64,000 nucleotides of DNA from Antedon mediterranea. Lineage: Eukaryota > Echinodermata > Crinoidea > Comatulida > Antedonidae. The translations under genes and the position numbers were made by a program. The notes under the pieces were generated by a model. That model did no database searches and was not told the origin of the DNA. It saw nothing but the letters and a program-made list of their open reading frames with translations. The DNA lies in the NCBI RefSeq assembly GCF_964355755.1, contig NC_092670.1, positions 21,451,201-21,515,200 on the forward strand, read 5' to 3'. Of this stretch, positions 1-64,000 are shown piece by piece. The stretch's first letter is position 1; each line of letters begins with the position of its first letter.

Positions 1-85
1 TGGACATGATGATGTCAAATCACTACCATATTAGGGCACATCAAACTTTTTTTGTCAAACTAGTTTGATAGTGTAGACAGAGCTT
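1..85. mobile_element. MITE copy (partial), family with GCTCTGTCTACACTATCAAA ends
   Basis: The right end of a short inverted-repeat element, cut by the window edge. It ends in a TTTGATAGTGTAGACAGAGC-type terminus at 66-85 and shares the internal phrase about a ~140-bp copy at 7651-7790 and a complete 120-bp copy at 17098-17217. It lies in the MRPS7 intron after the last exon seen here. The superfamily is not determined; no coding capacity. Confidence 0.7.
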
Positions 86-266
86 AAGAATTTCCAATGA
101 CAACTTATAAGACTTTGATTGTGTAGAGCATCTTGTGTATATGTTTGTCATGTGATCTAAATAGGTTGGGACAGTGAATGAACTTGCACTCATAGTTTTT
201 TAACCATGACAAGTTCATTCCAAAATATCTTTGATTTTAAAGAGAGCAGTAAAGAAGCCTACTCAC

Positions 267-1595
267 TTGATAGCTTTTACCCCCTCTTTTAATTGATGTT
301 AAACCAATCAGTGGTTTACAATTCTCAATGGCTTTATTAAATATTTTGGATGGGTTTAGTTCGATTGAGGACTTGCTCTCTTCATCTGCTTTCAAATATT
401 TACTATACTGAATTTTCTTAATTTCAAAATAGGTCTGCAAAAAGGAGAAAAAATGGTTTAACAAAAGAATAATCATTTTAATCCTAAAAGAAAACCAGCA
501 TCTTACAGCAGGCTCTCCCATACATTAACCTAATGAGCACTATATATAGAAAAGTCTATTTATTATTTATTTATTTATTCTTTCTTTAAACTGAAATACA
601 CTTTCAATACAAATGCACTGATTTCCAAAGTGGTTCAGTAAACATATTTATAAAGAAAATAAAATATAAAAGAAAAACAAAAAGAAAGAAAACAGATATA
701 AAACTATTTACAAATTGTGAAGGAAAAAAGGTTAATAAATACATATATGTTTTCTATAGTGAAGATTTAAAAGTTGCCAAAGACATATTATGGAGTTCTG
801 ATTTTATGTTATTTGGTAGACAATTCCTTAAGTAATGATACCTTATTCATAATTCGTATACAAACTTCTTTCTTTCCATCTTCCATCATTACATTTATAA
901 ATTTGCTGAAAATACAATAAAAACAATTAATTGACATACAATACAGTAACAAAAGTAGTACTAGTACTTCTGGCAGTGAAGATTTAGTTTTTTTTCTCAA
1001 TAAACCCAAACAGTGTACCTACATTGCTAATGGATCTGAAGTTAAAGATGACGTGAGGTTGTGTGGCGCAGCTTTGACAGGTGTGCTGATGTCAGTGGGA
1101 AGTTCTCCAGATTTGTAAACCTCTGGGTCTGCAATTGGTTCTACATACGTTTTTGGGTAACGACTATATCGAACTTGAAAAAAGCTGAGAATGAAATTAA
1201 AATAAACAATATAATAAGTATCGACTATTTTAAACACAAAAACATAAAACTAAATAGTATAGATGTCGATAAAACGAAATCTCTGACAATCTTCAAACCT
1301 AGGCCTGTGCCAAAAAACCCTCGTATTTCACATATGGCATAACCACCGGCTGAACCCCATTTTACCTGCAGCTGACCATAATGAAAGAAGACTGAACACG
1401 GGCTTAAGTTTCGCTAACCACTTTATTACTGTTGTTATAAGTTTTAAAAGATACGAAAGTCTCTAAAATTTGTATAACAATTCAAATTCTAAATTGTGCT
1501 AATGAAATTTACCAAAAGCTAGATTTGCAGCATAAGCTAGCAGCAAAATATTTCGTAGAAAATGTCTGGGCAGCAACTATCGTGGGAAGCGCCAT
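267..1595 (-). CDS. MRPS7: 28S/small-subunit ribosomal protein S7, mitochondrial (uS7m), 5' part
   Basis: Four coding exons are supported by splice sites and reading phase: 1513-1595, 1023-1184, 842-905 and 267-434, giving 159 codons. Exon 1 starts at an ATG at 1595 and encodes a Ser/Thr/Ala/Lys-containing leader (MALPTIVAAQTFSTKYF) that looks like a mitochondrial targeting peptide. Exon 2 carries VRYSRYPKTY and VKAAP..LTSS, and exon 3 carries KFINVMMEDGKK. Exon 4 carries IFNKAIENCKPLIGL and GGKSYQ. These align in order with animal MRPS7, a uS7-family protein that organises the 3' major (head) domain of 12S rRNA. All donors are GT and all acceptors AG. The last third (the highly basic C-terminal region) must lie off the left edge, since nothing in 1-266 reads as the missing exon. 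The start codon lies 684 bp from the divergent CK1 start. Confidence 0.92.
558..720 (-). repeat. Retroelement 3' end (antisense), shared with 12068-12290
   Basis: A run of TTTA units at about 561-580 is followed by sequence containing gatttccaaagtggttcagt. The same phrase follows a TTTA run at 12071-12090. This looks like the poly(TAAA)-type tail and 3' end of a retroelement lying on the minus strand. It sits in MRPS7 intron 3. The family is not identified, and the far boundary is uncertain. Confidence 0.5.
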
Positions 1596-2278
1596 TTTGA
1601 TTTTTGGATTTTGAGCAAGTTAAAATTGATCAAGGAGGGGTGTCCCTGAATTTTCTTTTGAAACCAAGCCTTTAAACAATGGATTTCTTGTTAGAAATAT
1701 ATGTAAACACTCTTATAATTAGTTAATGTTTTATTAAATTTAGGCATATTTTGCCAATGTGTAATGTCTTTTTTGTTATTTTTTTGCCTTCATGTACTGT
1801 CTCTCTGAACTTTCTATTTAAAAGTCCTACCGATATAAAGTTCATCATCCGGGTTGCTGGTGAGATCTCGATAAAAAATTAGCGCATGCGTACTAAAGCA
1901 AAGAGATGCAACAGAAGGAATAGTTGACGTTTGGAGGATCAAAATGAAAAATTGAAAACCGTTTATAATCTATCTCATCAAATGATGAATATTACTGAAT
2001 CTGTGATATTGATGACGGATGAAATTGCTAGATGAATTATTATAACTTATAGTTTGAAAAGATTGAGGAAATAGTAATTGAAAAAGGTGATATTTATTGT
2101 GTTTTTCATGGTGTATATCTTTTGTTGACGACGTAGCTAAGACAGCTGATTCATACAAATGACTAAGCCGTCTGCCTGATCTTTGTAGGGAAGTGACCAG
2201 GTTTCTGTTTCCAGTTTATCCTTTTTATGGACCTTCTTTGAAATATAGATTCTTATGTGAATCTTTTCAAATTTCAGA
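1596..2278. promoter_or_regulatory. Divergent MRPS7 / CK1 promoter interval
   Basis: The 683 bp between the two divergent start codons must hold the MRPS7 promoter and probably that of the kinase. AGCGCATGCG at 1881-1890 resembles an NRF-1 site, which would suit a mitochondrial ribosomal gene. A possible CK1 5' non-coding exon would end at a GTGAGA donor at 1860, splicing to the CAG at 2275-2277 immediately before the CK1 ATG. TTTCTATTTAAAAG near 1810-1823 is a weak TATA-like box. All of these are inferred from motifs only. Confidence 0.45.
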
Positions 2279-5200
2279 ATGGAGTTGAGAGTAGGAAATA
2301 AATACCGTCTTGGTCGTAAGATTGGAAGTGGATCTTTTGGAGACATTTATTTGGGTAAGGAAATTGATTTTAACCTTTGAACTATAACAGGTAAAATGAA
2401 TATGAATGATATTCATAATTGTATACTATATTATTAAACTAGTCCTGACTAACCGCTTTGTCACTCATGACTCTGGACGGCTAATGCAAGGATAGGCCTA
2501 TGGCTAGAGACATTACCCATTAATTACCAATTCTATTTAATAAACGGTAGCAACAGCACCTGTAAATATTGTGGGACTGTAAACTGTAGTGTAAACAGTC
2601 ATTGGTAATTATTGTTTTGCACCTGACGGGCAGTTTTAAAATAGAGCTTAGGGTTTTCCCAGTCGTCCGTGTGAATATCGCCTTCAAATATTTAGCCTAC
2701 TCCTAATAAAGACAATGTAATTAAGTGTTTTAACCCATTGACCCCTAAGTTTATTTTGCTCCCCTGGGACCCAAAAAGCATATGTCATATAATTAACCCT
2801 AACTTTTTTTCTAAACACAGACATTAAAAAAATTAAAAAACAAAAATAATGCAAAGGACATTTTATTTCCAAATATTTTATCAAATTTTTGTTACAACTT
2901 ATTTTGGCGGAGTATGGATTATGCAAATTTTAGAAATATTTTTGGAAAATTATTAAAAATTTGTAATTTATCTTTGACTACCAAATGCACAAAAATTAAT
3001 AAATATTTCATAATAAAACTCATCTCTTCATCAGAACCTATTTCTTCTTTTCAAAATAAGACCAAACTTGACCATTATGAATGACCGGTTTCGAAATTAT
3101 GAAGAAATTAGTAGACTGACTCATCCGACGATGACCATATGGGGCCTAGGCCTATCGGGAGCCGCCCCGAGAGCGTCGTCGCCGCTGTTTGTTCACCGGG
3201 AATGTTAAAAAAAACATCCCGAAAGCGACTTGGAATTCGGGATTCTCACGCGCACCGGCATCCCTCGGGAGCTTAGTCCGCTGTTTTAGACGTGTAGCTT
3301 GCAGAAAATTTGACGAAAATGCGTCGAAAACTTATGAAATTAAAACAAGTTTGGTATCAAAATGTTTGTCAAAAGTTATGCTTCAATAAACTGACCTTTG
3401 CGCAGAGTTTGAACAAATATTTCATGCCCATAATGCATCTGACATGTCAGGGTTCATATTACAATCAAAGGTAAACAATATGGCGCGGCCCTCGTGAGGA
3501 CATCTTCACGACTTTTCTCCGGTAGAAAAATCACATTTTTACATGGAAATATGACGATTTAGACACTGTAACTGATACATAATCTTTATTTATTATACAT
3601 TTATTGTATACAAGCTTCAAAATAGTGATTATTAGAAATAAAGATGGATTTTAGACGATTTTACGTTGTATGTTTAGGCCTAGATTCATTCAACGCGCCT
3701 GTCGCGTTTCGAACAGCGTGCTTCGAAAAACGGTTATATTTTCAAATTTTATTTTCAAACTAACTTCAACAATTGTTTTTATATATTTAGAAGCATATTT
3801 TTTAAAAAAAAGTTGAGTATTTTGTATAATTTGTTGTTACAATTCATGCACAGCAAACTGCGCATGTAAATTCGATTTACTTTTTTTTTGTTGATAATTT
3901 GTTTACAATGACCTTGACTTTTAACCTTTTGAGCGCTTTAAGCGCTTATCGTGGTGAATCGGTTAAACCATTTTCTTGTTTACAAAAATCTAATCATTTT
4001 TTAATACAACACAATGGTAATAAATTGAATTTGAATTGTATTGTATCATCCATTATAGGAATAATCAATTATATCCAGATTGGTATAGTTAATTGTATTC
4101 CCTGCACTAACAATAACGTCTCATATTCACATAAAACATATGCTGCGGGCCACCAGTAATTTCAGTCAATATACAGTACTATTCAGAACATGGTTTGTCT
4201 ACCTCTTTGTCTGTCATTACAATTTACTGATATATATATGAATATCAATTAATATCAGACATTGATATGAGCCACACCTAGACAGAAAGTACTGTGTATT
4301 TACTATGACAACTACTATAATAAAACAAGGAAATTCCAAATAAATTGTAAACAATATAATGTGATACTCTTGTGTGTTATTATGAAGTGTTCAGACGCAT
4401 AAAGAATACTGTATATATATTATAATAATTGTACTTGTACTGTGACAAAGAAGCAAATTCCAATTGTATTATTTGTTTAAAATGTAACTAACAAAATAAT
4501 AATAGACTGGTACTTTTATTGTATTATGGAGGATTTAAAAATAGTTAATTGTACTACTTTCACTCGAGATAAAGTTGTACCAATTAAATGCAGTCGGTGA
4601 ACTTCTAAATAATTAAATTTATCTGTTCATTAAACTAAATAGGATAAATTAGTTTTTAATGCCATTCAAATTCTGTAAATAAGCGAGTAATATAATATCT
4701 GATTTAATTATTAATTACTTGAATAATAATGAGATTATTGTATAATATTTTGTCTTTTCCTTCCTTCTTCTAGGTACGAATATAACAAATGGAGAGGAAG
4801 TTGCAATTAAGTTGGAATGTATCAAAACAAAACATCCACAATTACACATAGAGAGCAAATTCTATAAAATGATGCAAGGAGGAGGTACATATTTTTACAT
4901 TTTGTTAATGTACTCGTGCGAATATGAGCATTTTCTAAATATTTGTATAGGGTATTTATTGTTTATGAGATTACTGGCGCTAATTGTAGCTTCATGTGAA
5001 CACTGCTTATTGAATGCTAGCTTCATGTGAACACTGCTTATTGAACACTAACTCTAGCTTCATGTGAACACTGTCTACCAACCGACCAATCTCTCTCTAT
5101 TTTAAGATAATCAAATAATATGCGTAAATGAAGCATTAAGATACATTTTACCTTTCCCTGACCTTTGGTTGATATTCATCTTACAAAATGCCTTGCTTCA

Positions 5201-8200
5201 AAGGGAAGGTGAATACATTTATATAAACTACAGGTACAGTAACAATTCACAGATTTACCTCTTGATATATTGTACTTTTTGTACAGACCAGTGCCACTGA
5301 AACAGAACAACAATATGACACTAAAGAATCATTTCTAAATTATCCTCAAATTTACCTAATTATCGTTTTTTCTAGGAACAATGCATTTTCCGTAGGTTTT
5401 AGATAGATATTGCAGATGTAGACAACTTGAATGCATAAAACCAGGCAAATAAACAAATCTGTTAAGCGACACGCATGCCATTTCAAAGTCTATACTGTGA
5501 AAACTGCTCAGACTTCTCATTCTTAAGCCCAGTTTGTGTAGAAATTAGCCCCAGTTCTAAAGCTTGAATGCAGTGACATGACGTAATACAAGTGACAGTT
5601 TTGATGGTCCATATTTGTGGTGTGGTACTGTATGTCCTTGTATTGGATCCATCCAAGCTTAAGCAGTGCTCATTTTAACAGCTCACTTTATGCAGTATGC
5701 TACTGTCTGTAGTTTGCTTTAGATTAAAGACACTGGAGCTACATTTGTTTGACCTAATTTAAGGTCACACACTACATTTTATGTAAAAATAAATACTATA
5801 CTGTATGTACCTATTGCGATATTTTTTCGTCTTTGAATGGTTAAAATTGTGAAAAATTCTTTTAATCGATTCTAATAATTTTAGCAGCCCGCTATAAATC
5901 CCAACATGCATCGCGCAGTGATTGAGATGTGTTGCATCGACTTTGAGCGACCATGTGAAATGGTAAACAAATAAAAGAACCACAACTTTTCAATGAAAAT
6001 ATCAGGTCTTCCTCAATTTGTATTTAATGGATTCTTCCAAAAACGAAGACGTCAGGGTAGGTCTACAGCTAGCGTGCAATGTTTGTATGTTACCGTTCTT
6101 TACCAGCTTGGCCTACAAAACTAAGCCTAACTAAGCTAAACCTAGAATCGTCCACGAGAGAACTTTCAACGCGAGCTACAGTACTTAGATTATGAGATAA
6201 TGCATTGTTTTTCTCTTTAGAACAGACATTTAAGACAAGAAATGACCTGGGTTAATGATTTTAAAGTTATAATTATTAATATGCATTATTTTTACAAAAC
6301 AGCAAAAATTGCAAGTCTAGTGTCTTTAACTGGCCCAGTGGTTTAGTAGGCATGTTATGGTTTTGACTAATCAATTGAATTAAACTGTTTTTGCTAATAG
6401 AAATAACAGCTTTCAAATTTCATTAAAAATTCATTAAAATCATTAGAAATTAGTCATTTTAACCCAACCCATTTTAGAATATTTAAATAATGAATAAATT
6501 ATGAATAGTAAATAATGACAAAAACGTGGATGAGTCATTTGTGTAATTTTCAAGTTAAACTCTTGCAAATTATTTAATGTCACTATTTTCCAAGAAAATA
6601 TAGCATTGAAGAAGAAAACTCTTTGTAGAGAAATGTAATTTTAAGAAATCTAATTAAATTGAAATAAAAAGAATTCTTGCTGCGGATTAGAAAGTAGGCC
6701 ATGTTTTCCTATTCAAAGCATGGATGATTGGTGGAGATGGACAATTTCTGCTTCCCCACAAATTCTTTGAGTTTTATGTAAGTGTTTTCGGTGTCTAACC
6801 TATACATCTTCATGGTCATCCACAACTTGTTTGTATCCAAGACCCTAAGTACGTCCCTGGATATATATTGCTAATTAGAATGATTAGGTGACTTTTAGCA
6901 CTTACAGATAGTATTATACCCCATTCTGTTTATAACTATACTTAACAGTGGCCATTGTTCTATTGTATTCACATTGACAATCTTTGGAAGATTACCACTG
7001 GTGAACAATAGGATTGTATCCATCGTAGGGATTCACCTGATTTGAAAATCAATATTAAGACAAGTATTTATATGTTTCTAACTACTGTACTGGGTGTGCA
7101 GGATTGAAGATAGTACTTTGACCTTGTGTCTGGTAAAACATTGGAGAGCTGGCTACAACAAAAATTAGCACCTTGGTCAGTTGCCAACTACTGTACCTTC
7201 TTTAAAAATAAGTCATTCTTCATTCTTTGTGTTTGAAACTGTTATGTGATTTGATAGTACAGTCAACTTTCCTTCAAAACCAGACTTCTCTTGAGGTCCA
7301 AAAGTCTCAAACCAGACAGTGGCATAGCCCAAGGCTTTCTGGTATTGGGATTGGAAAGTGAGTTGTACAATACTTTAGAGTTTACCACCACATTTTGCAT
7401 CAAAATACAACCAATGTATAGCTTGATGATGATAATTAAGAAATTTAACTATAAAAAAAATTGTACCATACAGTAGATTAAATACTATGATGAATGAATA
7501 TTAAAAAATACTTCCAGTAATTTGTTATTCTAAAAAAATGCTGATAAAATTCATTTTAGGGAGTGTCATTATAAATTGCATGAAACAAGATGTACTGTAG
7601 CATGATTTATGTAAAGTAGGTAGAGTAATTTAGTTTAAAAAAATCTTTTTAAGCTCTGTCTACAATATCAAACTAGTTTGACAAAAAAAGTTTGATGTGC
7701 CCAAATGTGGTAGTGATATGGATCAATATTAGTGCACATCACAGCACATTTGTTGTCACATAAAATTTGATAGTGTAGACATTGTTTTCTAAGCGTAGCA
7801 CTAAAGGTGGGATTGTTCGCATTTGGCTTATTCCAGGCTGGAAAAAACATTCTGTGGCATTGATATATGTTGTACAATCATTTTAAACCAATCCTTGACA
7901 TTAGGAATCATAAGTAAGACATCCCATTTTTAATGTTTTGTGGATAAAATAATTACTACACAATAGTACTACAAAATAGTGCTTTTTTTGTTGGTTTTGT
8001 AATGGCTTGTAATTTGAAATTGCATTATTACTGTGACAGTAAAATATTTCAACATTTTTATTCAATGGTTGACCAGTTAAAAGCTAACCATATTTAATTC
8101 CACTGCATGTAATACTAATGTCGCCTTGACTGCGTTACAAGTAAACGTCGTCGTTACACACTAATCACAATCTGTACTTACTATTATTGCTATGCATATT

Positions 8201-11200
8201 TCTAGGGGCTAATTTTAGCTCTTGTTGTCATAGTTCAAATGAAACTCGTATAGCCTAGTTCTAATGTGGCTTTTAGTTTGGGGATTTTTGATTCTGTGAA
8301 AATAATTTTATTAACAATATTTTAATTAAAGTAGAGAAGAATATGTGCAAAAATGAGGTTGCTACAAATTTAATGTTAATTTATTTCAATCTAGGGAAGG
8401 ACATTTTAAATTAGATGGACCATAATGTTGATTGTTGATTCAAAATTAAAATATTTCACATATTTAATACATTTCTGTACAGTACATTGCGTGAATGAAT
8501 GAATACAATTATTTCAGTACTGTCAAGAATATAAATTAACATAATTTTGATAGTGCGTAGTTGTTTGGGAAAATGCATTAAATGCAAACTGGAGCTAGAA
8601 CAAATGCTCATTGGTTTTCACAAAATGTTTTATTATTGGTTATCATTACACCAGCGCATCCGAAGCTTTCATTTACACTCATCCACTGGAAGAAGTTAAA
8701 ATATTAATAGGATTATTTTTAGGAAATCATTTCCAGTGGTTTTCGATTACTGCAAGTCGGTTTTATTGTATTTAGATACCAATTTATAGAACAGATCCAT
8801 GCAGGATTTTGATTTTAATACCTCAAAGGATGTCCTGGTAGAAGCCACAATATATGACCGGTGGTGAGTGATTAATAATAATAATACTCACCTTTGTGTC
8901 ATGGACAACAGATTTTAGTATTATTGAATTAAAGTATTGAGACAAAAGGTTTAGACTACAGTAGCGTATAGGGCAACAGTTTTACTCTTTGTTGTTATAT
9001 TTTGAGACTAAAGGCCAATTTACAAAGACGAGGAGTAACGGTAATACAAATATACAGTACAGAAAGAAAATACTGCAACTTTACCTACGAAGTAGCTTCG
9101 TAGATAGAACGTAGGCTACGTTGTTGGCTTCGTAGGTTCCATTGTTTGGCTTCGTAACCTCAATAAACAACTTTCAATGAGCTACGTTCTGAACTTCGTA
9201 GGGAGTTTGTAACCTAAATAAACAACCCTACGATGTTCTTAGTGAAGTAAGGTGTGAAATTAATGTGTTAAATTTAACTGGCGGAGGACAAAGTTGTAAA
9301 TTAATAAAAAATAAATAATATTTTTTAATCGTAATCTTTTCCTTCGTGCGTGTTTACCTACTCAACGGCGAATATAAATATAAATTTCCCACGATGTATA
9401 ACGTAGAGAGAGACACGATCCAACACAGGTGAACCGCAACGAACAGGCCAACTAATATAGCGAACGTCCAGTCCCATCCAGAAACGATGCCGAGAAAAAA
9501 AGATCGTAAACAATTCATTCTAAATATAGCATCAGGACGTTCAATCGGTCGCTCAAAAAGACTGCCGACAGAAGACCGTAACAGTCTGGACCGTAATTAA
9601 TACAGACCTAGTTTTTTTTGGTCACATGGCATGAAACGCGATACTCTCTGCTTACCGCAATCTCTCACACGTTTTTTTTTACTCAGTACGAGCATGAGAG
9701 GGTGGCTACCGTCTGACGACGATAAAACAGTAATTAAGATCGTGTACCTGGATTTTGTGTCACATGACATGAAACATAATACTCTCTCTAAACTGCTCAG
9801 CTCACATGTTTTTTCCCCTCCAAATTCTGGTCGGGCCTTTTTCTTTATACATGTCGTAAATCATTTTAAAAGGCCTATTATGTATGTTAAATCTTAATAA
9901 TGGAATATATATTTATTTTGCATATATTTTGTTGGTGTCCTAGCCTAGGTGTCGTTGTTTTTATAATTCGCTAACCCAATAAGGTAGGAATAAATAATTT
10001 ATAGTGTAGGCCGCCGACTCTCTCTACGTGAGCTGAGGTCCACCGGCCCGATGTCGTTTCGTCGGCGGATTTCCGTCCAAATTAGGATAACCGATGCGTA
10101 GGGAGGCTACAAAAATCTTTAGGTAGGATTTTAATTAGCAAACAATACATTGTTTGTTTGCATTGTCCATGCTTCTACGAACCACCTTACGATCGAGGCG
10201 TAGCCTAGATTTCATAACAATACATCGTAGGCTACGAACAATACATCGTAGGCTAAGAACAATACATCGTAGGCTACGAACAATACATCGTAGGAGAGAA
10301 CAATACATCGTAGGAGAGAACAATACATCGTAGGAGAGAACAATGACCTACGTTCTACCTACGAAAGCCTACGCGTAGATACGAAGCAGTAATTTCTTTC
10401 TGTACTGTAGAATGTATGTTATTCCTTATGACCATTTACACACAACCAGCGGTTTTCCCTCTCAGAAGAGATAGAGATTCTACTGTATGTTGGACAAGCA
10501 CTGTTTTCCGATTACCATTACTGCTCGACTGTGTAAATTGGCCTTTACCCAGCATACGTCTACCATTAGTAGATGAAAGAAAGCCTGTAATAATATTATA
10601 ACCAAAATTGATCGTTTTGTACTTGGTGTGATAGTGAAAAAGCTCCCAGTACAAAATGTAGTGTTTAAGTTTCAGACTGTACACAATATAACCCTACAAA
10701 CCTTTGGGCTGTTTTTTATTTGACACAAACTGACACATTATAAGACCATACACAACATGTAATTTTTCCATAACACTACTGAACAATTAAAACAAAAAAC
10801 ATGGTCATAAGATGTCATAAGGTGGTCATACTGAAGTATATTACACAGTACTGTAGAACTTCTTTTTAACTGGCATAACCTTTACCTCAAATGGTACCCC
10901 CCCCCCCCCCCCCCCGACAGCATTTAGAGGAATCTGTATTTCTACTACTAGGACCAGACTAATGATAACAAAGCTAACTCTAACCCATATAACTTAGTAT
11001 TATCTGTGCTGGGTATGGTATGAAATCAAGCCATGGCCATATTATTATTACAGTAAAGGAATTCTGTCATGGAAACATCACACATTGATTTAGTAATCCT
11101 AACATACTTAGAATTACTGATATTTCTAATTAGAAGCCACTGATAATATCAGGCATGCACTATGCTATAGTGCATGTACTGTTGTTGACCTTTATTGACA

Positions 11201-14200
11201 TTTTGGTATGAAAGAAATAAGCATCTTCATTTGTCACAGTTTATAAAAATAAACATTTGGAGCAGGATGTTATATCTACAGTATCACCTCTGTTTAAAGA
11301 GATAAGGCTGCATTATTATTTTTTTCCACAATTGTTTTAAAATTATATATTGTAGGTTTTGTTTTTATACTGAATAAAAATTAAATTTGACTTTAATTAA
11401 ATCAATGTCTGTGTTACTATAGCTATATTGCTTGTATCCATGGGAAGATAATTTACTTTCTCATTGCCTCTTCTTTTGAGTGTCATTGGTCTTACTGTAT
11501 TATTACACATGTGCGCGATAAAAAATATTAATTCCAAGGTAATGCGTTAGACCGTCTCCCATTGTTCTGATCATCTACAATAACTATATTTCATGTTATT
11601 TTTTTATTTACAGTGGGGATACCAACAATAAAATGGTGTGGAGCAGAAGGGGATTACAATGTAATGGTGATGGAGCTATTAGGACCTAGTTTAGAGGATT
11701 TGTTTAACTTCTGTTCCAGAGAATTCAGTCTTAAAACTGTTCTACTATTAGCAGACCAGCTGGTAAGTTAAGAATGCAGGTATTGCAGAACTAAATTTGT
11801 TGGCCTACATTATAACTGGCTGTAGGGGTGGAACTTGTTGACTTCAGGCCTACTCAACTAAGAGTTTCCCATTTATGCTTACAACCCATATACTATTTGA
11901 TTAGAATTCGTGTTCAACAGCTAACCATGCACTTGTTTTTAAAAATTTACAAATTTGGCAAAAAATAAAATTGGCAGCCTTTCAGCAGTTTTGCGAAAGG
12001 AAAATTGACCTTGGCGTAAGCGTAGCAACCCCAGTTTGTTAACTAATGAACACTAAATCATGTGAAAGAAATTTATTTATTTATTCTGTCTTTATACTGA
12101 ATGACACTTTTAGTGCTAGAGCATTGATTTCCAAAGTGGTTCAGTAGAGAACATTAACAATAATAAAAATATTCAATAACAAATTTACATTAGTAGTACA
12201 CACACATTTACAAAAAGTAAACAATATCTACAAAACATAGAGGATATAAAAAATGAAAGGTATTCAAGGTAAAATTTACTTAATACTTAATCAGTAATAT
12301 TTTGAATTGAATTTTTAAAAGTTGAAAGTGTCAATGATTTATAGTTTGTTTTTGTGTCAATTGAAAAAGGGGAAAAAAACAATAAATCATACACACTCAC
12401 ATTTTTATACTGGATAGTTCGGAAAAGTTATATAACTTGAATTGAATAGTGTTAAGGAGTTGATTGAAATGTTAAGGCCCCATTTATTATTAATTGGATT
12501 TCTTTGAATCATTAGAGAGAAAGTTGGAGACAGTCATTAAATAATTTCCTAACATTTTTGTTTAATTACTAGTAATGAGTTCATAGAAATTACACCTTGT
12601 AATGGAAATTGAAATTAATGAAACCTTTCCACAGAATTTATTTTGTGACATTTATAAAATTTAATTTTAAAAAAATAACCGTCCTCAATACAAATGATAA
12701 TGCATTAAATATAAAACATATTCCTAAGTACTACGTCTGTATTTGAAATGCTAGTGGTAGGCTATTTCTCGGTTTGTTTTTTCCTTCATACGTTTGATTT
12801 ACTCCTAACTGAAAATATTATATCAAGGAAGCGGAATTGGGTTCCGATGAGTATGATTACCAACTGTTCATGCTAAATAAATCAACGAGAAAATAAATAA
12901 ATCTATTGTTTATGATGCTTCATTTATTCAACTACCTGTACTCAAACATCTTAACAATAGCTTAAATATCATTGGCTGTAAGAAGTGTAAACCGTAATTA
13001 TATAAGCATTGTTTGAAATCTGAGAAAATATTCACCTATTGTTACAGCACAATGTTGCATAATAACAATGCAATTAGCATAATTAACTAACTCCTATTTT
13101 TGTAGTTCAAACTGATTATTGGCTAATTGTGTCATTTGTGCCAATACAGTAGAATATGTATAAATTCTTATTTTGTGTTTCTTAAACCTATTCAACAGAG
13201 ATGCCGGAGTATCAGCTCCTTTTTGTACATGCAGGAATTTTGGGGAATTTTGTACTATGTACATTGTTGTACATGTAAGCATGATTAATATGTCTTCCTT
13301 TTGATAACAAAGAGAAATGACTATTCAATTTGGCATTAACAAACTACAGGCTTAGTCTTAACTTTATAGTTTGGTTTTTAATATTAAATGCAATGTACAA
13401 TACATTATTCAACTATAGTTGAAGGAAATAGTCAAGTAGATATTTTATTTTAAAATAGCATACTGTACATTATAGCATTTACTGTTAAAATAAAGAATAT
13501 ATTTTATAATTTTTAACTTTACTGGTCACTTTTTTTGCTTAAAATTGGACATTTTTTACAGTAAAATAAAGAATATATTTATAATTTTAATTGTTGTACA
13601 CAAAAACTTTACCGGTCACTTTTGCTAGATACAGTAAAGTACCGTATATTTCGGTGTATAAGTCGCACCTGTGTATAAGACGCACCCCCTAACTGAGAGT
13701 AAAATATCGGTATTTTTTATATCGTCGATGTATAAGACGCACTTTATATTTCATCAAAACAATGTTTTTTTTAAATTGTAATCAATATTATTGTAATAAT
13801 ATATTGTTATATCTACAACGGAGTCCTTTATTTAGGGTTTTTCTTACCTAGGCTCGGCCGCACCCAGCCTCAACAAGCCTAACTTGTTATTCATGAGTTT
13901 CGCCGCAACATCGAGTGCATGACCGTGTGTTACACGCACGTGTGGGCTAGCCTCGCTCAATCATTTCGAGAGGGCGCACATTTTCACGGACAATCGTATT
14001 CGATTATTATCTATGTATCCAAGAAGTGTATACGCTAGGTCCATGCTATAATCAACTGGAGAATATACTAGTCGAATACCATAGACCATGTGGCCGCCAA
14101 GAAGGGCTTGCGCTGGGGGTACGGCGGTCTGCGATCGTGCGTATAACTATAAACAAATACTAGGCCTAGTAGTAGGCTAGGCCTATTCCAATCGTAAACG

Positions 14201-17200
14201 TTTACAAATGAAATTTTATCGGAGCACCTAAAACAGCTCCATAATGAACAAATCTTTTCATCATATTTAGTATAACATACATCACGCTAAAATGCCTTGA
14301 AAACTAGGCAGAAGCAGGTTGCCGTTACGTTAGTACACTGTAGTTAGCCTAGGCCTAGCCAACGAGGTGACGATATGTAGGCTACAATCTGTGTGGTGTG
14401 AGGCATAATGTTCGGTGTATAAGACGCACCCTTAATTTTGAGGTCAAATTTGCGTGTCAAAAGTGCGACTTATACACCGAAATATACGGTATGTTCTTGG
14501 TTATTTTGCTTGAAACTGCACATTAAAGCTGACTGAAATGTAATAAATAAATAAAAACTGATAATATTTCTGTCAACAGTTCTCTAATGTTGTTGACAAA
14601 TTAGTTGCCAATTCATTGTTAGATTTTCACCCAATTCACAAAATTGTTAACAGGTGTGACTACTGCTTTCTGGCAAAAATTTGTTTTCATTGTTGTGTGC
14701 CAATTTATGATTCATGCAATGATTTTGTTCATGCTTCTGTGAGTTAACCTAAATAGAAATAACATTTAAACCTTACAAAAGTGTGAAATATTCACGGAAC
14801 CAGTTGGTGAATGGTGTCATTGTCATTTAGTTATTTAAGGAGGGTTACCTTGTTTGGCTGCCAACAAAATTGGCTGCACAATTTTAAAAATAATAGTCAT
14901 AAATATTTATATACCCTAAATAATCAGTGTAACACTAAATAAGAATAACACCTATTTAATCAACCTAACTCCTAAATAACCCTCTGAAATATTACAGTAT
15001 CTTGGAACAATTCCAGTCAACACAAATTGTGCTGCCCATTTCGTAAAACAATGATGGATCCCATTGAAATACTGATATTTAATACAAAGCGACTACTGTA
15101 CACAATGAAGCAATTATTTCATTTAATAGTGCTCTGTTTAATCATTCTTATATTAAATAATAATCATAATTAATTTAGTTCCATTGCGTTGTCGCCATTT
15201 GTAGTACTAGTAGTACACTCGTTTCCTGCAATATAATAATAATATAAAAACCTTTTGATATAGCTGGCAATGCTTATCTAACAAAACTATCATACAGGTA
15301 AAATAATATTATCACTATATTTCCATATTATAATTGAAATGTTTGCACGATTCATTGATTAACCTGAGTTTCCTATATTTAATATTAACTAATAACATTT
15401 CCTTCAATAGTGTTATTTTTGTTGGCAGGTTTTTTTTTTGGCAGGCAGATAGACCCCACCCAACAAAATATTGTGAATCACACAGTACAAGAGAGTATAG
15501 GTTATGCGCTCAAACTTTAAGTATGACCCCTAGAAGAAAGCTTTGGGTCAACGACCAATGAAATAATATGAGTCAAATTTCTGTTGTCATGTTGTTTCTA
15601 ATGTTGTTAAATAAGCTAGGGATGTTTAACTAGATAAAGCTAGGGAGGGCGGTGCAAAAATAGTCAAGCACAGGCCTCGAATTTGGGGATTTTAGGTGCA
15701 AGGCCATTTGGCCTCCGGTTTTCATTGATTTTAGGGAAACCAAGGCCAAATGGGAGGGCACCAAGGCCATTTGCTTTAAATCGAAGGGGCACCAAGGCCA
15801 AAATTAAAAAAAATTTTAATAACTAGGCCAAAATTTAAAAATAGCTTGTTTCCGGTTGAGGGGAAAAAAAGAATTCTACCCGTAAAATGTTTTGGGAATT
15901 TCCCCCTATTCATCAGATTGCGTAGTAGTAGTAGGACTGTCTACAATTACATCTTTTTGTATTTCATATAAATATTACGTGTATTTACGATCCATATAAA
16001 TAATAAATAGGTACGATGTTCAGCGTTTATAGTTTACCATCCTGTGTTGAATGTTTCGTTTAGTTTCAAATAATGCGATAAAAAGGCATGTGAAGCCAAC
16101 CAAGCAAGGCCCAGAACAGGTATAAAGACCCTTACAACAGCAAGCTACTCAGCCTTACTTAGCTAGCAGCCGACGGAGAAAACATGATACAAAAACAATT
16201 TGTTTGTAGGCCTTACCTACAACTATTCATACACAGAGTGTTAACCACGGTAAAAATCAAGCCAATGACATTATGTAGTAGAATATAAATTATAGTTATT
16301 TTCAGAGTTTCGATTTCTGAAGCTTTTTTGTTAGTATAATTCCATATTTATAAGAATTCAAAACACGGACGGACACCGACCCCTTTCTCTCTCTCTGTTT
16401 AGCCTTCTGCACGTGTATTGTGGACTATACCATTTCCTTGAGTTCGGTAAAAACGCGTTTGGTAATTTACCTGTATTTTAATGTACACCCCTGTATTTTA
16501 ATGTACTATCTATACCATGATTTACCACGCACGGCGGCCGGGATGATATTGTTTTGGTTACACAATGTTCGATGTTTTGTTTACTGTTTGTGTATTAATA
16601 AATGCGTTTAGGGAAATCCCCTTGCAACGAAGGCAGGCGATAGTTTTGCGTCTTGTATGAGTCGTGTAAACAAATCTTCTTGACATTATTTTCTATCTAA
16701 TTCAGTGGTTTTTATTGTGGTAAAACTCGGGAAGCGGTAAAATTCGAGGCCTGCAAGCACATTGGATACTGCTATACTGTATGTCTACAGATAAAAGGCC
16801 TACAGGAGATATTGAATCTGCCCCTGCTCTTGATATATTGTACAATATAACAGATTGTATGATGCGATTAAGAGTTTTAGAGATGACTAATGCATGATAG
16901 GTGTATTGTAAATTATGGTCATTATGTAAATGAGTAAATAATTCAGTTCAGTATACTTTATTCATCGCAAATTGGTAAAATAGATAACAATAACATTAAG
17001 ATGTGTGGTTATATTAGGAAAGAGGAGGTTTCAGCTGGATACTGTAATTTTAAAATACTTTTAAAACACAGTAAAATGGACATACAGTACTTATTCTAAG
17101 CTCTGTTTACACTATCAAATTATTTTGACAAAAAAGTGTGATGTGCCCAAATATGGTAGTGATATGACATCACATTTTTTGGTCATATAAAATGTGATAG

Positions 17201-20200
17201 TGTGTAGACAGAGCTTTAGGCGAGGTTACCCAGTATACATTTCATACTGTAGCTTATGATACACTCAATAACCTCCCCACGAATTGTCTATGTACTGAAA
17301 ATAGAAAAGACAAAATAATGTGTTCAAAGCATTTTAAAATCATTCTTTCTTTGTCTTTGATTTTATTACAGTAGGTTAATTCTTATACCCACTAGTACCA
17401 GTAGCATTTACAAACTGTAGGCGTTTTAATTACTACTCCTTTATAAAAGGTCACTGTTTTTGCATATCCATATAAAAAAGAAAAAATAGCACTGTGGTTT
17501 TATGGTTGATACATTCTGGGAAAATGTAAGATTTCAACAAGAGAACAAAGTAGAAACACTACAAAATTGAGTATGAACATATGCCATATTGTGAAGTTTT
17601 AATACATTTGTGATTTCATAATCTTTTTCAATTCGGTTCAATGACATTTATTTTGACCAAAATCTAATATGTACATTTACAAGACAACAGCAAAATTTAA
17701 AAAGTATGATTTGGTCGAGGTACTACTACATCAACACAGTTACAAGTTTACCACTGACCCCTCTCCTCATAGACACTACAAATTAAAGATTTACATGGCG
17801 TACAATTTTACACATGTTCAATGTGCATCTTGTTTTTATAAAATACTTGTACATAAACACAGTTACAAGTTTACCACTGACCCCTCTCCTCATAGACACT
17901 ACAAATTAAAGATTTACATGGCGTACAATTTTACACATGTTCAATGTGCATCTTGTTTTTATAAAATACTTGTACATAAACACAGTTACAAGTTTACCAC
18001 TGACCCCTCTCCTCATAGACACTACAAATTAAAGATTTACATGACGTACAATTTTACACATGTTCAATGTGCATCTTGTTTTTATAAAATACTTGTACAT
18101 AAACACAGTTACAAGTTTACCACTGACCCCTCTCCTCATAGACACTACAAATTAAAGATTTACATGGCGTACAATTTTACACATGTTCAATGTGCATCTT
18201 GTTTTTATAAAACACTTGTATATAAACACAGTTACAAGTTTACCACTGACCCCTCTCCTCATAGACACTACAAATTAAAGATTTACATGGCGTACAATTT
18301 TACACATGTTCAATGTGCATCTTGTTTTATAAAATATTTGTATATAAACACAGTTACAAGTTTACCACTGACCCCTCTCCTCATAGACACTACAAATTAA
18401 AGGTTTACATAACGTACAATTTTACACATGTTCAATGTGCATCTTGTTTTTATAAAATACTTGTATTTCCTTGATGGGTTGCGGACAAATATGTGTTACA
18501 ACATCTTGACTGATTTTTCTCAAACAAATAAATGAAACCAGTTATCTTATTTTGTTCTTACAGATTAGCAGAATTGAATATATCCACTCTAAAAACTTCA
18601 TCCATCGAGATGTCAAGCCAGACAACTTTCTGATGGGCCTAGGAAAGAAGGGCAATCTAGTATATATTATAGACTTTGGTCTGGCTAAGAAATATCGAGA
18701 TTCTCGCACACACCAGCACATACCCTATAGGGAAAATAAAAATCTCACAGGCACAGCACGGTATGCTAGTATAAATACGCATTTAGGAATAGGTGAGCTT
18801 ATGTTTCCTTTATCTTATATACTGACTCTGGAGAAAGCTTGGCATTTCGTGCCTAGCTTACTTCTTACCTAAATAAACCAACAATAGCCTTTTCTCCTCA
18901 AAGAGTGAGATATAACTTGAAAAGTAGACATTTTAATTGAATACCCCCTCCACAAATGTTATAGTCCATGAACTATGCCCTCAGGTGGGAACCTCCCCAC
19001 AAATCACCATCATCGTTTTTCACTCTGGTGAAAGCCCTGCTCTTTGAATATTAAAGTGAAACATTTGTTAATACCAAAATAAAGTATTGATAGTCCATAT
19101 ACAGGTTTCACACTAAATAAATTATCTTTGTATGTAAATTGAATGATGATTAAAATGTATTAATGTAATTAATACATATATGTACTGTAGCTCCTTATTA
19201 AATTTTTTTTTTTTCAGAACAAAGTCGGAGAGATGACTTAGAATCCCTAGGTTATATGCTAATGTACTTCAACCTAGGGAGCTTGCCATGGCAAGGTTTA
19301 AAGGCTGCCACTAAACGTCAAAAATATGAGAAAATCAGTGAAAAGAAGATGTCCACACCCATTGAAACGCTCTGTAAAGGCTATCCTTGTAAGTATAGTG
19401 TTGATTGAGGCTTGCCTTCTTTACGTTATACATTTCATTATCAATGTATATACATTATTATCATCTAACATACATATTATGTAAGATGTTGTTGACTTAC
19501 ATACTGCAGTACATTTCTGTACTGCAGTAATTAGAATGTTACATACTACTAACTCAATGCATTAACCATCTGCTTTTTTCTCAGATTTCTTCTCTTTCCA
19601 TTCAGCTTTTTATTTCATTCTTCATTACCATAGATTGCACATTCTCCACACGAGTGAGTGTCTTCTCCATTGCAGTGTCTTTGTGTTCAGCTGTGAACCC
19701 GCTTTCTTCTTTGGCAAAACGTTATGGTTTTCCTTTAAAATAATCTCCACCCTTCTTTTCTGTTTTTTTCTTTTACAGCGGAGTTTTCAACGTACCTTAA
19801 TTACACGCGGTCCCTCAGATTCGACGAAAAACCCGACTATTCATATCTACGACAATTATTCCGGAACCTGTTCCATAGACAGGGTTTCACTTACGATTAT
19901 GTCTTTGACTGGAATATGCTGAAATTTGTAAGTACCTCATCCGCCCCTTTCGTTGATTCATTTGTGCACTTTAACGACACTGCGCTATTTTTATATGTTC
20001 CGCATCCACAGCTGAATTTACCACCTTCCTAAACAACTGTCGTTCCTTGCGCTTCGAAGATAAACCCGACTTCTCCTATCTCAGACAACTGTTCAGAAAC
20101 CTCTTCCATAGACAAGGATTTACCTACGACTATATGTTTGATTGGGCTATGCATAAATTTGTAAGTATATACCCATTCAGCCCGTCCACTACCAATCATG

Positions 20201-23200
20201 CTATGGTTTGAATAATTGTATTAGGGGTGCGATTATACCTAATATTGTCATGATAATGTGTTCATGCCCTCTAAAGTTATTTTCAATAGTCCACTGAGCT
20301 AGTTTTAGTAAACTAATTGTTTTCAGTGCTTGTTATGATTTGAACTGAGACTTTACTCTAATCAAGTATATCAACCATTAATTAGAAATGGGAAGGATGG
20401 AATGTAGTTTCAAATACTATTTAATGTTAACAATGCATTTTATTTTTATACTACATTGTATGTCACGGTTTTGATATGTTTAATAAACCAAAGAGTATAT
20501 CAGACTTTAATACTATATCTTTGCTCTTGCAGGGTGGCCGTCCTAACGATGACAGCAGTAGAGAGGTACGTGATCGTGATGGTAGACACCATCCTAGGAG
20601 TTCAACAACGAGGGCGCTGATGGGCACGGCAACTGGACGCGCCAATGCCCAAGCGGGTGGTGCTTCCAATGCTGCAAACGCCATGCAAGGTTTGCCTGTT
20701 TTAAAATTCTTTTTACTATATATCTGCCTACCCTCTCAATTCTTGGGTTTTGGTTCTATTCAATTATTTTTACTACCGTATTTTCCGGAGTATAGGTCGA
20801 GACTTTGTGGGAAAATTTTAATTGCAAAATCGGGGGGTCGACTTATACTCCGACCATGCGATTTTTGAAAAAAATCAGGCCGAAAAAATATGTTCAAAAG
20901 CCGTCAGCTGTCAAGGCCCAGCAAGGTCAGTGGCCTATCATCAATCACTCACAGAAGTTTTCAATTTAATACCTACATTGTACAAAATAATACAACTCCA
21001 ACAAGTACTGGTCAATAAAATATTAATATATCACAATGACTCATTTTGATGTTAATATTACGCTTTTAAGATAATTAAGAATAAATAGTTTTCTTTATGC
21101 TTCTTATTCACTCTCGCGAAAACATCGTAACACACACCACAGACGTCGGAATGTCCATGCAGCATGTTTGTTATTGCGCGATATTTTCATTTATACACAT
21201 GCGCAGTTTGTTTGTTTGTTCGTAATTACAATTACTGCGCATGTCTATTCATAAAATAAATTCTCCTTAGTCGGGCGCGTGTACATTTACAGATAACGCG
21301 ATTTACAACTACTCGCCTGTACATTAATAAGCCTCCTAACGGAAAACTCGTTTTAATTTATTCGAGTGACGCGAAAAACATCGCTGATGGCAAGTAACGC
21401 TACATCGCTGTCATTTATTATAGGCTGGTGAAGACGGCGGCGAAGTCGTCGTCATTACGTCCGTCCGATATTGATTAGGCCTACACTTTAATAATACAGT
21501 ATAAACAAATAACCACATTTCATACATTTCTAGCCCTCTTTGAACTTTAAAGTAAGTTGTGTTATTAGCCGATTTTGGGGGTCGACTTATATTCAGGTCA
21601 TACCAAAATCAACGATATTCTAGGCCAAAGTTGGGGGTCGACTTATACTTGGGGTCGACCTATACTCCGGAAAATATGGTACTGGTGTGTTTTTTACAGG
21701 TAAGTACAGTACAGACATTTTGGCAAAGTAAAGCACACTATAAATCTGTACATTTTTGGCTTAGAATAGAAAGAATATCAAAATATTACTAGTCTATGAA
21801 AAACAGCTTGTCCTTCATTCTTACTAGATATTAGTCTAGTTTTCATGCTTGTTTATATATCCAGAGGGCGACAACATGCCGTTTAAAAAATAAGGAATAA
21901 AATAAAAATCAACCTGTCAACTATGAAGTTTGACCTATTGACCTCTCATTATCTATGTTTTTCTTTCATACTTTAATGATATTTTTGCCTATCCTTTTTT
22001 AGCCTATAATAAATCGCATACTACCACAAGAGCTAGCAAAAGTAATACCACTGGTTTAGAAGCAGGAGGGGGTAGACATTTAGGCCCTAGGAGATCTGGC
22101 AGATTGGATCGTTTTTAAGCTCAACAATAGCAAGATTTAGACAATTGTAGCATCAAGGTGTCGGCAAGAATAGGACAGTTGTAGGCTCAATATTCCAGGC
22201 AAAATAGGCCAGTTGTAGGCTCAGGATACCAGGCAAAATAGGACAGTTGTAGGCTCACAATACCAGGCAGATAGACAAGTTATAGGCTCAAGAACCAGTC
22301 TGTGTAATCTACCGGAATAGAGATGTTCTAGCCACAATGAATGTTCGATTTCGGCCAGCATAGGAGGTCTCAACTTGGGTAGACCAGGTTTTAGTTGAGC
22401 CAGTATAGAGCAGTTTTATGTAAACAACCTTAACCAGTATAGAACTGCAGTTTGCATTCTATATTTTGTTTTAATGCTATATATTATTTAAATTTAAAAT
22501 ATTTAAATATATTATTTGTTTAGCCATTATTTATAAATTGTGAATGTAAGTTTTAGAATGATGTTTTTTGGGATTTTGTAAATAAAATACTTAAAATTGA
22601 TACTGTATTTACAAAATTGTACAGTATATAACAATTAACTGTATACTAGCTATAATAAATTATTAATAAAACAGTATTTATATTATAATTATTTAAAATT
22701 ATCCCAAGTTAATAGTTTCTTGGGCGGTAACATTTTTATCTCGCCAACATAAAATGTATCTTGTCTAATTTGATGTTTTGTTTAAAAAATAAATTAGATT
22801 TTCTTATATGATGAGTGTTATTTGATCTAACATAATTAGAAAATGTCCTTGGTTCATTAGTTCAAAATGCAAATTAAATCATGAATATTCATGACCATTG
22901 TGTGACAGCTTCATAAATGAGTACTACAGCATTACCAATTGTATTATTCCATGGTCATACACAAACAGTACTGTAGTTTGCAATTATTAGTGTTCGCTAG
23001 ACTGTGACAGTCGAGTAAAGACACTGTTTTATAATCTAAATTATATCCACTACCAAACCTAATTAACATATTGGATACGCTCAAGTAATCAGGACATTGT
23101 ACCCTGGTTTGTTAAGCCATCTTTCAGTGAATACATAATATGAATTTCATTTTAAAGGGTTTACTGCACAACAAGGATATTTGTATGTGTTTGCATTAAG

Positions 23201-23882
23201 TAGATCTCAATCCTTCATTAGAGCTTTACTCCATGATTAGAGCCTATATATAGCACATATATAGCACCATATAATAGTTGATTATTTAATTAATTTTATG
23301 TATGTTAGAAAACTGAAGACTACTATATTTAAATGTGAATAATTTTATTTTAGTTCTTGCTACATTATATATTATTTGTAGTTTGTATTGTTTTTTTGTG
23401 TGTTCTATTTGTCTGCCAAAAAATAATGCTAGGTAGGCACACAATGCATTAAACTACATTAGTTATTTTAGGCCCTGGTAAAATTAGCTGTGTCTATACT
23501 AGTCTGTTGGGGCTGTTATCACGTTTTAATTTTGACCTCATTGTGAAATAATCAAATTTATTTTGGCATACATGTTTAAGTAGTAAACAATGTTGGTTGT
23601 GTAGAGTTTTTGTCATATTTCTTTGCTATTTTTTTCCTAGGAACTTCACCACGGCCAATATCAAGAGCAGAGGCACAAAGGTCAGTCAGTAGACGGCTGC
23701 ATAGAGGCCAAGCAAGTGCCCAACTAGGAGGCAGTGCTGACCCTATGCGGCGTGAAGGAACCAGGCTAACAACGCCTTACTCTGCAATGAATGGTGCCGC
23801 CAATCCTCCGCTTCGACCTGCAGACCTTCCACGAGAAGATGGCACATCAAGAACTGCTTCGTCACGTTATCTCCGAAAATGA
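2279..23882 (+). CDS. CSNK1E: Casein kinase 1 delta/epsilon (serine/threonine kinase)
   Basis: Coding exons are 2279-2354, 4774-4884, 11614-11762, 18564-18792, 19218-19388, either 19779-19927 or 20012-20160, 20533-20689 and 23641-23882. All have GT/AG borders and compatible phases, giving 427 residues (human delta and epsilon are about 415). The kinase domain shows the glycine loop [11 protein letters not shown] (from Gly16), Lys38 in [17 protein letters not shown] (catalytic Asp128), [12 protein letters not shown] and the CK1 signature of the [14 protein letters not shown] region. Residues 296-427 form a basic, Ser/Thr-rich tail containing TSPRPIS and RRLHRG, typical of the autoinhibitory delta/epsilon tail. 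Several details ([23 protein letters not shown]) are closer to epsilon than delta; a pre-duplication ancestor gene is equally likely. CK1 delta/epsilon phosphorylates PER, Wnt and DNA-damage substrates. Introns 2 and 3 are each about 6.8 kb and full of mobile elements. The unusual feature is the duplicated exon 6. Confidence 0.97.
3145..3500. other. GC-rich patch in CK1 intron 1
   Basis: Within the otherwise AT-rich first coding intron, 3150-3280 is strikingly GC- and CpG-rich. At 3478-3490 there is an ATATGGCGCGGCC stretch resembling a YY1-type site. It could be an alternative promoter or an enhancer, or an old insertion. No exon is evident. The rest of intron 1 (2355-4773) shows nothing I can name. 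Confidence 0.3.
4774..4884 (+). other. CSNK1E: CK1 coding exon 2
   Basis: Acceptor ttcttctag precedes it and donor gtacat follows. It completes Gly26 and encodes [14 protein letters not shown] and [11 protein letters not shown], including the ATP-binding Lys38. Listed separately because it lies 2.4 kb from exon 1 and 6.7 kb from exon 3. Confidence 0.95.
4985..5078. repeat. Short tandem repeat, about 3 copies
   Basis: agcttcatgtgaacactg occurs three times at about 30-40 bp spacing just inside CK1 intron 2. No function is apparent. Confidence 0.7.
5725..6330. mobile_element. Short-TIR MITE candidate in CK1 intron 2
   Basis: TTAAAGACACTGGA near 5725 is mirrored by AGTGTCTTTAACTGG near 6318-6332, enclosing about 0.6 kb with no coding potential. 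Only the short termini match, so this is a candidate rather than a firm call. Confidence 0.4.
7651..7790. mobile_element. MITE copy, GCTCTGTCTACA family
   Basis: It begins AAGCTCTGTCTACAATATCA and contains the same 'gatgtgcccaaatgtggtag' phrase as the copies at 1-85 and 17098-17217. Its right terminus has decayed (TGTAGACATTG), so it is an old copy. Confidence 0.7.
9009..10547. mobile_element. Non-autonomous inverted-repeat DNA transposon, 1.5 kb
   Basis: The left end TAAAGGCCAATTTACA at 9009 matches, inverted, TGTAAATTGGCCTTTA ending at 10547. A further matching pair, TACAGTACAGAAAGAAA at 9053 and its inverse ending near 10409, shows that the arms are long. The interior is filled with CTACGAAG/CGTAGG motifs in both orientations. 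A 37-codon basic reading frame starts at ATG 9487 ([13 protein letters not shown]...), but I do not recognise it. No clear target duplication is visible. It sits in CK1 intron 2. Confidence 0.65.
10205..10345. repeat. Tandem repeat of ~22-bp units (acaatacatcgtagg)
   Basis: At least six copies of acaatacatcgtaggctacga-like units, degrading to acaatacatcgtaggagag at the right. It lies inside the 9009-10547 inverted-repeat element and is probably an internal expansion of it. Confidence 0.8.
10897..10915. repeat. Poly(C) run, 19 bp
   Basis: A homopolymeric run of 19 C in CK1 intron 2; length polymorphism or assembly error is likely here. The stretch 10548-11613 otherwise holds nothing I can name. 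Confidence 0.9.
11614..11762 (+). other. CSNK1E: CK1 coding exon 3
   Basis: Acceptor tttatttacag and donor gtaagt. It encodes [29 protein letters not shown] and [10 protein letters not shown]: the N-lobe beta strands, the hinge and the start of the C-lobe. Confidence 0.96.
12068..12290 (-). repeat. Retroelement 3' end (antisense), second copy
   Basis: It begins with TTTA units and then shares gatttccaaagtggttcagt with the copy at 558-720. It lies in CK1 intron 3. The family is unknown and the right boundary is approximate. Confidence 0.5.
13641..14490. mobile_element. TIR element (ACCGTATATTTCGGTGTATA ends), 850 bp
   Basis: The left terminus ACCGTATATTTCGGTGTATA, continuing into AGTCGCAC, is repeated inverted at 14463-14490. 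Internal phrases such as tgtataagacgcac repeat the terminal motif. A TA dinucleotide overlaps both ends, which may be a target duplication. There is no transposase. It is similar in design, but not in sequence, to the element at 20775-21680. It lies in CK1 intron 3. Confidence 0.75.
15671..16753. mobile_element. hAT-like non-autonomous element, 1083 bp
   Basis: The left end CAGGCCTCGAATTT is matched by AAATTCGAGGCCTG at the right end. The flanks carry a direct repeat CAAGCA (15665-15670 and 16754-16759). If the two following bases are counted, the match reads CAAGCACA, though the alignment is then shifted. The CAGG start suggests hAT; the apparent 6-bp duplication is shorter than the usual 8 bp. 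The left part has repeats of CCAAGGCCA. No transposase reading frame is seen. Confidence 0.6.
16940..17020 (-). repeat. LINE-like 3' tail fragment (antisense)
   Basis: ttcagtatactttattcatc resembles the antisense 3' end of CR1/Rex-type LINEs, and a related phrase (ttcaatgacatttattttg) occurs at 17637-17656. Short and uncertain. Confidence 0.3.
17098..17217. mobile_element. Complete MITE, 120 bp, GCTCTGT...ACAGAGC ends
   Basis: It runs from AAGCTCTGTTTACACTATCA to GATAGTGTGTAGACAGAGCT. It is the best-preserved of three copies in this window and has no coding capacity. Confidence 0.75.
17690..18470. repeat. 123-bp minisatellite, six copies, in CK1 intron 3
   Basis: The phrase ttacaagtttaccactgacc recurs at 17740, 17863, 17986, 18109, 18232 and 18354, so the period is 123 bp (122 in one unit). 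Copies are nearly identical. Since 123 is divisible by 3, one frame stays open for 243 codons on the plus strand. The array ends less than 100 bp before CK1 exon 4 and lies wholly in an intron, so I read it as non-coding. Confidence 0.95.
18564..18792 (+). other. CSNK1E: CK1 coding exon 4 (catalytic loop and activation segment)
   Basis: Acceptor tgttcttacag and donor gtgagc. It encodes [21 protein letters not shown], with the catalytic Asp, then [12 protein letters not shown] and [15 protein letters not shown]. The substrate-recognition arginine of TARYAS (the position mutated in the hamster tau allele) is present. Confidence 0.97.
19218..19388 (+). other. CSNK1E: CK1 coding exon 5
   Basis: It follows a T-rich tract ending in ttttcag and ends at gtaagt. 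It encodes [18 protein letters not shown] and [20 protein letters not shown], ending CKGYP plus the first base of a serine codon (phase 1), as both exon 6 copies require. Confidence 0.97.
19779..19927 (+). other. CSNK1E: CK1 exon 6A (canonical copy of a duplicated exon)
   Basis: 149 nt, acceptor ttcttttacag, donor gtaagt; residues 246-295. It reads [15 protein letters not shown] then [15 protein letters not shown] and [12 protein letters not shown]. The last motif is the usual CK1 delta/epsilon sequence at the end of the kinase domain. It is followed after only 84 bp by a second copy with the same length and phases, so the two are candidates for mutually exclusive splicing. Confidence 0.93.
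20012..20160 (+). other. CSNK1E: CK1 exon 6B (variant copy of a duplicated exon)
   Basis: 149 nt, acceptor gcatccacag, donor gtaagt, no internal stop. It reads [15 protein letters not shown] then [15 protein letters not shown] and [12 protein letters not shown]. It differs from 6A at 10 of 50 residues (positions 4, 6, 9, 10, 16, 17, 21, 42, 46 and 48 of the cassette). Most are conservative, but Asn to Ala and Leu to His in FDWNMLKF are not. It has intact splice sites, preserved phase and mostly conservative changes, so it looks functional rather than a decaying copy. Confidence 0.9.
20533..20689 (+). other. CSNK1E: CK1 coding exon 7 (proximal tail)
   Basis: Acceptor ttgctcttgcag, donor gtttgc. 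It encodes [19 protein letters not shown] and [19 protein letters not shown], the charged start of the regulatory tail. It ends with one base of a split codon (phase 1) that fits either the downstream exon at 23641 or the alternative exon at 22003. Confidence 0.93.
20775..21680. mobile_element. TIR element (ACCGTATTTTCCGGAGTATA ends), 906 bp
   Basis: The left end ACCGTATTTTCCGGAGTATA, then GGTCGA, is mirrored at 21655-21680. The flanks carry ACT at 20772-20774 and 21681-21683, consistent with a 3-bp target duplication. Internal gggggtcgacttata phrases repeat the terminal motif. There is no transposase. It lies in CK1 intron 7, upstream of the alternative last exon. Confidence 0.75.
22003..22118 (+). 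CDS. CSNK1E: Candidate alternative last coding exon of CK1
   Basis: Preceded by a long pyrimidine tract (atttttgcctatccttttttag). Joined to exon 7, the split codon becomes Ala and a 38-residue tail follows ([17 protein letters not shown]..., ending RRSGRLDRF) before TAA at 22116-22118. AATAAA lies 463 bp downstream. The isoform would be 385 residues, lacking the [13 protein letters not shown] tail of exon 8. The tail is basic and Ser/Thr-rich, but I do not recognise it. Human CSNK1D also has alternative C-termini, which makes the idea reasonable. Support is from splice signal, phase and poly(A) signal only. Confidence 0.5.
22120..22290. repeat. Degenerate ~35-40 bp tandem repeat
   Basis: About four copies of 'acagttgtaggctca' followed by 'ataccaggcaaaata'. 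If the alternative CK1 last exon is real, these lie in its 3' untranslated region. Confidence 0.75.
22581..22586 (+). terminator. AATAAA poly(A) signal for the alternative CK1 transcript
   Basis: Canonical hexamer in gtaaataaaatact, 463 bp after the alternative stop codon and 1.05 kb before the last canonical exon. Confidence 0.4.
23641..23882 (+). other. CSNK1E: CK1 coding exon 8 (canonical last exon)
   Basis: Acceptor tttttttcctag. It encodes [29 protein letters not shown] and a Ser/Thr-rich end, ASSRYLRK, with stop TGA at 23880-23882. The TSPRPIS...RLHRG block is shared with the tails of vertebrate CK1 delta and epsilon. Confidence 0.94.
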
Positions 23883-24535
23883 CTAGATAAATATCAGATA
23901 TCACCAACTTCAAAAACTATTTTGCGGGAGTAATCATTGTACGGATGATGAAAAACGTATCAACCAATCCGATTCAAGCAGACTTATGGCTGTGTTTTAT
24001 ATCCTTGCCTTCTATAACGCTTCCTGCTATTGGTTGAATATTTTTCATCTGCAATGAATTAAACCAATTGGTTTGAGAATGAACTTCAGAGAATGCCTGA
24101 AGCTGCCATGCAATATTAAAGGACATCTTTTATTGGTTGAGATGGATCTCCAGGTTACCCATCATCTGACATGCCTGTTTGTGTTTTAGCAGCAAGGTGT
24201 ACTTGAATGGTATGAATTTGAGACCCTGGATGACATCTTGAAGGAGGATAAGTGAATGAAAATTGAATGTTGTGTATACTAAAAACATTGCAATGTAACA
24301 AGTTAAATGAATATTTTAAATATTCAACTGACGTTACTACAAATTGTATAGCTCTTTCTGTAGCAATGGCTGCAATACACATTGTACGATAGCAGTTACA
24401 GTAGTTACAAAAGATCGACCGCTATAACCATGTTGTTTACATTACAAGTTCTGCAGTAACTGCAGTAGACATTCTCCTCCTATATTGATTAAATAACCAG
24501 ACTTTATATAGCGAGATTGTGTATAATACTGCTTT

Positions 24536-24541
24536 AATAAA
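24536..24541 (+). terminator. AATAAA poly(A) signal downstream of CK1
   Basis: Canonical hexamer in gctttaataaacaac, 654 bp after the stop codon. This suggests a 3' untranslated region of about 0.67 kb. Confidence 0.55.
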
Positions 24542-24559
24542 CAACATTAATTAATAATA

Positions 24560-27500
24560 AAATCTCGTCTAATAACAATTTTATCCGGTCTTTATAACAT
24601 TTACCTACTCAGTTTGTATGGTATGAACATTATCTTTACATTCTCATTTGTTTCCTTTCTTAAACTTTTTTAATTAATAAATTTAATTTTCTTTCAACGA
24701 AACTAAATTTGCATGAGTCCTGTTGGTCGATTGCCATGTTTTACAGAGTGTTTTCGGCACTTTAGTAACCGGGGTTTGGAAAATGAGATGATAAAAAAAC
24801 AATAAAAATATTTAATACAAATCATAAAAAATAAATTTGGATAGTTGTTAAAATTGTTTCAAGCCTAAATATAAAAGCCGATAATAATGGTTTCAGGGGA
24901 CTAAGCCACCTTGAACAGCTCATTAGGATTATCCAAATGGTTTATGATAGTAGAGAATTTGGGGGTCTTCATACCTTGGCCTTGTTGACACAGGCACACT
25001 TTTGGTCCTAAATAGCCAGCATGGAAAATCGCTGTTTTAATGGTACTGTATTCCATTCATTCTACATGAATACACACTGCTCAATCATGGATCTATAATG
25101 GCTCAATCTATCTATCCTCATAATATGTGCAATTTGTTTAAATGAATTGGTAGATACCATTATTATTACCCATTGTAAATTAATTCACCGGTGCAATGGT
25201 GTTCAAACCCCCTTCTAATAATGGTATAGCCAAATATCACAATTTCAATTGATGCAAACCAGGATTTACATTGATTTATTTTGTACCAATTTTGTATCGT
25301 TTTTTGCCCTATAAATTTCAATCAAATATTTAAAATGTGACATTTCTCCCTTAAAACGAATCCAAGCCGGTACTAATTGAGTTTTCATTTGAATGTAATT
25401 TTACAGTATTGCAACTTGTGTTCCATCTAAGACAACAATTTAGATATTGTTGTGTCTGGTTTCATATCTTTTTTTTTAGTACCATGCAACCACGTAGATA
25501 CAATTATGAGGGGCTATTTTTTACATTTTTGTTGTTGCAATTGAATTGGTTTAAAAAACCCCACCAAATTTAGATGATGATGATGATGAATAATGTTCAT
25601 TTGAACAGACACTTGATAGGTTAATCTATGCCAGGCTCTGATTGGTAAATGTTGCGAGCTCTGTGGCCATTGCAAGTTAAAACAAAATGGAGGCTGATAT
25701 CAAGCACACATGGTTCATACAACACCTGTGCATTATTTCCTACTAAAAGCCTTAATAGAAATTTGATTGTTGCACACATTTGTTTACTTACATAACGTAT
25801 AATCAATAGTGGAAATGTACTATGTGTTATGTTACACATTTTGTGAACAATATTTTATAGAAACTCATATGAATGTTATTTTTTAATGTTATTTATTATC
25901 GATATTACTGTTTGTATTGTTATGACTGCTGTCAAAGATTTATTATTATTTTTGATTCATAAATTTATCATTGAAATATGCTGGCATCTGAAAATAAACA
26001 GTTGCTTAGCTACTGAGTAGTTGACCCCTAGCCCCTGAGTGATGACTCTAATAATGACCTCTGACCTTTCTTCTCCTTTCCCAAGCTGAATGTAGGCGCA
26101 ATCTGGATACGTTTGTAAGAATAAACTTGTATATAGCGTCAATCAGAAATTAGTGGGTGGGAAAAAGATGGGAGAAGTTAGCTTCTATTACAATAGAAAT
26201 ATTTAAAAATACAGTATATACAATAAAAAAAGGGTGTGGTAGAACTGAATTGTGATATCACGTGTTGCCAGATAATTTCTATCTGATTATCTTTTTTATC
26301 CGTTATTCTTTCCACCAATATCCTTTGCATTTCAGCCTATGTACAGTGAGTAAATATGTTTTTAGGCTTGGTAGTTGCTGGCAGAAGAACATCTGTCTAG
26401 TATTTTAATCAAGTTTCCTGGGTGAGATTGAATGTTGTAGTAGATGTGTCGAAGGAATTTCAAATGAGTTGGGTTGCCTAGTTGCTTCGAAGGCAGAAAT
26501 TTTAAATATCTACGCAACTAATTAGACATTTTTAACTGGTTGCAACGGAAAATAATTGCTACTTCAGGCGCTAGAATGACATCTGTACAATGCATTGGGT
26601 AATCAGATTGAGGTTAACTATTAAAGTCTGTATTAGTTGCAATAAAAAATGAATTGACAAGATTGGGCGCTAGAATAATCTTATGCCATGCTTTGGATGA
26701 TAGTGTAAACATATCCTTTAGTGGTACAGTAGTGTTCTGATCTTTGAAATGGTCGTCAAGGCTGAGAGGTCTTTAAACCAAATTAACGGGATAATAATAT
26801 TGTTTATTTGTAATCAAATTTGCATATATTGTATATCAATTATTATTATTATTTGTCATTAAATTGCATGTACAGCAACTGTATATCGATTCATTTATAG
26901 TTTCTTAGAGAAATTGCTAGATTTATTCGTTTTTTTTTATCCCGTTAATTTGGTTTGAAGAAACTGTTGTAATATTCTTTGTATTTTACTGTGATTATGT
27001 AGTAAAACGTGTGTTTGTTGCTATAAGTGTCAAATAAACTTGTACAGAAAGAGAACATAAAATGGCGTCCGTTTGTGTATTATTTCGGTCAAACTACTAT
27101 AAAAAAACACTTTTTCATTCATTTGTGTATTCATTTACTGTACTTGAATTGAACACACTGGCTCACACAATAAGATATTTATTGAGACTGTCTTGGTCTG
27201 AACCAGAAGACCTTTTGTATTTGTATATTTATTACAGGCAAGTGACCACGGCGGAAAAGAAATCTGAACTTCTGACTAATTCATATTTAGTTATTTCTTG
27301 TAAGCAATAATCTCTGCCACATTTTCTTGTTCATTTGTTTTTATGGTTGTTAATGTTCATTTGCATTTTCTCAAGTTTCAGACTTGATTCCTCTATAGTG
27401 ACTCCAAGGATGTGTTTGCTTCTGATATCCTATCCTATCCAACCAGAGTGTGTAAAACCCACGGAATCCATTCAGCTTACGGTTCATCTAAAATTAGAAA

Positions 27501-27574
27501 TGAATCATGTTAATATAGGAACATTTAATACATAGAATACTACTGTAGCTTGGACAAAACGAGGCAGCATCCAG
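24560..27574. other. Convergent intergenic region, no gene seen
   Basis: AT-rich sequence between the 3' ends of the kinase and PTCD1. Reading frames here are short and show no family resemblance. It contains one small hairpin (26775-26956). TTTATT motifs near 27176 and 27228 could be PTCD1 poly(A) signals on the minus strand. Confidence 0.6.
26775..26956. repeat. Small inverted repeat with 20-bp perfect stems
   Basis: aaaccaaattaacgggataa at 26775-26794 is exactly mirrored by ttatcccgttaatttggttt ending near 26956, enclosing about 140 AT-rich bases. Probably a MITE remnant. Confidence 0.7.
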
Positions 27575-30500
27575 TTAAAAAAAGGCAAGATTAAAAGCTT
27601 CTCGCTGTTTCACCAGCATTACTGTACATAGAATCGGGTTTCCTACTTTGTTTGGTTTAGCTGCAAATCCTGCTACATTCTCCAATTGCGTGATGGTGCG
27701 TTGGTTAGGACATACATTGTTTCTTTCCATATCTATCAGTATCTTTACCACGTAGTCGTAGTTCCTCTGTGTATGTGCTGCCGATATCAAAGCATTGTAC
27801 AATGGCTGTGTTAGTTCATCTCCAGAAGCCTACAAAAGAAATCGTACTACAGTATATGCCAAAAAAATACCCTTTACATCGCACCTTTAGATTGCTTTAT
27901 AAACATGGGCAGGCATGGTTCTGTAATTTCAGGTTAGAACCATACAGCATAGGTTACTTACATTTTGTCGCACAAATAACAAATTTCCAATCTTTGTTTT
28001 TGTATAAATTATGAACACTTCAGCTATTAGATCCACTTTAATGAAATTTTTTTTTTTACCTTGACATCTGAAAGTAATTGAAGACCGTCTTCTTCTTGCC
28101 TACAGCCTGATGCCAATGCAACATAAGTCCTTGTTGTAGGGTACAACCCTTTATTCTTTATATCAACAAGAAGAGCCTTGGCTCCTTCAAGATCCTTCCG
28201 TTTTGTTCTCTTCCTAATTAGCATATTGTAGAAATCTATGTCAACTTTAACCTCCAGATCATCAATCATTTTCAACAATTTGGTTTCAGCTTTTAGACTT
28301 CTTGGTATGACCTCAGTCAGAAGTGTCAATGTCTTGCAATCTGGTTTGACATCATTTGATGTCATGCTATCTACAAGACCTTCTGTGCCACCTAGCAAAG
28401 ACAGCCGATCAGCAGGTCTTTCCATGGCAGTTAAAGACATAACTCCATCAAGATTTGGACTCAAAGACAACATATTTGGAATACTTTTACTGGTTCTTTT
28501 ACCACTTATTGGAACTATGTCATTTAAGGAACTATTATCAATTTCCGTCGCAGATTCAGATAAATTTGAAAGAAATTTATCTTCTTTTTGTACAGGTCTA
28601 GTGTTCATCATTTGAATGTCAGAACCTTTTCCAGAGTTGCTTTCATTCTTAGAGATATTAATCAAAAATAAATCTGGGTATTTGGAAGAATTGACAGTTC
28701 TCTGATCAGCAATCTCCAAAACATCCATTTCTAACCTCTGTTGCTGTCCTTTCAGAAGCGTCTGACTTCTTTTTTGTTTAACCTGTGATGCATCTAACAT
28801 CTTATGCTGCAGAGTAGTGCTGCTTAGAAGAACCTTATTGGCAGTCTCCAGATCACCTATTCCACAATCTCGCACAATTCTAAGTAACAAGTTGTAGGTG
28901 ATGATGTTTGGTTTGATTCCCTTTAGTAACATGTGTCGCCAACCCTTTAAAATAATTGGAAAATAAGAGTTTGAAATTAATCTATTGTTGAAACATGGTT
29001 TTTGTTAACCTATGTGTGTGTATGTACATATTAAATAAAGAAATTAGGTGATGTTACAACTTGGCAGGAATAGAGGACATTGTATAAATTATATTGTTCA
29101 ATTTGTTTTAATCTTTAGTTCATTCTAATCTTGTAATTGAGGCAAGTTGTCATCGGCCTAGATTAGATATCTTGACTGCAAAATTGATTTGATATGTTAT
29201 ATAGATGAAGCTCAATAATATACTGTCTGACACCTTGGGATGGCCTAACATATCTGATTTTATGGAAAGTCTGGTATACCGTAAAAGGATTTGGGAAGTT
29301 TTAGACTTTGAAAAGTCTTGTTTTGGGAACGTTTATTTGAAAAATAATTTGTATAATTGAACCTCAATAGCAAACAGAAAACCAGCTTCCTTGTTGGATG
29401 CACAAGCAAAGAAAAGAAACACAAAGCTGTCCACGCTGACTTTAACACCAGACTGAAGTAGATGATGAAAGAGTTGAAAAGATGTTTGAACATCACCACA
29501 TTTAGCATAAGCTTTCATCATAGCGTGATGGGTCACCAAGTTGATCTTCACTTCTTTCTCTCGTAACTGTCCATGTAGTTTCTTTAAGCGCATAAGACCA
29601 TCTGTTTCCGGCCAAGGGGACTCTGCACATGCATTGAATAAGGCTGTGTATGTTGCTCCAGTCGGCTGCAGACCACGTTTTTTCATCTGGAGGAAAAACA
29701 AATGTCTATGTACAGTATTTCAATATATTTATGATTTATACATTTGATAATCAGATGACCACTTCATGAAGAAGGGACACAATAATCAGACTGATCACAA
29801 GATATAATCCAGGCCTTGTCTTTTGAAAATTATAGGTGTGCTACAAGTTGCACTCCTCAATACATTCAGGGGTGCTGTAGGTGTGCTGTTTGTAGTATGT
29901 TGGTGTGTAAAAGTTTACCAAATTTAAGCGTGTTGTAAATCGCACTCCTCAAGGGCAATTTAGGAGCGTGTTAGGTGAATGATCGCACTTGCTCGCCTTA
30001 AAAGACAAGGCCTGATAAACACAGCTTACAGGACCATAAAGAAAAACCCACTTATGACAAGTACAAAATGGCCATCTTTTCAAGACCGACATGATCGTCA
30101 TTAACTTAAGATGTCGCCCTCAACTTACATCATTGTATAAGTGGAATGCTTTCTTAGTGTAGCCAGCTCGTCCACAACCGCCAATGAGTACATCATAGTT
30201 ATATGCTGTTGGTACAACATTATCCTCTTTTAACATCCGTATTTCAAGAACTGCTAAAGCTTCTTTAAGCTGTGAAGAATACAAATTTACTGAGTTACTT
30301 TGGCTAGTCTTGGAATAAATGTTTGGATTTCTTTGCTGTCTAATAGGCAGTTAATTAAGTTGATATCGTAAGAACCCCAGTGGCAGTATTCATACTTGAC
30401 ATTAAGCTACTTACAAATGTCCAAAAACATCCTAACATTGATAATGTTGTGTATGGTTTAAAGAACCTATTTCATATAAAAAAACTTTTCTTGCAATTAG

Positions 30501-31242
30501 TTTGATTTAAAAGTCTATTTTCCATGGACCATAGAGATATTATAGTGATCTCTATGCATGGACTAACCTAAGGGAAAATACTTATACTTAGGCAGCTGCA
30601 GGCTACCGTAGTATTTTGGGGAAATATTTTACTAAGTGTGAGTGAATACAGTCACTGGTTCCTATATTTAGAAGTATATACATTATTCAAACCTTTCCTT
30701 TCTTCAGAAGTTTTTTCATCTGATTACTGTACCAAATTGGGCTGTTTTTACGCCCACTATAGAAACGTTCCTTATCACTGTCTTCCGCATTGTTTTCTTC
30801 TGATACTTCATACACTTCTTCGAACGTCTTTAACTGAAAATATAAAGTTGATCAATTTTGTGAATTATACCATATACTTCATAAAATTACTGTACTTTTC
30901 ACTACCCTGGGATTTTAAGGTTACTGTTGTAAGTACCTCATATTCATCTTCAGTTTTTAGGGTTCCAAACCTATCTTCTTCGGGTAGATTCTGCACATCC
31001 CATTCATCACTGTATCTATGGATCATCACTGCCTCCTTTCTTGCTTCGTCACTGTTGCCTTCAGGACTATCTGCTGTATTGATTGTAAACGTCCTAGTAT
31101 ACTTTGCAAACAAGGCAGTATATTTGGTGGATTTCAAGTACTGTACCGAATAACTTTGCAATACTGCAAATATTGATGGACGTGATGTTGCAAAATATCT
31201 TGATGACAGTGAAGTGATTATATTCCGTATTGGAAACGCCAT
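27575..31242 (-). CDS. PTCD1: Pentatricopeptide repeat-containing protein 1, mitochondrial
   Basis: Six exons with consistent phase-0 borders: 30937-31242, 30693-30833, 30129-30269, 29363-29686, 28060-28944 and 27575-27829; 683 residues (human about 700). The start [20 protein letters not shown] looks like a mitochondrial presequence. Residues 85-102 carry the EDRFGTLK block. Exons 3-5 hold the PPR array, with [37 protein letters not shown] and [19 protein letters not shown], all characteristic of PTCD1. A long low-conservation Ser-rich insert (about residues 335-480) is followed by further PPR motifs ([44 protein letters not shown]). PTCD1 acts in mitochondrial RNA metabolism and large-subunit 16S rRNA stability. 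The acceptor of exon 5 (attattttaaag) is weak in pyrimidines, so that junction is the least certain. Confidence 0.92.
29810..30014. mobile_element. MITE, 205 bp, CAGGCCTTGTCTTTT ends
   Basis: CAGGCCTTGTCTTTT at 29810 and AAAAGACAAGGCCTG ending at 30014 are exact inverted termini. It lies wholly in PTCD1 intron 3 and contains repeated GTGTG/GCACTCCTCAA phrases. No protein. Confidence 0.75.
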
Positions 31243-31859
31243 TTGTAGTCCAAGTCTCCTCCCGTTTTAAAAAACCTTTTTTTTATAAAAAAAAATATAC
31301 AGTCAGTATTTAGTCTTGGTTATTTCTTGAAATTTTGAAGTATTACTATTTTAATATGTTATTCTTAGTCTGAGAGTATATCAATTGCATTGTATTTCTA
31401 TAGGTACGTAACTAGGCCTAGCTAGGTTTTGCATTGTTGGTGGCGGTGTTTGATTATATATTAATTAAAAGAACAGTAAAAAAGACTTTAAAAAAAAAAG
31501 AGTAAACCATATAAACATAGCCTTAATCCTACGTTTACTTTACGAGTAAGTAGGCCTCTGTCGCGTAAATGTCTTTCCCCATCTTTATACTCAAAATAGC
31601 TCTACTATCTAGGCCTAGAGGCTAGACAAGAGGGTCAGCCCTTAGCTAGGTTACGGTAGGCGCTACTTTGCTCTGGCTGCCTATCCTTCCTAACTAGCTA
31701 TCCTACTAGCTAGGCCTAGGGCCTAGCCTCCTGAGGAGATATGCATCATTCATACTAATGACTTATTATAGGCAATAGAAATAAAATAGGAAGTTATTAA
31801 CTGATGTGATAAAGGCATAACTTAATCTGTACATATTAAACATGCAAGATTAGCTGCAG
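31243..31859. promoter_or_regulatory. PTCD1 upstream region with TAGGCCTA clusters
   Basis: This is the PTCD1 promoter side. It holds an A-rich tract (31260-31300) and, at 31550-31740, many overlapping copies of TAGGCCTA/GCTAGG, a palindromic motif also dense at 56920-57215 and 62450-62540. No defined element is resolved. Confidence 0.35.
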
Positions 31860-32095
31860 AAGTTCCAGGTATATAAACTATACCAAACTGGCGAGTAAAT
31901 CATGTTTTACTTTTTAAACCTCGCAACGTCTGGTTGAAAAGGCTACTCGGACCAATAATTTCTATTAGCCTAGGGGTTATTGCGATTTGGACGTTTCTGA
32001 TTGGCTGTAGCCATGGACTATATTGATTAACACTGTTCTGATTGGTTGTAGCTTTGAATACATCTTCTCGGAACTCGTCCTTAATACAATAGCAA

Positions 32096-33620
32096 TTTAG
32101 CACAGTGTTTTACTATATAACCAGATAAATAATAGGAAACATTTAATAATTTGATAAATGACATTTAAATAGCAATTTAGGTAAATGTCTTTTGAAATGA
32201 AATTAAATAAATTATAACCAATTTGGTTAGAGTAAAACACAATGATAAAGAATAGGAAACATTTAATAATATGATAAATTACATTTACATAGCAATTTAG
32301 CACTGTGTTTTACTATAACCAATTTGGTTAGAGTAAAACACAATGATAAAGAATAAGAAACATTTAATAACATGATAAATGACATTTAGCAATTTAGCAC
32401 TGTGTTTTACTATAACCAATTTGGTTAGAGTAAAGCACAATGATAAAGAATAGGAAACATTTAATAACATGATAAATGACATTCACATAGCAATTTAGCA
32501 CTGTGTTTTACTATAACCAATCAGATTAGAGTAAAACACAATGATAAAGAATAGGAAACATTTAATAATATGATATATAACATTTACATAGCAATTTAGC
32601 ACTGTGTTTTACTATAACCAATTTGATTAGAGTAAAACACAACGATAAAGAATAGGAAACATTTAATAACATGATAAATTACATTTACATAGCAATTTAT
32701 CACTGTATTTTACTATAACCAATTTGGTTAGAGTAAAACACAATGATAAAGAATAGGAAACATTTAATAATATGATAAATTACATTTACATAGCAATTTA
32801 TCACTGTGTTTTACTATAACCAATTTGGTTAGAGTAAAACACAATGATAAAGAATAAGAAACATTTAATAACATGATAAATGACATTTACATAGCAATTT
32901 AGCACTGTGTTTTACTATAACCAATTTGGTTAGAGTAAAGCACAATGATAAAGAATAGGAAACATTTAATAACATGATAAATGACATTCACATAGCAATT
33001 TAGCACTGTGTTTTACTATAACCAATCAGATTAGAGTAAAACACAATGATAAAGAATAGGAAACATTTAATAATATGATATATAACATTTACATAGCAAT
33101 TTAACACTGTGTTTTACTATAACCAATTTGATTAGAGTAAAACTCAACGATAAAGAATAGGAAACATTTAATAACATGATAAATTACATTTACATAGCAA
33201 TTTATCACTGTGTTTTACTATAACCAATTTGGTTAGAGTAAAACACAATGATAAAGAATAGGAAACATTTAATAATATGATAAATTACATTTACATAGCA
33301 ATTTATCACTGTGTTTTACTATAACCAATTTGGTTAGAGTAAAACACAATGATAAAGAATAGGAATTTAATAATATGATATATAACATTTACATAGCAAT
33401 TTAGCACTGTGTTTTACTATAACCAATTTGGTTAGAGTTAAACACAATGATAAAGAATAGGAAACATTTAAAAATATGATAAATGACATTCACATAGCAA
33501 TTTAGCACTGTGTTTTACTATACCAATTTGATTAGAGTAAAACACAATGATAAAGAATATGAAACATTTAATAATATGATAAATTGCTAGCACTGTGTTT
33601 TACTATACCAATTTAGTTTT
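32096..33620. repeat. Left array of ~100-bp palindrome-bearing units (about 15)
   Basis: Each unit holds GTGTTTTACTATAACCAA directly followed by its complement TTGGTTAGAGTAAAACAC, a near-perfect 37-bp palindrome, then gataaagaataggaaacatt and a tatgataaat-rich spacer. Units differ by a few substitutions and small deletions. They are inverted relative to the right array. Confidence 0.93.
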
Positions 33621-33996
33621 GGATAAAGAATATGAATTTAAAGAATGGATATAATATGATATGATAAAATATGATTTTCTCCCAATTAGTAAGACATTTT
33701 GGAATACTGCGTGCGTAGTGCACCTAACAAGATCATGTTCGCTATTTAAAACTCACATTTTAAAACCGTAAACGCATAAATTTGCGGACATACTCGTAAA
33801 ACACACTTCCAGAGATTTAATAATTTTAACAGTACTACAAAATCCATAATATAAAGTAGTATAGATTTGTACAAAAAGAGCAGAACAATTAAATTAACTG
33901 TCATTACATCTACTGAACTGTCTCATTACATCTACTGAAAAATTCATCGCGATGAATTTATTTATAATACACCAATCAGATCACACGCAATTAGTA

Positions 33997-34944
33997 TGGA
34001 ATGCCAGTTTAGGCGATGATAAAATCGCGTCGATGATGCAATGAAAATTGCGTCGATGTGATGAAAATTGCGTCGATGAATATAGTATTGATGTAATGAT
34101 GTGATGAACATTGCGTCGATGAAAATTGCGTCGATGTAATGAAAATTGCGTTAATGTGATGAAAATTGCGTCGATGAAAATTGCGTCGATGAAAACTGCG
34201 TCGATGAAAACTGCATCGATGAAAACTGCATCGATGAAAAAAAAAAAATTTTCATCGATGCAGTTTTCATCGATGAAAATTGGGAACTCCCTGCCGGTAT
34301 GATTTGAATATGATGTCATGGATGCTGGACATCTGAATTTTATGTACTGAACTGGTGGATTAACGGAAGCAATTAGCTAGAAGATATAATGTGTCCGAAA
34401 GGACAATAATGGATCCATTGCTAAAATGTGTTGACAATAAATCACTAAAATGTTAATCAGTGCATAATTATATTTCAACATTGTTTTAGTGCGCGCTCAC
34501 TGTGCGCTTGTCTATAACGTGCGCTAGCGCAAGCGGTAAACATGTTTATCATATCAAAATATTCAGAAACCGTCAATTTTTAGCAACATAATAACATTAT
34601 TAACATCATTATTAACATCATCATTTACTTTACTAGTAGTCATTTTCATCATTGATTGAATTAAAACCATTTGGAATTTTCATAATCAATTAAATTCATC
34701 ACATCAATTTTCATCGATGCAGTTTTCATCGACGCAATTTTCATCGATGCAGTTTTCATCGACGCAATTTTCATCGACGCAATTTTCATCGATGCAATTT
34801 TCATCGACGCAATGTAAATTGCGTCGACGCAATCTACATTGCATCGACGCAATCTACATTGCGTCGATGCAATTTTCATCGACGCAATTTCATCATCGAC
34901 GCAATTTTTATCATCGCCAAAAACTTGTGTAAAACGGCGTTCCA
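33997..34944. mobile_element. Nested foldback element of 15-bp repeats, 948 bp
   Basis: Ends TGGAATGCC (33997) and GGCGTTCCA (ending 34944) are inverted. Inside the ends, GGCGATGATAAAA leads into tandem tcgatgaaaattgcg units (period 15) on the left (34020-34275) and the inverse, ttttcatcgacgcaa, on the right (34705-34905). The 0.43-kb centre includes GCGCGCTCACTGTGCGC-like sequence and has no protein. The flanks (TTAGTA and TAAGTG) may be a degenerate target duplication. The repeat size matches what I recall for TU arms. Confidence 0.75.
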
Positions 34945-35639
34945 TAAGTGACGAATCGCATATTCGCCGTTTATTGTTGAGGCGCGTAAACAGTGTGCGC
35001 AATGCACGTTTTCTTCCCATGACGAGACGAATCGATATTCGACTCTTCGTGTGACGAATAATTGCCAAATTATAATTAATATAATTAATTAATGAAATAA
35101 GATACGCAGTTGATGTTTGCATCAATTGTTCTTTAGAATAAATACTTTCGAAATACAAAACAAAAAATGTGTGGTGAGTGACGATATGTTCAATCATGGA
35201 CCTATAAATTACTAATTTATAGGTCCATGATTCAATATCTGTAGCTTCAATTCAAACATAATGTAACAGAAAATTCGAAGCGTAAAAAACGTTCGTTTAC
35301 ACAACACTTTTTTTTATACTTTATTATTGATTATTATATTATACAGGAATACTATTTATTTCCTCATTTCTACCCAAGAATAAAAAATTTTTGGATACAA
35401 AACTTTATGCATGTGAATTACATTACCAAAATATTAAAATGAGGATAAAAAAACATCGCGTAAAATACTCGTACTCAAAAGCTTCTGAAATTTGTAGATA
35501 TATGTCATGAAAAAGAAATTTGACATTCCCAATAATTTTTTTGGGTAAAAATGTAATATATGAAACATACAATTTACATAGTTTATCATTGTTTTTTATT
35601 AGAACCAATATGGTTACACAGTTAAACATAGTGATAAAG

Positions 35640-37270
35640 AATAGATACTTGTTAGGTTACTACCCTACCCTCTAGTTTGAAGCGACATTATAAATTCATC
35701 GAGAAAAAAAACGTATCGTATTCAGAAACGTTTGAAATTTTGTATAGATATGTTCAATAAGACAAAACAAATTATAAATTTCAAGACAAATCGATGATTT
35801 CCATTATTTGCATTTCTAAAAATTCACACTTATGAAAGACCATACATTTTCAACATTTCCTTTTTTCTGTGTACCGAGTTTAGAAACTTTTTGAATACCA
35901 GACGTATTTTTTTGTGATGCTTTTTCATTTGAATTGTAGTATAAAATGCCATTGAAACGAGATAAAAATCATACAAGACATGTTATAATAGGTTGCTCTA
36001 TATACATAACAAAATTAGTTCTTTTTTTTGGTAAGAATCGCCAATGAAGTAGAAAGTTATTTCAGATGTAGTGTGCATTTATACGTCATTAATAGTAGGC
36101 CTAAAATATAATATTAAATATTATAAAGAATATCAAACATTTTATGTTATGAAAAATAAAATTTACATATAAGTTTATCATTGTGTTTTACTATAACCAT
36201 TTTGGTTAAAAGTTAAACACAGTGAGTGATAAAGAATAGAACTGTTTTAGTTTATTTAACCCTAACCCTAGTTTGAAGCGATCACATATTTAATATTCAT
36301 CGCTAAAAATACGTATCGTCTTGAAAAACGTTTGATATTTGGTAGATATGTTCAATATAGGTTCTTACATCTATAATGCAAAAGAAATATCCTAATAGTT
36401 TTATTTTGATTTCTGAGAATCATCAATGAAGTAAAAATGTGTTGGAAATGTATTGTCTTTCATAAGTGTAAATGTTTAGAAATGCAAATTATTAAAATCA
36501 CGAATTTGTCTTGAAACTTTTATTTTTTGTTTGTTTTATAGAAGTAAGAAGCTATTGAACATATTTACCAAATTTCAAATGTTTCTGAATACGATACGTA
36601 TTTTTTCGCGATGAATTAAGTATGTGATCGCTTCAAACTAGGGTTAGAGTTATATAACCTAAAACAGTGTCTATTCTTTATCACTGTGTTTAACTGTGTA
36701 ACCAAATTGGTTCTGTAAAACAAGATGATAAACTATGTAACTTGTATTTATTATTATTACATTATATGTATCCTATAATGTAATATGAAAAATAAAATGT
36801 ACATAGTTTATCATTGTGTTGTACTAAAACCAATTTGGTTAAAAGTTAAACACAGTGTTAAAGAATGGAACTGTTAGGTTATTTAACCCTAACCCTAGTT
36901 TGAAGCGATCACATACTTAATTCATCGATAAAAATACGTATCGTCTTAAAAACGTTTGAAATTTGGTACATGTTCAATATAGGTTCTTACATCTATAATG
37001 TAAAAGAAATATCATAATTTGTTTTATTTTGATTTCTGGGAATCATCAATGAAGTAAAAATGTATGGTATTTCATAAGTGTACATTTTTAGAAATGCAAA
37101 TTATTAAAATCACGAATTTTTTGTGAAATTTATATTTTTTGTTTGTTTTATAGACGTAAGAACCTATTAAACATATCTAACAAATTTCAAAAGTTTCTAA
37201 ATACGATACGTACTTTTTCGCGATGAATTTATTATGTCGCTTCAAACTAGGGTTAGGGTTATATAACTTA
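35640..37270. repeat. Diverged inverted blocks in the centre of the giant foldback
   Basis: Phrases such as taaccctagtttgaagcgat followed by aaaatacgtatcg occur in one orientation near 35675, 36265 and 36890, and in the opposite orientation near 36590-36650 and 37200-37260. The 37-bp palindrome of the arm units recurs in diverged form at 35590, 36180, 36690, 36815 and 37290. This looks like an older, higher-order version of the arm repeat. Confidence 0.7.
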
Positions 37271-37419
37271 AAACAGTATCTATTCTTTATCACTGTGTTT
37301 AACTGTGTCACCAAATTGGTTCTGTAAAAGTAATAAACTATGTAACTTGTATTTATTATATTATTACATTATTATGTATCCTATTCTTTTCTTAACGTTT
37401 AGATAATAAGATATGTTTA

Positions 37420-39765
37420 ATATAATATTTTGCTATGTAAATGATATCATATAATAAATGTTTCATTATCATTGTGTTTTACTGTAACCAAATTGGCTAT
37501 AGTAAAACACAATACTAAATTTGTATGTAAATGTATCATATTATTATATGTTTCCTATTCTTTATTTGTGTTTTACTGTATCCAGCACAGTGCTAAATAT
37601 CATTTATCATAGTTAAAATGTTTTACTCTAACCAAATTGGTTATAGTAAAACACAGTGATAAATTACTATGTAAATGTCATTTATCATATTATTAAATGT
37701 TTCTTATTCTTTATCATTGTGCTTTACTCTAATCAAATTGGTTATAGTAAAACACAGTGCTAAATTTCTATGTGAATGTCATTTATCATGTTATTAAATG
37801 TTTCCTATTCTTTATCATTGTGTTTTACTCTAACCAAATTGGTTATAGTAAAACACAGTGCTAAATTGCTATGTAATGACATTTATCATATTATTAAATG
37901 TTTCCTATTCTATATCATTGTGCTTTACCATAACCAAATTGGTTATAGTAAAACATTGTGCTAAATTGCTAGCTATGTAAATAATCATTATTATTAAATG
38001 TTTCCTATTCTTTGTCATTGTGTTTTACTTTAACCAAATTGGTTATAGTAAAACACAGTGCTAAATTGCTATGTAATGACATTTATCATAATTATTATTA
38101 AATGTTTCCTATTCTATATCATTGTGCTTTACCATAACCAAATTGGTTAGAGTAAAACATGGTGCTAAATTGCTATGTAAATAATCATTATTATTAAATG
38201 TTTCCTATTCTATATCATTGTGCTTTACCATAACCAAATTGGTTATAGTAAAACACAGTGATAAATTGCTATGTAACTGTCATTTATCATATTATTAAAT
38301 GTTTCCTATTCTATATCATTGTGCTTTACCATAACCAAATTGGTTATAGTAAAACACAGTGCTAAATTGCTATGTGAATGTCATTTATCAAATTATTAAA
38401 TGTTTCCTATTCTTTATCATTATGTTTTACTTTAACCAAATTGGTTATAGTAAAACACAGTGCTAAATTGCTATGTAAATGTCATTTATCATATTATTAA
38501 ATGTTTCCTATTCTATATCATTGTGCTTTACCATAACCAAATTGGTTATAGTAAAACACAGTGCTAAATTGCTATGTAAATGTCATATATCATATTATTA
38601 AATTCCTATTCTTTATCATTCTGCTTTACTTTAACCAAATTGGTTATAGTAAAACACAGTGCTAAATTGCTATGTAAATGTCATTTATCATATTATTAAG
38701 TGTTTCCTATTCTTTATCATTGTGTTTTACTTTAACCAAATTGGTTATAGTAAAACACAGTGCTAAATTGCTATGTAAATGTCATTTATCAAATTATTAA
38801 ATGTTTCCTATTCTATATCATTGTGTTTTACTCTAACCAAATTGGTTATAGTAAAACACAGTGCTAAATTGCTATGTGAATGTCATATATCATATTATTA
38901 AATGTTTCCTATTCTTTATCATTATGTTTTACTATAACCAAATTGGTTATAGTAAAACACAGTGCTAAATTGCTATGTAAATAATCATTATTATTAAATG
39001 TTTCCTATTCTTTATCATTGTGTTTTACTCTAACCAAATTGGTTATAGTAAAACACAGTGCTAAATTTCTATGTAAATGTCATATATCATTATTATTAAA
39101 TTCCTATTCTTTATCATTCTGCTTTACTTTAACCAAATTGGTTATAGTAAAACACAGTGCTAAATTGCTATGTAAATGTCATTTATCATATTATTAAGTG
39201 TTTCCTATTCTTTATCATTGTGTTTTACTTTAACCAAATTGGTTATAGTAAAACACAGTGCTAAATTGCTATGTAAATGTCATTTATCAAATTATTAAAT
39301 GTTTCCTATTCTATATCATTGTGTTTTACTCTAACCAAATTGGTTATAGTAAAACACAGTGCTAAATTGCTATGTGAATGTCATATATCATATTATTAAA
39401 TGTTTCCTATTCTTTATCATTGTGTTTTACTCTAACCAAATTGGTTATAGTAAAACACAGTGCTAAATTGCTATGTGAATGTCATATATCATATTATTAA
39501 ATGTTTCCTATTCTTTATCATTGTGTTTTACTCTAACCAAATTGTTTATAGTAAAACACAGTGCTAAATTGCTATGTAAATGTCATTTATCATATTATTA
39601 AATGTTGCCTCTTCTATATCATTGTGTTTTACTCTAACCAAATTGGTTATAGTAAAACACGGTGATAAATTGCTATGTAATGACATTTATCATATTATTA
39701 AATGTTTCCTATTCTTTATCATTGTGTTTTACTCTAACCAAATTGGTTATTGTAAAACACAGTAT
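37420..39765. repeat. Right array of ~100-bp palindrome-bearing units (about 23)
   Basis: Inverse of the left array: tttcctattctttatcattg, then GTGTTTTACTCTAACCAA directly followed by TTGGTTATAGTAAAACAC, then gctaaattgctatgtaaatg. It is longer than the left arm, so the arms have expanded or contracted independently. Within it, 38590-38900 and 39095-39400 are nearly identical, suggesting a recent multi-unit duplication. Confidence 0.93.
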
Positions 39766-40309
39766 ATTTTACCTCAACAAAATCGCCGCAAAATTGTTTA
39801 TACGTTTATTTTGATTGGCTAACTAAAGTACGGTCTAATGAATATTGATATCAGAAGATTCCCTAGCTTAGTGAAAAAGTTTTATTACCAAAAATATGCT
39901 GATTACGTCACTACCGGAAGTTGTAGTCTAGCATGATGCAGACGCAATTGATTATGTACGTTTGTTAAACATATAAAAAGCTGTAAATTACCACAAAACG
40001 ACAATAGGAAAGAATTCAAAGAAATGCCCTACGTGTTCAAAATCATTGTTTTAATATAGTCTGTATGTATAACTAACAATTGACCTTGTGGAAGAGCGTA
40101 TAAATTTAATTTAAAGTAAAACATGATTTACTCGCCAATTTGGTATTGGATATATAGCTCGAAGTTCCCTACACGAGATATATTTTTGTAAACAAAAAAA
40201 ACATGAGGAACATCGTTTTCGCACCACCATAGAGGGCGAAGTATTTTTTTTTTTAAATCCTGTGTGGACAGTATATTTACAATATAAGTTTAAATGTATG
40301 CGCAGAATT

Positions 40310-41610
40310 CCCTACTGTAGCCTAGGCCAAATTTCGACCCTTTATTTTTTTACATAAATAGTTCTATAAATTTAAATGCGCAGAAGCACAATGTGTTTAT
40401 TTTATTTTATTTATTTTATTCAGTTGACCAACAGCGCCGATGAAACATTGAAACCGCCACTAACACGTTGAATCTAAACATAATAAACTATAATAATACT
40501 CAAATAAGCAACAAATAATATAAACAAAAATCAAAACATTATATTATTACATTATTATTATTATTATTATACCTCATTTATTTTAAAAAGTTGATACTTT
40601 GGCTATTTTTTAAAAAATCACTGTAATATATACAGGAAAATTTTCGAAAAATGCCCAAATTTCAAATCTTTAGAGTCATAACTGGTTACTTATCGATCAT
40701 ACTTAACATGCGCAGAATTGAATCACGTAATTTGTTGTGCGCATATTACCTCAACATATTTTAAAAAGGATATAAAACAAATGGAAATTTTGTCGAAAAA
40801 TGGGCAAATTTAGACCCTTTTATTTTTTGACATAACTAGTTACTATGGCTCTATAAGATGATGATAACACAATATATACGCATATAGGGCAATAATATCA
40901 CATAATAATTGAATTTTAAAAAGTGGATATTTTGGCAATTTTTCTAAAACATCCCTGTACTATAGTACAGGGATTTTCGAAAAATGGGCAAATTTCGACT
41001 ATTTTATTTATTGACATAGCCAGTTACTATGGCTCTATAAGATGATAACATAATATATGCGCATACATGGCAATATTATTGCATAATAATATTGAATTTT
41101 AAAAAGTGGATATTTTTTTAAAAAAAGGGAAAATTTCGACCCTTTTACTGGTTACTAATCATAATCGACATGCGTAGAAGCACGTAATGTGTTCTGCGCA
41201 TGTTAAAATTCAGAATATTCTATTAAAAAATCCGTTTTCGACAAATGCCTAAATTTTAATCTTTATTTTTTGACATAACAAGTTACTATATCATAATTGA
41301 CATGCACAGATGCACAAAATGTGTTCTAAGCATGCTACCTCAACATATTTAAAAATGTGGGATATTTTTTGAAAAATCTATGTACTAATAGTACAGAGAC
41401 ATTTTCGGTAAATGGCCAACTTTCGACCTTTTTATTTTGTTGTTTATTAACTGGTTACTATATCATAATTGATATGCGCAGCAGAATCACATAATGTGTT
41501 CTACACAATGTTACCTCAACATATTTTAAACATAAAAAAAAAAAATAATAATCCTGTACTATAGGACTGGGAAATTTTGGAAAAATGTTGACCTGGATAC
41601 TATCGGCTCT
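40310..41610. repeat. Degenerate ~200-bp tandem repeat
   Basis: Five or six diverged units share 'ttttcgaaaaatgggcaaat', 'gacccttttattttttgac', 'ataactagttactat' and 'cacgtaatgtgttctgcgcat'. The array abuts the right end of the giant foldback. Old and non-coding. Confidence 0.7.
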
Positions 41611-44457
41611 ATAATTAAGAGGGTAACTTGAATTTTGAAAGGTAATATTTTGGCTATCCATGTACAATATGTAATACTGTATAACAAAATACAAAGAAAT
41701 CTCAATCTGAATAAATTCAACTGAATTAATTTTAATTGCGATACAGAATTAGATACTTGGCAGAGCATTATAAACTATAATACAGGTGTAGCTCCAATAT
41801 AAGACCACAGATATCTTCTATTGCTGGATGAATACAAATAAAGATTCTAATTATGAAATCATATGAAGACTAACAGCAATACTGTCACAAAATGTTCTTT
41901 AATTGGAAGAACACCTGTAGTATATGAAAAGTATTACAAATCATCAAATCTGAAACAAAATGGGTGAATAGCTTATGAGTTGACCAATCACAAGTCACAG
42001 TTCAGATGATCTCTCACATTGTGATTGGTCAAATTGTTTACAGTGGTTGTTTGCAATTATACAATGTAAACCGGCAAACGAGGTGTGCACCTTTCAGAAG
42101 TTTGATTGATTGAAATTTATATTTTAAATATATTTGTAATTATTTGCCATTTCTTCTTTTTAAAATTGTTAATTTTTTACCAAAAAATCTATGAATATGA
42201 ATGTTGGTTTAATTTAACAATTATAAACAGAGGTACACTTTTCTTAAGTGGCCACTGAAAAACAGTAAGCCATGGTACTGTGAACATGTTTTTTGGTTAA
42301 ATAAAAAATAAGTAACAATATTTGCAGGAATACATAATTCCATCACAATAAGCCTTTTACAAAGGAAATATTATAGCCAAAAAATATGAAAATATAATAT
42401 CATAAAACATACTTTAAAAATGTTTGCAATTTCACAAAAATGTTCTACAAAAAAATGTATTATTAACAAAGGGATTGTTACAACATATGAACTACAAAAG
42501 GACTCTGGGATGTATCTAGTCACAAAAATATCTATATTTCACCTCTAAAGGGAGACTATACACAATAGGATTTCTTATAAATTTATTTTGCATTTCTCTA
42601 TGAAAAACAGACCATTAATTTAAATACTATAGTACATTTTTGTCAGCTCTCAACCACAGCCTGATGTTGCATGAAGCAACAACATAGATAACAAAGACAA
42701 TATCTGCACATGCTTACAAACCAAACCGTGTTGTGATAGTTCACCATTCAAATCAAAAGTGGAGAATAGTTAATAATGAGAACACTAAAGTGAGTATTTT
42801 CTAAAGCCTGGTTTCCACTTAGAAGCAACGCAAAGACATAGGTCCATCAGAAGTAATTTGACCAATCACGGTGCATGGTTCATCCAAATGGTCACTTCTG
42901 ATTTGTTACCTTAATTGCATTACATCCAAGTGGGAACCAATCTTTAGCACGTAAACAATTACAGTACATTAACTTTGTCTTCTTTGGTGTCACAACATGA
43001 ATCAAATAAAAGAGTAGATATTGTTTATTAGTACCTTTAGTTATAATCAGTTTATCAAGGCTAATATATATCTCTGTATTAGACTCATTTTAATGGCTGG
43101 CGGCCTTAAACAGTAAACTCCTGATGAAGGTATAACAACAAACTCAACAAGTATTCATTAATATGAGCCTATCATGCTGAACAGAATACGGTTTTTTTTG
43201 TAAACTAACAAATACACTCATTTTTCTTGATACACCATTTGTGTCAATACAGTTATTTCCATATTTGGCTGTGATGAGTCATCAAGTCATCATGATGATG
43301 GGTATGCACTGTGTGGCGTTTATAGACTGCATTTCAAGTACAAATAGCAAGTAACGAAGAAACAATCAATCAAAAATAATTTTAGAAATTCAACATTTGT
43401 TTTAGAATAAAGGTATACAAATTGATAGTCACACGGAATGTGTAGCTAAGCTGCATTATTTTGTGCTCTATGAATATACTAACTCATGTGTAGGCCCACC
43501 CTGGGGTGCAAGTCCATTATTTAGGTTTAACCACTAACTGTATTTTTAATAGGCCCAAACCATTTTGCATATGAAATCGGCTTAGTAGGTGAATATGCTA
43601 TAGGCCTATAGTACATACAATTTCCATCTGATTTAAACATTAGCTCCAGTTAAACACAATCTTTATAGAACATGAATTAGTGGTTTAGAATGTATAAGTA
43701 TTTTAGAGAGCAATTGCAAAAGATTAGAATAAAAAATTACCAAATATGGTTTAAATTTTAAGCAATTAGTGCATTTACATTTTTGAAAATACAACAACAA
43801 ATTGCATTAAAAATTTGGGCACAACTAGCAATATAAGCAATATATAATAAGTGCACAACATGGACAATTGTACAAATAAATCTAATATTTCAAACTGCCC
43901 ATCATTTGGAATAATATAAGAAAACATAATAAAAAATACTGCACTTAATAAGCATTTGTTATAGCTAATATTACAAATATCAAACTTAGAAATAGGATGG
44001 TTTAATTTTTAAAGTTTTTCCAATCTTTATTAGGGACATTAGTTAATGAAGCTCATCTATCTTTTTTAATATGTAATTAAGATCAATTTTTTAAAGCATG
44101 TGTTTGTTTAGTAAACAAGGAAATACACCAGTTATTTAGAAAGAATGTTTCAGCTTTGGTAAAGTAATAAAGAATATTTGCAATGTGGGAATAAATTATC
44201 TATATCCTAAGCCTATTTTCATATTGCTATACTTATTATACCAAAATAAATATCTGGTAAACAAAAACAATAATTTTAGAAGTTAAAATAATTAAAATGG
44301 AACAGAAAGGGCAGATGAATAATCTTCTTAAAACTAAGTATGTATTTCACAAAAAAATAAGTTTTCCACAAAAAATGTAATAATGAAATTTAGCTATTTT
44401 CATAACAATTTAAATAATTTCCTAGTTCAGATGTTGGTTTATTGTATACTCCATATT
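41611..44457. other. AT-rich region, probable DCUN1D3 3' untranslated region at its right end
   Basis: No recognisable protein or RNA gene. The sequence beside the stop codon at 44458 must include the DCUN1D3 3' end. TTTATT at 44026-44031 reads AATAAA on the minus strand and would give a 3' untranslated region of about 0.45 kb. The rest has no structure I can name. Confidence 0.45.
44026..44031 (-). terminator. Possible poly(A) signal for DCUN1D3
   Basis: Minus-strand AATAAA, 427 bp past the stop codon. It is the first canonical hexamer I see downstream. Confidence 0.4.
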
Positions 44458-45360
44458 TCACAGATAGTACTCTAGAGGGTTTGTGTCAGCCGAATTATTA
44501 AGATTTGGTCCAGATTCTTTTATTCTTTCTAGCTCATATTCCACAAAATCATCGAACAAACTCGGCCATGCTTCATTGTCATCGTAATTACTAAGATCTG
44601 ATCCGATAACCTCTGTAAAATTCAAGAACATTTGCCAAGTATCACGTGAAATTCCTCGCACGTCATTCTGTTGCAGAAAGTTACACCAGCGATCAAGTAT
44701 CGGCGGTACGCGATTTGTAAAAACTAGACGCCATAATGGTATTGCAATTTCTGTAGGTAGGGAGCGCTGTCCTCGATCAGATTCCAAGCCAAAGTTGAAT
44801 GTATATCTGTATAAATCTTTAAATTTTGAGTCCTCCTCAACTTCTTTCTTCAACTCTACAAATTTGGACTTTAAACGTTCCATCGTATCAACCTTTAAAA
44901 GTTTAAATCCAGCGATAAATTCACTACGTGTGAATCGACACATCATAGATGCATTAAATTTCCAAGCAATAATCAACATAATTATATCTTCTGGATCAAC
45001 TATCAAGTCCTGACAAAATTTCTCCATCCCTTCAGAAAGAATGGAGTCTTCCGGACCATCCTTATAAGTTTCAAACAAAAGGTTTATCCTAGCTTCGGAA
45101 CATTCCAATTTTGGTATAGACGGGGGTTGTGTTTCAATGCCATTACTAGTCCTTATATGTGCTGCTTTTTGCTTTTCGTGCCCATTGAACACACCGCCTT
45201 TCCATGCACGTGGGTCAAGCGACTCTTTTGGAATAATTGGTGCTGGGATAGATTTAGTCAGACTACGACGTCCGACTGTGTCCAGAGTTTGACCGTTGTT
45301 TCCATTTTGTCCATTTGTGCCAGTATCTGATGGCCTGCAACAAGATTGGCACTTTCCCAT
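44458..45360 (-). CDS. DCUN1D3: DCN1-like protein 3 (cullin neddylation cofactor)
   Basis: One intron-free coding exon of 300 residues. The start MGKCQSCCRPS is chosen because it is the only in-frame ATG: upstream codons run to a TAG eight codons away. MGKC gives an N-myristoylation signal with nearby cysteines (4, 7, 8) that could be palmitoylated, as in vertebrate DCUN1D3, the membrane-directed paralogue. A low-complexity region (about 10-75) is followed by the potentiating-neddylation domain (about 80-285), with EGMEKFCQDL, LIIAWKF, KFKDLYRYTFNFG, RSLPTEIAIPLW, GISRDTWQMFLNF and NEAWPSLFDDFVEYE. The last block contains the acidic DAD-type patch that contacts cullins. The family binds UBE2M and UBE2F with acetylated N-termini and promotes or restrains cullin neddylation. 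Confidence 0.95.
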   Translation of the reverse strand: MGKCQSCCRPSDTGTNGQNGNNGQTLDTVGRRSLTKSIPAPIIPKESLDPRAWKGGVFNGHEKQKAAHIRTSNGIETQPPSIPKLECSEARINLLFETYKDGPEDSILSEGMEKFCQDLIVDPEDIIMLIIAWKFNASMMCRFTRSEFIAGFKLLKVDTMERLKSKFVELKKEVEEDSKFKDLYRYTFNFGLESDRGQRSLPTEIAIPLWRLVFTNRVPPILDRWCNFLQQNDVRGISRDTWQMFLNFTEVIGSDLSNYDDNEAWPSLFDDFVEYELERIKESGPNLNNSADTNPLEYYL

Positions 45361-45454
45361 TGGTTTAACTGTCGTTAACAACTAGACGACAAACAGAAAC
45401 AATTTTTCCACTAGCCTCTGATAGTTTTTTTCTCTAAAAATCTTCTATATTTCC

Positions 45455-45463
45455 TAAAAAACA
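45455..45463 (-). other. DCUN1D3: Possible 3' splice site in the DCUN1D3 5' untranslated region
   Basis: On the minus strand, gcttctgttttttag is followed by GAAATATAG about 95 bp upstream of the start ATG: a good acceptor with no matching nearby donor. It could join a distant first exon near 57.3-57.5 kb. Confidence 0.4.
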
Positions 45464-45689
45464 GAAGCAAAAAAGGTGCAGCAATTAAAAAGACACAACA
45501 GTTAAAATTCGACTATAAACATATTAAAGTGTATAAACAAATTTATAAAATACATTAATGAGAAAACCTGCAAAATGAGTGAATAAGGTAAAGTATAGAC
45601 AACCTCAATGTGGTGGTATTGTACAACTTTAAACAATTAAACTGATCGTAGGATAACATCTCATAAATAATAATTCACTAAGCAAAATA

Positions 45690-46498
45690 GGGCCTGTTTC
45701 TGCTGCAACTGCTCAAAATACGGTATAAAATACGGTATTTTTTATACCGTATTTTTTAGTACCCCGTTTCTGCTAACAATACTTCTTGGGTGGTCGTGTT
45801 AAATTTCATCTTTTTTACCCAAATTGCCATTCATTTATTTGATCGATAATTAAAAGTCGCAATAAAGGAAGTTTTACGTCTCACTTTCAACAGCCTAGCC
45901 CTAGTGATAGAGATATTGTGAGAGCACAGAAACATCGTAATGGGGACAATTAATTCGTTCCCTCCCCGAGTTATTGTATTTTGCAATGTTGTACTGCTTT
46001 CGCAGGCTCTTCAGCTTTGAGTTTACTTGCTTTGGAGACAAGTCTATTCCATACTCGTGCTTTTTTATTTTAGAAATGTCTTTATAAATGTGGTTGTCCC
46101 TTTTATTACCTTTTAGTTGGCCAGACATTTTAGCTTCCCCACACAAATTTATTTAGTAAAACTGTGACGTCTTCGCTCCACATTTTCGCCGAATATATAT
46201 ATACACGTGTGTAAAACAGCTGACAGCGACAGAAAATAAAAAAACGAATGTTGACCTTTTGTCATGTAAAAAAAAAATACGGTATTTTTTATTGGCAGCA
46301 GAAACGGGTACAAAAAATATGGTATAAATTTGTAAATACCGTATTTTATCCACAAATTTTGTGGGGAAAATACGGTATACAAAATACGGTATATTTTTTA
46401 TGAGCGAAGTTTCTGCTGCCAAAAATATACCGTATATATACGGTATTCAAAAAATACCGTATAATATACGGTATTTAGTTGGCAGCAGAAACAGGGCC
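45690..46498. mobile_element. PIF/Harbinger-like element, non-autonomous, 809 bp
   Basis: The ends GGGCCTGTTTCTGCTGC and GGCAGCAGAAACAGGGCC are inverted, and ATA flanks both sides (45687-45689 and 46499-46501), fitting the 3-bp target duplication of PIF/Harbinger elements. The interior is packed with the palindromic motif ATACGGTATTTT/ATACCGTATTTT in both orientations. It encodes only a small Myb/SANT- or MADF-like frame (45901-46128), with no DDE transposase. It lies upstream of DCUN1D3. Confidence 0.75.
45901..46128 (-). CDS. Myb/SANT-like DNA-binding fragment of a Harbinger element
   Basis: 75 residues from the ATG at 46128 (MSGQLKGNKRDN...) to a stop at 45901. The stretch KHEYGIDLSPKQVNSKLKSL then RKQY resembles the Myb/SANT-like proteins of PIF/Harbinger transposons, in which a helix-turn-helix recognises the terminal repeats. 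The three-helix domain seems truncated at its N-terminus, and the frame lies inside the inverted-repeat element. It may be a relic rather than an active gene. I am confident of the class by context more than by sequence. Confidence 0.5.
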   Translation of the reverse strand: MSGQLKGNKRDNHIYKDISKIKKHEYGIDLSPKQVNSKLKSLRKQYNIAKYNNSGRERINCPHYDVSVLSQYLYH

Positions 46499-46501
46499 AT
46501 A

Positions 46502-47380
46502 CAGTACTCTGGGTCAAAGCAAAACAAGGAGTATAAATATTATGAAACTCCAGTTAGGTTTATGTAGTAAAATAATGAATTATACAGTAAAAGTATTTAG
46601 TCAGACAACTTGATATCAATATAATATAGTGTGTGTATTGCTACATTGTATCAATAATACAGGTATATACTGTAGGCCAAATGAATAAGTCTTCCACAAA
46701 GTAATAGAGTACCTGTACAATACAATAAAATAATGTCTTTTTTTCTGCAATTAATTAGTTCTTTTAATGCAAAATACTGGTTTTCTGAGAGGTAAAAAAT
46801 AAAAAAAATAAAAGTAAAAAAGCTGTAAAATAATAGAAATTATACTAAGGTTTTAAATTAAACTAAAAACTAAAAAAATTGTTGTGGACATGTACAGAGA
46901 GATTCTTTTATAAGGTTAATGATTCTAAATAAAATCTCTAGAGCTTTCCAATAGGTCTACAATTCTACATCAAAACAATAGTACATAAATTCTGTATAAA
47001 ATATTCAATATAAAATACCTATACATCATCAACAATGAATGAGATACCTAATTAAAATGACATGATAAATCACATAGAGTACAACTAAATTAGTATTCCG
47101 AGCACACTCATTAAATATCTGCTCATTTTAATTTGTCAACTCCTCTGCAAGGAACAAATAAAGACATGCAATGACGTCACAAATGTTGTAAAACGTCAGT
47201 AGAAAACAATAACAAAAGAATCATGTGGTCTATCAATAGATACAATAGCCTGGAGTGGCATGACTTGATACTGGAAAAAATGTGTAAACATTACGTATTT
47301 TGTTATATAAATAATGAGTACAGTAAAGTCTTCTGTTTATTATACAATAGACGATAAATAGTAAACAATTTTATAGTCAA
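46502..47380. other. AT-rich interval, nothing recognised
   Basis: No open frame, RNA gene or ordered repeat that I can support lies between the Harbinger element and the LINE fragment. Confidence 0.6.
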
Positions 47381-47384
47381 GTCA

Positions 47385-47972
47385 AGTCAAGTATCATTTA
47401 TTATCATTTGTTTTAAGAAAAAACATAGAAATTCTGTTTGCTCCGTTGGCGGAGCACAATATCCAACGGACACAACACGAACTCAAAAACAAAAACATTA
47501 CAAAAAAGTGTCTACATTATGTTTAAGGCTCTAATAGATCCTGGAAAGAAACTATTTGTAAATCGTGCCCTATTGGCCTTAATAGAACGAAATCGCCGAC
47601 CGCTGCGCATCAACTGGAACATACTGTACTAGAGGCCGGATGAAATTGATCATCTTTGATAGCCACTGCCTTTTTCAGAAGACGATCCGAAAATATGTTC
47701 TCCAAAGGCAGTTGTGCAGATCCAATTATACGCGATGCGGTCTTGACTATTCTATTTAGGTCACGCTTTTCATTTTCGGTAGTGCTACCGAACCATACCG
47801 TTAAAGAATACGTTATGAGACTCTCTATAACTGACCTACAGAAAGACGACATTATTTCAGAGTTTATACCAAATGATTTAAGTCTACGTAGGAAGTAGAT
47901 TCTTCTTTGGGCCTTTCTAATAATGTTATAGTTGTAAGATGTAATATTTTTTTTCTTTTGTTTTCTATACAA
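47385..47972 (-). pseudogene. LINE reverse-transcriptase C-terminal fragment (CR1/Rex1-like)
   Basis: On the minus strand, RKAQRRIYFLRRLKSFGIN, RSVIESLITYSLTVWFG, LNRIVKTASRIIG and LPLENIFSDRLLKKAVAI match the conserved C-terminal end of CR1/L2/Rex-type LINE open frames. The frame stops near 47610. A different frame continues the homology near 47520-47630 with RSGRRFRSIKANRARFTNSF then FPGSIRALN, so there is at least one frameshift. The 3' end (plus-strand gtcaagtcaagtcaagtatc near 47377) looks like the short tandem tail of Rex-type LINEs. A 5'-truncated, dead copy. Confidence 0.8.
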
Positions 47973-50040
47973 AAATATATACCGATCTATTTATCATTGT
48001 TTATTTATTGTGTACAGTAAAAATGAGGCTTGGGAAAGTACAGTAAAAATGAGGCTTGGGAAAGTACAGTACATCATTTGGTATTCGATTACAGACTTCT
48101 GTTAATAAATATAAAGTTTGTTTGTTGAGTTTTGTAGTTTAACAGAGCTTACACTATTTAGCTTACACTGTTTATCCCGCCATTTCCTGTTAGAGCAAAC
48201 CCACTTGAATATTAAACCGAATTAGTTTCTTTAATTTCAGTTATTTCTTTGATACAACAAATAAGCTTACTCATGAAATATAAATCAACAAATGGGTAAA
48301 GTGCAAAGTCCACTAAATATTCTTGGCATTGCAAGCAGCAGTCAATTCCTGAATCAATACAAGAACATGTAAAATGATATGAGATCTGAATACCTGTCGG
48401 CCTATGCAGACAATATAAATAATCCATTTCCAGAAATTGAGTTATATCCTAAACCACAAACAAAGGAAATGTGTTGTTATTGAGGAGTTTAATACTGATA
48501 TGGTACATTTCAAAGAATAAGGACAGTTCTCATCGCACCCAAATGCTTATTTTCTTTCAGTCACAAAATGGTTTTTCTTCCGTTCTCAGAAATTTAATAC
48601 TAACAAAATAAAACAAACACTATCTACACTAACTATACAGTAAACTACTTTACATTTTTTATTTCTAATAGACTTTTAAATACCTGTTTCTCTTTCTTAG
48701 ACAGTAACAATGTCACAATTTACTTTGGGATAAATAGTATTTTACAGGCATTATATTCTTTTAAAATCCCATTTTATGTTATTAATAATACATTTATTTA
48801 TGGTAACCTGTGTACCTATAAAATTAGCAACTTTTAGACACCATTTTAATTAATAAACTGAATAGAAATGTTATGTTTTTCCAGTTTGGTTGAGTTTTTT
48901 TATATTACTTGACATTTTGCCAGCCAACACATTGTTACACCATACTGCAGAATGAACTATACCACAAATACCCACTGAGTCTGTAGTACCATGGTAGTAC
49001 TGGGTGTATGACTACAAATAACAATTGCTTTGGAATGACCTTGCAAAAACCACAATATGTACCGTAATACAATTTTCTACAATACAGTATGTCTACAAAG
49101 TGCCACTTTGGCCTATTGATATGTTAAAATCATTTATTTTGATCAAATTTGACTTTAGTGACATTTGAATTAAATAAAATATACATCAAAAACTTGTTAT
49201 TTAAACATATTTAAGAGACTTTTTTTACCAATTAAATTTCAGTGGGTATCAAACTTTGACCTCATGTCAATTATTGGCCAGGAAGAAAACAATTTGTTGA
49301 CCTTAAATGATTTCTGGTTATTATGTTAATATTGCAATTATTTGCTTCACTTCATTGTACATAATTTGTTCAAATAAATAACAAAGAAATTAAATCATTA
49401 GTTATTGGTACTTTTAACTAGGTAACTCTACCAGGAAGAAAAAAAAGATGCTGGTTTGGTTCTTTATGTTTTTCATTGACATTTTTAGTTAGTAAAGTGT
49501 AAATTTTCCTTTGTTTTGGTTTATAATATGCCTTTATTTTACCATCTTTCTTTGTTCTCACCTCCATATCAACAGCAACATATAATATTAACATAAAAAC
49601 AGTAATGTTGGTTTTGATTTGGGCCTCTGCACTTGAACATTACGGCCAGCTAGTAAAATCTACAACAAACTAGATCAGTAAACTAGTTTTGAACAAAGAA
49701 ATTTATATCAAAAGATCTGTTTTATCCAATCAAATTAACTCCCATGAAAATCCCTAGTGGTATAATGATAAGGGTGTTCAATTATCAAGAAAAGAGTCCA
49801 GTTCGAGCCTTTTCACTATCTAACATTTTTTAATGTTTAAAAACATTATTAACATTAATTGTTATAGCAGGTAATTTAAAATGTCTTTTTATAATTACCG
49901 GTAACAATTAAAACAAATGGATTGGTTTCACTGGCAGATTGCCTTTACTGTGCATTACTGTATATTGATGATTTCTGCAATTATGTAAACAATGAAAATG
50001 ACTCACTCACTCACTCACTCATTCATATACCTTTTGTGAG
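47973..50040. other. Interval with no gene recognised
   Basis: AT-rich. A duplicated 31-bp phrase, cagtaaaaatgaggcttggg, occurs at 48015 and 48046. A 71-codon cysteine-containing frame on the minus strand near 48212-48427 has no recognisable family. A degraded tRNA-like segment lies at 49752-49812 and an (ACTC)n run at 49999-50022. Confidence 0.5.
49752..49812 (+). repeat. Degraded tRNA-derived SINE head
   Basis: TAGTGGTATAATGATAAGG resembles a polymerase III box A region, and CAGTTCGAGCC about 35 bp later resembles box B. A cloverleaf is not intact, so this is more likely a SINE head or tRNA pseudogene than a tRNA gene. Confidence 0.4.
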
Positions 50041-50054
50041 TAAACTAAATAACT

Positions 50055-51755
50055 ATACAGGATGATGAATAATGTGTACACCTCCTGATGATAACTACAG
50101 TACACGATGATGAATAGGTGTACACCTCCTGATGACAACTACAGTACACGATGATGAATAGGTGTACGCCTCCTGATGATAACTACAGTACACGATGATG
50201 AATAGGTGTACACCTCCTGATGATAACTACAGTACATGATGATGAATAGGTGTATGCCTCCTGATGATAACTACAGTACACGATGATGAATAGGTGTACG
50301 CCTCCTGATGATAACTACAGTACACGATGATGAATAGGTGTACGCCTCCTGATGATAACTACAGTACACGATGATGAATAGGTGTACACCTCCTGATGAC
50401 AACTACAGTACACGATGATGAATAGGTGTACGCCTCCTGATGATAACTACAGTACACGATGATGAATAGGTGTACACCTCCTGATAACTACAGTACATGA
50501 TGATGAATAGGTGTATGCCTCCTGATGATAACTACAGTACACGATGATGAATAGGTGTACGCCTCCTGATGATAACTACAGTACACGATGATGAATAGGT
50601 GTACGCCTCCTGATGATAACTACAGTACACGATGATGAATAGGTGTACGCCTCCTGATGATAACTACAGTACATGATGATGAATAGGTGTACGCCTCCTG
50701 ATGATAACTACAGTACACGATGATGAATAGGTGTACGCCTCCTGATGATAACTACAGTACACGATGATGAATAGGTGTACGCCTCCTGATGATAACTACA
50801 GTACACGATGATGAATAGGTGTATGCCTCCTGATGATAACTACAGTACACGATGATGAATAGGTGTACGCCTCCTGATGATAACTACAGTACACGATGAT
50901 GAATAATGTGTACACCTCCTGATGATAACTACAGTACACGATGATGAATAGGTGTACACCTCCTGATGATAACTACAGTACACGATGATGAATAGGTGTA
51001 CACCTCCTGATGATAACTACAGTACACGATGATGAATAATGTGTACCCTCCTGATGATAACTACAGTACACGATGATGAATAGGTGTACGCCTCCTGATG
51101 ATAACTACAGTACACGATGATGAATAGGTGTACGCCTCCTGATGATAACTACAGTACACGATGATGAATAGGTGTATGCCTCCTGATGATAACTACAGTA
51201 CACGATGATGAATAGGTGTACGCCTCCTGATGATAACTACAGTACACGATGATGAATAGGTGTACGCCTCCTGATGATAACTACAGTACACGATGATGAA
51301 TAGGTGTACGCCTCCTGATGATAACTACAGTACACGATGATGAATAGGTGTACGCCTCCTGATGATAACTACAGTACACGATGATGAATAGGTGTACGCC
51401 TCCTGATGATAACTACAGTACACGATGATGAATAGGTGTACGCCTCCTGATGATAACTACAGTACATGATGATGAATAGGTGTGCGCCTCCTGATGATAA
51501 CTACAGTACACGATGATGAATAGGTGTGCGCCTCCTGATGATAACTACAGTACACGATGATGAATAGGTGTGCGCCTCCTGATGATAACTACAGTACATG
51601 ATGATGAATAGGTGTACACCTCCTGATGATAACTACAGTACACGATGATGAATAGGTGTACGCCTCCTGATGATAACTACAGTACACGATGATGAATAGG
51701 TGTACGCCTCCTGATGATAACTACAGTACACGATGATGAATAGGTGTGCGCCTGC
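50055..51755. repeat. 44-bp satellite, about 38 copies
   Basis: The unit contains gatgataactacagtacacg then atgatgaataggtgtacgcctcct; most copies are 44 bp, with a few of 41 or 45. Variation is concentrated at a few sites (tacgcc/tacacc/tatgcc/tgcgcc; acacg/acatg). Larger blocks recur, suggesting amplification of multi-unit segments. No protein or RNA function is evident. Confidence 0.95.
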
Positions 51756-52021
51756 ATTGTTAATCTTAATCTGTGATATTAAGTCTCTTAAACTAGTGCA
51801 TAGAGCGTGGATCAGTTGCGAGAGAGAGGCATGTTACTGATCAATACTTTACTGGCATATGATATAATACTGAGATTTATTACCATAGAAATATTCATAA
51901 TATCTCCATGTACTGTAATATCATACTGTATGATATGGTAGTACAATTAGGTAAAACGGTATTTAAAACCAAGTTACAGAAGAACCTCTGTTAATGGGGC
52001 ACATTAAAAAGTATCCTCTGA
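51756..52021. other. Junction between two satellites
   Basis: About 270 bp of single-copy sequence. The right part (51974-52005) carries gttacagaagaacctctgtt then aatggggcac, which matches inverted sequence just after the next array (54386-54422). Confidence 0.55.
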
Positions 52022-54385
52022 CAGTTTAGTACACAGTACATTGCCTCTCATTCCTTTCACATCAAAGTGTCCCCTTGATAGTGGTGTGCCCAGTTTAGTG
52101 TACAGTACATTGCCTCTCATTCCTTTCACATCAAAGTGTCCCCTTGATAGTGGTGTGCCCAGTTTAGTACACAGTACATTGCCTCTCATTCCTTTCACAT
52201 CAAAGTGTCCCCTTGATAGTGTTGTGCCCAGTTTAGTACACAGTACATTGCCTCTCATTCCTTTCACATCAAAGTGTCCCCTTGATAGTGGTGTGCCCAG
52301 TTTAGTACACAGTACATTGCCTCTCATTCCTTTCACATCAAAGTGTCCCCTTGATAGTGGTGTGCCCAGTTTAGTGTACAGTACATTGCCTCTCATTCCT
52401 TTCACATCAAAGTGTCCCCTTGATAGTGGTGTGCCCAGTTTAGTACACAGTACATTGCCTCTCATTCCTTTCACATCAAAGTGTCCCCTTGATAGTGGTG
52501 TGCCCAGTTTAGCACACAGTACATTGCCTCTCATTCCTTTCACATCAAAGTGTCCCCTTGATAGTGGTGTGCCCAGTTTAGTGCACAGTACATTGCCTCT
52601 CATTCCTTTCACATCAAAGTGTCCCCTTGATAGTGGTGTGCCCAGTTTAGTGTACAGTACATTGCCTCTCATTCCTTTCACATCAAAGTGTCCCCTTGAT
52701 AGTGGTGTGCCCAGTTTAGTGTACAGTACATTGCCTCTCATTCCTTTCACATCAAAGTGTCCCCTTGATAGTGGTGTGCCCAGTTTAGTGTACAGTACAT
52801 TGCCTCTCATTCCTTTCACATCAAAGTGTCCCCTTGATAGTGGTGTGCCCAGTTTAGTACACAGTACATTGCCTCTCATTCCTTTCACATCAAAGTGTCC
52901 CCTTGATAGTGGTGTGCCCAGTTTAGTACACAGTACATTGCCTCTCATTCCTTTCACATCAAAGTGTCCCCTTGATAGTGGTGTGCCCAGTTTAGTACAC
53001 AGTACATTGCCTCTCATTCCTTTCACATCAAAGTGTCCCCTTGATAGTGGTGTGCCCAGTTTAGTGTACAGTACATTGCCTCTCATTCCTTTCACATCAA
53101 AGTGTCCCCTTGATAGTGGTGTGCCCAGTTTAGTGTACAGTACATTGCCTCTCATTCCTTTCACATCAAAGTGTCCCCTTGATAGTGGTGTGCCCAGTTT
53201 AGTGTACAGTACATTGCCTCTCATTCCTTTCACATCAAAGTGTCCCCTTGATAGTGGTGTGCCCAGTTTAGTACACAGTACATTGCCTCTCATTCCTTTC
53301 ACATCAAAGTGTCCCCTTGATAGTGGTGTGCCCAGTTTAGTGTACACAGTACATTGCCTCTCATTCCTTTCACATCAAAGTGTCCTCTTGATAGTGGTGT
53401 GCCCAGTTTAGTGTACAGTACATTGCCTCTCATTCCTTTCACATCAAAGTGTCCCCTTGATAGTGGTGTGCCCAGTTTAGTGTACAGTACATTGCCTCTC
53501 ATTCCTTTCACATCAAAGTGTCCCCTTGATAGTGGTGTGCCCAGTTTAGTACACAGTACATTGCCTCTCATTCCTTTCACATCAAAGTGTCCCCTTGATA
53601 GTGGTGTGCCCAGTTTAGTACACAGTACATTGCCTCTCATTCCTTTCACATCAAAGTGTCCCCTTGATAGTGGTGTGCCCAGTTTAGTACACAGTACATT
53701 GCCTCTCATTCCTTTCACATCAAAGTGTCCCCTTGATAGTGGTGTGCCCAGTTTAGTGTACAGTACATTGCCTCTCATTCCTTTCACATCAAAGTGTCCC
53801 CTTGATAGTGGTGTGCCCAGTTTAGTACACAGTACATTGCCTCTCATTCCTTTCACATCAAAGTGTCCCCTTGATAGTGGTGTGCCCAGTTTAGTGTACC
53901 CAGTTTAGTGTACAGTACATTGCCTCTCATTCCTTTCACATCAAAGTGTCCCCTTGATAGTGGTGTGCCCAGTTTAGTGTACAGTACATTGCCTCTCATT
54001 CCTTTCACATCAAAGTGTCCCCTTGATAGTGGTGTGCCCAGTTTAGTACACAGTACATTGCCTCTCATTCCTTTCACATCAAAGTGTCCCCTTGATAGTG
54101 GTGTGCCCAGTTTAGTGTACAGTACATTGCCTCTCATTCCTTTCACATCAAAGTGTCCCCTTGATAGTGGTGTGCCCAGTTTAGTGTACAGTACATTGCC
54201 TCTCATTCCTTTCACACCAAAGTGTCCCCTTGATAGTGGTGTGCCCAGTTTAGTGTACAGTACATTGCCTCTCATTCCTTTCACATCAAAGTGTCCCCTT
54301 GATAGTGGTGTGCCCAGTTTAGTGTACAGTACATTGCCTCTCATTCCTTTCACATCAAAGTGTCCCCTTGATAGTGGTGTGCCCT
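52022..54385. repeat. 69-bp satellite, 34 copies, open on both strands
   Basis: ttgcctctcattcctttcac recurs every 69 bp from 52041 to 54334 (34 copies). Two insertions break the register, near 53342 (+2) and 53890 (+13). Since 69 is divisible by 3 and the unit has no stop in one frame on each strand, frames of 447 and 456 codons appear on opposite strands, each repeating a 23-residue unit. Copies are almost identical, varying mainly at gtgtaca/gtacaca. The flanking inverted GAAGAACC/GGTTCTAC phrases suggest that the array grew inside a DNA transposon. Probably not translated. Confidence 0.95.
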
Positions 54386-54600
54386 AAATGGGGACGTCCC
54401 AAAGGAAGGGTTCTACGTAACTGTACTCATTACTTGACACTAAAAACATACGGTAGTACCTACAGTACGACTGTATATTTATTACACTACTGTACATAGA
54501 GTAATACTGTACTACAATAAAAAGTAAATTACACAATTAAAACACAGTAATATTTATTAGACACTATACAGAACATTACACTATCAACACAGTAATAACT
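54386..54600. other. Right flank of the 69-bp array
   Basis: aaatggggacgtcccaaagg then aagggttctacgtaactg (54386-54423) mirrors the left flank of the array near 51975-52005. Beyond it, attagacactatacag-type repeats precede the SINE-like insertion and resume at 55140. Confidence 0.5.
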
Positions 54601-55140
54601 AGAGGGTACTCCGAGAGTACAAACCTCCGCCTACTGTAAAATTCCCCCCGAAAATGTTTTTTTTTTACATTTCTTTTATTAGTTCTAAAGTGTAAATAGG
54701 CTAACTGCACACTACAAAGTAGTGGATGAGAGTTTGGTGTAATGGTTATGTATCCAGCCTCTCACAGTTGAGGTCCCTGGTTCAAGTCTGGCTGAGGTTT
54801 TTTTTTTATTATTTTTTTTTTGTGGACCTTGATCTTTAACCCTGACCCTTCAAAATGTAACCACAATTATATGATGAGTTGATAATTGTGGCTAAGTTTG
54901 GTGAGAATCGGATCAAAACTGTGGTCTCTAGGCAGTAAAAGAGTTTTTTGTTAGTTGTGACCTTGACCTATGACCTTTCCCCCTCAAATTCGAACTCGTC
55001 CGAGCTTTTGGGGCATAGATCATTGTGGCCAAACTTGGTGAGAATCGGATAAAAACTGTGGCCTCCAGGCTGTTCACAGACACACACAAACACACAGACA
55101 TACAGGGGTGAAAACATAACCTCCTTGGCGGAGGTAATTA
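54600..55140 (+). mobile_element. tRNA-headed SINE / RTE-tailed composite
   Basis: TTTGGTGTAATGGTTATG (54732) and CTGGTTCAAGTCTGG (about 54777) are box A- and box B-like and 45 bp apart. They are followed by two diverged copies of a body (aagtttggtgagaatcggat at 54893, aacttggtgagaatcggat at 55033) and the terminal phrase aacctccttggcggaggtaa. This tail is common in RTE-type retroelements and their SINEs. The flanks share ttattagacactatacag, though that is part of a local repeat. Confidence 0.65.
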
Positions 55141-55531
55141 TTAGACACTATACAGTAAATTACACTATTAATATAGAATATAAAGTAATAATTATTATAC
55201 ACTATATAGTAATAATATTAGACTACTGTACATTTGCCTTCAACTTTTTCCATCTAAAATAAAAACCTTGAAACTATCACCATCTGCTTAATGTCATAAA
55301 ATCGCCAAGCTTCATGCCATTACAATCAACAATAGGTCTAAATTGCTAAAACATTTTATCATTAGAGAATTAATTTGATTGAAATTTATTTCAATATTAG
55401 ATAAGTCCACCTGAAGGACACCAACAGCTTACAGTACAATTAAATGATTGTTAATGTTATTTACCAATCATGTCATTTTATGTTTTAATATGGCTGTATG
55501 ACATTTAAGAAAAATTAATAATACAAATTCG

Positions 55532-56453
55532 GGCGCTACTGCAGTTTCGCACCACACTGTTATATCTTCGATTTCTCACCTAAACTTTCCCTTTTCACAC
55601 TCACAACATAATATTATGTAACATGTTTATATAATACGATTAGACCACTTACGAAGTAATTTTTTTTAAATAACAATAGTTTTCAAAACATTTTAAACGA
55701 TACTGAACTCGGTGTCAACACACTGCGAAATGTTCGCCATCTTATATTTGTTCAATTAATTGCCAGAATAGATGCTTCATTTTGCCCAAAATTATTAGAA
55801 ACTATATAAAGGGTAGATTATAAAATCCGATTAAACATGTATTTACTTTTGAAATAGAAATGTTTTCAGCTGGCGTAGATAGGCCTAGATGTTAAATTAA
55901 TATTTCATTATTATTATTCATATTAATAGGGCCTATCAAAGAAAATTATCTCGGTCACTAATCAATACATTCACTAAACAAAAACAAATAATTTTCTATT
56001 TGTAATACAGTATAACAATATTTGCTATGATGATGATGATTTTAGATATGAGTTTTACATATTGAAATTGAAATATGGTTAATGTTTTTTAAAACTGTGA
56101 ATTGTTTAAAAAAAATTAAAATGTTATATGTACGGACTCATATCGTCGCCCTTTTGATATGTACAGCAGGTTCTTTATAAAAGCACACTGCAGTTTAAAA
56201 ATAAAAACAAAAAATAAAACGTATTGATTTCTGGCAATTTTCTGATTTTAAAATGGCCACAGTTCGATAGAAGTATTTGCGGAAAAGGAGCTGTTTTGAA
56301 AGGCATTTTTTATTGTGATAAATGTAATTTAACGGTGGCTAAATCATGTGAAAATATTACATAATGGCCCAAAATTGTATGATGTGAGTGTGAGAAAAAA
56401 TGTAGGTGAGAAATCGAAGATATAACAGTGTGGTGCGAAACTGCAGTAGCGCC
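55532..56453. mobile_element. MULE-like long-TIR element, 922 bp
   Basis: About 75-bp inverted termini start GGCGCTACTGCAGTTTCGCA and include tgttatatcttcgatttctc. The flanks are ACAAATTCG (55523-55531) and AAAAATTCG (56454-56462), a 9-bp target duplication with one mismatch. Long TIRs with a 9-bp duplication fit Mutator-like elements. There is no transposase. Confidence 0.75.
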
Positions 56454-56919
56454 AAAAATTCGTTCATACAGTAGTAAAAAATTTCCTCCAGATTAGTAGT
56501 AAACACTGGCAATGGCATACTAGAACACTGTTATAGTCTAGTCACAACGGTCCCGTCACAACGTCATTGCCAAGAGATACTGTTGGGCTGATTTGTATCG
56601 CAGCAGATTTCAAACACAATTAACAACCAATATAATTATGATGATAAACGAAGGCCAATATTATTACCTAGGCTACCCCTAGTAGTAGTAACTTAGTTAT
56701 AAAAGATTTATAATCAGACCTGTGTCGGTATTTTTATTAATAAATAAGGGTTATATCGCAAATAGTGTGTGCGACGCATGATGGGAGCAAACAAACATTA
56801 CATGATTTGTTGTTTGTACATACACGTTGTGACATTTGCTCCCAAACCCTTCACATTATGCATTGTGTAATGAAGTTCCTCGCGAAATCAAGCCATTTGC
56901 GATAAACCTACTGTAGGCT

Positions 56920-57215
56920 ACTAGTAGGAGGCCTCTAGGCCTACATTACATTAATAACAAATAAATGAAGCTGTGTAGTGTTGATTTTTGTTATATTAAT
57001 AACTAGACCTAGGCTAGGCTAGTTAGCCTACTTCTATTAATTAGGCCCTAGACCTTCTACCCCATTTACTCTACTAGTCTAGGCCCCTAGCTAGCGCTAA
57101 AGTTAGACTAGGCCTAGGCATTTTTTTAAGGGCTTAGGCCTAGGCCTAGCTAGTAGGCCTAGCCTCTAGCTAGTACAGTAGCTAGCTAGGCCTAGGCCTA
57201 GGCTAGGCCTGGATG
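56920..57215. repeat. TAGGCCTA / CTAGGC cluster
   Basis: Dense overlapping copies of aggcctaggcctag-type sequence. The motif is scattered through the window and also clusters at 31550-31740 and 62450-62540. It may be a simple-sequence expansion. The stretch 56463-56919 before it shows nothing I can name. Confidence 0.7.
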
Positions 57216-57325
57216 ATTCTTGGTAAACTTATATACTAAACCACTTATTATTTAAAATCAAGTTACTCTAAGAAGCAAGATAATTTATCAGTAAAATTAT
57301 AATAAATGTATACGACAAAACCTAC

Positions 57326-57520
57326 CATAAAACATTTTACATAACAACAACAGCAACAAAGAAGAAAGACCCAACCGACACACAGAATAGACAAAAAGAA
57401 CACTCTCTCTATGCACACTCGAGCCTAGACTTTACAGCTCTAGACGTTGTGAGTTCGTTGCGAGACGTCGTACGTACAGAGACGAGAGACTAGACGACGA
57501 CCGCAGTTCCCCGGAAGTTG
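57326..57520 (-). promoter_or_regulatory. DCUN1D3: Candidate first exon and promoter of DCUN1D3
   Basis: A more GC- and CpG-rich stretch containing a CCGGAAGT ETS-type site at about 57512 and, on the minus strand, a good donor (TTTATG then gtaggt) at 57326. No coding frame is obvious. It would pair with the unmatched acceptor near 45455, making a ~12-kb intron that holds both satellites. It could instead belong to an unannotated transcript; its place downstream of TAB1 argues against TAB1. Confidence 0.35.
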
Positions 57521-57874
57521 TTTTGTTTATGTTTTTGCTTTGGGTACATTCCACCAATCAGCGACGATTTCTCTGAAATCATATTTCTTGTTTGGAGGGG
57601 AAGGGGGGGGGGGGTTGGGGGTGTGGAGAAAGATACTGATATTATGTATAAATATTCTAAAATAGAAGCTCCTTGATAGAAGGTGACACATAGCATTTAA
57701 AACAATTGTACAAATTGACACGGACATCTTCGATATGAAAAATTAGTACCTTTAAATTAATGATTCATTAACAAGTTAACATAGAAAGTTTATATTATTT
57801 CAGAAATAAAACAACATGAAACACAAAATTTGATACTAAATAAATACAATGGTTACATATAAATAAATGTTATC

Positions 57875-57880
57875 TTTATT
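57875..57880 (-). terminator. Possible poly(A) signal for TAB1
   Basis: Minus-strand AATAAA, 427 bp after the TAB1 stop codon at 58307. The region 57521-58306 is otherwise the TAB1 3' untranslated region and spacer, with a poly(G) run at 57604-57615. Confidence 0.45.
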
Positions 57881-58306
57881 GTATAAATTCTACTGCCCTT
57901 ATATATATTCTTTCAATGTTTGGAAAATATTAGAATTTAGAAATGGGTAACTTAACAGACCTTACACAACTACAGGTTCATCTAGCTACTGATAACAGGT
58001 TGACCAGGGAATTGATATTGAATCAAAGGACCAAATGTAATAGGATGCACACAATTGAGACCTGCATCTGGTCCCTTCTCAGCTTGTAATAGTATGGTAA
58101 TTGCAGAATGAAAAACCTATCATGCTTTTTAAGTATTGGTGGTGCGGTTGGACACAAGAGAAAAGAAAATTCTGATGAGCCAAAATTTCAACCAACAAGC
58201 CAATACATTGGTGACAAACATTAAGGATGGGTAAGATCACATAAGCTATGTTCTCTAATGCTCAGAAATTCTATTGACCTCCAAATTAATATGCGACTCA
58301 ATTGAA

Positions 58307-61300
58307 TTATTCGAGGTTTGCAATAGCTGCATTATATTTAGTTATAAATTCTGTAAAATCGACGTAAGATTGAATCAATCCATCCGCATCCGGTTCTTCT
58401 TCATCATTATTATGTTTATTCATAGTGTCTATTATACAACTGACCATATTTGGTTGGGGACCGCTACCCTCTGATGACTTTGTGTCTTGAGTGTTCTGAG
58501 GGCTTTGGTCCAAAGGCAGGCTTTCGTGTGAGTCTACTGTACTAGTATGTGATGATGTCACAGGTGATGGAGTTGAAACCACCGGCATATGCGGTGTAGG
58601 TGTAACACTCTCAGGTACTATCTGTAGAGCAGGCATCGAGTCCAATGGAGGTGGTGATAGCGATGGTATGTACAAAGTAGGTGGATCTGATCGCACATTT
58701 GACTCACTATATGGCACAGTTACTGGACTATTATAAGTCTGTCTAAGTGAGTTACCAAGCGGAAAATTAAAATTCCGCACCAACAGCGTGATATCATCTC
58801 GCTTTTCGCAAAACTTTGCTCGCATATTGTTCTGTAAATACGTATCGTGGTGGATGCGTAAAACTTTATCAACAACACCCTGTGCAACACCGCTAAGTGT
58901 TGATTGCACGTTGAACTCTTGTGCGACCATGTATGCAATGTCTTGGTTGACATGTGTGGTTGCCGTTGCTTCTTCCAATGATTTGTAAAGACCGTTTGTA
59001 AACATGCATAAGAATCCGCATTCACCAGCAAGAGGGATTCCTCCAATTACGTAGGGTTCTGCAATCACTGGTTCTCCACTTGCCATACTAAAAAACAAAG
59101 AGCAGTATAAAGATGTAATAAGATTGAAACAGCACTATTATAATTTGCAGCTCCTCTACAATGTTGTATACTAATACAGTATATTACATAGCCTATGTAA
59201 ATACGCGAACGTGATTGGTTGAAACTGCATCACATGACTACCGCTGCGAGGATCGTAAATCGTATATATCCTCGAGAACGATGATGTTGACTGAGTAATT
59301 TTCGCGTAATTATCGTGTCCCCTGTCATTAAACATATACATTCTCGAGTTCGATGATATTGACTGTGTAATTTTCGTGTGGCAACACTCGCGTTTGCTGA
59401 TAAATCAACAAAAGTCATCTACTCGATCTTGAACTCGGGTGGAATTGTCACTCCATCGCAAGACAACGCTTCAACCGCTGCGCCACGGAAGTTGCTTGAA
59501 GAAATTAATCATCTAAACTATTTAAACTATGCATACATAGCGCCCTCATTTGTTATTAGTCCTCCCTAAATGTGATGAAACACCGTTTGTGATTGGTCAA
59601 TACTCACGGTAGTAACCTAGTAACTAGTACGCGCTGAACATCAGGTGATTCTTCGGCTCCTCGAAGAGAAGAAGACGAATTGTTTATTCGGCCTACCTGA
59701 TTATAATATTTATTATTAATAGGCTTATTGATGGAAATTCTCCTGTTAATTTAAACGACCTAGGCCTAAGTGAATATTTTATTGCCAAGGAATCATTAAT
59801 TAGTAATTATCTGTATATTATTCTTCGCAAGGTAAGGTGTCTAGGCAGGCTTGTTTAAATACAATACAAATAGTCTAATACTATAGGCCTAGCCTAGCTT
59901 CACCCAACCCAGCAGACTTGTTCTTGGCTATATAATATAACAGATATTGCCTTTTATATCGGTTAAATATAAGATTTGACATCCCCTCGGGAATGATATT
60001 AAGTTCTCGGGGAATATATATTTCCCTCAGCTGGCGCTTCGGGAAATATATATTCCCTCGAACTTAATATCATTCCCTCGGGGATGTCAAATCTTATATT
60101 TAACCTCTAAGCAGTCAATATCTGTATAATAGCATATTTTGTAGAGCACTTTTAGATTCGGAAGCATACATTTTTTTTGTGAATACTTACATTAAGTTTG
60201 TGCACTTCATAATTAGTGTAGCATAAGCCATATGCTTGGCTATATTGAACCAGTATGTGGTCCATCATTATTTCAAAACCTATCCTAATTGTATATAATA
60301 TATATATTTTTTTTACATTGGATGTGTATTATGAACTAACCCTAAAAATGTAAGAATAATATCAGGAACCTGTCAAATAGCGGATATCAAGAGGATGAAG
60401 AAACGTTGTAAAATAAACATAATTCAAATCCCACCTTATAATATCAAATTCTTTGTATCCGCCTTTCATCGAGTAATCCCCTAAACTACGAGTGTTCTCA
60501 TGACCTCCAAGCTGACGACCTTTGCTTAGTTTTGTTGTGTCAAGTCCGAGTTGATCGAGTCGTAATAGCTCATCTTCATTGCTGGTATTGTGATCTGTGC
60601 TTATCTGTTTCACGTTTAATTTGCCATTGGCCCTTGTTACCAACAGAGCCCTTGAATCACCTAAAATACAAACAATATTTTATAATAATAATAATTATTA
60701 TTTACGTATTTGTATAGCGCCAGTATCAACTAAACCGAAGTAAAAATCAAAGGCGCTTATATTGGATGTTTAAAAGATGAGTTTCAAGTTCTTTTTAAAA
60801 AAATAGCAATAGATGTTGATTTAGTAAAATGACGAGGGAGAGAATTCCAAAGAGAAGCAGCAGAGAACATAAAAGACCTTTGTGCATAGGATTTGGTGTT
60901 TATTCTAGGAACAACCAGTATGTTTTGATCAGCTGAACGAAGACAAGCAAGAGGGACAATAGCACATGTATGAAAGTAAATTATACAGTCAAACTTACCA
61001 ACATTTCCTAGATAGAGTTTATGCTTGTGTATAAGACACACGACAGCTGTAGTACCTCCAGCAATCTGAGCATCCAGGTGTTGTATTTGTGCAACTAGTT
61101 CTGGGTGCGACTTGTATAAATCGTAGTCTGTGTTACCCTAAATATAGAAAAGAAGATGTTACAGTTTTCATAACTACTGAATTCTCAATCCTCTCAATAT
61201 TGTGTTTTGAGAAAGGGCATAAAAGAAAATATGATACAGTATGTCAAATACCAAAATACTATATCAAATGACTTACTTCTGGTAACTTATATTTGGCACG

Positions 61301-62862
61301 GGTCCTGTCTGCCAGGGCTTCATCTATGGCTTCATTTGACTGGTGTTCAACATTTAAGAAGGCCTGTTGTAGCACACTCTTAATCTTGCTATCATTGCCG
61401 CTGTCTGGGAGCTGGCCAAGAAGCAGCTCAGCTGGGAACCTCTGGAGAGCAAACTCAGCAACTCTTGTTCCATCATGGCCGTCAAACATTCCATATAAAT
61501 ATGCTCCTGTGTCTGACCTAAATTTATATTCAAAGTATAGTTTAAAAAGGCATTAAGTTTCAGTGTTCTGAAAAAATACCAGGGTAAGATTTCACAAATG
61601 AATATAGGGTCTGGCATAATTTACAGTCATTAATTCTTTATATTAGAATTTCCAGTCTATTATTAAATCCCAGTGAAGTGAATTCACAGGGTTCCTTAAA
61701 CAATTCCTAGGATTGTTCATTCTATTCCCAGGTTCTTCATAATGTTCTTTGCTAAAATTCCTAAAGTTCTTTAAAATTCCAATGGTTCTTAATAAAATTC
61801 CCAGAGTTCTTTAAAATTCCTAGTGTTCTTAATAAAATTCCTGGGGTTCTTAATAATATTCCTAGGGTTCTTAATAATATTCCTAGGGTTCTTAATAATA
61901 TTCCTAGTGTTCTTAATAATATTCTTAGAGTTTTTCATAATAGGTTCTTTTGTTAGCAATCACTGGATCATTTGAGTAATCCCCTCAGGGTCAAACAATG
62001 TTAAATACACTCAACTTGATATACTATACATAAAATAAATTGTCCATTTAATTCAAGTACGCTTACTTAAAATGAAAGAATCTATCTTCAAACTCATGCT
62101 CTTCATTTCGGCCACCATCAGGACGATAAACTTGGTTCGTTGAAAACCCAACAGCTGACAAGTGGCAAACCGGAAGATCGTCCGTCCAACTTATAGCCTA
62201 TATTGGTGAAAAAATATTAATATATTACATTATTATTATTATAATTACAAAATTTAAATAGTATAATTATAATACATTGCTTTCATTTAAAATATCTACT
62301 GAAAGAAAATAACCAGCAATTTAGAATTAATATTCTTCCAACATTTAATTTAGTCCTAGACGAGGTTATATTATTTTGTTAAATTATTTGTTCAATTATT
62401 AGTTCATTAAATTAATAATTTATTAATTTATGCCTATACTATATAGATCCGGCCTAATTAGTCTAGCTAGCTAGGCTAGGCCTACCTAGTACTACTAGGC
62501 CTAGTCTAGTTAGTAATTAATAGTAGGCCTACAAACACATTTTATTTTCGTTTACTTACTTATTTACTATTATTTACTTAAACTATCTAAAAATAGGCTA
62601 GGTGTGTCCAACCTAGCGCACTACCACAATAAGATAACGCCGGTATGCCACTAGCTAGGCCTACACTACAGTAGAACGGATAGGCCATTTAACCAACTTA
62701 CACCACACACAGCCCGCACCCTATTTATCAAGGGGATGTGATACGGCGTTTTATAGATAGCATAAATAGCCTAGTAGGCCTAGATAAATATAAATCTACC
62801 TATACACCTACCTGATGCCCTACAACTGGCCGTTTGTGAAGTTTAAATTGGGGAGAGGACAT
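58307..62862 (-). CDS. TAB1: TGF-beta-activated kinase 1-binding protein 1
   Basis: Six exons with matching phases: 62812-62862, 62067-62197, 61277-61517, 60999-61137, 60435-60660 and 58307-59087; 522 residues (human 504). Residues 18-375 form a PP2C-like fold: SWTDDLPVCHLSAVG, YGMFDGHDGTRVAEF (72-77 FDGHDG), GGTTAVVCLIHKHKLYLGNV then GDSRALL, RSLGDYSMKGGY, and RDDITLLVRNF. In known TAB1 this fold is catalytically dead; here several PP2C motifs are better kept than in human. PVTVPYSES resembles the p38-alpha docking segment. The C-terminal SYVDFTEF (about 503-510) is the TAK1-binding motif. The product should activate TAK1 in TGF-beta, innate and stress signalling. The start ATG opens MSSPQFKLHKRPVVGHQ. 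The gene is head-to-head with LYRM1. Confidence 0.96.
59230..59420. repeat. Two-copy tandem repeat, ~100 bp, in TAB1 intron 5
   Basis: cctcgagaacgatgatgttgactgagtaattttcg and ctcgagttcgatgatattgactgtgtaattttcg are the shared parts of two adjacent units. No function is evident. Confidence 0.65.
59940..60125. mobile_element. Long near-perfect hairpin (foldback MITE) in TAB1 intron 5
   Basis: Two arms from about 59970 to 60028 and 60041 to 60105 are nearly perfect complements around the 14-bp loop tcagctggcgcttc. They include ggttaaatataagatttgac and atattaagttctcgggg on the left. Weaker pairing extends to ACAGATATTG / CAATATCTGT at the tips. It would form a very stable RNA hairpin in the TAB1 pre-mRNA. 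Confidence 0.85.
60684..60985 (-). pseudogene. LINE 3' end fragment in TAB1 intron 4
   Basis: Minus-strand frame with LACLRSADQNILVVPRI, YAQRSFMFSAASLWNSLPRH and STSIAIFLKRT, the typical C-terminal tail of non-LTR reverse-transcriptase polyproteins. It is followed by a short 3' region with ttgtatagcgccag and an (ATT/ATA)n microsatellite at 60684-60708. The 5' part is missing. It begins a few bases from the TAB1 exon 4 donor. Confidence 0.75.
61690..61950. repeat. 24-bp tandem repeat in TAB1 intron 2
   Basis: About ten degenerate copies of 'ggttcttaataatattccta', more regular towards the right. Non-coding. Confidence 0.85.
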
Positions 62863-63094
62863 TTTGTTTAGTTATCTTTGTATTAACATCTGAAAAATAA
62901 TAGATTTTCAGTGATTTTTTTATACTTAAAAAAATTCCCGAAACAAAAATAACTGAACCATGACTTCTGACCTTTAACCTGTGGACGAAATGTCAAAAAT
63001 GGTACAGTCCATACATCAAAAAACCACACACACAACTAAACATCATAACAATCAACATACACATCACACAAAATCACAACAAGGAGGAGTGTAA
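62863..63094. promoter_or_regulatory. TAB1 / LYRM1 bidirectional promoter
   Basis: Only 232 bp separate the divergent start codons, so both promoters and 5' leaders must overlap or use this segment. On the TAB1 side a minus-strand attttTCAG at about 62890 could be a 5' leader acceptor. No TATA box or CpG island is clear. Confidence 0.6.
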
Positions 63095-64000
63095 ATGGAC
63101 AGAGTAAAAGTTTTATCGTTATACCGTCGGTTTCTGAAACTTTCAAAGACGTGGGAATCTACTTCAGGAAACAAGCAAGATACATTTGCTGAAAGAAAAT
63201 ACATCAAGGATGAAACAAGAACATTGTTCAAGAAAAATAAGGAGGTACAGTTTGTGCAAAAGGAGAGACATAACTTCTGGAGCAATTTTGAATTAAAAAA
63301 AAATCTAAATGTAAATTTGCTTATTTTACAGGTGACAGGAGATAAAGAAATAGGACTTTGTATACAGGAAGCAGACACTCGCCTTGAAATGGGTAATAAT
63401 GTCCATGTGACTAAAAGCATAATCATATTATATTATATTGCTTGAAGGTTTGCATGGAAAAATCAAATGTTGATATAAAGTTTGTGGTACACCACATGTA
63501 TTAAATTCTGAAAAGAACTGTTGAGTTTCTCGACGTTTCGATCAATATGCTTTGATCGTCCTCACCTGAGGACGTTCAAAGCATATTGATCAAAACATTA
63601 AGAAACTCAACAGTTTATTTCTGAACTAATGCACATGGTGTACCGCAAACTTTATATCAACATAATCATATTCCGAAAAAATATTAAAAATAAAAATCCT
63701 TCCCATACCTATTATAATTATAGTTTAATTTCTATGCAATATGTCTTAGTTATTGCATAAAAAGAACTCATCATTGATTTTCTGTTAATCAATTTGATAT
63801 AAATTCATTTTTTCAGCACTCCACTATGGCACACCCTTTCCTAGACCGGTAAGTTAATAACAAACTATTTTGTTATCCATACACACCCACAAGACTTCCC
63901 CATTATGCACTTATGTTTAATTTTTGCAGATGAACATTCCACACCGTGGATTACCAATGTCAATGAGCAAAGGAAAAAAGGCACAAGAAAGATTACGAAG
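63095..64000 (+). CDS. LYRM1: LYR motif-containing protein 1 (3' end off window)
   Basis: Four exons: 63095-63244, 63332-63392, 63817-63848 and 63930 to past 64000, with GT/AG borders and compatible phases. Residues 4-13 give VKVLSLYRRF, with the LYR tripeptide at 9-11. Then come KTWESTSGNKQDTFAERKYI and ETRTLFKKNKE, matching animal LYRM1. Exon 2 gives CIQEADTRLEMG, exon 3 ALHYGTPFPRP and exon 4 MNIPHRGLPMSMSKGKKAQE. About 105 residues are in the window, with the last few codons missing (human LYRM1 is 122 residues). LYR proteins are small helical adaptors, many acting in mitochondria with acyl-carrier protein; the specific LYRM1 role is less settled. DCUN1D3 lies 18 kb away, as in vertebrate 16p12 where they are near neighbours. 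Confidence 0.93.
63469..63662. mobile_element. Palindromic MITE in LYRM1 intron 2
   Basis: tgttgatataaagtttgtgg at 63469 is mirrored by the sequence ending at 63662, and the centre is gtcctcacctgaggac. The inner arms contain atcaatatgctttgatcg and its inverse. The whole 194 bp folds into one hairpin with some mismatches. Confidence 0.85.

Follow-up and report, generated by a model that had tools for sequence, protein, structure and literature searches.

Mutually exclusive exons within a kinase domain are known from JNK and p38, where substrate binding or specificity reportedly depends on which exon is chosen (PMC8699841, PMC1431701). In both cases, exons 6a/6b of JNK (MAPK8/9/10) and the CSBP1/CSBP2 forms of p38α (MAPK14), the exon pair lies in the catalytic domain of a serine/threonine kinase, as does the pair found in the CK1δ/ε gene of the window analyzed here (the whole stretch of 64,000 nucleotides). 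These kinases belong, however, to another family, and the choice made in JNK changes 5 to 7 residues, whereas the CK1δ/ε pair changes 10 of 50 residues and spans the entire last part of the C-lobe as far as the junction with the tail. The locus also resembles exons 4a/4b of OGDH, where a short intron, whose branch point is less than about 50 nt away from the 5′ splice site, keeps tandemly duplicated exons mutually exclusive (PMC7969005). OGDH is, in contrast, a metabolic enzyme, the system was described in vertebrates, and its branch points were mapped experimentally, whereas those of CK1δ/ε are predicted.

Few animal kinases are as well conserved as CK1δ/ε, which functions in Wnt signaling, circadian timing, and cell division. 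The L and S forms of CK1α arise from short inserts that are added or omitted, and they are not known to involve duplicated homologous exons. Both are splice forms of a CK1 kinase (PMC7733671; also cited in PMC1431701). Across 55 species, the splice variation of CK1δ/ε is located in the C-terminal tail (PMC9794997). The gene studied here is of the same family as vertebrate and insect CK1δ/ε (doubletime), and its splicing, like theirs, would give kinases with different regulatory behavior (PMC9794997), but here it is the kinase domain itself that has two versions. The open-access literature yielded nothing relevant on mutually exclusive exons in CK1 genes, and the published CK1δ/ε variants are those of the tail. 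This agrees with the initial annotation, which knew of no described case in the family. Mutually exclusive kinase-domain exons are, in short, already known (JNK, p38), but none had been described for the CK1 family in that literature.

The CK1δ/ε gene and its duplicated exon

The chromosome-scale assembly (354 Mb in 18 contigs) contains one CK1δ/ε gene, two genes of the CK1α type, and one of the CK1γ type, with the α and γ types on C4 and C6. A tektin exon of this genome scored clearly higher against sea urchin tektin than against vertebrate tektin-1 (181 versus 138 bits), a weak hint of an echinoderm or a near relative; no match to cellulose synthase was found, which speaks weakly against a tunicate, and mitochondrial COX1 is absent from the assembly. 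The exons of the δ/ε gene join without a break, giving an open reading frame of 427 residues with either copy of the duplicated exon. The coding features are as follows.

2279..2354, + strand: coding exon 1 with the ATG start (tblastn match, frame bookkeeping)
4774..4884, + strand: exon 2 (tblastn match, frame bookkeeping)
11614..11762, + strand: exon 3 (tblastn match, frame bookkeeping)
18564..18792, + strand: exon 4 (tblastn match, frame bookkeeping)
19218..19388, + strand: exon 5, ending in phase 1, with donor GTAAGT (tblastn match, frame bookkeeping)
19779..19927, + strand: exon 6A, canonical version of residues 246-295, 45/50 identical to human CK1δ
20012..20160, + strand: exon 6B, divergent version of residues 246-295, 41/50 identical to human CK1δ
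20533..20689, + strand: exon 7, start of the C-terminal tail, common to both versions (tblastn match, frame bookkeeping)
22003..22118, + strand: possible alternative last exon, a 38-residue tail followed by a TAA stop (frame and acceptor site only)
23641..23883, + strand: exon 8, conserved tail GTSPRPIS...RLHRG and stop (tblastn match, frame bookkeeping)

Exons 1 to 5 match human CK1δ at 232 of 245 residues; the exon 6 part of the human reference used agrees with PDB chains. With this identity, and with separate α- and γ-type genes present, the kinase domain is nearer to CK1δ/ε than to α or γ. The segment RNLFHRQG with N275 and R279, which separates δ/ε from α, is found in both 6A and 6B, whereas the CK1α paralogs of this genome have I and T at positions 275 and 279. 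The δ/ε tail motif TSPRPxS...RLHRG is also present, exon 8 reading [23 protein letters not shown]. A duplication of the cassette in CK1α or CK1γ was ruled out, as each of these genes has a single version of the exon 6 region; in CK1α, the intron upstream of the matching region differs in position and phase from that of CK1δ/ε. A search of the genome for a PERIOD gene gave no match, but the controls gave none either. In the tail region, the candidate last exon at 22003-22118 is phase compatible with exon 7 and would end the protein in ...RRSGRLDRF, and the weak donor of exon 7 (CAAG|GTTTGC) could favor a regulated choice of tail.

The two copies of exon 6 are each 149 nt long, are entered in phase 1 and left in phase 0, and both have CAG upstream and GTAAGT downstream. 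Of their 50 residues 40 are identical, as are 108 of the 149 nucleotides, and the differences, which number 10, 5, and 26 at the first, second, and third codon positions, are mostly at third positions. The lengths, phases, AG and GTAAGT signals, and 40 identical residues given in the initial annotation proved correct to the base, and the spacing of 84 bp was confirmed by measurement (84 nt). The copies are therefore adjacent, homologous, and equal in length and phase, and have intact splice sites.

The ten changes from 6A to 6B are S249T, Y251F, Y254N, T255C, D261E, E262D, Y266F, V287M, N291A, and L293H. They are located at 249-266 and at 287, 291, and 293, adjoining the start of the tail, and leave an identical run of 20 residues (267-286; P of about 0.03 for such a length). 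The reported clustering at the two ends of the cassette is thus present, but three further changes (D261E, E262D, and Y266F) lie mid-cassette. When the whole genome was searched with the 6A protein, 6B was recovered with an E value of 6e-22, the weaker matches were to CK1α, CK1γ, and more distant kinase genes, and no third copy of the cassette was found in the gene or elsewhere in the genome. The flanking introns are only 28 to 40% identical, which is the background level, and this shows that the similarity of 6A and 6B stops at the exon edges.

Age of the duplication and selection on both copies

At the four-fold degenerate sites common to 6A and 6B, only 2 of 11 are identical, against 26% expected from composition. 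Together with the background-level identity of the flanking introns, this saturation indicates that the duplication is old. The comparison of Ka and Ks proposed in the initial annotation gave a dN of 0.10 to 0.14, whereas dS was not measurable with synonymous sites saturated, and the number of residue changes is far below the neutral level. Indeed, in 5,000 simulations in which 41 random substitutions were placed on 6A, the residue changes averaged 26 and never fell below 18, and a stop arose in 87% of the trials, while the real pair has 10 changes and no stops. Judged by these sequence comparisons, both 6A and 6B are under purifying selection.

Polarization with human CK1δ and with the CK1α and CK1γ genes of the same genome placed clearly derived states in 6B at positions 251, 254, 266, and 293 and in 6A at position 255. 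With derived states at different positions, each copy retains ancestral residues that the other lost, a pattern that would be expected of two working cassettes. Of the two, 6B evolved faster (41/50 against 45/50 identical to human CK1δ).

Splice signals and predicted transcripts

Two further features bear on the choice between the copies.

19569..19778, + strand: last part of intron 5, rich in pyrimidines, containing 13 CU-rich (PTB-like) hexamers and the strong 3′ splice site of 6A
19928..20011, + strand: 84-nt intervening intron, the shortest among 43 inferred introns

The 43 introns were bracketed in CK1δ/ε and eight other genes; with lengths that are approximate, the next shortest is about 199 nt and the median of the other 42 is 560 nt. 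Downstream of its donor, the 84-nt intron contains no AG before the terminal one. In TTAAC, the best match to a branch point in this intron, the A is 47 nt away from the 5′ splice site, leaving 37 nt to the 3′ splice site. For a number of mutually exclusive pairs, OGDH 4a/4b in particular, it was proposed that the branch point must be at least some 50 nt away from the 5′ splice site (PMC7969005). Given the short intron and a predicted branch point at 47 nt, below this limit, direct splicing of 6A to 6B is likely to be poor. A second, weaker branch-point candidate (TTTAT) is closer to the acceptor (18 nt) and 66 nt away from the 5′ splice site, and its use would relieve the steric block on 6A-6B splicing.

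The two acceptors differ strongly. On an approximate consensus score, the 3′ splice site of 6A is the strongest of the gene (10.1) and that of 6B is the weakest (2.6), whereas the two donors score alike and are both weak (TTT|GTAAGT). The 13 CU-rich hexamers in the 210 nt upstream of 6A are the maximum of the window, with at most 9 in any other 210-nt stretch, but this count is only borderline against a first-order Markov null (124/2,000). The predicted fold of the 84-nt intron was no better than that of shuffled sequences (z = −0.27), and pairing between introns was weak or at best marginal when simple shuffles served as the control. The locus showed no convincing docking/selector pair, and the RBFOX site TGCATG is absent from intron 5, the 6A-6B intron, and intron 6.

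The prediction that including both exons or neither breaks the frame was borne out by the positions of the stops. When both exons are skipped, a stop is reached at codon 250, within the kinase domain. When 6A is joined to 6B, residues 1-295 are followed by LNLPPS and a stop at codon 302, so that the reading finishes in ...[14 protein letters not shown]-stop with the kinase domain complete. Retention of the 84-nt intron leaves 28 codons open in the 6A frame and leads to the same stop at codon 302. Since this stop sits about 130 nt before the next exon junction, nonsense-mediated decay is predicted for the 6A-6B mRNA; if the mRNA survived, it would give a tailless kinase. The earlier statement that a functional transcript must choose one copy is correct as to the broken frame but too strong, given that a transcript with both would still specify a complete kinase domain, though one lacking the tail.

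Interpretation of the exon pair and other features of the window

The exon structure, the frames, the long-term conservation of both copies, and the asymmetry of the splice sites are established at the level of the genomic sequence. Since both copies are conserved, the intron is short, the branch point is predicted at 47 nt, and the acceptors are asymmetric, mutually exclusive splicing is the best explanation of the locus. It is thus probable that 6A and 6B form a mutually exclusive exon pair derived from an old tandem duplication in a single CK1δ/ε gene. The candidate pair of C-lobe exons put forward in the initial annotation is in this respect well supported by conservation, phase, splice signals, and the short intron. 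The branch-point candidate at 66 nt, the equally weak donors, and the ordinary fold of the intron count against mutual exclusivity.

In the mechanism that we propose, an old tandem exon duplication in the single CK1δ/ε gene would have produced 6A and 6B, and the transcript would run from exon 5 through either 6A or 6B to exon 7, giving two full-length kinases with ten differences in residues 246-295. The 84-nt intron would block splicing of 6A to 6B by leaving too little room between its 5′ splice site and its branch point. With its strong 3′ splice site, 6A would be the default, and repression of 6A, perhaps by PTB-like factors acting on the CU-rich tract, would lead to the use of 6B, although this last step is speculation from motifs.

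Other outcomes for the same sequence were weighed against this exon pair. Double inclusion or retention of the 84-nt intron might provide a third form, a natural tailless CK1δ/ε of 301 residues that is constitutively active. The stop directly after a complete kinase domain fits such a form, solved structures of human CK1δ routinely use constructs that end near residue 294, and the autophosphorylated tail is inhibitory (PMC2651596). We nevertheless consider this form unlikely, given the decay predicted from the position of the stop and a short intron and branch point that disfavor joining 6A to 6B; an open intron of 28 codons is, moreover, not improbable in itself. If such mRNAs are instead destroyed, the frame-breaking outcomes could serve mainly as an off switch, with regulated unproductive splicing setting the amount of kinase, and the stops at codons 302 and 250 are indeed well ahead of later junctions. 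For this purpose, however, one poison exon would suffice, and a second, diverged cassette that retains 41/50 residues of human CK1δ would not be needed, which makes this use of the locus quite improbable.

It is still less probable that 6B is a decaying relic of the duplication that is no longer spliced. Its acceptor is the weakest of the gene, and its identity to human CK1δ is lower than that of 6A and of the rest of the kinase domain (232/245), but both of its splice sites are intact and its exact length was kept, and the simulations, in which stops were frequent (87%), never gave as few as ten changes. An assembly or haplotype artefact is refuted by the divergence of the copies: 41 of 149 bases differ, and the chromosome-scale assembly has each copy at a single place only. 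Nothing was found in favor of this origin, and we regard it as practically excluded.

For the mutually exclusive pair, the cassette forms the last part of the kinase domain (C-lobe, residues 246-295). The roles assigned to residues of the fold follow published work and general background. Residues N275 and R279 are needed for the binding of Dishevelled by CK1ε (PMC2651596). Both lie within the identical run 267-286 and are the same in 6A and 6B, so that the swap would not directly alter this docking site. The altered partner binding suggested earlier would therefore not act directly through the known site (PMC2651596). In the same study, the autophosphorylated tail folds back against the kinase domain, where it blocks substrates (PMC2651596). 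The swap would keep the Dishevelled-docking face and alter the first helix of the cassette and the exit point of the tail. Our best guess is that it tunes the control by the tail or another contact on the same face; tail autoinhibition or the binding of another partner would most likely be affected, and not catalysis.

More tentatively, the pair may be an ancient, clade-wide switch in the kinase domain of CK1δ/ε, with 6A in general use and 6B, with its changed tail junction, specific to tissue or stage, such that one gene would do the job of vertebrate δ and ε and their tail variants; this extension is possible but doubtful. Two natural, long-conserved versions of the C-lobe would amount to a built-in experiment on which surface residues can be changed without losing the kinase. 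They would show whether tail autoinhibition or the choice of partner is under the control of this surface, and so bear on how one CK1δ/ε kinase serves many pathways.

The window also holds neighboring genes and repeat arrays. On the minus strand, 27578-31266 looks like a pentatricopeptide protein (PTCD1-like), 44461-45381 like a single-exon DCUN1D3, and 58310-61552 like TAB1, and on the plus strand, 63095-63442 looks like an LYRM-type protein. In human, CSNK1E and TAB1 are presumably also near each other. Six copies of a 123-bp repeat, 97% alike, occupy 17727-18465, shortly before exon 4 within intron 3. A 101-bp repeat forms two arrays (32213-33584 and 37619-39763), about 4 kb apart, whose consensus units look like mutual reverse complements. 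An array of a 44-bp unit (about 39 copies) spans 50056-51753, and one of a 69-bp unit (34 copies) at 52022-54384 is open in frames of both strands because the unit is a multiple of three. Elsewhere in the genome, the 18S rRNA genes on L010 and L011 are interrupted by the same sequence at the same site, near position 1690, which looks like a site-specific insertion.
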